From Antedon bifida (lineage: Eukaryota; Echinodermata; Crinoidea; Comatulida; Antedonidae), in NCBI GenBank assembly GCA_963402885.1, contig OY727095.1, positions 14,823,001 to 14,887,000 on the forward strand: DNA of 64,000 bases, given 5' to 3'. A program made the position numbers and the translations under genes. Below, one piece after another: positions 1 through 64,000 of this stretch. Within the stretch, counting starts at the first letter, position 1. Each line of letters begins with the position of its first letter. A model generated the notes under the pieces. It ran no database searches, was not told where the DNA came from, and saw only the letters and a list, made by a program, of their open reading frames with translations.

Positions 1-1384
1 AGTAAATTCGATGACTTCTAGCTAGCTAGGCTATAGGCATATTGTAATTGTATAGATCGAACATGCAGTAACTAGCTACTGCAGCAGCTCTAGTAAACTA
101 AGAGTAACTAGGCCTGGGAAAAATACGCCAAGGAAAAGAGTCTGTGGTACACTCATTGTGAAAATAAGCTAGCTAGCTTTCCCCTATATATTAGATTTGG
201 TTATATTGTATTATTTTAATAACCTACTCTAGCTAGTAGTAAATCAACAACGGTGAAATGGAAATACGATGCATTATGGATATCATCGTTGCAAAGTTAG
301 GGGGTGCCTACAAAACATTCAACAGCCAAAAATACAAAAAAAGAAGCTCTGACGTTTTAAAGCATTTTACTATTTTAGGCATCAGAACTAATTGCTGTGA
401 ATTTCCTAGAATTGTCACTGATGAATACAATTTAACATAACCTACATGTAACTTCAAAATCCAAATGATAAATTGTACGCGAACGTAGTAAAACCAGGTA
501 AATGTTAAATACTTATTTTACATCTCCCTGGTAAACGCTGACAGGCCAAGCGGTATTTAATTATATTTTTATTTAATTAATTCGTAAATTTAAAAAAAAA
601 TCGTTAATATAAATATGTGAACCTTTGTAACTTTTTGTTGTATATGCGCGGGCGCGAGATACTATTTAATAAGATAGGCTTTATTCATATCATATGTTGG
701 AGTGGTAAACAACTATGAGCCTAGTTGCGAGGATACCGCCTTGTAACTACGTATTGACGTATAGACGTTTTACTATAATATTGAATATGTGTTACATGTA
801 ATAAATTGTGTACAATATTAGTAGCTAATAGTTTTTTTGTACACACGGCTGCTGGATATTTGTTTATCATTTTAATGAATGTAGTACGAGTCTAACTCCA
901 AATAAAGATATAACTAGAACACATTTTGAGAATTCGAAGTTTTGATCTTTTTCAAGAATCTGATAAACATGACTCATCTTTTTACATAATATACAGCATC
1001 AGCATGTACAATCTAATTTAATTGTCACACAATTGAATTAACAAAGGACAAGGATTTCAAATAAACTGTTACAAATAAACAATTATGAATGAAATAGTTG
1101 GGTAATTGTTGGGTCCATGGGAAATCAACAATGTTTAGTAGACTTATTTAATTTGTTATTTACAGTTGAGGGTGGTTATTTTTTAAAGACATGTTTTATG
1201 ATTTCTTAATCACCAAGCAGAAATACCGCTGAGATAAATGAAAGCAATTCAATCTGTTCGCTTAACCGGGAAACAATTGAAATTCGATATAATTGTATTT
1301 ACTATAACTAATTTTGTTTTTTAATTTTTTTCTACGGAAGTGATCAACTTCATATTCAAAATCCGATTGTATTCATCGTTAAAT
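1..1384. other. AT-rich stretch without recognisable gene
   Basis: No convincing coding region is visible on either strand. The longest open stretch (60 codons at 258-440) has no recognisable motif. Short self-complementary words such as GCTAGC and TAGCTA recur near the left edge, as they do elsewhere in the window. The right end (about 1380-1425) is a TAA/T-rich tail that belongs to the adjoining minus-strand LINE. Confidence 0.6.
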
Positions 1385-3440
1385 AATAATTATTATTATT
1401 ATATTTTTTTTTTTTACTTTCTTTCCCTTTTTATTAATTCAATGTATATTGGCCTTTGGCCCTAATACAAACAAATAAAAAATAACTATAACTTAAGATA
1501 ATGGTTTCTTCTTTCAAAAGCAAAGTAGACGTATTTTCCTAAATTATAAGTAAAATTTGTGTTGGAAAGTAATAAACATAGCTTATTAATAGATGGAAAA
1601 ACACGAATAAATCTTGGAATAAAACTTTTTCTTAAATCATTGTAAAATGTGCATTGCAAAATAAAATGATATTCATCCTCAATAATGTTCTTTTTACATA
1701 ATTTACACGTTCTCTTATACCTTTCTACACCCTCCCATCTGCCCTTTTCAATTTCTACCTCCAATATCCCTAAACGTAACTTAGTTAATAATCTTCTTTG
1801 TTTAAAGCCCCCTTCCCTACGTTTTTTAGATCTAATTTAAGATCACAAACTATATTTAATGTAAAAATAATACTATATGGTCCTATTGCGATAACTTTTT
1901 TCGTCTTTAAACGGTTAAAAATGTGAAAAATAAGTCGATTCTAATAATTATAGCGGCCCGCTATAAATCCCAAAATGCATTGCGCGCGGATTGATATTTT
2001 TGTTTTTCACCTGTAATTCGCCCACCTTTCGATCGATCGTGAGGCCAAAACAAATGGAAGACTCCTAACTTTTCAGCGAAAATACCGGGTTTTCCCCAAT
2101 TTGTATCAACGGAGTCTGGCAAAAATAGAAAGACAATTAATGCAGCAACTATACAACATCAGGCTAGGTATATAGCTAGCGTACGATGTTCGGGCGATGT
2201 TTGTACGTTACCGATGTTTACCAGCTAGGCCTACAAAACTAAGCCTAGCTAGGCTAGGCCTAAGACCGTCCACGAGAGGTCGATCGCCGCGAGCTACTTA
2301 GGTAGTGCATTGTTTCTCACTTTTTATCATAATTTACCATAAAACGTACATTTAAGACAAGGAATGACATGGTTTAATGTTTTGAAAGTGATATATATGT
2401 ATTATTTTCCAAAAAACGTCCAAAATTGCAGGTAAGGGGTCTTTAAAATTAATGATGTTGGTCAAGTGATAACTTAAACATATTTCTTTTTTATAAAGAG
2501 AAAAGAGCCTTAACTTATTATGTAAACTAAATTTTTGAATGCATTTTTGTTTTTCAATATCACATAAGCGCAACTTAAATTCTCTCAAAAATAAACCTTT
2601 ACTATTAACATATTGTTGTAACCATATATAACCAAAACCAGTAGAAAAAAGTAAGTGTTTGACCTGTTGTGCCCAACAATTCTCATTACGGTTAACTTTT
2701 CTGAGTTGAAACTCATAACACTTAAAAATGAATCTGTCATGATCTAAAGTAATAATATGTAACCAAAATCTTATAACTGTAACTAAACAATCCAAAGAAA
2801 GTGGTAATCTACCTAACTCAGAAGTAACAGCGGCATTTGGTGCATTTTTCCCAACTTGCAATAAATATCCACAAAATTTAGTATGTGTTTTTTCAATAAT
2901 GTTTGTGCTATCTGACATTCCCCAGATTTCGCTTCCATACGTTAAAATAGGAAGTATTTTCACATCAAAAATATGGTTCCATGTATTAATTGGAAGAAAA
3001 GATAAGTTACGATAAATAAATGATTTTAAGCAGAATAAACTTTGATTTGCTTTTTGTTGATTATGTTGCATTGAGTTGTTCCATGCACCATTTGAACTAA
3101 AAATAACACCAAGATAATTATACGAATTAACAATTTTTAATTGAATATTTTTATACTTCCATTTTTCAATGTTCCTTAAATTGCGGCCATTTTTAAAAAC
3201 CATAATTTTGGATTTTGTAGTGTTTACAGTAAGTTTCCAAGTATCACAATAAAGTTCAAGTTTATTTATTCATTTTTGGAGACCTTTCACTGTATCACTA
3301 ACAAGCACTAAGTCATCTGCATAAGAAGATGATTCATATGACAATCTCCAATTTGAATGAAATCGTTTACCTGATTAAGTATACCACTCAAATCATTAAT
3401 GTAAATATTAAAGAGTAAAGACGACAACGGAGAACATATA
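1385..3440 (-). mobile_element. 5'-truncated LINE (non-LTR retrotransposon), split by a MITE
   Basis: Reading the minus strand, the RT palm is visible: an SPLSSLLFNIYINDL-type block at about 3385-3430, then the YADD catalytic motif at about 3311-3322. It is followed by the thumb and C-terminal part with LPILTYGSEIWG and ELGRLPL at 2352-3203. After the nested MITE (1802-2446), the reading resumes at 1486-1764 with a cysteine cluster (CKLC, then EDEYHF and a Cys) typical of jockey/CR1-like C-termini. The 3' end is a T-rich and (TTA)n tract at 1380-1425. The 5' part (endonuclease and N-terminal RT) is missing, the usual result of incomplete reverse transcription. One in-frame stop lies between the YADD motif and the thumb. 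This is a dead copy; the exact LINE clade is not determined. Confidence 0.85.
1802..2446. mobile_element. TTAA-flanked MITE, copy 1 (piggyBac-like ends)
   Basis: This non-coding element of about 640 bp is bounded by TTAA on each side (1802-1805 and 2443-2446). Its terminal inverted repeats read AGCCCCCTTCCCT at the left and, reverse-complemented, AGACCCCTTACCT at the right. A close copy lies at 47597-48230 and a shorter diverged one at 4847-5251, each also flanked by TTAA. A TTAA target site is characteristic of the piggyBac superfamily, but no transposase is present, so the superfamily is inferred. It sits inside the LINE reading frame; removing the element with one TTAA leaves the LINE frame continuous. 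Confidence 0.85.
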
Positions 3441-4030
3441 ATAATGTTAATGTACATATCAACACATCCCACTTTTGTTTTGGATCATGGTTTTCCTCTT
3501 CGGCATTATTTGCCAAATTATTGTTACTCCATCTCCATGCTATACTACAACACATGTCGCGGAATAATATCGCTTAACATAAACGATGTAATTTGACCAC
3601 CCAAAGCTCGCATGTGGTGTGACGAATTGAGAAGATCAAACGACGCGACGTACCTGATGATATGCATGATTGGCCACCAGAGAGCCGAGTCGACCACGAG
3701 TTGCAACTGTAGGCAACCGAGCGACGCTCGGTCGTCGTCGGCGGCTGAACTTACTGACCTCTGTCATATTTTATAAAGGAAAACTACAAACAACATCGTG
3801 AAAATGGCCCCTTGTCTTGTCCTTTCTAGGCCTACCTAGTAGTAGTATACCTGTTTAGCGTATTTTATTGACTTGCGAAAAACGTTGTTTGAATTTTATT
3901 GGTAGCCTAGGCTATCTAATAAATAGAAATAAATATGGTCTTATGTCCTAGCTCCTACTACTACTATACTAATAATAATACTAATAGACTAGTGGCTGGT
4001 GCTAGCTAGATATTCTTATCATGAATAAAC
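3441..4030. other. No gene seen
   Basis: Unique-looking sequence with a CpG-richer patch around 3600-3750 and no open frame with a recognisable motif. Trinucleotide runs (ACTACTACTA, TAATAATAATA) occur at 3950-3990. Confidence 0.5.
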
Positions 4031-4032
4031 AA

Positions 4033-4167
4033 CGTATACGTTACGTATGCTAAACGTATACGACGGCAACTCTTTGTGGAGCAACAGAGTGGAAATAATG
4101 TAAACAGTGAAGTCGTATACGATCCGTATACGTCGTATACGTTTTCAGCGTATACGGATCGTATACG
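4033..4167. repeat. Cluster of seven CGTATACG palindromes
   Basis: The 8-bp palindrome CGTATACG occurs at 4033, 4055, 4114, 4125, 4134, 4149 and 4160. The block 4114-4132 (CGTATACGATCCGTATACG) is the exact reverse complement of 4149-4167, making a 19-bp perfect inverted repeat with a 16-bp spacer. Such density cannot be chance in AT-rich DNA. It could be a transposon terminus, a binding-site array or a hairpin. Confidence 0.8.
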
Positions 4168-4236
4168 GCTTTTTTGCAAAGGGTACTGCAAATAAAAGTG
4201 TGCATCCTCAACAACATTATTTGTTTTATAACACAC
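4160..4236 (-). pseudogene. Small LINE C-terminal fragment
   Basis: The minus-strand reading contains CYKTNNVVEDAHFYLQYPL, which resembles the C-terminal cysteine region of LINE polyproteins (compare the intact-looking CKLC...EDEYHF region at about 1700). Two expected cysteines are replaced. The fragment runs straight into the CGTATACG cluster. It is too short for firm assignment. Confidence 0.35.
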
Positions 4237-4846
4237 CTAATGTTCTACAGTTCTTTTATTCAACTAATCCACTATTTCTATCTTGAACCAAATATCGAAG
4301 ATGGCGCTTGGATTTTGTTCGATGAGTAGTTATAGATGGCACATAGCCTACTACAATGCACAGTATTCTTCAAAAAAATTCTCAAAATGTTTACGAAAAG
4401 CTAATTCATTTACATTAAAAAAATAATACACAGCATTGTGATACAAAATCGTCAAATAAAATAATATACACTGTGTTTATAGTATGCTTTGGATAGCAAT
4501 GGAGTTTTAATATAATTATATTCATCACCATTTCAACCTACCACAGCATTATATAATGTCTATAATTTGTATAATAGTGTGTACAGTCATACATTTTTAT
4601 TCAACAAATGTTTTTACCTGTGATATTTCAGATCTTCCCTGGATTTTCCATTGCTGGTCTAATACTCTAACAGTAATTTCCATGTCCTTATACATACAGA
4701 GTATTTGTGTAGGTGGTTCTAACATCTGCTCACCATGATTTCCGTATTCTTCATATATCATCTGAAATATACATGTAATACTGTACAAACAACATATTTT
4801 AAATAATATGTTATTTATTGGTCATGTTTACATCTTGACAGTGTAA

Positions 4847-5251
4847 TTAAAGTCCCATTCCCTACATTTTTTTAGATCTAATTTATGGTCACAAACTACA
4901 TTTAATGTAAAAATAAATATTATATGGTTAAATAATAAGTTGATTCTAATAATTTAAGTGGTCCGCTATAAATCCCAACATGCATTGAGCGCGGACTGAT
5001 ATTTTTTATCTTCTGTAATTTACCCACTTTTCGATCGATCGTGGGCCAAAAACAAATGGAAGACTTCTAACTCCCAATTTTTATCAACAGATTCTGGCAA
5101 AAACAGAAAGAACTAGAGGGTACTCCGAGAGTACAAATCTCCACCTACTGTAATGCATTGTTTCTCTTTTTTTATCCTAATTTACCATAAAACGTACATT
5201 TAACACAAGGAATGACCTGGTTTAATGTTTTTTTAGGGAATGGGTCTTTAA
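4847..5251. mobile_element. TTAA-flanked MITE, copy 3 (short subfamily)
   Basis: TTAA at 4847-4850 and 5248-5251 flank ends AGTCCCATTCCCT and, reverse-complemented, AGACCCATTCCCT. Internal blocks (the AGATCTAATTTA region, GATCGATCGTG, and a CATTGTTTCTC to AAACGTACATTTAA run) match copies 1 and 2. The middle is different and contains the terminal fragment described at 5106-5148. Confidence 0.8.
5106..5148 (+). repeat. Orphan terminus of the family-2 (CCTCCGCC) element
   Basis: The sequence ACTAGAGGGTACTCCGAGAGTAC, then AAATCTCCACCTACTGTAA, lines up with the end of the element at 24560-25240 read on the minus strand. The stem differs by paired changes (GTACTC/GAGTAC here, CCACTC/GAGTGC there) around the same CGA loop. 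Confidence 0.55.
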
Positions 5252-6108
5252 TTATGTACAGTACACAATTACTACAAATTTTAACTGTAACAGAAGCAAA
5301 CTTTAGAACCATGATGCTAAAAGTTTCAGCAAATATACTATTTTCTGTCTTCAATATTAATTTTAATTTTAAATTTAGTGCCTGTGAATACTCGGGTCTG
5401 AAGTTGGAATGGGTTTATCACAATGCATTTTTTCCACTTGATCGTGCCCTTTTCATACTGCACCATTTTAAAATTGATAAAAATAAGAGAAAGCATTATG
5501 CCAATTTAATTCAGTGTTTGCTCTAAGCTACAGTATTATCGATCAAATACAAGATCAACTCAGTAACAAATATCCTTTATTGAAGAAATTGGGAAAAAAG
5601 CAACTACTGTATTGAATAGTTATTATATCTATAAACAGCTGTAAGTAAATAAAAACTACATTATTCAAATACAGTTTAACAACAAATAGTAATTAACCTT
5701 TTTATCTGTCGGCTTACAAAATCTTGTTGTAAGTTGATATTCATCATTTGCAAGCATCTTTCCAGAAACTAATAATAACATTCTTTTCTTACCACGAATG
5801 ACATTTCTTACACGATCCATTAGTGAACTGAAATGATTAAAGTTAAATACAACATTGATCATTGTTTAAAATGAAATGTACTGTATTGTGTCTAATTTTT
5901 CCAAAAAGGGGGTCATTTATAAGAGGTAAATTTTAACACCCAATAACTAACAAACTGCTTTAAAGCATGCAATAAGTTCTTTATATGTTGAGGAAAAAGG
6001 TAATGTGCAAGTTATCTCTAGCCTGCCTCCTTTTTTCAACAGCAATAATTCAATATTCTATCGCACTGGTCCATGCACACGTTTATCACTGCTGTAATAT
6101 CAATAGAC

Positions 6109-9100
6109 ACTAGATTTGAACTCGTCACTACGGACGAGTTAGGTTATCCGCAGCGCAAACGCCACGTGCACGTCATACGTTAGAATATTGCGCGCAGTAT
6201 AACGATTATGCCATTGAAAAAATGTTAGTGTGCTCTCTATTTTTTGTCACTTCTAAGTATATACAGTATACACTATATACTGTATACGTACTACATACAG
6301 TGCAAAATAGGAGAAAATAAGTGACCAAAGTTATTGACGCTTTTGAACATGATGACGTCATCACAATTTTAAAAATGGTAAATCATGCGAAAGATAATTG
6401 ATTGACCTAGAAAATATAAACAATTGGGGGAAATGGAATACGGATAAGTGGAGATGCGCTCTATTAAATGTGATGAGCTAAGACGAAAAAGACAAAAATC
6501 ATATATTTTATTTTCGAGTGGCCATATGATGACGTCACAATGTCCGGTTAGCCATATTGATGCATGATTCGATATCTACAACTCATTTACTTCCAGAATC
6601 TGTAATTTTAAAAATTTTCACAACGTAGTTTGAAATCTATGACTTTTTAAAAAAAGGCATAATTTGACGAATTTTTTAACTTTTTCATCAAAAACACGCG
6701 CAAATTGTTCAATTTTACGTGCTCGTATGACGTGATTTTAAGTCGAAATTGTTTGAAAGTTGGTAAAATTACTAGAAAAGGTTGAAAAAACAAAAATCAA
6801 GCAAAAAAAAAAGAATTTTGAGCTACGTGCGCACACGCGTGTAAAAAAATTGCGCACACGTGGGAATTTTTTTAATGCTCAAAATGACATGAAACGCGTA
6901 GAAAGTTGATTAGAAATTGATTTTGCGCATTTTGAAATTTTAAACGCGTGTGCGCCCGTAACTTTTTGTAAAACATGCCATTTTTAATCCATAGAAAGTT
7001 TGCGCATGGTATGACTTAAATTTTCACAAAGTTTCAATACAAAATGACTTTTGGTTTTTAATCTATGATCAATCATTGAAAATCATAAAATCGCGCGTAA
7101 CTTGCGCTGCGCGACTCGAAATTCATAAAACAAAGTTTCTTGCACATTTACAGCTACAGGTCAATCTTATGACAAAGTTATACAATCTAATGTTAGCCAG
7201 AATTAGAGATATGCGTGCAACAAAATTCGTGGAAAGAAAGAAGAATATAGAAAAACTAGATTTGAACTCGTCACTTTGACGAGTTCGGGTTATCCGCGCA
7301 AACGCAACATGCACATACGTTTAAAATATATGAACGTCGACAATTATTATGCCATCCTATGACATGAATTAAATATGTTTACAGTGCTGAATTGTACCTA
7401 TTTTGTAGCATACAGCATATTACAGTATTTACAGAATACACTGTATTATGTTATATACAGTGTAGCAGCATAGACGAAATTACGAGACCCATCTTTTAAA
7501 TCCAATTATTAACATGATGACATCATCAAATTGACATATAAAGAAAACTATTTTAGAAGACAATTATCTAAATAATTACATTAATACAAATATGAAGAAT
7601 TTTGAGCACGTAAAAGTGAGATGCGCTCTCGTTTAAACGCAATGAACTTTTACGCAAGAGATGAAAATATGACTTTTTGAATTCAACTGGCCATATGATG
7701 ACATCACAACATCTGATTGGCAAAATATTCACATACATTCGTATCTACAATCCAATAGCTTCCAGAAAACATTTTAATCATGATTATCACTTTTTATTCT
7801 AACGAGCTATAACAGATTGAAATTTACTGTAAAGATGAAAATAGGGGACCCACGTTATTTACTTTTTTATACATGATGACGTCATAAAAATTAAAATATT
7901 TTTAACTCATGCGAAAGATAGTTGATTGACCTAGAGAGTATTAAAATATCTGTGGAAATGGAATACGTATAAGCGAGATGCGCTCTATTTAATGTGATGA
8001 GCAATAACGAAAGAGTAAAAAATCCTATATTTTACATTCGTGTGGCCATACGATGACGTCATAACATCCGAGGGGTAAAGATTCTGCATGAATTCATATC
8101 TACAACATATCTGCTTACATATTAAATAAAAAAAATTGGGGGTCATGGATGAACCGGAGGAGCTATAATAGATTCAAAATAGGCATAATTTTGACAATAT
8201 GTTGTCACTTTTGCAACTAAAACGCGCGCAAATGGTCTAAATCAACGTGTTCGTATGACGTCATTTTAATTTGAAATGATGTCAATCTTTTTTAAACTGA
8301 CTAGGAAAGGCTGTAAAATTACAATTCAAGAGAAAAACACATGATTTTCATGCTCCGCGCGCACCTTACGCGTACATTTTTTCGCGCGCGTGGGAATTTT
8401 TGACATGCTCAAAATGTCATGATCAGCGTAAAAAGTTGATTAGAAATTAATTTTGCGCATTTTGAAATTTTAAATGCGTGTGCGCGTATAACTTCTTGTG
8501 AAACATGCCATTTTTAATCCATAGAAAGTTGACCCATGATATGAATTATAATTTTATTAAGTTTCATGAAAAAATATTTGTTGGTTCTAAAGTTATGATC
8601 AGTTATAGAAATTCATAAAATCGCGCGTAACTTACGCAACGCGGATCTGACATCATCAAAAAGCTTGGCTGCACATCTACACTTCAATGTCAATCTTTTT
8701 ACCAAGTTATACAAAGTTATGTTCACAAGCAATAGGGGATATGCTGTAGACAAAAATCCGGGAAAGAAAGAAGAATAACAAAGAAGATGAAAAAAAAAGA
8801 CATTTACAATCACATAGGTTATCCGCAACTAAGTTGCGAATAACCAACTAGATTTGAACTCGTCACTTTGACGAGTTCGGGTTATCCGCGCAAACGCAAC
8901 ATGCACATACTTTAAACTATATGAACCTCGACAATTATTAGGCCATCATAAGACATGAATTAAGTATGTTTACAGTGCTGAATTGTACTATTTTGTAGCA
9001 TACAGCATATTACAGTATTTACAGAATACATTGTATGTTATATACAGTGTAGCATAGACGAAATTACGAGACCCATGTTTTAAATCCAATTATTAACACG

Positions 9101-12100
9101 ATGACGTCATCAAATTGACATATAAAGATAACTATTTTAGAAGATAATTATCTAAATAATTACATTAATACAAATTTGAAGAATTTTGGGCACGTAAAAG
9201 TGAGATGCGCTCTCGTTTAAACGCAATGAACTTTTACCCAAGAGATGCAAATATGACTTTTTGAATTCAACTGGTCATATGATGACGTCATGACATCAGA
9301 TATACAAAATTTGAATATGAATTCATATCTACAATTCAACAACTTCTATAATAAGTTTTAATCAAGAGCGTCACTTTTTATTCTGACGAGCTATAACAGA
9401 TTAAAATTTACTGTAAAAATGAAAATAAGTGAACCACGTTATTTACATTTTTAAACATGATGACGTCATAAAAATTAAAATATTTTTAACTCATGCGAAA
9501 AACAGTTGATTGACGTAGACAATATTAAAATCTCGGGGGAAATGGAATACGTATAAGCGAGATGCGCTCTGCTAAATGTAATGAGCAATAACGAAAGAGA
9601 AAAAAATCCTATATTTTACATTCGTGTGGCCATACGATGACGTCATAATATCCGAGAGGTAAAAATTCTGCATGAATTCATATCTACAGTATATCTTCTA
9701 ACATAATAAGTTAAAGAAATTGGGGGTCACCTTCGATCCTGAAGAGCTATAATAGATTCAAAATTGGCATCATTTTGACAATATTTTATAACTTTTTCAA
9801 CTAAAACGCACGCAAATTGTCTAAATCAACGTGTTCGTATGACGTCATTTCAACTTTAAATGATGGCAATCTTTTTTAAAATGACTACGATAGGCTGTAA
9901 AATCATAATTCAAGAGAAAAACACATGATTTACATGCTCCGAATTTTTTCGCGCGCGTGGGAATTTTTGACATGCTTAAAATGTCATGATCAGCGTAAAA
10001 AGTTGATTAGAAATTAATTTTGCGCATTTTGAAATTTTAAATGCGCGTGTGCGCGTAACTTCTTGTGAAACATGCCATTTTTAATCCATAGAAAGTTTGC
10101 CCTTGATATGACTTAAATTTTCACTAAGGTTCATGAAAGAATATTTGTTGGTTCTACAGTTATGATCAGTTATAGAAAATCATAAAATCGCGCGTAACTT
10201 ACGCAACGCGGCTCTGACATCGTCGAAAAGCTTGGCTGCACATCTACACTTCAATGTCAATCTTTTTACCAAGTTATACAAAGTTAAGTTCACAAGCAAT
10301 AGGGGATATGTTGTAGACAAAAATCCGGGAAAGAAAGAAGAACTAGACATGAAACTCGTCACTTTGCCGAGTTAGTTATCCGCACCACGACAAACGCCAC
10401 GTGCACGTCATACGTTGGAATATTGTACACAGATAAAGATTATGGAATTATGACAAGAACTGAAGAATATGATATGCTGTTAGTGCTGAATTCTGTCAAT
10501 TTTGTGTCATATGCAAACAGTATAATCTGTATACATATTACATACAGTGTAGAATAGGTGAAATTACGGGACCCGCCATTTATTCCAATTTTTAACATGG
10601 TGATGGTATCAAAATGAAACACTAATATAGCAATTTCTGAAGGAAATTATCTCAGCAACAACATATTAACGTGTAGAAGAAATTTGAATACGTAAAATAT
10701 AGATGCGCACTCTTTTAAATGTGATGAACTATGACGCAAAATATGAAAATACGACTTTTTGTATTCAACTGGCCATATGATGACCCCACAACATCCGATT
10801 AGCAAAATATTCACCTGAATTCGTATCTACAATCCAATAGCTTCCAGAAAACGTTTTAATCATGATTATCACTTTTTATTCGGACGAGCTATAACAGATT
10901 GAAATTTACTGTAAAGATGAAAATAGGGATCCCACGTTATTTACATTTTTATACATGATGACGTCATAAAAATTAAAATATTTTTAACTCATGCGAAAGA
11001 TAGTTGATTGATGTAGACAATATTAAAATCTCGGGGAAAATGGAATACGTATAAGCGAGATGCGCTCTGTTGAATGTGATGAGCAATAACGAAAGAGACA
11101 AGAATCCTATATTTTACATTCGTGTAGCCATACGATGACGTCATAACATGCGAGAGGTAAAAATTCTGCATGAATTCATATCTACAATTTATCTGCTTAC
11201 ATATTCAATTAAAAAAATTGGGGGTCACCTTTGATCCTGAAGAGCTATAATAGATTCAAAATTGGCATTATTTTGACAATATTTTATAATTTTTCAACTA
11301 AAACGCGCGCAAATGGTCTAAATCAACCTGTTCGTATGACGTCATTTTAATTTGAAATGATGTCAATCTTTTTCAAAATGACTAGGAAAGACTGTAAAAT
11401 TATAATTCAAGAGAAAAACACATGATTTTTATGCTCCGTGCGCACCTTATGGGTAATTTTTTTCGCGCGCGTGGGAAATTTTGACATGCTCAAAATGTCA
11501 TGATCAGCGTAGAAAGTTGATTAGAAATTAATTTTGCGCATTTTAAAATTTTAAATGCGCGTGTGCGCGTAACTTCTTGTGAAACGTGTCATTTTTAATC
11601 CATAGAAAGTTTGCCCTTGATATGACTTAAATTTTCACCAAGTGTCAATACAAAATGACTTTTGGTTTATAATCTATGATCAATCATTAAAATTCATAAA
11701 ATCGCACGTAACTTACGCTGCGCGGCTCTAACGTCATATAACGAAATTTCTTGCACATCTACAGCTACAGGTCAATCTTATGACAAAGTTATGCAATCTT
11801 ATGTTGACCATAATTAGAGATACGCTGCGAACAAAATTCCGGGAAAGAAAGAAGAATAACAAAGATGATGAAGATGAAAAAAAAGATATTTACAATACAA
11901 GGGTTATCCGCAACTAAGTTGCGGATAACCAAAAAAAAAAATAGATTTGAACTCGTCACTTTGACGAGTTCGGGTTATCCGCGCAAACGCAACATGCACA
12001 TACTTAACTATATGAACCTTGACAATTATTATGCCATCCTATGAGATGAAATAAATATGTTTACAGTGCTGAATTGTACCTATTATGTAGTATACAGCAT

Positions 12101-12331
12101 ATTACAGTATTTACAGAATAAACTGTATATGTTATATACAGTGTAGAATAGACGAAATTACAAGACCCATCTTTTAAATCCAATTATTAACACGATGACG
12201 TCATCAAATAGGCATATAAAGATAACAATTTAGAAGATAATTATCTAAATAATTACATTAATACAAATTTGAAGAATTTTGGGCACGTAAAAGAGAGATG
12301 CGCTTTCGTTTAAATGTAATGAACTTTTGTC
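6109..12331 (+). repeat. Head-to-tail array of five family-1 elements (TGACGTCA-rich)
   Basis: Units begin at 6109, 7255, 8847, 10342 and 11942, each with ACTAGA (or TAGA) followed by an ACTCGTC...GACGAGT stem-loop and GTTATCCGC. Full-length units end in a hairpin, GGTTATCCGC-AACTAAGTT-GCGGATAACC (8817-8845 and 11903-11931), preceded by an AAGAAAGAAG and GAT-rich tract. Units 1 and 3 stop just before that hairpin; unit 5 keeps only its first 390 bp. No unit has an open reading frame of note. Stem-loop ends, a purine/GAT microsatellite before the 3' hairpin and tandem head-to-tail copies recall non-autonomous Helentron/HINE-type Helitrons. That classification is inference. Confidence 0.75.
7255..8846 (+). 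mobile_element. Family-1 element, full-length reference unit
   Basis: This is the best complete unit, about 1.59 kb. It has a 5' ACTAGATTTGAACTCGTC stem-loop and a series of spaced blocks around TGACGTCA or near-matches (about 7690, 7868, 8053, 8258). A CG-rich middle holds GCGCGCGTGGGAA and TTTTGCGCATTTTGAAATTTTAAA. Next come ATCGCGCGTAACTTACGC and a GGGAAAGAAAGAAGAA tract, then the terminal hairpin. It carries no protein-coding signal. Confidence 0.7.
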
Positions 12332-12414
12332 ACTTGCACTCATTGCAATATTGAAAAAAAATCTCAGAGGGGACATTTATTAGGGAGGGGGAATTTATTA
12401 GACACAATACAGTA

Positions 12415-12470
12415 TGTCCTTTTCATCAATCTTCAATGCTATTTGTTTCAATTCATAAAGACAAACAATT
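12415..12470 (-). pseudogene. Right-hand remnant of the interrupted ZU5 exon
   Basis: The minus strand reads an E-L-K-Q-I-A-L block followed by an acidic/lysine stretch, matching EWKQIALTNDRKD of the intact ZU5 exon at about 58.8 kb. Homology is lost beyond about 12470, so the N-terminal two thirds of this duplicate ZU5 domain are absent. Confidence 0.6.
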
Positions 12471-12919
12471 GTGTTGGCCACATTTTGTGTAACTTTTTAT
12501 AAATGGATGGGTAAATAGGTAGTTGATATGTTAAACCACCAAGCTAATTAGGATGCAAGTCTTAAATGTTAGTATTGCATTGATATTTATAAACATTGAT
12601 TCATTGTTGACGGGGCATGCATCGTTCATTGCCACCATCAAATAAGAATAATAAATCAAATTACGCCGTAACAAATGACCATTAGCGCCATTTCCAATAA
12701 TAAGCGCCACACCAAATTGCTTTTTCCCCGGCCGGCTAAGCACCGCTCTCAAATGGACGCCGCCGGTGCTTATAATATAAAGTCTATCGGTACTTGGTTA
12801 TCGTTTGAATAAGCATTGCAGCGGGACACCATATTCACTTATTAGCAACGTATCATTAAATAAACTTGAGTTTTCTTAACATGAGGCGGAAATTATTATC
12901 TTTTTTGTTTTGTCTACAG
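12471..12919. other. Sequence upstream of the hAT gene; no further gene seen
   Basis: The only structure noticed is an inverted repeat, AAGCACCG...CGGTGCTT, at about 12738-12769. This may be a hairpin or part of a transposon end. A pyrimidine-rich tract ending in TCTACAG at 12919 is the splice acceptor of the next gene. Confidence 0.45.
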
Positions 12920-14726
12920 GGTGCTAACAGCTTACATCCATTTCGTCGTGGTGTCAATCATTACCAGCATCATGACTCCATAAAGGACATTTACTGTGCC
13001 CTCTCTAGTGTTGTGAGAACAGAGTTAGAAGATGCCAGGAAATGCAGCCCGTACCCCTTCTATTCGATTGAGTTGGACGAAGCTACGGACTCCTCAAATG
13101 CGTCGGTTCTTGTTGCTTTTCTACGCTTCGTCGATAGCAATGGTCTTCTGTCTACTAAATTCCTGTCTGTAAAAGAATTAATGATGACGGACGCCAACAC
13201 CATTTACAATACAGCTAAGGCGATATTGGTAGAACATCATTTGGATGAGAAGAACATGATTGGTCTTGCCACAGACGGGGCCAGTGTAATGACAGGCATT
13301 CACACTGGAGTGTCAACGAGGTACGTTACCACCGTTATTACTTATTGGTTTTCCAATGTCGTTTAACAATTGCATTGACGTAATAACGAGTGTTTCCATT
13401 CAATAGCTACTGTACGCTGTGGCCCCCGCGCGTCGCCGACAGAGTGAGCAACTGCGTGGCGATTTATTTTGGAAAATTAGGCATAATGCTATACAATATT
13501 TGTCTGTTTTTTTTAGGTTCAAGGAATGTGTTCCTCAATTGGTAACTACTCATTGTATGGCACATCGTCTACAACTCGTAAGTGAGAAGGCAGCCAATAA
13601 GGTACCATATATTGTAAAATATATTGGAGTGCTAAATCAATTTGCAAAAGCGCTTAAATTTTCACCAAAGATGAAGAGAGCCCTTACCGCATCAAAAGAG
13701 CTACACGGTGAAAAGGCTAAACGAATTAAGCAAGTGTTTTTTTCGCGATGGCTATCATTCAATGACAGTGTCAAAGCTCTCGCTGGATGTATCGGAGGTG
13801 TGATTTCATGCTTGCACTCAGTGGCTGTGGATCGAAACACAGAAGGAAGAGCTGTTTTACATGGAATTGCCAATCAGATCGGAACCGTAAAGTTTGTATT
13901 AATGACGCATTTTCTCGCAGACGCAGTGGGCATACTTGGCTTTCTGTCTTTGTCTCTGCAGCGCGAGAAAACATCATACGATCGCATCAAGCCGCATGTT
14001 GATGGTGCTATTACAGCACTGAAATCCCTACTGACGTCACCAGGACCCTACTTGGAAGAAGTTAATAAAATAATTCCATCCACCTATGACCCTTCCAATC
14101 TATACGTCCCATACAAAACGCACGACCTGAAAGACTCTGAGACCCAGCGTACAACGTTCAAGAAAGCTTCCGAGGAATTTATCGATGAACTTGTTACACG
14201 GTTGTCGATAGCGTTCCCAGACAACAACATCATGAGCGACTTCCGGGTTCTCAGTCCACGGGATCAAAAGCTGATGGAGCTGGAAGAACAAAAGAAGAAA
14301 TTAACATCAATAAGCAAACAATACAAAGATATAGTGTGCTTAGAGGAGACACTCAATGAGTGGGAGCTGTTGCGGTTCATAATGGAACAGGAGAGGTTTG
14401 CCGATAGCGACTTGCAAGATTTCATGACAATGTTCCTACATGAAAACCAATCAACGTTTCCCAATATTTCCAAATTATCAGCTATCGGGATAACAATACC
14501 AACGACATCGGTCGACTGCGAACGTGGCATTTCAGCATACAATGCCATAAAAACCGACGCGCGTAGCATGCTGAATGTATCATTAATGGATGAGTTGATG
14601 GTGTTGTATTTAGAATCGAAGGAGATCGAACAATTCAATTATGATGAGGCATTCAAAGTTTGGATTAACGCAAAAGATAGAAGAGGATTCTCTGCGATGA
14701 TAAGTGAGGAAAGCAGATCATCATAA
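12920..14726 (+). CDS. hAT-superfamily transposase-like protein (ZNF862/C17orf113-like), intron-containing
   Basis: Two exons are visible. Exon A (12920-13320) starts at an acceptor (TCTACAG) in phase 0. Its intron is 13321-13516 (GTACGT...TTTTTTTAG), and exon B (13517-14726) restores the arginine codon and continues to a TAA. Exon A carries the first acidic motif (ELDEATDSSN) and the second (LATDGASVMTG) of the RNase-H-like hAT core. Exon B begins with THCMAHRLQL, a hallmark of this family, and ends in the dimerisation region with TTSVDCERGISAYNAIKTD. The N-terminus (BED finger and first exon) is not recognisable upstream, so the model is partial. The frame is intact over about 537 codons, which suggests a recent transposon copy or a host-retained gene. 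No terminal inverted repeats were identified. Confidence 0.8.
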
Positions 14727-17252
14727 AATCATCAGTTTGCCAATTCGACTCCGTGACCGATCTTGAAACCCATGCAGTCCTCCCGATTAAGATTACAACA
14801 TCTATCGAAATGAATTACCGTTTTGATTGAAAATAAGTTCTTTTGAGACTGAAATGCAAGTCGTTCATTGTTATGATGCGTTTCAATTTGCTTTCTATTT
14901 TCTATTTAATTTAATTGTATCCAAGTTGTATAAGCCCATCGTTTTTGGAACATTATACACACAACGTACCAGTAGTTAAGTTCGTTTTGTTTTTTCTTTT
15001 TAACGATAGAAACGTTCAGGATTAACACCGAGTGAGTGAGTGACCGACCGAGCTAGAGAGATGCGTATAGTGTAGAAAGGTACCGTACCGCATCTAAAAC
15101 TAGCCGGAACGCAACTCACTCCGTTCGGATTCGGTGCTTATCTTTGGAATTGCCTATTCTCAATGAGATAAATGATAGCAGTAGTAGGCCTATAGTTATA
15201 GAGAGACAGTCTCAGGGAATTAAACTACGATTATCTCTATTTATACTTTTGTAAAAAATTTGACTAAAGGTCGAAAGTGTAAGTTAACAATTTAATTTCA
15301 TTACAGTTCATTTCGTTTTCTAATTAATTTAGTTGTTTCAAGTTTTATGAAAAAAATAATAACTGAGCCCCAAGTATGTATATATGAATATCGCACCACT
15401 CTAGGGTGACATATTATGCTACAGTTTACAACGTGTTACAGTATTACGTTTTGTTTTTCTTTCTCGAAAAATAGGCCTACATTCACCGTAAGTCGGTACT
15501 ACGGTAACTTGTAATACTTTCGTAAAATAAATCGTGGCTAAAGGTCAACATTTAAGTTAACAATTTAATTTCAATACAGTTCATTTCGTTGTCTAATACA
15601 TTTAATTGTATTCAAGTTTTATAATAGCCTTTAGTTGTGTCTATTACGCCATTTTATTGGAATAGTAGAATAGAAAAAGAAGTGTATTTTGATTTTTCAT
15701 AGTTTTGTAACGGAACGAGTTTCAACTGGCACGGGCCCTTTATCGTTCAGTTTTCAATTCATTTTTGTTCCCGCGTCCCTGCTAAGAAAGCACAATGTAA
15801 AGTATAAGTCAGTATTACTATTACTTAAACGGTTTATAGCGAGTGAAAATGATGTATTTTTTAATTTAACTGAGTATGAGTCACGATTCGACAAATTCTT
15901 TGATAATTTGCATGTTTATACAATTGTGACGTTGTGCGAAAAATAAAGTTTTGTCATTACAATAATGTTATCCCAACGTTATTTATTTTTTAGTTCTACA
16001 TAACATCTTAATAATTAATCATAGACCTACATATTATTAATTGAAACTAATTAGAAATAACTTTACAATAACATTTATGACACTAAACAACATGAAGATC
16101 GACGTTTCTGAACCATCTTGGAACCATTTTTAAGATCAAGTGATCGAATTATAGGCCTACAAAATAATATTAAATAACACTAATTATAAATCATATTTAG
16201 TAACACTTTAATACTAATAGCCTAGGGCTAAATTTAATTACATAAGGGGAAATAAAACGTGATACTTACTGTTGTAAATGTTCCTTCCCGAGCGACAAAA
16301 ATAATTATGTGAAGATGAAAGTTCAAAAAACAGTTGTCCGTTTACGGTATGTCCACGAGCCTCTTGGATGCAAAAAAAAGGAAATTCTCATTCCAACGTC
16401 TTCTGGGCGAGTTGACGCGCAGGCGCGGGGAATTGACCGAACGCATGGCCCCGGTCGTCGGCCGGCCGGATGTGTGTGAGTGTTTCCCATTTTGATTTGT
16501 AAACATAGGCCTAGTGCCTATAATTGATATTTATAATTAACTTCGCTAGTAGGGTTGTACAATAACATTATTGTCATTCGGTAGGAGGATGTTTAATTTT
16601 ATTTACAAAGTGAATTATTACCATTTGATTGGTTAATAATAATATTCATGTTCAAGTATCGCCGACGCTGGTGCCGCCAGCGGGCACTACGCGCGACGGC
16701 ATATCTAGGCCTAGCTAGGCCTTAACCGGCCGAGTAGTAGTACCTTATTTATTTTCTTTCTTACAAGAGTTATATTTTTGTTCCGACAGTTTATATGAAT
16801 GTAAAAGAAGTAAAATAACAAACAAATACATGCATTATTTATTTAATAAACATTTTTGCGAATTTTTATGGTTTTTTAAATTTGGCTAAAGGATTTTCAA
16901 TTTGGCTAATGTTTTTCAAAACCTTTCGCCATTTTGACGAACGAAAATTTGACCTTAGCGCGAGCGTAGTGGGGGAAATACATTATATGGCTCTTGTCAA
17001 TTGATAAATATTATAAAAATACTGTACTGTATATCTTTTTCAATACCTCATTGTGTTAGTTTTCAGAAGATCTGGTTGTGTCCTACAAATTTGCTCAATT
17101 GTTTGTAAATCATTTCTGTTGAAAGCTTATTCCTAATTGTAATAATGCATCACTACCTGTGTATTTATGAAAATAACCATTGATAAAAAATTATATTCAT
17201 GATTTTCATTATCTTTTATATAAGTTATTTAATCATTCTTAAAGGGTGCAGG
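14727..17252. repeat. Downstream region with a duplicated ~100-bp block; no clear gene
   Basis: Two direct copies of a block (about 15255-15350 and 15530-15625) share AAAGGTC, AAGTTAACAATTTAATTTCA and CAGTTCATTTCGTT, then TCAAGTTTTATAA. A weaker third copy lies at about 14900-14935. An 85-codon open frame at 15689-15946 ends just before AATAAA but shows no known motif. The rest (CpG patches at 16430-16460 and 16665-16700) has no recognisable coding content. Confidence 0.5.
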
Positions 17253-20200
17253 TCAAGTCGGCCCTAAACCGTCTCGGCCAAAGTCAAGTCGCCCCCACGT
17301 CAAGTCGGCCTCACGTCAACTCGGCCAAAAACTAATCGGTCAACTCGGCCCCAATAAAGTATGGAACGCAAAAGTGCTGTCTATATTATTTAATACTATT
17401 ACGATTATGACTATCCACACTTGGATGAAGAAATAAGCAATACTCATAAAAAAATGATCTCATTGCCGTATGTGCAGGTACCGCATTTTAGTAAATCGAA
17501 GACGTTCCACCATTTGGACATTGGAAAAATGATCGTACATATTGTTTTTGATTTGAGAATAAAACAGCGAAAAAACATAGGAGTTGTAGATATCAAAACA
17601 GCTGCCAAAGGCGCAGCTACGAATTGGTTTCAGATGCCTAATGCATACACTGAAGAAATCTACGCGTGAAATCCACGTACAATGTGTTCCTATTTATTAT
17701 CCAAAGGTTCATTGTAATACTAACATTAATAATAGTATGAAAGCTTATAAATAAATTGTTTGTTATGCGCAATTTGAACAATTTGAAATTTTATTAAACG
17801 TAATAAAGGAAAGTTGGTGAAATCATTTTTTTTTTTTTTTCAGAATTATTCATAGGTAAAAAAATGTGAAGAACATTATTTTATCAATCCTCTTCCTTTG
17901 CACTTCTTGCATTCCATACTTTAACAGGGTCGAGTTGACATGAGGCCGAGTTGACTTGAGGCTGACTTGACTTGGGGCCGACTTGATTTGGGGCCGACTT
18001 GACTTTGGGGCCGATTTGACTTGTAGGCTACTGCATTTAATCAATAAATATGGAAAACTTGAACAAAAATGTAAGCAAAGGTTTTTTGGTTTTAATTGAA
18101 TGGCCATGTTGTCCTGATTAACACAGAAAATCAACCCATTGAAATTCGATGCCTTCATATTATGCAAATTAGCATAAATATGCAAATTAGGTATAAAATT
18201 TATATTTCCGCTATAACTCCTAAACTAATTACTCATTTGTGATGGGGTTTGTTTCTAAATGCATGTTTTACACACAGGATAGCCATACAAACATAAAAAT
18301 TATCATAAACTGTTCATAACAGGTGAATATGTAAATTATGACATGCTTAATATGCAAATTAGGTGCAAAATGTTGGTTTTTCATTTATTTATATTAGTTA
18401 TTTATATTATTACAATAATATTTTTCATGATTATAATTAATGCATTCATTTAAACTGATGTATCTTGAACAGTCCAACTAATCTCTATGAATGAATATGC
18501 ATATATTAATGTCATAAAAGGTGTTGTAGTGAGCTCTCTAAAAAGTTGATATTGCTTGAAAATGACCGGAAGTGTGGTTATTGACCTTTGACATAATTGA
18601 ATAAGGTTATTCTATATTATAACATAAAATAATACATTTTTGTCGTAGGGAGCCAATTTTGGTGTCAAATTGTTCACAATATATATGTTTATACTTGCCA
18701 TAATGCAAAATTTTTTTCAAAAAGTGACTGAAACACCTATTTTTCTGTAATTTTAACCTTTGACCTGTTTTTCTCATCTAAATAACGACATGGCATAGAG
18801 ATTTCTAATGGCAAATTGTTTATAATAGATATTTTTATTCAATCTAATAGATTATACTGTTCGAAAAATACAAGTGTGATTATTGCTTTGAAGTCCTGTA
18901 CATAAGAGCCTATCAGGGTGAATTTAATTCAAAGAGGTGTGGAAGGGGAATACTACTGTACAATATGTCTTTCAGAAAAATTTGAGCAATTTCATTCAGG
19001 TATCCATGTATCTCTAATTAAACGGAATGTACGGCTCATAGAGAATCCAGAAGTTACCCTTGGTTCATTTTGGCAAATTGAGGGTGCACAGACAGGCTTT
19101 TCCCATGGCTTAATCTTGGAACCCACAGTTTTAGTTACCAAATATATTTCTAACACAGTGCCTTATGTAGTCAAATGCATTGATCCGATACAGGGGCCAA
19201 ATGTAGAACTGAACATACAGTAGAGAACTTCAGAAGGGTCTAAATAGTAATAATAATAATGTTTCATTTTATGCAAAATCCATATGGGTTCCTTAAGAAT
19301 AGAGAGTGCACAGGCAGCTTTATTCCATATGCCTGTCTATATAAACCCTCATTGTCACCCCTTATATTTCCATTATGGGGCTTAATGTCCATGGAGGACC
19401 GGCCCTTGGGTTAATTTGGGCAAATCCATAAATGTTCCTTAAGGATCGAGAGTTCACAGGCAGCTTTATTCCATGGGCCCCGCCTGTCTATATGAACCCA
19501 CAGTGTCACCCATTATATTTCCATTATGGGGCTTAATGTCCATCCATGGAGGACCGGCCGGCCCGCGAAATTTTTTTTACTCGTCAAATATGGCAGATTC
19601 AGCAGAAATCAATAGAGGGCGCGCTCCATCGCTCATGAATATTTAAATTACAACAGCCAGGCTGCTGCTGCACGCTGAGACAGTCAGCGGTCATGCAAGC
19701 AGAGCAGGGAATTGCTTTCCCAATTTTTACTCACTGTCATGTCAGCTACCTACTACTACTGTAATGTTCTTTTTTGACTGCTGATAAATAGGCCTATAAT
19801 GAAAGCAATTCATGCAATAATTACATTTAATTAATACTCAAATAGGTATATGGTGGTATAATAAAATAATATTTATGATGATACTGTAACACCCAAAAAG
19901 GTTTTCGCTCTTTTACCAAGGAGGTTTTAACATTGATTTTACCCTTTTACAGTAGGCCTACATCATACCAATCTGTACATTTTAGTTAAGCATTTGGACA
20001 TTTCTTCTTTCGGCACAACAAGAATGTCTTCAACTAATCCATTATTTAACAATTTGAAACTGTATTGTAATCACGCCTTCTCTGATATTTTCGGTCCATG
20101 ATGACTGTCGTCTGCGGATGCAGTATTTCTTTAAAGGGGTGCAATATGCCTCAGTCCCACCATGGTCGTGGCATATTAGTTATATTTCCGGGTGTTTTTT

Positions 20201-21081
20201 CTTTCTTCTATAATTAAAAATTAGGGGGGGGGGAAGGGGTGGGGGTGCGATCGCACCCTTGCACTAATTCTGCCTAATTCTCTAGCTGTTAAACTGAAAA
20301 TAAATGTATATCTTGGGAACAATTTGCTCCTATTTTTAATTCTCTCCGACCTGCCGTTACTTAGATATAGCGAAAAGAGGTCAAAGGTCAAAATTGCTAA
20401 AAATGGGATTTCCAGTCAATTTTACAAAGAAATTTCTGTTAGAGCTAATATAAATGTATACATTGCGAACAATTTGACACCAGAATTATTTCACTACGTC
20501 CAGTATTTCCAGAGATATAGCATGTTTTATAAAAAATAGTGGCCATTTTGTTTATGCTAATTATGCAAATTGCTCAATGCTTTTATATTATGAAATTGTA
20601 TTATCATAAATGATGAGTAAATAAATGTGAATTGAATTAAAATTGGAAATATAAATATGCATGCTCTGAGTAATTTAAGACCAACCATGACTTTACTGTA
20701 TATGACCTGCCTTTTACCGAGATATGAATTCGGTCAAGATGATGGGTCAAAGGTCAAAATAATGGTCATTTTTGGTCAAATGTTTCCATAATAGTGAATA
20801 TGAATATGGGTCTTCTGAGTAGTTTAAAACTAAAATTGCTGAAATAGGCCTAGTAGTAGATAGGATGTTTGCACCTAATTTGCATATTTATGCTAATGCT
20901 AATTTGCATATGAAGGCATAAGATTTCAGAGGGTTGATTTTCTGTGTGTGACCAGGACCATATGTACACTCATTTAAAACCAAAAAACCTTTGCTTACAT
21001 TTATGTTCAAGTTTTATGCTATATTCAGTAGACTATTGGGGCCGACTTGACTTTGGATAAGACGGTTTAGGGCCGACTTGG
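17253..21081. mobile_element. Nested inverted-repeat element with AAGTCGGCC subrepeats
   Basis: The left end reads CAAGTCGGCCCTAAACCGTC and continues with further AAGTCGGCC-type units to about 17362. The right end (about 21033-21081), reverse-complemented, reads the same with small changes. A second set in the opposite orientation lies at 17928-18022, so 17253-18022 may be an inner unit of its own. Next to it, 18025-18200 is an imperfect inverted copy of 20860-21030. The interior holds several TGACCTTTGAC-type words and AT-rich DNA. Open frames at 17421-17669 (82 codons) and 18918-19223 (101 codons) have no recognisable domain. No transposase was identified. Confidence 0.6.
19060..19565 (+). 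repeat. Tandem duplication (~150-bp unit)
   Basis: Copies at about 19275-19405 and 19425-19562 share GGTTCCTTAAG / GTTCCTTAAGG, CACAGGCAGCTTTATTCCAT, GCCTGTCTATAT, TATTTCCATTATGGGGCTTA and GGAGGACCGGCC. A decayed third copy precedes them at about 19060-19130. Confidence 0.75.
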
Positions 21082-22840
21082 ATCGAAATTTTTTCAAAAT
21101 AGATTTTCACTTTTATTAAATTTTAAGATCTTGCTAAAAAATTTGAATTTTTGAAATAGTTATCTCTATACCAAATAATATTTGAAAATAATAAAAAAAC
21201 CACATACCTATCCATTAAATAAAATACAGCATCTTCATATAGCAATCATTCATGTCGATAGTGTAAAGCCAAATTAGATTTCCCTTCTGAAATATAAAAA
21301 AGGTAAACTTGTTTAAATATTAATTTCTCCTGATAACTATTAGTCTTTAAATTTATTAAAATTAGGAATTTTTGATTGTTTTCAATTTTAAGTTATACTA
21401 TAATGGATGTTAAAATATTTGTTTAAACTTTATAATTGCGTCTATATCTCATCTGATAGTTTAAAATTTTCATACAGTTCCATAATACAAATAGTATTTT
21501 TTTAATAAACTTGGTTTGTCTTCAACATTATGGTGCTGTACTCGAGCTGTTTGACCGGTTTTCAGCTTTAAAAAACATTTTTTGTAGAAGGAGATAAGTA
21601 CATGCGAAGCATCCTCGTATTATTGTGTGCGGGTATTTTTCAGCATTGACATCCATTAGACAGTGTATACCATGATCAGAAAACACCCTTTAATTTGGGG
21701 CAAATCGTTGAAACTAAATTCATTTAAATCTTCAATAACTAATTATCTAACTAAACATAATTAATAAACAAGGTTATGTTAGGTGGTTAAAATCAGTACC
21801 GAACGTATGAACCAACTTTATATACCATCGAGTAAAATTCTAGAAGTAACGCGCGATTTACTGAATTTTGCCCTTGCGTAAATTTATATATAGATACTGT
21901 AAAGTAGACTTTTTCTCCAATAAACAAGTGTTTCTGACATTTGCATGTAAAAAATCGTTTTAAAGTCCTTTTTCACCTCGTGGGTAAGGTGGGCACCGCC
22001 CGAATCTATTGACACAATTGTGACATATCAATACAACAATACAATGTCACATGTGTGATTGGCTTGTCAGTTGATAGATAGCTGTTAATTCGTGAAAACA
22101 AATGCCTAAGAAATGCTTTTGATTAAATACTTTGCGTCATTATAAACAGTACCAAGAGTGTTAATAGTGAAATAACATGTTTGTCTTGGGAAAATGTTTA
22201 ATTTCAGTTATTTTATATGAAAAATCTCTAGGCTAGGCCTTAGCTAGCTTAGGTCGAAATCGACCAGATTTCAGGGGGAAATAACCAATTTTCGGGGAGG
22301 CGGGGATCTGCATTAAAAGTCGGTTTTCTGGGAACTTGGGACCTCTGATCAGCATAGCACCACCACTGACAGTAAAACGTGAAAAGTAAACCCCTTTTTA
22401 TAAATAGAAATTCTCACAAAGTACGTACACAGTCAGTAGAAGAAGCAAGATCGAGTGAACTCAAAACGTTCAGTCTGTCAATGAAAGGACACAACAACAA
22501 GGTCATCAATACACTGCCTGTACAACGTTCAGATCATATTACAAAGTTTACCTAGATTTTTTGGGTCACATGTCATGAAACACAATACCACCTTCTCACA
22601 TTAACATCTTGCATGTTTTTTTTATTTCACTCCATTGGATTGCGTAGCCCGGTCAGTCTCACCAGCAACGGATTCAGGCTGACAGAAGATCGTATAGAAC
22701 AAAGTACATACAATCAATTAATATTCTTTTCCCTTTTATTAATTTTTCTGTAAAACTATGACTGAACCCAATCGGTGCTAATGTATTTTTTTTCACTATG
22801 CCTACCACTGTATTTATTACAGCGATATCAACGGACGACC
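21082..22840. other. AT-rich stretch without recognisable gene
   Basis: No coding region, tandem array or clear transposon end was seen. A short CTAGGCTAGGCCTTAGCTAG palindromic patch lies near 22230. Confidence 0.5.
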
Positions 22841-23695
22841 AACTAATTGAGTTGTAGATATCGGATCATACATTAATATGGCTAACCGGACATTGTGACG
22901 TCATCGTATGGCCACGCGAATATAAAATTTAATATTTTTATATCTTTCGTCATAGCTCATCACATTTAATAGAGCCTATCTCCACTTATCCGTTTTTCAT
23001 TTTCACCCTGATTTTGATATTGTCTAGGTCAATCAACTATCTTTCGCATGAGTTAAAAATATTTTAATTTTTATGACGTCATCATGCCTAAAAATTAAAA
23101 TTACGTGTAGCATTAATTTCATCTTTACAGTAAATTTTAATCTTTTATAGCTCGTAAGAATAAAATGTGATAATCACGATTAAAACGTTTTCTGGAAGCT
23201 ATTGGATTGTAGATACAAAATCATGTGAAAATTTTGCCAATCGGATGTTGTGACGTCATCATATGGCCAGTTAAATAAAAAATGTCGTATTTTTATCTTT
23301 TGCGTCATAATTCATTACATTTAAAAGAGCGCGCATCAATATTTCACGTATTCAAATTTCTTCTACACGTTAATATGTTGTTGCTGTGATAATTTCCTTC
23401 CGAAATTGCTACCTTCGCGTTTCATTTTAAAACTGCCAACATGTTCAAAATTGCAATAAATGGCAGGTCCCATAATTTCACTTATTCTACACTGTATGTA
23501 ATATGTATACATATTATACTATATACTATATGACACAAAATTGACAGAATTCAGCACTAACAACATATCATATTCTTCAGTTCAGGTCATAATGCCATAA
23601 TCTTTTTCTGTGTGCAATATTCCAACGTATGACGTGCACATGGCGTTTGTCGTGCGGATAACTAACTCGTCAAAGTGACGAGTTACATGTCTAGT
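22841..23695 (-). mobile_element. Family-1 element, 3'-truncated copy
   Basis: Reading the minus strand from 23695, the copy starts with ACTAGACATG and the ACTCGTCACTTTGACGAGT stem-loop, then GTTATCCGC. The same spaced blocks as the 6-12 kb array follow, including TGACGTCA near 22895, 23070 and 23252. It stops inside the element at about 22841, where the block GATATCTACAACTCA is still recognisable. Confidence 0.8.
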
Positions 23696-24540
23696 TCAAT
23701 GTTGTAACTCTTTATATTTAAAGGACACCTTGCACGTTGAGTAGGTAAATGTAAAGTAATTCTATAAGAAATAGGATAACATGTAGAATTACAACTGTAA
23801 AATAAAGATCCACAAATTATCAATAATAATGTTAGCTTTATAAAAAAAAAGGTGCAAATTAATATTTTGGGCTTAGGATAATAATGTGTATTTTGAAGGA
23901 ATTGTTTAGGTATAAAAAACAATTTTCACTAAAGGCTAATTAGGGGACTCTGTTTGGTTAGTAGAGGTCTACTATGCCATTTTATGTTGTGGTAATAGTA
24001 TTGATAATATTATTTATTGGCCTATATACTGGTTAATTATTGGTAAGGTATATCAAGAAGGAAAAAAGATATCCAATCCTACTTCACATCACATTAATTT
24101 TATTTTTTTTATTTATCATTGCATAATGAAACAAAAACTACTATCTATCTCACTATTTTAGTTGTGAGCAGCTACATCATCTTATTGCCTTACTTAATTT
24201 TTATCAGTTTTCTTCCAATTTTCCATATGTTATTACTCAAACAAGTATCTTTCAGAATTTATTTTTCATTTTGAAAAAGACATCATATTCAAATATTTGA
24301 ATAAACGCAAGTTGCGTAAAACAAAAACTAACCATCAACTACTGTTTACAATGTAATACGGTCAAATGTTTGTTGAACGGTAGAAATAGCCCCTTTGATC
24401 GACTGAAATGCATATGACTTGATTAGGCATATGGCTATGATGTTTGTACAATTGTTGTAGTGCAGCCTACTATAGATGAAGCTTAATATAATAGCATGTG
24501 TGTGTTAAAATGCATTGTGCAATAGCCTAACTCATTACCA
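23696..24540. other. AT-rich stretch, no gene seen
   Basis: Nothing recognisable on either strand. It lies between two transposon copies. Confidence 0.5.
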
Positions 24541-24559
24541 TGACAAGTTCAAATCTAGT
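24541..24559 (-). repeat. 19-bp orphan terminus of family 1
   Basis: Reverse-complemented, it reads ACTAGATTTGAACTTGTCA, the family-1 5' end with one change. It directly abuts the 3' hairpin of the family-2 element, the same head-to-tail junction as in the array at 6-12 kb. Confidence 0.6.
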
Positions 24560-25240
24560 TTACCTCCGCCAAGGAGGTATATGTAATCGATCGCGCGTGT
24601 TTGTTTGTCTGTCTGTCTGTTTGTTTGTTTGTTAGCAGGATTACTCAAAAAGTAATTACAAGATCTTTACCAAAATGAATATACAGATAGATGTGGTCAA
24701 GGACCATTCCATTAAATTTTGGGACCATTTGGGACCATGGTTCCAATTCTAAACCACTTTTTAGTATACTTTTTCAGACCTGCTAGTGTTAAAAGATAGA
24801 ACAGAATTTTTCAAAAGCCGGCGAGCAGTCTTAAAGTAATTTAAGTAAACTGAAATTGCATTTTCTCGAGAACTACTTGTCCAAAAAACTTTATTTTTGT
24901 ACAGGAGGCAAGAGTTATAATTGGTGATTTGTAATTTTAAAACATAATTTGATTTAATGTGCACCTTTTTTGATGCGAGTAGTTAGTTAATTTCTTTTCA
25001 AATTCACTCGTTTGATTTTCGCGTTGCTGTTCTATTGTTAGTCAACTGAAGCTATTGTTAATTGAAAGGCTTGTTACAACCATTACACCAAACTCGCATA
25101 CACATGCTTGTAGTGAAATTAGCCTAAATCACAAACAGCATTAAGACACACACAAATATATATATTTTTTTCCGGGGAAATCTTATGTAGGAGAATTTTA
25201 CAGTAGGCGGAGGTATGCACTCTCGGAGTGGCTTTCTAGT
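24560..25240 (-). mobile_element. Family-2 element (CCTCCGCC ends), non-autonomous
   Basis: On the minus strand the element starts ACTAGAAAGC with a CACTC-CGA-GAGTG stem-loop followed by ATACCTCCGCC. It ends in the hairpin ACCTCC-TT-GGCGGAGGT (24562-24578). A GTTT/GTCT microsatellite lies next to that end (24599-24632). There is no coding capacity. This type of repeat (CTCCGCCAAGGAGGT with TTTGTTTGTCTGTCTG) is familiar to me from other marine invertebrate genomes, from general knowledge only. Confidence 0.7.
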
Positions 25241-27060
25241 TTTTATTATAAATAATTGCTATAAAATGCTTAAAAAATCATTCTGCAGTTTTTATTTTTC
25301 TAAATTAATCTGTCTACTGTAAGTAAGTATTGCCACACAGTATGACCAATTTTTTTCACAATGAGAAAATCAAATTGTAAAAATGTAAACCATATAATAA
25401 AATACTTTGATTGTTAAGTTTAAAAATCATTCTTTACAAATTGTATAATTATTGCAAACTACCAACCATTTTTTTCCTAATTAAACATCTTGGTCTGTGG
25501 AGGAAAAAACTATTTAAATGTTTCCTCTATGACTGATCCGAAACATCCCTGATTCTAATAATTACATAAATAATATTGTTTGTTACAGTAGGTAAGATAG
25601 TCTTGATATAAACATGGCAATCAAAAGCTAATTTAAAGACAGCAAGTAACAATTAAAAAGAATTAATAAGACATTTAAAATAGCATTTATTCTCACACAA
25701 CATATTTTTGCTGGATTTATAAACCAAAATATGTTTTGGCTACTGTTTGTTGTATGAACCATTGTATTGTATTATTACTACTAGCTCTAGGTCATGGAGC
25801 TATTATTTATAGCTCCATGTTTAAACCTTCATACAAAGAGCTCTACTAGCTTAAAAATCATATTTTACTATAATGAAATGAAAAAAAATATATACAACTC
25901 ACACTAATGATTTCATAAATAATTGTTGGTAACAATAAAATTATACTTTGGATTACATCATTTGTCTGGAAATGAATCCTGCATCCACTGGTCCAGCAAT
26001 GGGGTTGTACAGCTCTACATCAATGGACGCTACCAGCCTACAAGGTGTTTATTGTTCACCCTCTTTGCCGCGTTCTGTATGTCACATGACTTCCTAATCA
26101 GTCTTGCATGTCTGCCTATTCAATGGAAATAAAAGATTTTATATTAACAGAGAGCAAACTCACAAACGCAGTTTTTGATTTTTATGATATGGTCTATTGG
26201 AAATTAATAATCACTTGCAAGTTTAAACCTGAAAGACAACACTGACTGTAAATTGCCCTGGCAGTGGGGTTTTACAGCCAAGGTGAAAGTGCACAGTAAA
26301 CAAAGGCTGGGCAAACACACATCATCACATTACTTTTTTCTGTGTAATTTACCTTATTATATATAATAAATTATTTCATTTATTAAAACCATAAAATGTT
26401 TGTCAACTGTCATTGCATGTTACCATTTGTTAATCGAATGAACCTTATACATCCAAATCTCCATTAGTATGAAGAGTGCTCTAGTCTAAGCCATGAAAAA
26501 ATGTTTTACTGACTAATTAAGATAAAATAATTGCATAATGAAATTAAATTTTATTTTGTGAGGTAACAATGCACATGCCTTTGTGAACAATCTAACACAC
26601 AAAAACAACACAATCCTTTGTAGTATACTGTAGATTAGAATATTCTTTTAAACTAATTAAACTTTTCAGGCACAATAAATTAATGTCAATAAAAACAAAA
26701 AAGAAAAAGTATTTTTGACGGTGTAACTGGAAACTGAATTCAGATTTACAGTAGCCATAGTACAGCACCTACAATTATCCTACTTGACATATAAAATGTG
26801 TATTTATGTTGTTCATAACTTTATGTTCCTTCCAAAGGATGAGGTAATCATAAGACAGCATCTAGTTGACAATTTTACCACACAATTGATATCTGATAAT
26901 AGATGACAGATACTTGTCAGTACCATGGAGTAAATGTCAGTACACATAATGCATTATCACATATCACAAATCTGATAATGTAATAACAGTTAATGCACAC
27001 AATTGTGACAAATACTGTATCATAAATGTATAGTGGCATTCATCCTCTGAGTTGAGGAAA
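25241..27060. other. AT-rich stretch without recognisable gene
   Basis: No coding or structural signal above background. The 69-codon open frame at 25923-26132 has no motif and no splice context I could support. Confidence 0.5.
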
Positions 27061-27078
27061 TTCAGATATGTACTGTAC

Positions 27079-27855
27079 TCACAGCAGCCACAGTGCATGG
27101 TCTACAGTACCAAGTCAATAAACACACTGTGAGATTGTACACAGCAGCCACAGTGCATGGTGTACAGTACCAAGTCAATCTACACACTGTGAGACTGTAC
27201 ACAGCAGCCACAGTGCATGGTGTACAGTACCAAGTCAATAAACACACTGTGAGATTGTACACAGCAGCCACAGTGCATGGTGTACAGTACCAAGTCAATA
27301 AACACACTGTGAGATTGTACACAGCAGCCACAGTGCATGGTGTACAGTACCAAGTCAATCAACACACTGTGAGATTGTACACAGCAGCCACAGTGCATGG
27401 TGTACAGTACCAAGTCAATCAACCCACTGTGAGATTGTACACAGCAGCCACAGTGCATGGCGTACAATACCAAGTCAATCAACACACTGTGAGATTGTAC
27501 ACAGCAGCCACAGTGCATGGTCTACAGTACCAAGTCAATCAACCCACTGTGAGATTGTACACAGCAGCCACAGTGCATGGTCTACAGTACCAAGTCAATC
27601 AACACACTGTGAGATTGTACACAGCATCCACAGTGCATGGTGTACAGTACCAAGTCAATCAACACACTGTGAGATTGTACAAAGCAGCCACAGTGCATGG
27701 TCTACAGTACCAAGTCAATCAACACACTGTGAGATTGTACACAGCATCCACAGTGCATGGTGTACAGTACCAAGGCAATCAACACACTGTGAGATTGTAC
27801 ACAGCAGCCACAGTGCATGGTCTACAGTACCAAGTCAATCAACACACTGTGAGAT
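27079..27855 (+). repeat. 60-bp minisatellite, about 13 copies
   Basis: The unit contains CAGCCACAGTGCATGG, GTACAGTACCAAGTCAAT and CACACTGTGAGATTGTAC, and repeats every 60 bp with few substitutions. Because 60 is a multiple of three, several frames on both strands stay open across the array. Those frames are by-products of the repeat and not genes. Confidence 0.97.
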
Positions 27856-28061
27856 GATCCCTTATTACACTTTTTAAATAGTGTACCAATTTCTTTATCA
27901 CACCATGGACCTATAAATAAGATAGGTCCATCATCATACTCTATGTGCATTGCAAGTTCTCAAATTGTTAAAATAAATTTCAGTATTAAATAGAAAAGTT
28001 CAGTAGTTTTTTATGCATCACGTCAAACTTTACAGTGCATTGTAGTTATTTGATGTATCAT

Positions 28062-28243
28062 GAAAATGAAAGACCACAACGCTGTGTTTTCTGAAAACAA
28101 AAGACCACAACACTGTGTTTTCTGAAAATGAAAGACCACAACGCTGTGTTTTCTGAAAATGAAAGACCACCACACTGTGTTTTCTGAAAATGAAAGACCA
28201 CAACACTGTGTTTTTTTAAAATGAAAGACCACAACGCTGTGTT
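28062..28243 (+). repeat. 31-bp tandem repeat, six copies
   Basis: The unit GAAAATGAAAGACCACAACG, then CTGTGTTTTCT, repeats every 31 bp at 28062, 28093, 28124, 28155, 28186 and 28217. The last copy is degenerate. Confidence 0.9.
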
Positions 28244-29110
28244 TGAATGCTTGTTGTGAGATCAGAGAAGCCCCATGGAAGGCATGTTTGTTATGTGGTG
28301 ACACAAGTATAGAAACGTCACTCAGTTCTGATTGGTTGGTTAAAAAGCTTATATTTTTTCTCCATTCATACAAAGTAAAACCTGATTCGACCAACGAGAT
28401 GGATGGCTCGGTGTATTGATGAGGGTATAGCCCCTGAGGCAGTGGCTGCAGGGTCGACGCTTGTCAATTTTTTGTTCTACTTTTTTTGTGGGTTTTAAAA
28501 AAAATGTTAAGCCTGATCTCCTCAATGAGTCGAGCATGAACGTTAAAACATCTTCATCATCCATGTGTTTACGTTCGTCTGAGGACCCAAGTCCGTAGCC
28601 GGGATTTTTACAGGGGGGTTCTTTTTTCCAAAAAAAAAAGGCACTTCTCCCCCTTATAGGAATTACCCTACGGTTTAACCTCCCCCACCCATTGAAGATT
28701 TAATATCAAACGTATATCAAAACACCAATGCTGTTGGTCACCAGCCATAAGAGCAACCGCATCCTCTAAGAGTTTTCTGGCCCAGGACCTGGGCCCCACC
28801 ATGGTTGCGGCTGAGGTAAGAAAAATTGAAAAGATAGGGCGCTAGATGCTTGGAAATTAGTGTTATACTTTGAAAACATCAGGCTATGTTTGGTAGAAAA
28901 TATTGTATATTATACATCGCACCAAAACCAACTGTTATACATCGCATCAAAGCCAACATCGCACCAAAGCCAACAAGCTTGCATGTTTCAGTCCCTCACG
29001 TAAGGAAAAGACAAAAAAGCACTAATTTGCTCTCCTTGTGTTTTCAAGGAAATAATGCCCCCCCTGGGGGGTTGGTATCCTGCAGGATACAGTCCAACAG
29101 TCGTTTTGGA
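28244..29110. other. No gene; possible hAT-type MITE end
   Basis: At about 28590 the sequence GTCCGTAGCCGGG, followed by a C/G-rich run, resembles the CAGnnCCGTAGCCAGGGGG termini of hAT-like elements; related ends occur at about 33125, 33820 and 48648. Short GCACCAAA(G/A)CCAAC repeats lie at 28919-28975. No coding region was supported. Confidence 0.35.
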
Positions 29111-29356
29111 GTGGAGTTGTGGCTTGGTGGTTATGATGCTTGGCTACCACTCCAAGGGTCCTGGGTTCAAGTCCCGTCACATGTCAGGATTTTTTCTAAG
29201 GACAAAATTACAACTCCACTTCCAAAGACTTGTAATAAGACTTTGTTTATGTAGAACATCTTGTGTATATGTTTGTCTTGTGAACCTCTGAGGGTCCCTA
29301 ATGATCAGCAATTGCTGGATGGATCACCCTCTTTAAATATGGTAAAAAAAAAAAAA
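29111..29356 (+). mobile_element. tRNA-derived SINE, copy 1
   Basis: The head carries pol III promoter boxes: A box TGGCTTGGTGG (29120-29130) and B box GGTTCAAGTCC (29164-29174), 33 bp apart. A conserved body follows, then an A-rich tail at 29342-29356. The copy at 51094-51356 is nearly identical across the body. SINEs of this type are transcribed by RNA polymerase III and mobilised by a partner LINE. Confidence 0.88.
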
Positions 29357-30514
29357 CGTACTACAGACACAGTCATACAAAACAAGAAATAAGGCCATGT
29401 CCCAACTTGGCTGAGAGTCATTGGCCAACCTACTTAACCTGGCTGGGCTAGTCTACTATTTTAGGTCTAGGCTTAGCCTAACTAGCTAGAGTAGGAGGGG
29501 CCAGCCTAGCCTAAAGCTAGGAAAAAAAAAATCGGACAGAAAATGTGGAGTTGTTTACCTATATTTCACTAATACAAATCTAACAAGCAATAGCCAACAA
29601 AATATTGATAATAAGTTACAAAGTATCATTTTAAAGTTAATATTGTGCCATAAAAAGGGTTATTTGATTGTCAATTGGCTGTGTTTACAAAGGGCTGTCA
29701 CACGCGATGATACTAGAAGATAGAGCAGCAGCTGGAAGGATGACAGCACATGTTTTTCTACTGTATTTTAGTAACCAAAATGGTTGACATTTTTCGGAGA
29801 AAAGAATCATCAAAAACAGAAGTGAATCTCTCTCTCCAATTATTACACATTATTTAGGCCCACTATTAAATATTGTTTTTATTAACTATATTTTTTACAT
29901 AAAAATTGCTTTGTTAAATAAAAGAAACCATTTGGTTGGTACTTGTCTGCCTGCTCTAGAGGTGTTTCTGTAACACCGCATTGGATACACTGTGAGGTAA
30001 TGAAAGTAAATTGGCGCCTGAAAGTCAATTGGCGCTTGAAAGGAATGGGGAATCCCCCTTGGCGACGCTAATTGCTGGTTTTAGGAGCGCGATCGCGCAG
30101 GCGCTCCTTAAAAATGATGGACTGATCGCTTTCGGAAATTCCCTTTTATTGTGTAAAAAAATGGTCACAAAGAGGAGACCTACGCAAGAAGGATCAAGTA
30201 ATTAAGCAAGGAGTTGTTAATTAGAATTCCCTATGTAAGAAGCGGGCCTAGAATATAATCATAAAAGGCCAATTTACACAGACGAGCGGTAACAGTAAGC
30301 AGTAAAGTTGATCGGAAAACGCAAAAATAGAATGTTATTTCTTATGACCATTTACACAGAACGTGGAGCGGACAAGCGGTTGAGCGGAAATCCGCTCAGG
30401 ATCGAAACAGATTCGATTTTGTGAAAATACCGCGCTGTAATTATGGATTCTGGCCAATCAACGACATGATTGAAATGACGTCATCTATCAACAACTTTTT
30501 TTTGTGTCCGTCCG
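29357..30514. other. No gene seen
   Basis: AT-rich, with a GC-rich patch at 30000-30120 that includes the inverted repeat GGAGCGC...GCGCTCC. Two related phrases (AATTTACACAGACGAGCGG at about 30270, CATTTACACAGAACGTGGAGCGG at about 30350) may be ends of an unidentified small transposon. Confidence 0.4.
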
Positions 30515-30612
30515 TTGAAGCAATCAAATTCGGCACAAACTCTGAAGATGTACAGAAAAAGCTCTTCCGTCAAGCGAAGACTTACACACATAGCGACGCT
30601 ATCAAGTACATT

Positions 30613-31887
30613 CATGTCAGGATAAGTGAAGGGTTCACCTTTGGTCTCGATGCATCTGGATAGACAGTCTGCTATAGGTACTTGTTTTCCTGGTACGTAT
30701 TTTATCTTGCCATTATATCCTTGTAGTTGTAGCATTAGTCTTTGTAGACGCGTTGGCATTTTAGAGAGGTCTTTCTTTTGGATGCTTTCCAGTGGTTGGT
30801 GGTCTGTATGTATTGTGAAGTGTTTCCCAAACACATATGTTCTAAAATACTTCACAGACCATACCACTGCGAGTAGTTCCCTCTCGATGTTGCTATAATT
30901 TGATTCAGCATTTGTTAGTGACTTTGATGCATAGTGTACTGGTCGGTCATTTTGCATCAGTACGGCTCCAAGTCCCTTTTGAGATGCGTCACATTGGATC
31001 GTTATCTCCTCTTTGCTATCGAAATACGCAAGTGTTGGGGCGTCTTGGATTCTCTTTTTTATTTTTGTTAGTGCATCGTCGTGTGTGTTTGTCCACTTGA
31101 AGACTGTGTCTTTCTGGAGAAGCCTTCTGATTGGATCGGTAAGTGGAGCTAGCTTTAAGAATTTTGACAAGTAATTTATGAGTCCTAGTAATGACATCAG
31201 TTCTTGTCTGTCGGTTGGGGCTTTCAATTTGCTTATTGCCTTAACCTTTGATGGGTCAGGCCGCATGCCCTCTTTGGATAACATATGTCCAAAAAATTTT
31301 ACACTATCTTGTAGGTAACGACACTTTTCAGAATTTAGCTTGATGCCGCTTGTTCGACAGGTTCTAAATATGTCTGTGACTGCTTTGTCATGTTCTTGTC
31401 TTGTTTCGGCTGCTACCAATAAATCGTCGGCGATGCAATACACATTTGGAATATTTTGGAAGAGTGCATCCATTTCTCTTTGGAAGAGATCTTGTGAACT
31501 TGAAAGTCCAAATGCTAGTCGCTTAAAGCAGAATCTTCCATATATAGTGTTAAATGTCGTCAGTGCTTGACTGTCTTCATGTAGCGGGATATTCCAATAG
31601 CCACTACGTACATCAAATGTACTGAAATGTTGACATCCACTTAATCTAGGAAGTACCTCGTCGAGGGTATGTGTGTAGTGATGAGGTCGCTGGATGTATT
31701 TATTTAGGTTTCTTGGGTCAAGGCAGATTCTTAGTGTTTTATCTGGTTTTGTAACTAAGACTATGGAATTTACCCATTCTGTTGGCTCGTCCATCTGTCT
31801 GATAATGTCCAAGTCTAACAGTCTGTCCAGCTCTTTTCTCAGAGGTATTTTGAGTACATCCGGCATTTTGCGGCCGGGATTCACCAC
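30613..31887 (-). pseudogene. Pol fragment (RT-RNase H) of the rearranged Ty3 copy
   Basis: The minus-strand reading shows the RT palm (IADDLL) and the RNase H motifs (QCDASQKGLGAVL, HTDHQPLE), nearly identical to the intact element. The frame opens at the 8-bp deletion near 31920 and ends at the inversion junction at 30612, so no integrase follows. Confidence 0.85.
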
Positions 31888-31915
31888 AGGTGTAGCTTCA
31901 TTTGATAGTTTAATT

Positions 31916-32810
31916 TTATAGGGTGTTTCCTATGCCTGTGAAGATGTCTTTGTGTTGTTGGATTACTTCCTCTTTTTTGTCTGTTTTTCTTTCCAAAACC
32001 TCGCAAACATCAAAGTGTCCATTGCAATCGATGCATTGATCGTCGCATAAAATTCTAACAATTCCCAGTGCTTTGCAAAGTTTCAGTCCGAATAGGTTAT
32101 TCCCGTAGCTTGACACGTGGAATTTAGTTTTGTTCACGATGTGACTATTATGTTCTGTGTCAACCGTTATCTCACCATGGTTCTGAAATTTTCTACCTCC
32201 ATATCCAGTTAGGATTGTGTTGGTTTTCTTGATCGTGTACTGTTTCCCAAACAACTGTGTATAGGTTTTATAATTGATAAGGTTGGCTTGCGCACCTGTA
32301 TCGACTTTGCCTCGAAGGAGCATTTGTCCATTCGGTGTGGAGAGTTTTATTGTGGCAAGTTGGGTGTCTTTGCCATCGATATCGTTGAATTGAATTTCTC
32401 GGATGGTGACTTCTTCGAACCCGTAATTTGTTGGGTCATCCGAGTCTTCTATTGTAATCTCCTGCGTGCGACGATACTGTTTCCCTTTGTTTGGGCGCTT
32501 TTGATTGTATTGTCGGTCCTGGGTCGTTTTGTTGAATTGTTTTGCTCTACACTTCCTCGCCCAGTGATTGCTCTTGCCGCAATTTTTACATTCTTTTCCA
32601 AATGCGGGACATTGTCTGGACGGATGATCTGTACCGCAGTTGGAGCAGTTTTTGATCAGTTTTAATTGACTGTGGCGTTTACCATAGTTGGTGTTTTGTT
32701 TTATTTCCTCAACATTGGTGCCAGTTTTTGAAACTCTTTGCAATTCGTTAAATTGTTTGTCGGCCGCTTCTTTGGACTGAATGTACTTGATAGCGTCGCT
32801 ATGTGTGTTT
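31916..32810 (-). pseudogene. Gag-protease fragment of the rearranged Ty3 copy
   Basis: It contains two CCHC knuckles (CSNCGTDHPSRQC, CKNCGKSNHWARKC) and the protease motif DTGAQANLI. The frame stops at the 8-bp deletion. The upstream part of gag is absent because the inversion junction lies at 32810. Confidence 0.85.
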
Positions 32811-32824
32811 TCCTAGGAGGGAGA

Positions 32825-33029
32825 TGTTATAATAATACTGCTTTAGTATAGCGACCTATATACTATATAAAGTAATAAGACACCATAGTCATACCATATA
32901 GATTAACCAATCACGAGCCACCTTACTGATATCACTTTGTACAGTTCAGTTACAGACTTCTTACAATAAAGACTATCCTTATTATACTTGAGAGTTTCTT
33001 CATTTATTATCGATAAACATAACATAACA
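32825..33029 (+). repeat. LTR of the rearranged copy (inverted orientation)
   Basis: The 205-bp LTR begins TGTTATAATA and ends ATAACATAACA, preceded by the polypurine tract CCTAGGAGGGAGA. It differs from the two LTRs of the intact element at about five positions, so this copy is older. Its orientation is opposite to the adjoining gag-pol block. Confidence 0.9.
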
Positions 33030-36000
33030 GTAAACAATCGTAGTGTTGTGTTAGTATGCCCAGCAAAAACAAAAGTGGGAGGCCAAGCGGAACTCGCTGT
33101 TCAGCGGGGGATCGTACGATCCCCCGATCCCCCTGGTTACGGGCCTGCCTACCTGTAAGGGCATTACAGCATTTCATTCACTCCCGGACAGGCATTCACT
33201 TTCTTTTCGCATAGAATAAAATTACTAGTACATGTAACACTTAATGTTTGTAGACTACTGTATAGTTTATTAGTTATTATTATTTAGTTCAAACACACGA
33301 GTATATGGCTAATCTTAATATACATTGCGTTAATATGTCGTATTTGTTTGTGTTTTTTTTATATACGTTGAAGAGACATGTTTACCAAGCGCGGTTCCGG
33401 TCCATAGAACACGCGCGGGGGCCGGCATCTCATACACAATTGTGACGCTGTGCTGTGCGTGTGAGGCCACCTTAAAAAAATCTACTACTAGGCCCTAGTT
33501 GGAGGCGTCATTTATCATGAATTTTATGTGCGAGAGTACCATTTCCGACGATCTAGGGGTGTCATTTACCAAAATTCGCTTCGCCACAGCCCCCACCATG
33601 GGGAGGCTGTGGCTCAAGTACTTGGTGTCTGGAAGGATCAGCCCCTGTTTGCCCCCCCTGACAAGACCTCCTTGTTACGCGGCTGTAATAAAGGTAACAT
33701 TTCCCTGCTGGCTATACTACAGAAAAGGCAAAAAATCATCATATGGGCTAGGCCTATGCCTAGTAGGCTCTCTGGTTTGAAAGGGCACTTCAGGAAAAGG
33801 GGGTTAGTTCGTAACCCCCCTGGCTACGGGCTTGGGACCGATCCAATGCAGTTGACGTCTGTTCTCTAACTAATATATTAATAACAACAGCAAGTTGTGG
33901 AGACTCCCTCCCTCCCTACTAGTACTACTCTACTAGGCCTACTATAGTAGTAGGCCTAGGGTTAAAAGCCTAGGCTAGTAGGTCTTTGGGCTGCCCTATG
34001 AGGCCTCTGTACTTTTATCGGCAGGCCTAGCGATGATTTTCGCGAAGCTAAGCTGGCGATGTATTTCTGAAGGGTGCTCAGTATTAATTGATTAAAAATA
34101 GTTATTTTTAAAAAAATATCGATTTTTTACAATTTTATGATTGCAGGATGATGTAGACTACTCGTGAGTAGGTTGGCTGCAGATTTTGAGTAATTTTAAG
34201 GGGTGGGTACGAAACTGCATTAGCGCCGGCCTTTGTTAGCTAGAGCATGGCTAGAGGTAGGGCCTGCCCCAGCTAGTAGGCCTAGGCCTACTAGGCTACT
34301 ACTACTACTAGGCAATGTCTCCCTACCTAGGCTAGGCCTAGGCCCTACTAGACTAGGCCTAGCAATATGGGAATCCCTAGCAATTATATAGAGTATTAGG
34401 CCTAGGCCTAGCCTAGGATACGAATATAAGATTCAAAAAATTAAAAGAAGAAAGACCTGACATTAAACCAACACAGTATAAAGAATTCCGTACATGATAT
34501 GGTATGATAATATTATGAAACAAAAACTTACTTCTTGTGTTTGACATTCTTCAAGGATAACATGCAAGTGGTTGTTTGTCTAATACGATCTTTGGTTTGT
34601 TGGGGTGATTAAACTTTATTTTTTATAGAGGGCGCAATCACCATTTGTGTACTTAACACATTATCGCTGTGTAATATCGAAGAACTTTATTAATATTACT
34701 CTCTGGATTGGTGAAATGGATATTATTATTCCTATTCCTGTAATAATACAATGAATTTTTTTTAATAGCTAAGCACGTACATTTTGATATAATGATCTCC
34801 TCGATGTTAAAATCTACACCTTCCAAACAAACACACTATCCTTACAAATAAACAAATAAGTTTTTCATTCATTAGTATTTATTAACAAATATGAGATAAA
34901 ATAATGTTGCAAACAACAAACTATACTAGATAAAACTATGAATTATTATATGAATTTATGTAGAAGAATGTTACATAAGAATCAAAGCATGATTAAAGTA
35001 GAAATATACATTCATAAAGGAATTATATGTGTATATTAACAATTTATACTTAAATTTAATGTGTATAAAATATAATACCATAAGAAAATTATAATTATGT
35101 TCATGTGAAAAGAAAGTGTTAAAGAAATGCTATGAACATGTTTAAAGTATAACATATTGGTAATTGGTATTAATTAAAAATTATAATTATTTTGTTATGG
35201 ATATTTGAGTTGAAATACTTGTATATAGTTATGAAAATATAATTTTGTTTTATAATTATAATTATTATTATATCTTAATGTATGTATAAGAAAAACTTAC
35301 ATCTGTATTAATTGAGTAGAGTAGAGAAACAAATATTAATGAAAATTGTGCATATTATATAAAGATAAATATTATTTACAAAAATATGAATTTTTATAAG
35401 AAATAAAAGTGGGTAAAATGCTCACAAAAGAGAAAAAAAAACAAATATATAAGCATTACAAGCAGCATAAACACTGAATTGAGCTTTAATTTACAAAATT
35501 TAATTAAAAGTGAAAACACTTTTCAAATCATTTCAACAAACAGATATCATAAAATGTATTCATAAAAAATATAATTTAGTACAAAAAAATGTAACACTAT
35601 AAACAATTCATCAAACAATAATTTAGATTTAAGCATTGTTTGTTTAACAACCGGATCAAATAAGGAACAGGGCTAGAGAAGTGGTGTTTAGTAGCACAGT
35701 GAGATTCAACAAAGGTGTGTCTATGTCTAGTGTGGTAAGGGGAAGGATTACAGGGTGCAAGGATTTAATTATTTACTTCCGTTTACCTGGTCTTATTTGC
35801 ATGTGTTTAGTTTTTGTAATTCTGCACATAAAAAACATAATCAATTTACAAACTATATAATTAACTGGTTCTCTCAAGTAAAATAAAATTGGAAGACATT
35901 CCAACTACTTCCAGTTCCTAGGTATTTTGCCTCTTTAGTTTTACTATTTAAACTCTGTCCATTTACTGTATTTAGAAAAGAAAGACAAATATGTTATGGT

Positions 36001-36636
36001 GAATTAAATTATTATATTTATTATATTAATTACAGTAGGTCAAACTTTAACCAAAATGCAGCATTAAGAATGAAAACATTGACATTGCAAAATATGAATT
36101 AAAAAGACACACAGACTGATAAATGTGTACATTATTAATAGTTATCAACAGCTTTTAGATATTATTCACAATAAATTGTGTTGTTGAGTGGAAAATATTA
36201 TTGTCTTGGTCACAATATATTTAGATTGTCAAGGGTCTAATTATTACATGATTTCTTGATTTAAAATACAATTTAGCATCATAATCATAACTACCGTAGT
36301 TATTAATACAAACAAATAGCAACATTATTATCATCAGTATCATTATATCACCATCAAACACATATTTGCTGCCCTCATACCCCATCCCCTTATCAATTTG
36401 AATTTTATTCATTTATCAAATTATTATTTTACTTTAACATGTGTATAGATGCAATATACACTTTGAAAAAACAATACAATCAATATTTGAAAAAAACCCA
36501 CTTTTTGTTTCCATATCCTACCAATCAAAATGTGTATGCTAATTATGTAACTTCAGATATCTAAACTGTAAATAAACATCTATTTTTAAATAGAAAGAGT
36601 AATTGGTTTTCAATATGAAATGACAAATAAATGAGT
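33030..36636. other. No gene; AGGCCTAG-rich and AT-rich DNA
   Basis: From 33890 to 34440 the palindromes TAGGCCTA, CTAGGCCTAG and TACTACTAC dominate. Possible hAT-like termini (CCCCCTGGTTACGGGCCTG at about 33125, CCCCCTGGCTACGGGC at about 33818) flank GC-richer DNA. From 34450 to 36636 the sequence is very AT-rich with nothing recognisable. Confidence 0.5.
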
Positions 36637-39634
36637 AGATAATTGACAACTGAGTTACAGCTTCAATATGTTGACAACTGTCTACTACAGAATTGAGTAC
36701 ACAATTGACAACTGAGTTACAGCTTCAATATGTTGACAACTGTCTACTACAGCATTGAGTACACAATTGACAACTGAGTTACAGCTTCAATATGTTGACA
36801 ACTGTCTACTACAGCATTGAGTACACAATTGACAACTGAGTTACAGCTTCAATATGTTGACAACTGTCTACTACAGCATTGAGGATCGGACACAATTGAC
36901 AACTGAGTTACAGCTTCAATATGTTGACAACTGTCTACTACAGCATTGAGTACACAATTGACAACTGAGTTACAGCTTCAATATGTTGACAACTGTCTAC
37001 TACAGCATTGAGGACACAATTGACAACTGAGTTACAGCTTCAATATGTTGACAACTGTCTACTACAGCATTGAGTACACAATTGACAACTGAGTTACAGC
37101 TTCAATATGTTGACAACTGTCTACTACAGCATTGAGTACACAATTGACAACTGAGTTACAGCTTCAATATGTTGACAACTGTCTACTACAGCATTGAGGA
37201 CACAATTGACAACTGAGTTACAGCTTCAATATGTTGACAACTGTCTACTACAGCATTGAGTACACAATTGACAACTGAGTTACAGCTTCAATATGTTGAC
37301 AACTGTCTACTACAGCATTGAGTACACAATTGACAATTGAGTTACAGCTTCAATATGTTGACAACTGTCTTCTACAGCATTGAGTACACAATTGACAACT
37401 GAGTTACAGCTTCAATATGTTGACAACTGTCTACTACAGCATTGAGTAGACAATTGACAACTGAGTTACAGCTTCAATATGCTGACAACTGTCTACTACA
37501 GCATTGAGTACACAATTGACAACTGAGTTACAGCTTCAATATGTTGACAACTGTCTACTACAGCATTGAGTACACAATTGACAACTGAGTTACAGCTTCA
37601 ATATGTTGACAACTGTCTACTACAGCATTGAGGACACAATTGACAACTGAGTTACAGCTTCAATATGTTGACAACTGTCTACTACAGCATTGAGTACACA
37701 ATTGACAACTGAGTTACAGCTTCAATATGTTGACAACTGTCTACTACAGCATTGAGTACACAATTGACAATTGAGTTACAGCTTCAATATGTTGACAACT
37801 GTCTTCTACAGCATTGAGTACACAATTGACAACTGAGTTACAGCTTCAATATGTTGACAACTGTCTACTACAGCATTGAGTAGACAATTGACAACTGAGT
37901 TACAGCTTCAATATGCTGACAACTGTCTACTACAGTATTGAGTACACAATTGACAACTGAGTTACAGCTTCAATATGTTGACAACTGTCTACTACAGCAT
38001 TGAGTACACAATTGACAACTGAGTTACAGCTTCAATATGTTGACAACTGTCTACTACAGCAATGAGTACACAATTGACAACTGAGTTACAGCTTCAATAT
38101 GTTGACAACTGTCTACTACAGCATTGAGTACACAATTGACAATTGAGTTACAGCTTCAATATGCTGACAACTGTCTACTACAGCATTGAGTACACAATTG
38201 ACAACTGAGTTACAGCTTCAATATGCTGACAACTGTCTACTACAGCATTGAGTACACAATTGACAACTGAGTTACAGCTTCAATATGTTGACAACTGTCT
38301 ACTACAGCATTGAGTACACAATTGACAACTGAGTTACAGCTTCAATATGTTGACAACTGTCTACTACAGCATTGAGTACACAATTGACAACTGAGTTACA
38401 GCTTCAATATGTTGACAACTGTCTACTACAGCATTGAGTAGACAATTGACAACTGAGTTACAGCTTCAATATGTTGACAACTGAGTTACAGCTTCAATAT
38501 GTTGACAACTGTCTACTACAGCATTGAGTAGACAATTGACAACTGAGTTACAGTTTCAATATGTTGACAACTGTCTACTACAGCATTGAGTACACAATTG
38601 ACAACTGAGTTACAGTTTCAATATGTTGACAACTGTCTACTACAGCATTGAGTAGACAATTGACAACTGAGTTACAGCTTCAATATGTTGACAACTGTCT
38701 ACTACAGCATTGAGTAGACAATTGACAACTGAGTTACAGCTTCAATATGTTGACAACTGTCTACTACAGCATTGAGTACACAATTGACAACTGAGTTACA
38801 GCTTCAATATGTTGACAACTGTCTACTACAGCATTGAGTACACAATTGACAATTGAGTTACAGCTTCAATATGTTGACAACTGTCTTCTACAGCATTGAG
38901 TACACAATTGACAACTGAGTTACAGCTTCAATATGTTGACAACTGTCTTGTACAGCATTGAGTACACAATTGACAACTGAGTTACAGCTTCAATATGTTG
39001 ACAACTGTCTACTACAGCATTGAGTACACAATTGACAACTGAGTTACAGCTTCAATATGTTGACAACTGTCTACTACAGCATTGAGTACACAATTGACAA
39101 CTGAGTTACAGCTTTAATATGTTGACAACTGTCTACTACAGCATTGAGTACACAATTGACAACTGAGTTACAGCTTCAATATGTTGACAACTGTCTACTA
39201 CAGCATTGAGTACACAATTGACAACTGAGTTACAGCTTCAATATCTTGACAACTGTCTACTACAGCAATGAGTACACAATTGACAACTGAGTATAGCTTC
39301 AATATGTTGACAACTGTCTACTACAGCATTGAGTACACAATTGACAACTGAGTTACAGCTTCAATATCTTGACAACTGTCTACTACAGCAATGAGTACAC
39401 AATTGACAACTGAGTATAGCTTCAATATGTTGACAACTGTCTACTACAGCAATGAGTACACAATTGACAACTGAGTATAGCTTCAATATGTTGACAACTG
39501 TCTACTACAGCAATGAGTACACAATTGACAACTGAGTTACAGCTTCAATATGTTGACAACTGTCTACTACAGCATTGAGTACACAATTGACAACTGAGTA
39601 TAGCTTCAATATGTTGAAAACTGTCTACTACAGC
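36637..39634 (+). repeat. 62-bp satellite array, about 48 copies
   Basis: The unit is TACACAATTGACAACTGAGT, TACAGCTTCAATATGTTGAC, AACTGTCTACTACAGCATTG, AG. TTGACAACTG occurs twice per unit about 31 bp apart, so the unit looks like a diverged 31-bp dimer; a stray half unit at about 38470 supports this. Variant markers (GAGGACAC, GACAATTGAG, GTAGACAA with ATGCTGAC) recur with a spacing of 434 bp (seven units), showing a recent block duplication around 37197-38064. The array lies immediately 3' of the main gene. Confidence 0.97.
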
Positions 39635-39710
39635 ATGTTAAGCTTAATAAAACTAAATATCAAACATGATATATTATTTACATACATAAAACTGGCATTG
39701 CATTACCCAC

Positions 39711-39716
39711 TTTATT
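39711..39716 (-). promoter_or_regulatory. Candidate poly(A) signal of the main gene
   Basis: AATAAA on the minus strand, about 370 bp beyond the stop codon at 40087 and before the satellite array. Its assignment rests on position alone. Confidence 0.35.
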
Positions 39717-40086
39717 AAACTAAAAAGTCAATTTTAATTTTAATCTTTTCATAAAATCAATAATAGAATTTGCAACGTTAAAAAAACTTTAAACTGAAAT
39801 TTGTAAAATTCTAATGAGAGTTCTGATTTTAAAACAAATCCTGAAATCAATGTTGCAGTTTCATTTGACAAGCAAGGCTGAATTCCTTGAGCGGAAAATA
39901 ATTTTGAATGGAGTGTGGATTGTGATATTGACCCTTGGATGGCCATCTTTAATTTAACACCCTCTAAACCTCTAGTCATTCATCATCGTGAAAAAAACTC
40001 CCATTTTTGTTTCACATATTTTTCATTTTACATCTATCTTGGATATTCTTTATACAAGGGCTGTTAACAGTGTCTTTCCTTGTGAT

Positions 40087-40328
40087 CTATTGTTCTTCTT
40101 GGGAAATTTCTGAATAGCGTGCTCTCTGTCCGTCTGCTGCTGCGTTTGTTGACTGAGTACAAGACTTGGTGACTTTCTTATGTACACACCAGATACAGCC
40201 ACTACCAACAGTTACCAACAATCCAATACCAATGCCAATTCTTGCTGCTAAGCCATCATGTATAATAATTAAGATGACAAAGGCTGCCAATAGAATTAAC
40301 CAAAATGCAAAAACTATCCACCGGTAAT
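40087..40328 (-). other. Last exon: two membrane segments and tail
   Basis: The acceptor TTCTCTTTTAG at 40329 enters in phase 1, as required by the donor at 47308. It encodes WIVFAFWLILLAAFVILIII, a short HDG turn, a second Gly/Ile-rich hydrophobic segment ending in WCVHKK, and a polar tail to TAG at 40087. Two segments with a short loop suggest a hairpin anchor with both flanks on the same side. Linkage to the upstream exons rests on frame compatibility across an intron of about 7 kb that contains the Ty3 element. Confidence 0.6.
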
Positions 40329-43300
40329 CTAAAAGAGAAAATTTGTCATAAATCCTTATCTTGTTTTAAAAATATTCTTGACAGGTTTCAAGGTTCTTAC
40401 AATTACATTAAGAGTTTTTCTTAAAATTACACAATTTCTACCTATCAATATATTTGTTTTTATTGACTTTTTATATTGACAAAAAAAAAAATATTTATAG
40501 GTAAAAGGTATACAAAAATAATTTTTACAAATTGAAACTACAGAAGGTTGAAAACAATGCTTGAATTTAAAAACAATTTTTGAGACTCCGAAATAGAATA
40601 GTTAAATACCTTTTAAAAACTTCAACAAACATTTCTTTCGGCTCGGTCTAGAACTAAAAATGTACACAAATTATTATTAAAATTCTAACTAACAATTATT
40701 AAAATTTTATAATTAATCTTAAAGTTACTTTTTTCAGACTCCTTCTACCTCTTGCTATAAGATAAGTATTAATTTTCGATCAATAAATAGAATAAACATA
40801 AATAACCATTTAAAACATTAGTTTATTCTAAATCAGTGAAAAAAATCATTAGATTTCCAGTAAGTTAACATTGCTCCAATTGTATCTTTGTTTACCAATT
40901 TACATACGCGCAATACTTATTTATTGATTGATATGGTATAAACAGGGAGTTCCCTGGTATAAACATACAACACCAGCAGCCAATTGGCAGTGTGTTTGTA
41001 CTGAATGAAAAATAAACACACTGAGTAAAGTTAATACCAGGGTATACACATAATTAGGAAAGAAAAAGGTGGTGCATAGGCATGTATAAAACCAGGGAAG
41101 AGTTAAATTACAAAGTTCTTGTTTCTGCATCAAAATAAAATATTTATTGTACTAGTATTTTTGACCATAGGTCATCATCAGGTACTGATAGAATATTGGT
41201 AAATTATAGAAAACAAAGGAGTCTATTATGGGCTTTATGGGTGTAACAATGAACAAACAAATAACAAATTGACAATAACATTGACAATAATTATAACTCA
41301 TGCCAATCAGATAGACAAGATAGTACTTAATTCCTAAACGATTTAATATTGAGTCTGAGAGTTCCAAGTTGAATCATTTTACGTTTTCTTTTTGTCCTAT
41401 AAAGCCCATAATGTACCCTTTCTCTACATGTATTCATCTTTTACCAATATTCATCAGTGCCTGATGATGACCTTTGATCAAAAGTACTAGTGCAATAAAT
41501 ATTTTATTTTGAGGCAGAAACAAGAACTTTGTCTGTTTTATTATAATTATAATTATACATAATTAATTTGGTTAAAAGTACAAAGCAGTTAATTATATTG
41601 CTGTAAATCTATTGTTTGAACAAAAATGTTAAATGTCAAATAAAAGTTTTGGTGTAACACAATAAACACTTACCCTTGATTTTGTGGCTGCTCTGGATCT
41701 GAAATAATAAGAATTAAATATTGTGAATGTTATGTTATTTTTATCGATAATAAATGAAGAAACTCTCAAGTAATATAAGGATAGTCTTTATTGTAAGAAA
41801 TCTGTAACTGAACTGTACAAAGTGATATCAGTAAGGTGGCTCGTGATTGGTTAATCTATATGGTATGACTATGGTGTCTTATTACTTTATACAGTATATA
41901 GGTCGCTATACTAAAGCAGTATTATTATAACATCTCCCTCCTAGGATTATTTAAAGTTTATTTGTATGAGGGGTTTATCTATCGTTGCGTTACGATGTTT
42001 ACAATGCTATAGATATTTATTTTATTAACTTTAAGCGTGCTATTAATTCTCTTCTATATTCTAATTTCTATATTTTTTTTTTTTAAATGTCCTCTATATA
42101 TCATTGTTCATAATGTTCAATCTCTTAGTTTTGGTGGTTGCTTGCAAATCCGTTTTGGTCTGTCGTGTATCGCTAATGGTGGTAATTTTCTTGTTTCCGT
42201 TTGGGGTTCTTGATCCTTGTTGATACTAGTAGTTAGTTCTTGTCTTGGTGTCTCTACGTTTTGTGGCGGTGGTGGATTTTCAGATAATTGTGGTTTGTTG
42301 TTTTCTTGTGTGGCTGGTGGTACTGGTTTCGGTTTATCTGGTTTGATATTTATTCTGTCTCTTGTATATTGTGATCCGGATGCTGTTTGAACGGTATATT
42401 TTCTTGGTGAGTGTTGGGTGATTACGGTAGCTGGTGTCCATGTCGAATTTGGTTTCGTTTGGAATCTACATGGTTGTCCGATGTAGATTGATGTACTTGT
42501 GTCCGTAGGTTGTCCTTCGTATGCGGCTGTTCTTTTTTGAAGGTTTTCTCCGTATTGTTTTGCTACGGAATTTGGTGTGTTATTTATGGCAGGTAGGTTG
42601 GTTTTGATATTCCGGTGTCCGAACATTAGTGTGAATGGGGACGGGATGTCTGTTGAAATCGGTGTGTCTCTAAGAACGCATAGTATCTCGTTCATGTCTG
42701 TAAGTGTGCTCTTTTTTAGAAGTTGTTTTACAGTGGCAATGTTTCTTTCTGCTCTGCCATTTCCGGATTGGTGGTATGGTGCGCTTGTGGTATGAATTAT
42801 TTCATGTTGTCTGCAATATTCTTCAAACTCACTGCTCACTAGCTGTGGCCCATTGTCAGAAATCATCGTCTCTGGATATCCGAACATTGAAAATGTTTGG
42901 TCTAGTTTTGTGTATACTGCCTTGCTATTTGTGCTGCTCAGCTTATCAACCCAGACGTATGCCGTGTAATAGTCGACACATATGAGAAAGTTTTGGTTCT
43001 GGATTTCGAACAAGTCGATTCCGATATGCTGCATTGGCGTGTTGGCGTATATTGGGATTATTGGTGGCTTCTTTTGATTTCTCTGGTATGTCTGACAGAG
43101 GTCACAATCCGTTATCATTTGCTCTATATCAGCGTTCAATCCAGGCCAATATAAGCTCTGTCTCGCACGGAGGCGGGTCTTCTCTATTCCTTGGTGCTGC
43201 TTATGCAGTATTCCAAGGAGTTTCTTTCTCATGGATGTTGGGATAACGATTCTTTGTCCTTTGATGACAATTCCATCATATATGGCCAGTTCTGATCGAT

Positions 43301-46300
43301 GCTGCCAGTATGCGTGCGTGAATTCGTTGCATTGGTTCTTTTGCGTTGGCCATCCCTCTACTATATATGGAATGAGTGCTTGTAGGACAGTGTCTGTTTT
43401 AGTTTTCTCTCTGATATTGTCGATGACAAAAGGTGCCATGTTTGTGACTTCATGGACTTGTACATTCATGTCAGGATAAGTGAAGGGTTCACCTTTGGTC
43501 TCGATGCATCTGGATAGACAGTCTGCTATAGGTACTTGTTTTCCTGGTACGTATTTTATCTTGCCATTATATCCTTGTAGTTGTAGCATTAGTCTTTGTA
43601 GACGCGTTGGCATTTTAGAGAGGTCTTTCTTTTGGATGCTTTCCAGTGGTTGGTGGTCTGTATGTATTGTGAAGTGTTTCCCAAACACATATGTTCTAAA
43701 ATACTTCACAGACCATACCACTGCGAGTAGTTCCCTCTCGATGTTGCTATAATTTGATTCAGCATTTGTTAGTGACTTTGATGCATAGTGTACTGGTCGG
43801 TCATTTTGCATCAGTACGGCTCCAAGTCCCTTTTGAGATGCGTCACATTGGATCGTTATCTCCTCTTTGCTATCGAAATACGCAAGTGTTGGGGCGTCTT
43901 GGATTCTCTTTTTTATTTTTGTTAGTGCATCGTCGTGTGTGTTTGTCCACTTGAAGACTGTGTCTTTCTGGAGAAGCCTTCTGATTGGATCGGTAAGTGG
44001 AGCTAGCTTTAAGAATTTTGACAAGTAATTTATGAGTCCTAGTAATGACATCAGTTCTTGTCTGTCGGTTGGGGCTTTCAATTTGCTTATTGCCTTAACC
44101 TTTGATGGGTCAGGCCGCATGCCCTCTTTGGATAACATATGTCCAAAGAATTTTACACTATCTTGTAGGTAACGACACTTTTCAGAATTTAGCTTGATGC
44201 CGCTTGTTCGACAGGTTCTAAATATGTCTGTGACTGCTTTGTCATGTTCTTGTCTTGTTTCGGCTGCTACCAATAAATCGTCTGCGATGCAATACACATT
44301 TGGAATATTTTGGAAGAGTGCATCCATTTCTCTTTGGAAGAGATCTTGTGAACTTGAAAGTCCAAATGCTAGTCGCTTAAAGCAGAATCTTCCATATATA
44401 GTGTTAAATGTCGTCAGTGCTTGACTGTCTTCATGTAGCGGGATATTCCAATAGCCACTACGTACATCAAATGTACTGAAATGTTGACATCCACTTAATC
44501 TAGGAAGTACCTCGTCGAGGGTTTGTGTGTAGTGATGAGGTCGCTGGATGTATTTATTTAGGTTTCTTGGGTCAAGGCAGATTCTTAGTGTTTTATCTGG
44601 TTTTGTAACTAAGACTATGGAATTTACCCATTCTGTTGGCTCGTCCATCTGTCTGATAATGTCCAAGTCTAACAGTCTGTCCAGCTCTTTTCTCAGAGGT
44701 ATTTTGAGTACATCCGGCATTTTGCGGACGGGATTCACCACAGGTGTAGCTTCATTTGATAGTTTAATTTTATAGGGTGTTTTCATACATCCTATGCCTG
44801 TGAAGATGTCTTTGTGTTGTTGGATTACTTCCTCTTTTTTGTCTGTTTTTCTTTCCGACACCTCGCAAACATCAAAGTGTCCATTGCAATCGATGCATTG
44901 ATCGTCGCATAAAATTCTAACGATTCCCAGTGCTTTGCAAAGTTTCAGTCCGAATAGGTTATTCCCGTAGCTTGACACCTGGAATTTAGTTTTGTTCACG
45001 ATGTGACTATTATGTTCTGTGTCAACCGTTATCTCACCATGGTTCTGAAATTTTCTACCTCCATATCCAGTTAGGATTGTGTTGGTTTTCTTGATCGTGT
45101 ACTGTTTCCCAAACAACTGTGTATAGGTTTTATAATTGATAAGGTTGGCTTGCGCACCTGTATCGACTTTGCCTCGAAGGAGCATTTGTCCATTCGGTGT
45201 GGAGAGTTTTATTGTGGCAAGTTGGGTGTCTTTGCCATCGATATCGTTGAATTGAATTTCTCGGATGGTGACTTCTTCGAACCCGTAATTTGTTGGGTCA
45301 TCCGAGTCTTCTATTGTAATCTCCTGCGTGCGACGATACTGTTTCCCTTTGTTTGGGCGCTTTTGATTGTATTGTCGGTCCTGGGTCGTTTTGTTGAATT
45401 GTTTTGCTCTACACTTCCTCGCCCAGTGATTGCTCTTGCCGCAATTTTTACATTCTTTTCCAAATGCGGGACATTGTCTGGACGGATGATCTGTACCGCA
45501 GTTGGAGCAGTTTTTGATCAGTTTTAATTGACTGTGGCGTTTACCATAGTTGGTGTTTTGTTTTATTTCCTCAACAGTGGTGCCATTTTTTGAAACTCTT
45601 TGCAATTCGTTAAATTGTTTGTCGGCTGCTTCTTTGGACTGAATGTACTTGATAGCGTCGCTATGTGTGTAAGTCTTCGCTTGACGGAAGAGCTTTTTCT
45701 GTACATCTTCAGAGTTTGTGCCGAATTTGATTGCTTCAAGAATGTGCTGGTCGTGTTGCTCATCGGGGTATTCACACTCCTTTAATAGGATTTCCACGCG
45801 AGCAACATACGCATCTATGCTTTCCTTTTGTTTTTGTTTAAGGCTTCGAAAGTTCCAGCGGGCTAGATTAAAATTTGTTTTTGGTTGAATAAACGCTTCA
45901 AATTTTTCCCAGTGTTTCGGGAGGTTGTTTTTCTCTTGCTCAGTAAGAGACCATCCACGTCGGATTTTCATTGCCTTTTCTCCCATCCACAACATGACAT
46001 AGCTAACTTTTTGCTCTTCTTGTATTGTGGATAGGGGCCCTGCAAAGGCCATTTCAACTGTTTCCTTGAAGTGTTTAAATTGTTCAAGTACACTTGGTGA
46101 GTCAAATTCCACTTTGGGCATCGTTACCCCCTGGAGTCCTAAAGGGGCTATTACAGGTTGATTTGTAGGCTCTGCTTCAGCCATGATTGATGCCTTATTT
46201 GACTGGGTTTTTTTTTCTAGGTCAAAACAAAGTAGAATGGAATTCCTTGTTGACAGCAAGTTGTTGGTGATCAATCAACTTTAGTACAGTATGAGTTGGG

Positions 46301-49300
46301 AGTGTCTTACTCCTTTCTTAACTTGTAGATAGTGTATATTATCCTATGCTAGGTACTGTTGGTTTTGCTTCAAGTTTTATCACAATAATCCTCTTCTTAT
46401 GAAAATGAATACTCACAGTTTTTTTTGTTTTTGTTTACTGTACTCCCAAGTAATATGTGACGTATTTCCAATTTCAGGTATCTTGTCCAATTAACAATTC
46501 TGAAGGTAACAAAGCTCCCAGTGAATCCTATGGTATAGAAATTTCACAAAAGTCCGCTCTGTTGTTTCTGCATGTATTTACCTCCTTTTCTGATAGAAAA
46601 CTGAGGTCGGGGTCACCATGTTATGTTATTTTTATCGATAATAAATGAAGAAACTCTCAAGTAATATAAGGATAGTCTTTATTGTAAGAAATCTGTAACT
46701 GAACTGTACAAAGTGATATCAGTAAGGTGGCTCGTGATTGGTTAATCTATATGGTATGACTATGGTGTCTTATTACTTTATACAGTATATAGGTCGCTAT
46801 ACTAAAGCAGTATTATTATAACAGTGAACAAAATAAACATTTGGTTATTTAAAACACAATTTAAACTATAACCTGATCAACCAATATAAATAAAAATGTA
46901 TTTGTTTTTTATATACTACATTATATGTTCTCTATTTTTTAAACCTCCTATTGTTAATGTCATGTTGTTTTTACCTGGCAATAAATGAATGAATGAAATT
47001 ATGATATTAGCCTAATAAATATGAACAAAATTAAAAGCTAATACCACTTTATATTTCTGTTTATAAAGACTTTCTTTTTTTGAATAAATGTTGAAATAAA
47101 AAAAAAGGATATGAAAAAGAATTTAGCTGAAATCCATTCTATAAAATCACATTTAAAGTTATTTTAACCATATAATAACACAACACATATAATTATGTTT
47201 AAATATGTTCATCATTTTCTATTGTTGAACTTTGCAATTGACTTGACTTGTGTCACTGTTGAGTGGTGACGAAATAAAAAGTAAATTAATTTATGATCCT
47301 TAACTCACCACTCTTTGCTTCAAGTTTTCTTTCCTGTTCCTCAATTATCACTTTCTTCATTTGTGTTTGTAATTCCTCATTAACAGTAACTGGTGAATCT
47401 GATGTTAATTGTTTTGTTAATTCGGTTCAACAAAAATACAAAGACAGTTATACATTACACATTAGTGACAAAGCTTTTTATTTTGTATGAGTGACACACA
47501 AATAAATAACTGTTTATGTTCATCATTTTATATGTATACATTTATTATTATAATATATCTATTTAGTTTTATTTTAAAATGTAACCACTTAGATGATTAA
47601 AGCCCCCTTCCCTACGTTTTTTAGATCTAATTTAAGATCACAAACTATATTTAATGTAAAAATAATACTATATGGTCCTATTGCGATAACTTTTTTCGTC
47701 TTTAAAAGGTTTAAAATGTGAAAAATAAGTCGATTCTAATAATTATAGCGGCCCGCTATAAATCCCAAAATGCATTGCGCGCGGATTGATATTTTTGTTT
47801 TTCACCTGTAATTCGCCCACTTTTCGATCGATCGTGAGGCCAAAACAAATGGAAGACTCCTAACTTTTCAGCGAAAATACCGGGTTTTCCCCAATTTGTA
47901 TCAACGGAGTCTGGCAAAAATAGATAGACAATTAATGCAGCAACTATACAACGTCAGGTTAGGTATATAGCTAGCGTACGATATTCGTACGTTACCGATG
48001 TTTACCAGCTAGGCCTACAAAACTAAGCCTAGCTAGGCTAGGCCTAAGACCGTCCACGAGAGGTCGATCGCCGCAAGCTACTTAGGTAGTGCATTGTTTC
48101 TCACTTTTTATCATAATTTACCATAAAACGTACATTTAAGACAAGGAATGACATGGTTTAATGTTTTTAAAGTGATATATATGTAATATTTTCCAAAAAA
48201 CGTCCAAAATTGCAGGGAAGGGGTCTTTAACCTCTGGAATTAACCAGTGGATCCTACCTTGTTGACTGCCTTGGATGTCAGACTGTGGTAATGCAGATGT
48301 CACTGAACCATCTGTGAAAAAGTAGGGGTTTTTTTTGGAATCTTGTGAAATAATACAATTTTGAATTTTTTATCCAAGTAAGTATAATCAATTATTTCTT
48401 ATTTCACTGCTATTGTCATTAGTATTATTTTAATAAGATGGGAATTTAAATTGTGGTAGATGGCAATAAATTATTTATCAAACATTTACATTTATTTCAG
48501 TGAATTTGTTTTTATTGACTAAAACAGATAGTTTAATAATATGAATGTATATTTTTAACCAGTGGTGATGCTGGGGAGGGGGAGGGGGAGGGTTTTTCTA
48601 CATTGGCCTCCATCGAGGGTTCATTGTGGACCAAAATATGTACTGTACAGTGCCGTAGCCAGCATGAGGCAGACAAGGCACTCGCCTCATCTGAAATTTT
48701 CAATTTTTACCAGCCACCCAATATTTTATATTAATAATTATGTTTAAAGCATCTTTTCCTTGTCTGTTTTTAACCTCTTGCTACGGTCTTGCTGTAGTTT
48801 ACCAATGCGTAAGAATTATGTTATCGATCTAATTGTTCATATATACACCAATTTTTTAATTGACGATTAACCCTCTGTACCGTGGGGTAACTAAAATAGA
48901 GGTTTCATTGTAGGCCTATATTACTAATCAAAAGACATGCCATTTTCGTTTAGCCAACATCTCATTATAGCTAAATTGTCAATGTCCTGTATGTCATAAA
49001 TGTCTCACCATAAATCGATGGTATGCACGCATACACCTAGGAAATAATAAACTGGTAGGGAGAAAATGGATGCACCTCCTCTCCCCCCTTCCCCACTCCC
49101 CAAAAAAAGGCTTGTAGGCCTGACATTTTCAAAGTATGAGTTAGCTTAGCTCAACCCCAACCATGGTGGGCTGGTCCTGTAGACTTATAATTTTGTTTCA
49201 TATTTCAATGTAAACTGCAATTTCCAGGGATCTAGCAGCTTTATTTTTTCAACATTTTCTTAGTTCAGCCCAATGATGGTAGAGCTTGTCCTGGAGTTTT

Positions 49301-51319
49301 ATAATTTTGTTTCATATCACTGCATAAGTGCAATTTCCGGGGACCTAGCAGATTTATTTTTCAAAATGTCTTATAGATTAGCCCCAGGGGAGGGGGGTCA
49401 GCCGGCCAAGGAGGGGTTGTTGTTGTTGTTAGTTAGTCCCGTATTTACAATTTTCGAACACAATTTTGAATTACATTTTCTATATCTATAATCTGTTTTC
49501 CAAATCACAAAATTCCAAATTCTTCATTAACATATTTTTGTGTTTATGCTATTATTACATTAGTAAAGAAATATCTTTATTATCACTTTCTTGTCATATT
49601 CAGCAGTCTCCTTCTCGTCTTTCCCACTATTGCCTATACATAATCAGTTAATACATAAAATAATAAATACATATCAACTTGTATAGTATATAAACAATGA
49701 TTGAAATTAAACCAATTTTTCATTTAAATTAAATTACCATCATGTAAAATTTTAAAACAAATGAAAGATATGAGTAGTTACATTACAATTACCTTCAACA
49801 ACATTATACTCCAACAGTATTTTTCTTGCTTTTCCTCCAAGACGATCTGCAAATATTTGTATTTTGTCTGGATTATCTGCTAATTCTTCCTCTTTCTCCA
49901 GATGGAGAACTGCATCCCATACATTGGAGAAGCTATATTTTGTCAAATCATAGTAAGCAGTAACATTATGTAATGCATCTGGGTCAAGTTGTTTCAAGGT
50001 CTTAAACAGTTGCTTTCTGTAAAGCGACAATTTGAATGTTTTATCAGTATGTTTATTCTCAACCTTGTTGTCTGTCATATACTTTGATACAAGATTTTTG
50101 GCCTGTTGGATTTCAGATGTATTTGTAATCTCTAACAGCAAGTTAACATTAGTTGGTGAGATTAAACCTTTGTCTTCAAGTTTATTGAGCAAGTCATTTG
50201 CGTTAAAATCTTGATTTGTAATTTCACCAACATCCAACTTATCAAATAGTAGGAACCTTAGACAACGGTATATTTCACCGACAAAGCAGTTACCAAGACG
50301 AGCTTTTAGAATTCGGAAATTGTCAAAAGTTTTAGAATCTGAAAATAAAATTACTGACCATTATTTTGACAATGACTATTTTCACTGATTCCAATCAAAA
50401 TGAGTTTGATGTAAAAATATATATTGTGCAAAACTATGACAACACACTGACAGCTAAAACTCGAAATAAAGGCCCATTTACACTAGGACGATAACGATCG
50501 ACGATAATTAGATAAATATGCATTTTTATACAAAACAAAAGAAAACCAAAAAAGTTTAATACTAGAACTATAACCATCTATGCTGCCTTCTTTGATGAAA
50601 ATAACATTTTCACACGTGCAATCAAATGACGTCATGATTAGTAAGAGCAATAATATCGTGACAATACAACGATGTTATTGTTTTTATTGACCATGACGAT
50701 TCCAGTCACATATTCAAGACATTTCCGGTGAAAATGATGCATTGTATCTGTATTAAGAAAGCATAAATTTATTATATATATTTTCTAAATGTAAGTAGTA
50801 CTAAAGAGTATTATTACCTTGCCTAATACCTCGGTTCCATGCACCTGCACCAGAAGACACACCTGTACCAGAAGACACACCTGTACCAGAAGACACACCT
50901 GCATCAGAAGATACACCTGCACCAGAAGATGTGCCTGCAACAGAAGACACACCTGTACCAGAAGACACACCTGTACCAGAAGACACACCTGCACTAGATG
51001 ACACACCTGCACTGGAAGGAACACCTGTACCGGCATTGGATAAAACAAATTAGCTAAAAATTACAGTAAATATATTTGCTATAGTATCATGTAGTGGAGT
51101 TGTGGCTTGGTGGTTATGATGCTTGGCTACCACTCCAAGGGTCCTGGGTTCAAGTCCCGTCATATGTCAGGATTTTTTCTAAGGACCAAATTACTCCACT
51201 CCCAAAGACTTGTAATAAGACTTTGTTTATGTAGAGCATCTTGTGTATATGTTTGTCTTGTGAACCTCTGAGGGTCCCTAATGATCAGCAATAGCTTGAT
51301 GGATCACCCTCATTAAATA

Positions 51320-51359
<40 letters not shown>

Positions 51360-54300
51360 TTTAAAAGTCCTTTTCTCATATAGTATCCCCATTTTACACT
51401 TTCTCTGGGAAAAAATTAGAAACAAGTGTTTCTCAACTGATTTGTGTCATATGGGGTCTATATATCCACCAAAAAAAAGTTCCAGCTCATCTGGCCTGGG
51501 GAAAGCCGCCATTTTGGATTTTCAAAATGGCCGCCATAAAATACAGGTTTTTGCTCATATCTCCTCTTCTACATCATGCATGGAAATGATTTTGGTGGCA
51601 AAGTGTATGTTTTGAGGGTCAAGGAATCTAAATACAGCATTTTGAAGTTCACTCAATAACCGCCATATTGTTTTTCAAAATGGCCGTCTTAAAATACAGA
51701 TTTGTGCTTATCTCAGCTTCTACATCATGTATAGACATGATTTTGGTGGCAAAATGTAGGTTTTGACGGTCAAGGAATCCAAATACAGCATTAATTTGAA
51801 TTTCACCCAATGGCCGCCATTTTAAAAATCAAAATGGCTGCTATAAAATTTACAGATTTTTCCTCATATCTCAGCTTCTACATCATATGAACGTAATTTT
51901 GGTAGAAAAGTATATGTTTTGAAGGTCAAGGAATTCAAATATAGTATTTTAAAGTTCACCTAATGCCCGCCATTTTGTTTTTAAAAATGGCTGCCATAAA
52001 ATTTACAGATTTGTCCTCGTACCTCAGCTTCTACATGGAAGGTGCATGGAAGTGATTTTGGTGGCAATGTTTATGTTTTGAGGGTCAAGAAATCTAAATA
52101 CAGCTTTTTGAAGTTCACTCAATGGCCACCATTTTGATTGTCAAAATGGCCACCATAAGCTACAGGTTTTTCCTAATTTATGAGCTACTATGATTATGAT
52201 TTTGCTAAGCCTATGTTTTGAAGGTTACAGAATAAAAACAAAATTCAGCTTTTGAAATACAGTTGGAAAGTGATGACGAGAATAAGTCAATATGTTGGTG
52301 ATAATATATGGGAACCACAATGATTATGGACCCATGAGATACTGTACACAAGAAGATATCAGCGATGTACTGTAACTATATCATTCGCATGAAGAACCTA
52401 AAAATAAAATATTCTAAAAAAGTTTGTTAGACGACATTTTAAGATATTTTCCAAATCCTAAAGAGAAGCATGGCCAATTTTAGTTAAGCATATTCCAATC
52501 AGATACATTATAGATAAAGCAATTTAAAGCAACATATCTTATGTGACTGAATGTATGGTTACCTAATACACTGGGGACTAACACTACTTCACCATAACTG
52601 GTCTGGATTTATGCATGTAGGTATAATGCGATAACTGGACAAATCGACGATAGTTTATGCCGATCATTCTTTTTTATCCAATTAACATGTCAACAGTTTA
52701 TACAATGGTACAGCCACTCTGAAAACGTATATCTAGCTGCTCATCTACCAGTCATAATAATCAGACACGGAGGAGTTTATCTTTTCAGGAGCTTTCTTGG
52801 TTATATTGGACATACTGGTGGCTTGAGGTTTTGAAGTTGTGCATAACCTACTTTAAAGAGAGCTGTATATTCTAAAGATCTTAGAAGATGCAGCTATGTA
52901 TCATATAATGATGACACGAGATGAGGATGTACCATTTTGTCTCCAGATATAGACACAGTATAGGACAATTGACCATGATGGCCAATATGCCCGAACGACA
53001 AATTTCCATATACATACAATACAAGATGTTCCAAAAGAATGGATATCATGCAACGTGTTATAATGGTGAAGAATCAGTTTTCAGACATGAGCACATGACA
53101 ATAGAGAAAACCTTATGTATCTTGAAATTTGTCTTTCAGCATTTCCAGATATAGCCTTCCACTTTTGGCATTTTGGCCATGACCAGCTGCTGCAAATATG
53201 AAAGCATACTGTAGATGCTATATCTGAACCTGGAGCTCCCAATTGCACAATCATGCCTAAAAAGTTATACCATCTAATGATACAGCCACAGCTTAAATGT
53301 TCTTGATATCTTTTTGACTTTCCCAGAAAGCTCTTAAGAATCTTTCGAGTTTGACGACAAATGCCAGTTTTCTTTCTCTAATTATTTGCATTACTTTACG
53401 TCACATTGGTTGATCGAAGGTTATTAGGATGGCAGATAAGCAGCTAGATTTAAACATAAATGCAGACCATTTAGGGTGACTAGTGTTGATCTCCCAGTGT
53501 ATTACCATGTATTCTTAAGATATGTTACTTGCTTTATCCATAAGTTGTACTTTTAACTGCAAGTTGGCCATGCTTCTCTTTATATTTGGAAAATATCTTT
53601 ACATGTCTATGTAACTTCTTTAGAATATCTTGTTTATTAGTTTCTTCTCGCGAATGATAGTTACAGTACACTCTCTGGTATCTTCTTGTGTACCTCTTTG
53701 GTCGTAATCAGTATGGAACTCGATCTTGTGATTAACTCACGACGTTGACATAGTAATAATGAGGATTGTAATAGCGATAGATCTCGGAGACTAGACAAAG
53801 GGGATTGTACATAAATGTTGTCATTATTATATGTTGTGCCAGTTTGATTGGGAATTTTAAAACTATTACTGTATTTAACAAACTGTATTAAAAAAAAGCA
53901 ACATCTAAAGCCAGTGGAGCAGAAGCCTTCAACTATGAAGTTTGGTCCTAAATGGAATAAGAAGATCTGATCACTTTCCGACTCTGTATTTTAGAATGCT
54001 GATTTTTTATTCTGTAACAATCAAAACATAGACTTAGTTATCAAAATCATGTCTTCATTATGTATATGAGCTACGAAATTAGCAAAACCTGTATTTTATG
54101 GTGACCATTTTGAAAAACAAAATGGTGGCCATTAAGTGAACTTAAAAAAAATGCTGTAATTGAAATCCTTGACCCTCAAAATATATACATTGCCACCAAA
54201 ATCACTTCCATACATTATATGGATTGGAAGCTGAGATAAGAGCAAAAATCTGTATTTTTATGGTGGCCATTTTGAAAAACAAAATGGCGGCCATTGAGTG

Positions 54301-57300
54301 AATTACGAAAATGCTGTTTTTCGATTTCTTGACACTCACAACTACACTTTGTCACTAAAATCACGTTCATACACGATGTAGAAGTTGAGATGAGTACAAA
54401 TCTGTATTTTATGGCGGCCATTTTGAAAAACAAGATGGCGGACATTCAGTAAACTTCAAAATGCTGTATTTGGATTCATTGACCCTCAAAACATATACTT
54501 TGCCACCAAAATCATATCCATACATGATGTGGAAGCTGATATATGAGCAAAAATATGTATTTTATGGCGGCCATTTTAAAAATCCAAAATGGCGGCTTTC
54601 CCCAGGCCAGATGAACTGGAACTTTTTTTTGGTGGATATATAGAACCTATATAACTCAAATCAGTTGAGAAACACTTGTTTCTAATTTTTTCCCAGATTG
54701 GCCCTTTTTAGACTTAAAATAGGGATACTAATAGGCGTGCTAGCAAAGTGTAGTTATAGATGCCTGCAACTTTGCCGGAACTTACCATAAAACTTTTCAC
54801 ATTGGCCGGAATATAACCTATATTGCATTAATTAAATTCTAAATATTGTAGTCTGTTTATGTTTGTTCACTACATATAATATGGCCTTGTCACGTTGAAA
54901 CACTGGTTTTCTTGTCTGATCACCAAAGTTAAGCAATGTTGGACCTGGTTGGAGCTTGGATGGGAGACCATCTAGGATTATCAGTGCTGTATATATGAAG
55001 CTAGGTCCCATCAGGCATTTGATAACAGCAATGATGACTCTTATGGCCGCCCCTGCATCTACTGTAGTATCTGCCTCAGACGTATTGGTTCATGCCTTTC
55101 CTCTGGTCAAGGTGAAACGGACTTAATCTACATCATTACCATAATTAATATTATAACATACCTAGATTTGGTCTTGATGTCTCAACATCGCCTATAACAA
55201 ATAAAATATATAATCATTATTTCAACTAGATTTGAACTCAATTATGGCATTATGACCTGAACTGAAGAACATGATATGTTGTTAGTGCTGAATTCTGTCT
55301 ATTTTGTATCATACAGTATATTCAGCATAATCAACGTATAATCTGTATACATATTACATACAGTGTAGAATAGGTGAAATTACGAGACACGCCATTTATT
55401 CATATTTTTAACATGGCGACGGTATCTGAAATGAAAAACTAAGATAGCAATTTCGGAAGGAAATTATCTCAGGAACAACATATTAACGTGTAGAAGAAAT
55501 TTGAATACGTGAAATATAGATGCGCGCTGGTTTAAATGTGATGAACTATGACGCAAAAGGTGAAAATACAACGTTTTTTATTCAACTGGCCATATGATGA
55601 CGTCACAACATCTGATTGGCAAAATGTTCACATGAATTCGTATCTACAATCCAATAGCTTCCAGAAAACGTTTTAATCATGATTATCACTTTTTATTCTG
55701 ATGAGCTATAAAAGATTGAATTTACTGTAAAGATTAAAATAAGTGACCCACGTTATTTACATTTTTAGACATGATGACGTCATAAAAATTAAAACATTTT
55801 TAACTCATGCGAAAGATAGTTGATTGACCTAGACAATATCAAAATCGGAGTGAAAATGGAAAAAGGATAAGTGGAGATGCGCTCTATTAAATGTGATGGG
55901 CTATGACGAAAGATACAAAAATCCTATATTTTATATTCGCGTGACCATACGATGACGTCACAATGTCCGGTTAGCCATATTAATGCATGATCCGATATCT
56001 ACAACTCATCAACTCAATAAAAATAACTTTCATTGTTTAGTTTAGAAACTACGACTGTTTAAAAAAAGGCATAATTTTGACAAATTTTTTATTTTTTTCA
56101 TCAAAAACGCGTGCAAATTGTCCAATTCTATGTGCTCGTATGACGTCATTTGAAGTCGAAATAGTTTAAAAGTCGGTAAAATTACTAGAAAAGGCTGGAA
56201 AAACATAAATCACTCGAAAAAATGATGTTTTAAAAATTTATGCACGCATGGGAATTTTTGACATGCTCAAAATGACATGAAACGCGTAGAAAGTTGATTA
56301 GAAATAGTTTTTTCGCATTTTTTAATTTTAAATGCATGTGCTCGCGTAACTTTGTGTAAAACACGCAATTTTTTTTCCACAGAAAGTTAGCGCATGATAT
56401 AAATTAAACTTTTGCAAAGTTTCAATTTAAAATGTTATTTGGTTTTTGACCTATGTTAAATACGCGAAATTCATAAAATCGCGCGTAAGTCACGTTGCGC
56501 AATTGTAAACATGCTGAAAATGTTCGCTGCACAACTTCATATGAATGACGATATGTTTAGAAAGTTACGAAATGTTATGTTTGCAAGTTTTACAGATACG
56601 CATGACACAAAAATTACAGAAAGAAAGAAGAAAAAGAAAAAAAAGATGATGATGATGATGATGATTTCGTACAATCACAAGGAGTTATCCTGCAACTTCG
56701 TTGCGGATAACTAATAAAAAAAAAATCAGTTTTATATATGGTATATATGGAAAAACTTGACCAGTGATATTATACTGGAAATTAAATAATAAATTTAAAA
56801 AAAATTAAGATGAGGAAATCAGTGAGAATGAGAAAAAAAACCACCCAACTGATATTCAAAATAAGAATATTTCGCTTTTGATATGCAGAAGAATTAAGGT
56901 GTTTTAGGAACTAGCAATGTAACCAAAGTGTATTGTAATGCTAAATAAAAAACAAGCCAACACCTATATTGTTTTCACCCCATACTCTAACAATGGTACA
57001 GTCAATAATGGCTAGTTATTGTCATGGATGGTTAATGTCTGATTACCGTTTTTTGAATACTATATTTTTCCAATATCATCATTCTAAATTTAGACTTGTT
57101 TTTGCATTTTAAATACTTACAATTCACTTCCACTGGATCAATATTATTTGACTCTTGTGATAGTAATACTGTTGCCTTTAAGACTTTTGCTGATGAATTT
57201 TTCTTTTTTTTTTTTTTTCTTTTTAAAAGAAATGTCTTGTATGGTTCTGTACGCCATAGGTCATTAGCCTTGACAGTCTAGGAAAACAATGAAGACATAC

Positions 57301-60300
57301 TCAGATAAAAAGTTACAGTTCTAAGGCACTGTAGTAAAATTGATTGCTGTGATAAATAAATATTATACAATTAATTATATATTTTGTTTAATAATTTTTT
57401 TTTATACTGGTAGTGCTTTCATTCAAGTTTTTCTCCCAATGACAAATATAAAAATGGCTATACTGCAAATAAAAGTGTGCATGCATAAAAGACTAATGAA
57501 AAGACAGAATCTATCAAACTTTATGTGAAAAAGAAATGTGATGTGCCCATATATGGACACAATGACATCATATCACTACCATATTTGGGCATATCACTAC
57601 CATATTTGGGTACATCACATTTTTTTTTCAAGCTAGTTTGATAGTGTAGACAGTAGTTTTATATGAATTTTTGACATTACATACTATATATTTTTTTATA
57701 ACTTTTTTAACTTATTCTAAACGTTTTATGCTGTTTTTTGAAGACAAATTTCAAATTGTGTATTTTTTGACAATAAAGTTATCTTGAATCTTAAGATCTT
57801 AACTCAGTATCATGATCCAGTATGCTCAATTGGATAGCAATACAGATTTTATTTATTGATCAAGTTTATGAATTCTCAAGTTATGTGGTATTCCAGCAAA
57901 AACATGTTTAATGCATATTCTTTACCATGCCAACCTACTAAAAATATTGTGATAATACATATATAACATGCATACTGTATATAAAACAAATATTCTTACT
58001 TGTTCTTCCTTCTGAACTTTCCATTCCTGTTTTGATACTGTTACAGTAACTTTCATGTCCTTATACATAGATAGTATACCTACAGGTGCTATTAAAGGCT
58101 GCTCACCGATTTTTCTGTGGGCTTCTTCTACCATCTGAAATACATATATACCTAATGTTATTTGTGACTGTGTACATATTTGTTTCTTAACTATCTGAGA
58201 GGAGTACAGGACATTCATCATGTTCACTTCTCCATTACCTAATTTTATAGTTTTAACTGTAAATAGTTTAGGAAAATTTTCTGCCATAAATTTTAATTAA
58301 TGTGTTATTATACGTTAGCTCAAATTTAGTGCTTGTAAATTCCCCAGGTCTGAAGTTAGGTGTCAAGAAAATACATTTTTTCATACTGTACAATTTTAAG
58401 GTATATAAAAATAAGAGAATAAATATTATGCCAAGTTAACAAATCTAAGATAATATTATTATTGACCAAAAGATGAGAAGTACAGTAACAGTGACTAATT
58501 CACTCTTTCTAGAAACTGTGGAAAAGCAACTATTTATTAAATCTATATTCTGAACAGTTAATTGATTGTAAGTAAAATAAGAACTAAATTATTCAAATAC
58601 AGTTTAAAAACAACTTATAGTAATTACCTTTACATCTGACGACTTACAAAGTCTTGTTTGAAGTTGATATTCATCATTTGCAAGCATCTTTCCAAAAACT
58701 TCTAATACCATTTTTTTTCTACCAATGGCACTTCTGGCACGACCCATTAGTCCATAGAAACTAAAATGATTTAATGTTATATAACATCGACCTTTACTTA
58801 AAGTAAAATGAACGTCCTTTCTATCATTTGTCAATGCTATTTGTTTCCATTCGTCTTGAATGTGATCTTTAACAAGTAGAGTGAATTCCCAAAACTCTTC
58901 ATTTACAGCATCATGTGTAAATGACAGTAAACAGGGCTTGTGGAAGATGGTGCCTTCTGGTCCACATTTAACAATAGGTGATATTATTGATTCATGAGGA
59001 TGAAGTACAGGCATGTCTTCCTCCAAAATATTTTCTAGTGATACGTTAACTGTCTCTCCTTTTTCAATTGCTCCTTGATGTACCTCCAACGTTATGTCTC
59101 CATCTTGAAGATGGAGAACTCTGCCGTCTGAGTCCACACTTAGCTTCATAATTTGACCTAGAGAATACAAATATCAGATATAACTTTTAATAATTTGACA
59201 GTATCAGTTATTGTATTACCAGATTACTTGTTAAGTGCTGCGACAATAGCAATCAGCAATAGCAATCAGACGCTGAAATGAGTCATGTGTGCGCTTTTTA
59301 TTTTTTCACTATCATGCACTGGAGTGCAAAATCGTGTAAATCAGCACAATTTAACAGTACGAACCAGCGTCTGCACCGCGGCCCCATAAAAAAAACAAAA
59401 ACAAACACACACCACTTGTATATCTTATAAATTCTGCTACACGACTGTTTTGCTAAGCTTAGGCTAGCTATAGGCTAGGCCTAGGCGGTGATTAGATGGG
59501 TCGCCGAGCAGTGGTGCTTGCCATGGTAGGCCTAGCTTTTTTCTAGGCTAGGCCTATAAGGTGTATTCACCTAAAAAGGTGTAAGTGAAAATAGACCCAT
59601 GTTATAAAACAAATAATGCAAAAGTCTAAACTCGTACATTAGTGGAGATTTGGCGAACTCTCGGGTATTCACAATGTCGTGCATGTCAGACCATTAAAAT
59701 ACCCTTGAGTGTGCCGCATATCCACTAACGCACTCGCACTTGTGCATTATTTGTATATTGTTCTTGAAAAACACTGCACGAAAGATTAATACTTTGGGAT
59801 AAAATGGACTTAAAGCATAATATTATAACATTGTTGGGTCTATAATCAAGGTAGAAGAGCAACAACACAGTCAAAGGCCATAACTGACCAACTTATTTAC
59901 TAAGTACTAGACCACATTGAGGAGATCAATCAAGTTTATTGGTTGTTGAGAAATGTTTATAGCATCTGTTATAATATAGCATCATCTTGCAAAATGGTGA
60001 CGATATACAAGCAATGAATTGATTTAAGCACGTTATCCGATCTATTTTCTAACTTTCTATGTTAAAACATTGGCAGAAATCAAAACACTAACTAACGAAT
60101 TTAAAATTCATAATTGTAACACTATAAAGTCTGATTGTATTTCAACTATTCTACTACTGTACAGTACCACAATGAATAATATCAATGTATACAGAATTCA
60201 CTTGTCTCCATAATGTGCATACCATTTAATGCTTTCTTTGAATCTATTCCAAGAAGACTTCCAAACACTATAATTTTTTCTGGGTTATCTTCTAAAAGTA

Positions 60301-60763
60301 GGCCCATCTCAAGTTTGTAAACTGCATCCCAAATATCTTTGATCTCCGTACCCAGGTCATCATAATGAGAAATCACCCTTTGTAAATCGCTTTGGTCACT
60401 TTCACTCAAGGCCTGAAACAACTGTCTTCTATACTGCGACAACTTTTCTTCATCAGCATTGTGAATGTTGTTGTCCTTTATGTACTGAATTACCAGCTGT
60501 TCAGCACCCTTTAACTGTGTTACTTTAGCGATATCCAGTAAGAGGTTGACTTTATGTTGTGTTATCGTTTTGTTGTCACTGAGTTTATTGATTAAAAAAT
60601 TCTCTGTGAAAGAAGTAGGCCTAGACTTGGTATTAAGTTTGATTTGGAAATGAGCAGGTACATGACCAAAGAGGCAGAATCTTAACCACTTGTATTTTTC
60701 TCCTTCATAGTATTTACTAAAATCCAATTTCAATTGTATGAATTCTTCTTGAAGGTCTCCCAT
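40087..60763 (-). CDS. Membrane-anchored DED-ZU5-UPA-DED protein (FIIND-like), 10 exons
   Basis: Coding exons on the minus strand, 5' to 3': 60763-60223, 59157-58628, 58134-58000, 57277-57121, 55191-55162, 51024-50818, 50338-49793, 48311-48258, 47398-47309, 40328-40087. Each internal boundary has AG/GT and matching phase, and the sum is 2532 nt, i.e. 843 residues. The order is DED-like module 1 (1-181), ZU5 (about 182-320), UPA (about 325-455), linker, hexapeptide repeats (about 466-533), DED-like module 2 (534-715), a charged helical stretch (734-763), two membrane segments (about 767-786 and 792-812) and a cytosolic-type tail. ZU5-UPA proteins (PIDD, UNC5, NLRP1/CARD8 FIIND) act as switches in death and inflammatory signalling. 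The HFS self-cleavage triplet is at residues 311-313. Role inferred: a membrane-tethered death-fold adaptor. The start could lie further upstream, because an acceptor precedes the ATG (exon from 60782). Not confirmed by transcripts. Confidence 0.75.
41110..41532. mobile_element. Foldback MITE with ~80-bp arms
   Basis: The left arm CAAAGTTCTTGTTTCTGC, continuing through AATAAAATATTTATTG and ACTAGTA to GATGA-type words, is mirrored at 41445-41532 (GCAGAAACAAGAACTTTG). The interior is AT-rich and non-coding. It lies in the last intron of the main gene. Confidence 0.75.
41728..41932 (-). repeat. 3' LTR of the intact Ty3-type element
   Basis: 205 bp with TGTTAT...ATAACA ends. The adjacent polypurine tract AGGAGGGAGA (minus strand, 41933-41942) marks it as the 3' LTR. 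Confidence 0.95.
42117..46184 (-). CDS. gag-pol: Gag-pol polyprotein of the intact Ty3-type element
   Basis: The frame is open from 46274; the likely start is the ATG at 46184 (MAEAEP), giving about 1,355 residues. In order it has a gag region, two CCHC knuckles (CSNCGTDHPSRQC and CKNCGKSNHWARKC, about 45420-45510), aspartic protease (DTGAQANLI, about 45140-45165), RT (IADDLL, about 44275-44290) and RNase H (QCDASQKGLG, about 43840; HTDHQP). Integrase has an HHCC finger (HKQHQG...CDLCQTY, about 43090-43210) and the core D/D/E (DYYTAYVWV, SDNGPQ, then GNGRAER). Gag and pol share one frame with no shift. All catalytic residues I can check are present. The C-terminus is Pro/Thr-rich and ends PPKLRD. 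Confidence 0.93.
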   Translation of the reverse strand: MAEAEPTNQPVIAPLGLQGVTMPKVEFDSPSVLEQFKHFKETVEMAFAGPLSTIQEEQKVSYVMLWMGEKAMKIRRGWSLTEQEKNNLPKHWEKFEAFIQPKTNFNLARWNFRSLKQKQKESIDAYVARVEILLKECEYPDEQHDQHILEAIKFGTNSEDVQKKLFRQAKTYTHSDAIKYIQSKEAADKQFNELQRVSKNGTTVEEIKQNTNYGKRHSQLKLIKNCSNCGTDHPSRQCPAFGKECKNCGKSNHWARKCRAKQFNKTTQDRQYNQKRPNKGKQYRRTQEITIEDSDDPTNYGFEEVTIREIQFNDIDGKDTQLATIKLSTPNGQMLLRGKVDTGAQANLINYKTYTQLFGKQYTIKKTNTILTGYGGRKFQNHGEITVDTEHNSHIVNKTKFQVSSYGNNLFGLKLCKALGIVRILCDDQCIDCNGHFDVCEVSERKTDKKEEVIQQHKDIFTGIGCMKTPYKIKLSNEATPVVNPVRKMPDVLKIPLRKELDRLLDLDIIRQMDEPTEWVNSIVLVTKPDKTLRICLDPRNLNKYIQRPHHYTQTLDEVLPRLSGCQHFSTFDVRSGYWNIPLHEDSQALTTFNTIYGRFCFKRLAFGLSSSQDLFQREMDALFQNIPNVYCIADDLLVAAETRQEHDKAVTDIFRTCRTSGIKLNSEKCRYLQDSVKFFGHMLSKEGMRPDPSKVKAISKLKAPTDRQELMSLLGLINYLSKFLKLAPLTDPIRRLLQKDTVFKWTNTHDDALTKIKKRIQDAPTLAYFDSKEEITIQCDASQKGLGAVLMQNDRPVHYASKSLTNAESNYSNIERELLAVVWSVKYFRTYVFGKHFTIHTDHQPLESIQKKDLSKMPTRLQRLMLQLQGYNGKIKYVPGKQVPIADCLSRCIETKGEPFTYPDMNVQVHEVTNMAPFVIDNIREKTKTDTVLQALIPYIVEGWPTQKNQCNEFTHAYWQHRSELAIYDGIVIKGQRIVIPTSMRKKLLGILHKQHQGIEKTRLRARQSLYWPGLNADIEQMITDCDLCQTYQRNQKKPPIIPIYANTPMQHIGIDLFEIQNQNFLICVDYYTAYVWVDKLSSTNSKAVYTKLDQTFSMFGYPETMISDNGPQLVSSEFEEYCRQHEIIHTTSAPYHQSGNGRAERNIATVKQLLKKSTLTDMNEILCVLRDTPISTDIPSPFTLMFGHRNIKTNLPAINNTPNSVAKQYGENLQKRTAAYEGQPTDTSTSIYIGQPCRFQTKPNSTWTPATVITQHSPRKYTVQTASGSQYTRDRINIKPDKPKPVPPATQENNKPQLSENPPPPQNVETPRQELTTSINKDQEPQTETRKLPPLAIHDRPKRICKQPPKLRD
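46606..46618 (-). promoter_or_regulatory. Primer binding site, complementary to tRNA-Trp 3' end
   Basis: The minus strand reads TGGTGACCCCGAC directly after the 5' LTR. Its complement GTCGGGGTCACCA equals the 3' end of animal cytosolic tRNA-Trp plus CCA, as I recall that tRNA. The match is 13 nt and ends at the next base. Confidence 0.75.
46619..46823 (-). repeat. 5' LTR of the intact Ty3-type element
   Basis: Identical to the 3' LTR over all 205 bp. It is followed directly (minus strand) by the primer binding site and followed on the genome side by GTGAA. Confidence 0.95.
46920..47000 (+). repeat. LINE 3' tail fragment
   Basis: TTTTTACCTGGCAATAAATG followed by AATGAATGA is the kind of 3' tail, ending in a short tetranucleotide repeat, left by CR1/L2-type LINEs. 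No coding part is visible upstream. Confidence 0.4.
47309..48311 (-). other. Two short exons before the membrane segment (48311-48258, 47398-47309)
   Basis: The first (54 nt) has a strong acceptor (CCCCTACTTTTTCACAG) and donor GTAGGA; it encodes a polar 18-residue linker. The second (90 nt) has donor GTGAGT and encodes a highly charged stretch (MKKVIIEEQERKLEAK) that looks helical. Both are phase 1 to 1, like their neighbours. A TTAA MITE (47597-48230) lies between them, only 28 bp from the first exon's donor. Confidence 0.6.
47597..48230. mobile_element. TTAA-flanked MITE, copy 2
   Basis: TTAA at 47597-47600 and 48227-48230; ends AGCCCCCTTCCCT and (reverse complement) AGACCCCTTCCCT. It is nearly identical to copy 1 along its length apart from a short indel near the middle. 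It lies in an intron of the main gene. Confidence 0.88.
48400..49700. other. Intron of the main gene; no separate gene
   Basis: The interval holds a possible hAT-type terminus CAGTGCCGTAGCCAG (48647-48661) and G- or C-rich runs (48580, 49080). Two related blocks at about 49150-49240 and 49265-49350 share GTCCTG, TTATAATTTTGTTTCATAT and GCAATTTCC with AGCAG-TTTATTTTT. Confidence 0.45.
49793..50338 (-). other. Exon: DED-like module 2
   Basis: This exon has 546 nt, phase 1 to 1, acceptor TTATTTTCAG and donor GTAATT. It aligns with module 1 over its full length: YRCLRFLLF, NDLLNKLEDKGLISPTNVNL (a DED-like helix 4-5 signature), then LYRKQLFKTL, VWDAVLHLE and DNPDKI. Two linked copies in one protein suggest an internal duplication. 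Intact throughout. Confidence 0.75.
50818..51024 (-). other. Exon: ten GVSSGx hexapeptide repeats
   Basis: Sixty-nine codons in phase 1 to 1. An 18-bp unit (CAGGTGTGTCTTCTGGTA type) repeats about ten times, giving GVSSGT, GVSSGA, GVSSDA and similar units, then GAWNRGIRQ before the donor GTAATA. It is Ser/Gly-rich, probably a flexible and possibly O-glycosylated or phosphorylated spacer between UPA and module 2. As an in-frame minisatellite it is expected to vary in copy number. The acceptor (GGTACAG at 51025) is only moderately convincing. Confidence 0.6.
51094..51356 (+). mobile_element. tRNA-derived SINE, copy 2
   Basis: Same family as 29111-29356: A box 51103-51113, B box 51147-51157, then a long A tail (about 51325-51356). 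It lies antisense in an intron of the main gene. The foldback element begins 25 bp beyond its tail. Confidence 0.9.
51381..54730. mobile_element. 3.35-kb foldback element with ATGGCGGCCAT subrepeats
   Basis: The two ends TAGTATCCC...GGGATACTA are inverted copies, and homology between the arms can be followed inward block by block. GGGAAAAAATTAGAAACAAGTG and the AAAATGGCGGCCAT subrepeats match first. The GAAGCATGGCCAA block then pairs at 52460/53560, AATACACTGGG at 52566/53500 and ATCTAGCTGCTCATCT at 52730/53440, leaving only a short centre near 53.05 kb. The outer parts of both arms consist of tandem units of about 150 bp. Target duplication is TA or ATA. Long, internally repetitive arms are typical of Foldback/Galileo-type elements. 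No transposase frame was found. Confidence 0.75.
54881..54995 (+). mobile_element. 5S rRNA-like SINE head or 5S pseudogene
   Basis: The sequence aligns end to end with animal 5S rRNA as I know it: TTGTCTGATCACC, AAAGTTAAGCAATGTT, ACCTGGTTGGAGCTTGGATGGGAGACC, then GTGCTGTA. The internal control region (A and C boxes) is the best preserved part. Many substitutions rule out a functional 5S gene. A further about 130 bp of unique-looking sequence follows, as in SINE3-type elements, but no second copy is in the window to confirm a SINE body. Confidence 0.7.
55225..56712 (+). mobile_element. Family-1 element, nearly full-length dispersed copy
   Basis: It starts ACTAGATTTGAACTC, lacks the first stem-loop and GTTATCCGC motif through a short deletion, and otherwise follows the array units block by block. 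TGACGTCA lies at about 55600, 55775, 55954 and 56141. A (GAT)n tract at 56646-56666 and the 3' hairpin AGTTATCC-TGCAACTTCGTTGC-GGATAACT (56683-56712) close it. It lies in an intron of the main gene. Confidence 0.8.
57121..58134 (-). other. Two exons of the UPA domain (58134-58000, 57277-57121)
   Basis: The first exon (135 nt, phase 0 to 0) carries MYKDMKVTVTVSKQEW and has an intact duplicate at 4618-4761. The second (157 nt, phase 0 to 1) carries ANDLWRTEPYKTF and then a lysine run coded by 15 consecutive A (57204-57218), followed by KVLKATVLLSQES. Together with the end of the ZU5 exon this makes about 130 residues, the usual UPA size. The A-run is a likely site of sequencing or replication slippage, and one base more or less would end the frame. 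Confidence 0.65.
57511..57644. repeat. Small inverted-repeat element
   Basis: CTATCAAACT (57511) pairs with AGTTTGATAG (57635-57644). Inside, AATGTGATGTGCCCATAT pairs with ATATTTGGGTACATCACATT, and ATATCACTACCATATTTGGG is repeated once in tandem. Probably a small MITE. Confidence 0.6.
58628..59157 (-). other. Exon: ZU5 domain with HFS triplet
   Basis: The acceptor is TTCTCTAG at 59158 and the donor GTAATT at 58627; the frame is open over 176 codons. ZU5 hallmarks include LEVHQGAIEKGE, then SPIVKCGPEGTIFHKPCLLSF and finally CYITLNHFSFYGLMG. The HFS codons are 58760-58768 (residues 311-313). In PIDD and FIIND proteins the peptide bond before this Ser is broken autocatalytically. The exon also encodes the start of UPA (GKMLANDEYQL). 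A broken duplicate is at 5698-5878 and 12415-12470. Confidence 0.82.
59611..59754. repeat. Imperfect hairpin element in intron 1
   Basis: ACAAATAATGCAAAAGT on the left pairs with ACTTGTGCATTATTTGT on the right, with further pairing (CATTAGTGGA / TCCACTAACG) toward the middle. Probably a decayed foldback MITE. Confidence 0.5.
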
Positions 60764-60782
60764 CTCATTGCTTGTTTTCAGT
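60223..60782 (-). other. Exon: DED-like module 1 (start exon)
   Basis: The ATG at 60763 opens MGDLQEEF; the acceptor TTTCACAG ends at 60783, so an upstream exon or 5' UTR exon is possible (frame open to 60782). The first about 90 residues resemble a death-effector fold: KWLRFCLFG, then FLINKLSDNKTITQ and NLLLDIAK-type helices. The second half has a recurring YRRQLFQAL...WDAVYKLE...EDNPEKI...LG pattern. It ends in phase 1 at the donor GTATGC. Module 2 (49793-50338) is its clear paralogue. Confidence 0.7.
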
Positions 60783-62370
60783 CTGTGAAAGTTAACAAAA
60801 TCAAATATTAATTGACATTTTAATGATGAAATATAATTTCACTTTTTAAAAATAATGTCATGGGGAAAATTACATAAATAAATAAAGATATAATTGGCAA
60901 AAAGCTTTAAAAAAAACATTTAATGTACTATGCTGTATGGTTAAAGTCAATAAAATTATACAAAGGTACAGTGAAAATGTGGATGCCATATAATTATATT
61001 GTTATTTGATTATTGTTATGAAATTAATTAATAGAAACGGATATAAATAGCCTATATACATCCATATCTTGAATAATAATAGTTCATTCTTATATAGCGC
61101 TCTACAAGCAAGCTTCTCTAAGCGCTGAACATTATTACCCCATTCATTTTTTTGGATCAAACACGTATGGAAACATACTCCCATAATGCAGCTAGAATGA
61201 CCAAAATAGAGGGACAATTAGTTCTAATCCAATAAATCATTGTTTCTATCCAGGTTTTATAAACATTTTCATTGAATTGTGAGATACAGTTCATATTATA
61301 ACCCAGCCCTAAAACTTTATTTATCTCAAGATGAAGTCGATGGATACAGTGTATAATCTAGATCCCACAGAGCTATACTTTTAACATGAGACTGGTTGTA
61401 CATTAAACTGCTCCTATACAATCAACATGAATTTTGTAAGAAATATTTCTTGTTTCATATTGACTAAATGTTATTTTATTTAGTATAAGATGTTGCCTAT
61501 TAGGTTTAATTATTTAATGACACAGACTCATGTGTTTCTTGCTGTGAACAGCAATTACACTGACTGGCGCAGAAGGCACAAAGTCACCATTTGGAGTTGG
61601 TTGGCGTAAAACTGGCTAGCATAAAACCGTTAACAAAACCATTTGATTTATGCCCATGCTCTCTATAAATTTTCTGCACTAATGCTCTACCATAATCTAG
61701 TAATTGCCATGTAATTGATAACATAATGTAATATCAATAGCAGGCATAACAATAGTAAGTTTTATATTGAATCTATTCAATAAAATTCATACTACTATAG
61801 CATCATTGACCTAAAAAATGACAATACAAAAACACCCCTGGATAAGATAAACACAATTTGCAATGCTGCATTGAGTAATTTAAGTCTTAGTGCCAGGAAC
61901 TACATGTTACCTGAAAATTATGCAAAAACAGTTCATAAAATATATCAATGAATGCATTAATTGTATGTATGTATTAATTGTCATGGTAACGCAGTACGTC
62001 ACAAAAATACTTTTTTCTGCATTATTTCCTTTTCAATTCTCAAACAAACTGTAAATCAACTTTATAAAAATTGGATTTACAATTTTTTATTGCACATTAT
62101 TGCTACACTATAAACTTAAGGTTAGAGTATGTTGTTTAATGCAAAAATATATGCAATTTTGGGTTCGTCTTTAAGACAAGCTCTATGTTCTTAACATGGA
62201 CAATAATCTATTTTTTTTTTTCAAATTAGTTTTCCAAAGTAGTCTGTTTTAAAGTACATTTTAAAAGCCCTCCAGGAAAGACATTTAGAAAAATTGTGAC
62301 AATATATACAATACTTATTAATTATTTATTTATTGATTTGGATGTAACAAATTTGTACAACCATAAATTT
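60783..62370. other. Upstream of the main gene; no gene recognised
   Basis: AT-rich, no convincing exon or promoter element. It may hold the promoter or an untranslated first exon of the main gene, but nothing in the sequence fixes one. Confidence 0.45.
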
Positions 62371-62701
62371 ACACAAACCAACAGTGGTGTTGGTAGTCTA
62401 TGAGTGCTAGCTTACCTGGATAAACCGACAATAGCCCTTTCTCCTCGAAGAGCGAGATACACCTCGAAAAGTAGAAACTTTCATTGAACACCCCCCTCCA
62501 CAAGTGGTATAGTCCATGAACTATGCCCTCAGGTGGGAGCCTCCCCACAAACCACCATCATCATTTCGCAAGACCTCTTGTCTGAGGGGATGGTGGGAGG
62601 GCGTTTATCCAGGTAAGCTAGCACTCATAGACTACCAACACCACTGTTGGTTTGTGTAGTCTATTTCGTGCCTAGCTTACCTGGATAAACCGACAATAGC
62701 C
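62371..62701. repeat. Perfect 55-bp inverted repeat plus direct repeat
   Basis: 62371-62425 and 62603-62657 are exact reverse complements (55 of 55). The sequence GCTTACCTGGATAAACCGAC, continuing AATAGCC, at the inner side of the left arm occurs again in direct orientation at about 62674-62701. The 177-bp loop is GC-richer and partly self-complementary (CCTCAGGTGGGAG / GATGGTGGGAGG). Combined inverted and direct terminal repeats are seen in DIRS-type and other tyrosine-recombinase retroelements. Confidence 0.8.
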
Positions 62702-62939
62702 AGAATAGCACCGGACTAGATACTAGTCGGCGGTGGGAGACAAGTTACAAAGAGCTTTGTGTATCCATTACCTTCAGCTCAGCTGTGGCTACTGGTGTGA
62801 TGTTTGTGGAGATAACAATGGGGTGACGTGAATGCTGACTGTGTTCGCCACCTAGCTGGCACTACCTGCATACAACACCTATGCAACCACATGCAACTGA
62901 TGCATGTGAATTGATGGTGGAGGAGTGACTGATAAAGTG

Positions 62940-63430
62940 CATAACTCAATTTCCGTTGTTGACTTTGCACGTGGTCGACTCATAGGAATTCGAGTACAGT
63001 TGGAACCGTCCGGTTAACCAATGCCTGCAGGCCCTCTTCCTCCGGTACCTCATGCTCTTGCGCATGCTCCTCGTCGGAGAGCGTGACCATCGTCGTGTCA
63101 CTTTCGTAACCTCTGACAATGGACGGACCCTCAGACACAGATGCCTGAGGTGGGGGCCGTAGTTCTGTATATGGAACTGGGGAAGGGCCGATGAGAGGAG
63201 AGGATACAGAGGGCATCTCCCTCTGCAATGCTCTCACTGCTGCTGCGATGGCCTAAAGAACTGCCGGGGACAGAGCATCCGGGTCTGTAGAAGCCGCAGC
63301 GGGTGCAGCCATAGCGAGAGGAGCATCATCATGTACGAGTGTAGGATGATGAACACAGTCAGCAATTCGCGAGCAGTCAAGCATCTTGCTAGGAAATGGT
63401 TCCTATTACTAGCCACATAAAATGACACTC
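62940..63430 (-). pseudogene. Possible gag-like remnant of a retroelement
   Basis: The minus strand reads an Ala/Pro-rich segment, a stop, then AIAAAVRALQREMPSV, a Pro-rich stretch, an acidic run (SDEEHAQEHEVPEEE) and ALVNRTVPTVLEFL before another stop. Composition (54-58% GC by eye, higher than its surroundings) and layout resemble a gag-like protein, possibly of a DIRS-type element. No enzymatic domain is in the window. Confidence 0.3.
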
Positions 63431-64000
63431 AAACCTAAACCAGATGTTAGGAAGGAGAGTGCAACTCGTGCCAGCATTCATGCGGTTTCATTGTGATGAA
63501 TGCTAAGAGGCGACAAAAGTATGGGCCTAGCCTGAAGGCCCACCTGGAGTATTAGAGTGACTAGATCGATACTGACGTCCCAACAGGAACAAGGGCCTTT
63601 ACTGGAGGCCAGTTTAATCTCATGCACTCAATAGACTGTTGAGATGCAGAAACGCTCAACCATCATTGAATATCGGTATGATTGCCCCTAAGGCATACCA
63701 GAAGCCTGACATGGTGCAGGCCTGCAGACCTGACTCAACCAGGTAGAGCAGGAAGGCGCATACCTGACCCAAACTTAACAGGGTCTATCGGTTGGCGCTG
63801 GCACCATTGAGTAATGTTTTGGTCGGCTAATATATTATAGACGGTGAGGGAGATTCCTGTTGGGATTCTATCGCGAGGGCGGCCCGCCATCTAGATACCC
63901 CTAGAAGGCAATAGATGTGCATCATGTCATGACCTACCTAAGAGGACGAAGTTGATGTCCCAGCTGGGAACCTGGGCCTCCAATGAAGGCCGTTCTCTAA
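63431..64000. other. GC-richer right edge, repeat-like, no gene
   Basis: Related phrases recur: GACGTCCCAACAGGAAC followed by GGGCCTTTACTGGAGGCC (63575-63612), and GATGTCCCAGCTGGGAAC followed by GGGCCTCCAATGAAGGCC (63953-63991). The block probably belongs to the same element as 62371-63430 and continues past the window. Confidence 0.4.

Follow-up and report, generated by a model that had tools for sequence, protein, structure and literature searches.

A crinoid gene model with a ZU5-UPA unit between two tandem-DED modules and a C-terminal membrane hairpin encodes a candidate self-cleaving switch

A minus-strand gene of the crinoid Antedon bifida (positions 40087..60782 of the window, the 64,000-nucleotide stretch of DNA analyzed here) is predicted to encode an 843-residue protein in which a ZU5-UPA unit is flanked by two tandem-DED modules and followed by a membrane hairpin. 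We estimate a probability of about 50% that this protein is a self-cleaving, membrane-tethered DED switch for cell death or immunity, within a family built from exon cassettes. The open-licence literature, as far as our searches of it show, describes no ZU5-UPA unit flanked by two tandem DEDs in a protein with a hairpin at its C terminus; within that scope, both this arrangement and the variation among Ser, Cys, and Thr at the cut site of one family are new.

Scripted joining of the ten exons yielded exactly 843 residues and a stop codon, and every one of the nine introns is bounded by a GT donor and an AG acceptor. The ten-exon frame with consistent splice sites and phases, put forward in an earlier sequence-only reading of this DNA, was thereby confirmed. 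The exon model was derived from genomic sequence rather than transcripts and was selected for frame continuity. Because the first ATG of the frame sits just past a plausible acceptor (by eye), a non-coding first exon ahead of exon 1 is likely, and further coding exons may lie upstream. The annotated protein P0021 starts at a methionine that is equivalent, by eye, to the start methionine of the window gene.

Three protein searches (E limits of 1, 0.001, and 0.01, giving 6, 19, and 10 matches, respectively) returned 21 different relatives, designated here by P numbers. Every one is labelled as the crinoid Antedon mediterranea, which fits the earlier suggestion of an invertebrate deuterostome. 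Among the 7,992 or 7,993 candidates considered per search (those of suitable length sharing the most words), no relatives beyond Antedon were detected. A contig of 36,192,472 bases is the longest for 18 of the relatives, with P0002, P0006, and P0021 on others. NCBI names four of the 21 (P0003, P0007, P0009, and P0011) UNC5B or UNC5C-like.

The ZU5-UPA unit is encoded by exons 2 to 4. Exon 2 (58628..59157, minus strand as for all exons; residues 181 to 357) carries ZU5 and the start of UPA; it matches Pfam ZU5 at 1.9e-15 and P0007 at 72%. The ZU5 score of 57.3 bits against a cut-off of 21 (54.2 bits in the whole protein) is far beyond chance, and the best solved match over ZU5-UPA is UNC5B (3g5b, 1.2e-10). 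Exons 3 (58000..58134) and 4 (57121..57277) each encode a predicted part of UPA, as indicated by exon joining and by blast against the relatives. Pfam UPA did not match the window protein and reached 23.1 bits in relative P0003 (cut-off, 27), though the family profile aligns through the UPA region to UNC5B chain residues 12 to 274. The ZU5-UPA part of the P0004 structural model was of low confidence and too poor for use. An A-rich run in exon 4 encodes extra lysines (KRKKKKKK); a lysine run of at least five is absent from all 21 relatives.

The C-terminal end of the window ZU5 reads NHFSFYG and holds H311-F312-S313 (codons at 58760..58768, minus strand, bases placed by eye), an HF/S motif that the earlier reading had not remarked on. 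Across the 11 complete ZU5 ends of the window protein and its relatives, Phe is constant (11/11); it is preceded by His in ten and Ser in one, and followed by Cys in five, Ser in four, and Thr in two, while the second residue past Phe takes seven forms. Two incomplete ends fall outside this set: HFS is retained in a partial copy elsewhere in the window, and Asn occupies the nucleophile position in the truncated end of P0008 (by eye). Self-cutting of PIDD is reported at an HF/S motif following each of its ZU5 domains; in CARD8 and NLRP1 the site is SF/S, and its second Ser is required; Ser, Thr, and Cys are named as nucleophiles for this type of cleavage, and the essential Phe is Leu in UNC5B (PMC3210808). 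The UNC5B residues aligned to the window cut site are Q-L-G. By analogy with PIDD and NLRP1/CARD8, the window protein would cut itself between F312 and S313, and the predicted geometry may be closer to that of PIDD, whose motif likewise has His before Phe. The catalytic His described for NLRP1/CARD8 (CARD8 H270, NLRP1 H1186) lies 27 residues ahead of the cut Ser (PMC8081665). Judged by spacing only, the corresponding residue before S313 is Gln, and His occupies this place in one of the 11 complete ends (P0002).

Exon 1 (60223..60763; residues 1 to 180) contains the start codon and module 1, and exon 7 (49793..50338; residues 534 to 715) contains module 2. When compared one against one, the two modules matched at 36% across 177 residues (E = 9e-31); their local score was 255, and the highest value from 500 shuffles was 63. 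The E/D-RxDL charge triad is a mark of tandem-DED proteins. The predicted fold of module 2 comprises two packed helical DEDs, and both modules are thus classed as tandem DEDs by fold, module 2 from its predicted model and module 1 by homology to it; the paired DED-like modules of the sequence-only reading are upheld in these terms. The assignment rests on fold rather than sequence score because Pfam DED stayed below its curated cut-off of 35.9 bits for module 2 (22 bits) and did not match module 1; the best family member, P0018, reached 35.6 bits. Of the domains that the earlier reading named for profile searches, ZU5 exceeded its cut-off and DED did not; for UPA, no match was obtained in the window protein itself, and the family profile aligned to that region of UNC5B. 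The module 2 fold resembles viral FLIPs, at modest Foldseek E-values (best, 0.013) and low sequence identity (12 to 20%) to the caspase-8 prodomain, cFLIP, and viral FLIPs. Searched against solved chains, the module sequence profile retrieved no DED and five chance-like matches (best E = 0.32). By blast, module 2 is 66 to 73% identical to eight relatives across 171 residues or more. Neither module has a counterpart of full-length identity in any Antedon protein, the highest values for module 2 being 73% by blast and 75% in the tree comparison.

In a tree of 16 modules, module 1 grouped with P0021 (support, 99/97), and module 2 fell within a group of 11 rows made up of modules linked to UPA or Roc-COR (98/95). 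The 16 modules do not include the half modules of P0007 and P0020, the second DED region in each of P0001, P0005, and P0018, or the N-terminal DED region in P0002 and in P0006. The finer placings of the tree are unsure because of long branches (module 1 and the P0002 module) and because four of 13 inner forks are open. Given the separate groups, a recent internal duplication of the two modules was rejected; on this tree they appear to stem from two separate lineages. Together with the phase-1 boundaries, these lineages point to exon shuffling rather than recent duplication. Phases, known for the window gene (the relatives being available as proteins only), are 1, 0, 0, 1, 1, 1, 1, 1, and 1 across the nine introns in order. 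Both introns of phase 0 interrupt the UPA region, and all seven domain/linker boundaries of the model are in phase 1, as suits exon shuffling; this uniformity is partly built in, since the exon 6 acceptor and exon 10 were picked to preserve the frame.

Exon 10 (40087..40328) encodes one strongly hydrophobic stretch of about 40 to 50 residues by hydropathy (membrane part, about residues 765 to 812) and a polar tail. We favor a reading of this stretch as two membrane segments, the number seen at this place in P0014 and P0011. Exon 10 matches P0014 at 40% (local score of 115; shuffle maximum, 49) and P0011 at 41% (86; maximum, 53). The C terminus of P0006 looks alike and was rejected as a homologue, its score of 49 lying within the shuffles (maximum, 53). 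The proposed order of DED, ZU5-UPA, DED, and membrane hairpin is supported.

Exon 5 (55162..55191) is a short linker, DVETSRPNL, resembled by a stretch of P0001 only at an E value of 0.12. Exon 6 (50818..51024), a Ser/Gly/Val linker, is an 18-bp tandem repeat of low complexity that is open in several frames; the frame also survives skipping of this exon, and blast revealed no convincing homologue among the relatives (best E = 0.024). Exon 8 (48258..48311), also a linker, is identical in P0013 at 18 of 18 residues, and the charged linker of exon 9 (47309..47398) matches P0013 at 86.7% over 30 residues. The weakest parts of the gene model are exon 6 and the exon 9-10 join, which has no direct parallel in the relatives and spans an intron containing a young LTR retroelement. 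A 25-nt candidate exon near 41.68 to 41.70 kb (by eye) was dropped because it would frameshift exon 10.

The majority of the joins in the window gene recur in annotated Antedon proteins. Blast with the window exons identified the second half of exon 1 followed by exons 2, 3, and 4 in P0007; exons 3 and 4, another linker, and then exon 7 in P0005 and P0010; and exons 7, 8, and 9 in P0013, with eight additional residues between exons 8 and 9. These joins are support rather than proof, as the protein names suggest automatic annotation. Architectures of the relatives were assigned from Pfam (20 of 21 scanned, P0017 left out), blast with the window exons, and inspection by eye. Tandem DED, ZU5-UPA, Roc-COR, and membrane hairpin occur in differing orders: ZU5-UPA, tandem DED, and one membrane segment in P0003; ZU5-UPA twice and then a DED region in P0001; COR, membrane hairpin, and tandem DED in P0014; ZU5-UPA and hairpin in P0011; and Roc-COR and tandem DED in P0012. 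P0002 has Roc-COR, tandem DED, ZU5-UPA, and tandem DED (Pfam, blast for the second module, and the rest by eye). The earlier statement that no protein carries paired modules on both sides was therefore too strong, as P0002, annotated and apparently undescribed, has both. The hairpin recurs in P0014 and P0011. The complete domain order occurs in no single protein among the 21 annotated relatives, a point against the proposed reading. Taken together, the window gene seems to belong to a family of crinoid genes put together from phase-1 exon cassettes of tandem DED, ZU5-UPA, Roc-COR, linkers, and membrane hairpin.

Several other elements were observed in the window. At 4603-4764 and 5695-5847 (minus strand) lies an incomplete ZU5-UPA paralog in which the HFS site is retained and most of ZU5 is absent, a sign of a local gene cluster. 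Intron 9 contains an LTR retroelement (41728-46823) with identical 205-base LTRs, GTGAA on both sides (by eye), and one long open frame (42117-46274); it is a very recent insertion. Within intron 5, a 5S rRNA-like match (54877-54995, plus strand; Rfam, 52.8 bits) is perhaps part of a 5S-derived SINE, and an inverted pair of tandem arrays of 151 to 153 bases (51505-52174 and 54084-54595), adjoined by inverted stretches about 95% similar, is like a non-autonomous DNA element. Rfam at gathering thresholds returned only the 5S-like element, and ARAGORN found no tRNA. Long arrays of 62-base and 60-base repeats with 95 to 97% matches lie at 36632-39636 and 27080-27855, respectively, and the former ends shortly after the gene.

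Among known systems, PIDD1 and NLRP1/CARD8 share with the window protein a ZU5-UPA unit whose Phe-Ser cut site, predicted in the window protein, directly precedes the final ZU5 strand, as well as a death-fold domain following UPA. Where they have a DD or CARD, the window protein has a tandem DED; it also has another tandem DED at its front and a membrane hairpin at its C terminus, and, unlike NLRP1/CARD8, it lacks His at the usual spacing. A whole-protein Pfam scan detected no enzyme domain, no UNC5 ectodomain, and none of the NACHT, LRR, and CARD of an NLRP1-type NLR. The caspase-8 prodomain, cFLIP, and viral FLIPs differ from the window protein, which has two tandem-DED units and no caspase-like domain. 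UNC5 netrin receptors have an Ig/thrombospondin ectodomain, a membrane span before ZU5, and a C-terminal death domain. Despite UNC5B being the best solved match to its ZU5-UPA, the window model differs from UNC5B/UNC5C-like proteins in lacking the receptor ectodomain, in having DEDs instead of the death domain, and in its C-terminal anchor. Identity as an UNC5 netrin receptor was rejected, since the Pfam scan found neither ectodomain nor death domain and hydropathy no hydrophobic segment ahead of ZU5. Human UNC5CL is a membrane ZU5-UPA-DD protein reported to be self-cleaving. The uncharacterized P0002 likewise has tandem DED, ZU5-UPA, and tandem DED in order. It differs in starting with Roc-COR, in carrying Cys where the window protein has S313, in the type of its first tandem DED, and in lacking a hydrophobic C-terminal segment. 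Marine invertebrates are reported to have expanded, shuffled death-fold proteins, including DED-associated TRADD-N fused with FIIND and UPA-ZU5 (PMC8195603), and amphioxus new DED combinations (PMC2575513, PMC3196919).

In the proposed mechanism, a self-cut between F312 and S313, as in PIDD and NLRP1/CARD8, would yield a soluble N-terminal part (tandem DED 1 and most of ZU5) and a membrane-held C-terminal part (the last ZU5 strand, UPA, tandem DED 2, and the hairpin), which would remain bound to each other. If the N-terminal part were lost or removed, UPA would be released to cluster tandem DED 2 at the membrane, and the clustered DEDs would recruit FADD- or caspase-8-like DED proteins, leading to cell death or inflammation. 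Freed UPA-CARD of NLRP1/CARD8 is reported to assemble as UPA lowers the filament-forming concentration (PMC7794386). From this analogy we infer that freed UPA-tandem DED 2 would assemble on the membrane and recruit DED partners, with a presumed death or immune role for the protein.

The chief competitor to a self-cleaving switch, which we consider rather improbable, is a non-cutting scaffold or FLIP-like inhibitor, in which ZU5-UPA would be a structural block and the four DEDs would sequester caspase-8-like proteins at the membrane. The absence of enzyme domains from the Pfam scan, the resemblance of caspase-less tandem DEDs to viral FLIPs by fold, the Q-L-G of UNC5B at the cut site of its own ZU5-UPA, and the absence of the NLRP1/CARD8 His from its usual spacing would all suit such a protein, but Ser, Cys, or Thr stands at the cut site in every complete ZU5 end. 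Alternatively, exons 1 to 5 (tandem DED and ZU5-UPA) and exons 7 to 10 (tandem DED and membrane protein) might be two adjacent genes, as P0007 stops after UPA, P0013 begins at the tandem DED, and exon 6 is a low-complexity repeat. This division is unlikely, however, given that each of P0002, P0003, P0004, P0005, and P0010 is a single annotated protein in which UPA is joined to a tandem DED and that phases agree across exons 5, 6, and 7. Least probable is a copy that is decaying or not expressed, within a gene cluster that changes quickly: the recent element in intron 9, the partial copy at 4.6 to 5.9 kb, and the lysine run grown in exon 4 would be in keeping with this reading, yet each of the ten exons keeps an open frame and its splice sites, and module 2 retains high identity to eight relatives.

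More speculatively, the self-cleaving switch may belong to a large inflammasome-like system of the crinoids' own, a possibility we advance only tentatively. Self-cleaving ZU5-UPA units would there carry tandem DEDs for CARDs, some of them membrane-held, with phase-1 cassette swapping giving combinations of sensor and output and with the nucleophile alternating among Ser, Cys, and Thr. If the proposal of a self-cleaving switch is itself true, FIIND-type self-cleavage and caspase-8-type tandem-DED assembly, known apart, would be united in one membrane protein, and the family would offer a natural series with a varying cleavage nucleophile, making the mechanism testable. It would also suggest a way in which rules of exon phase allow the parts of death signalling to be recombined in an invertebrate lineage.
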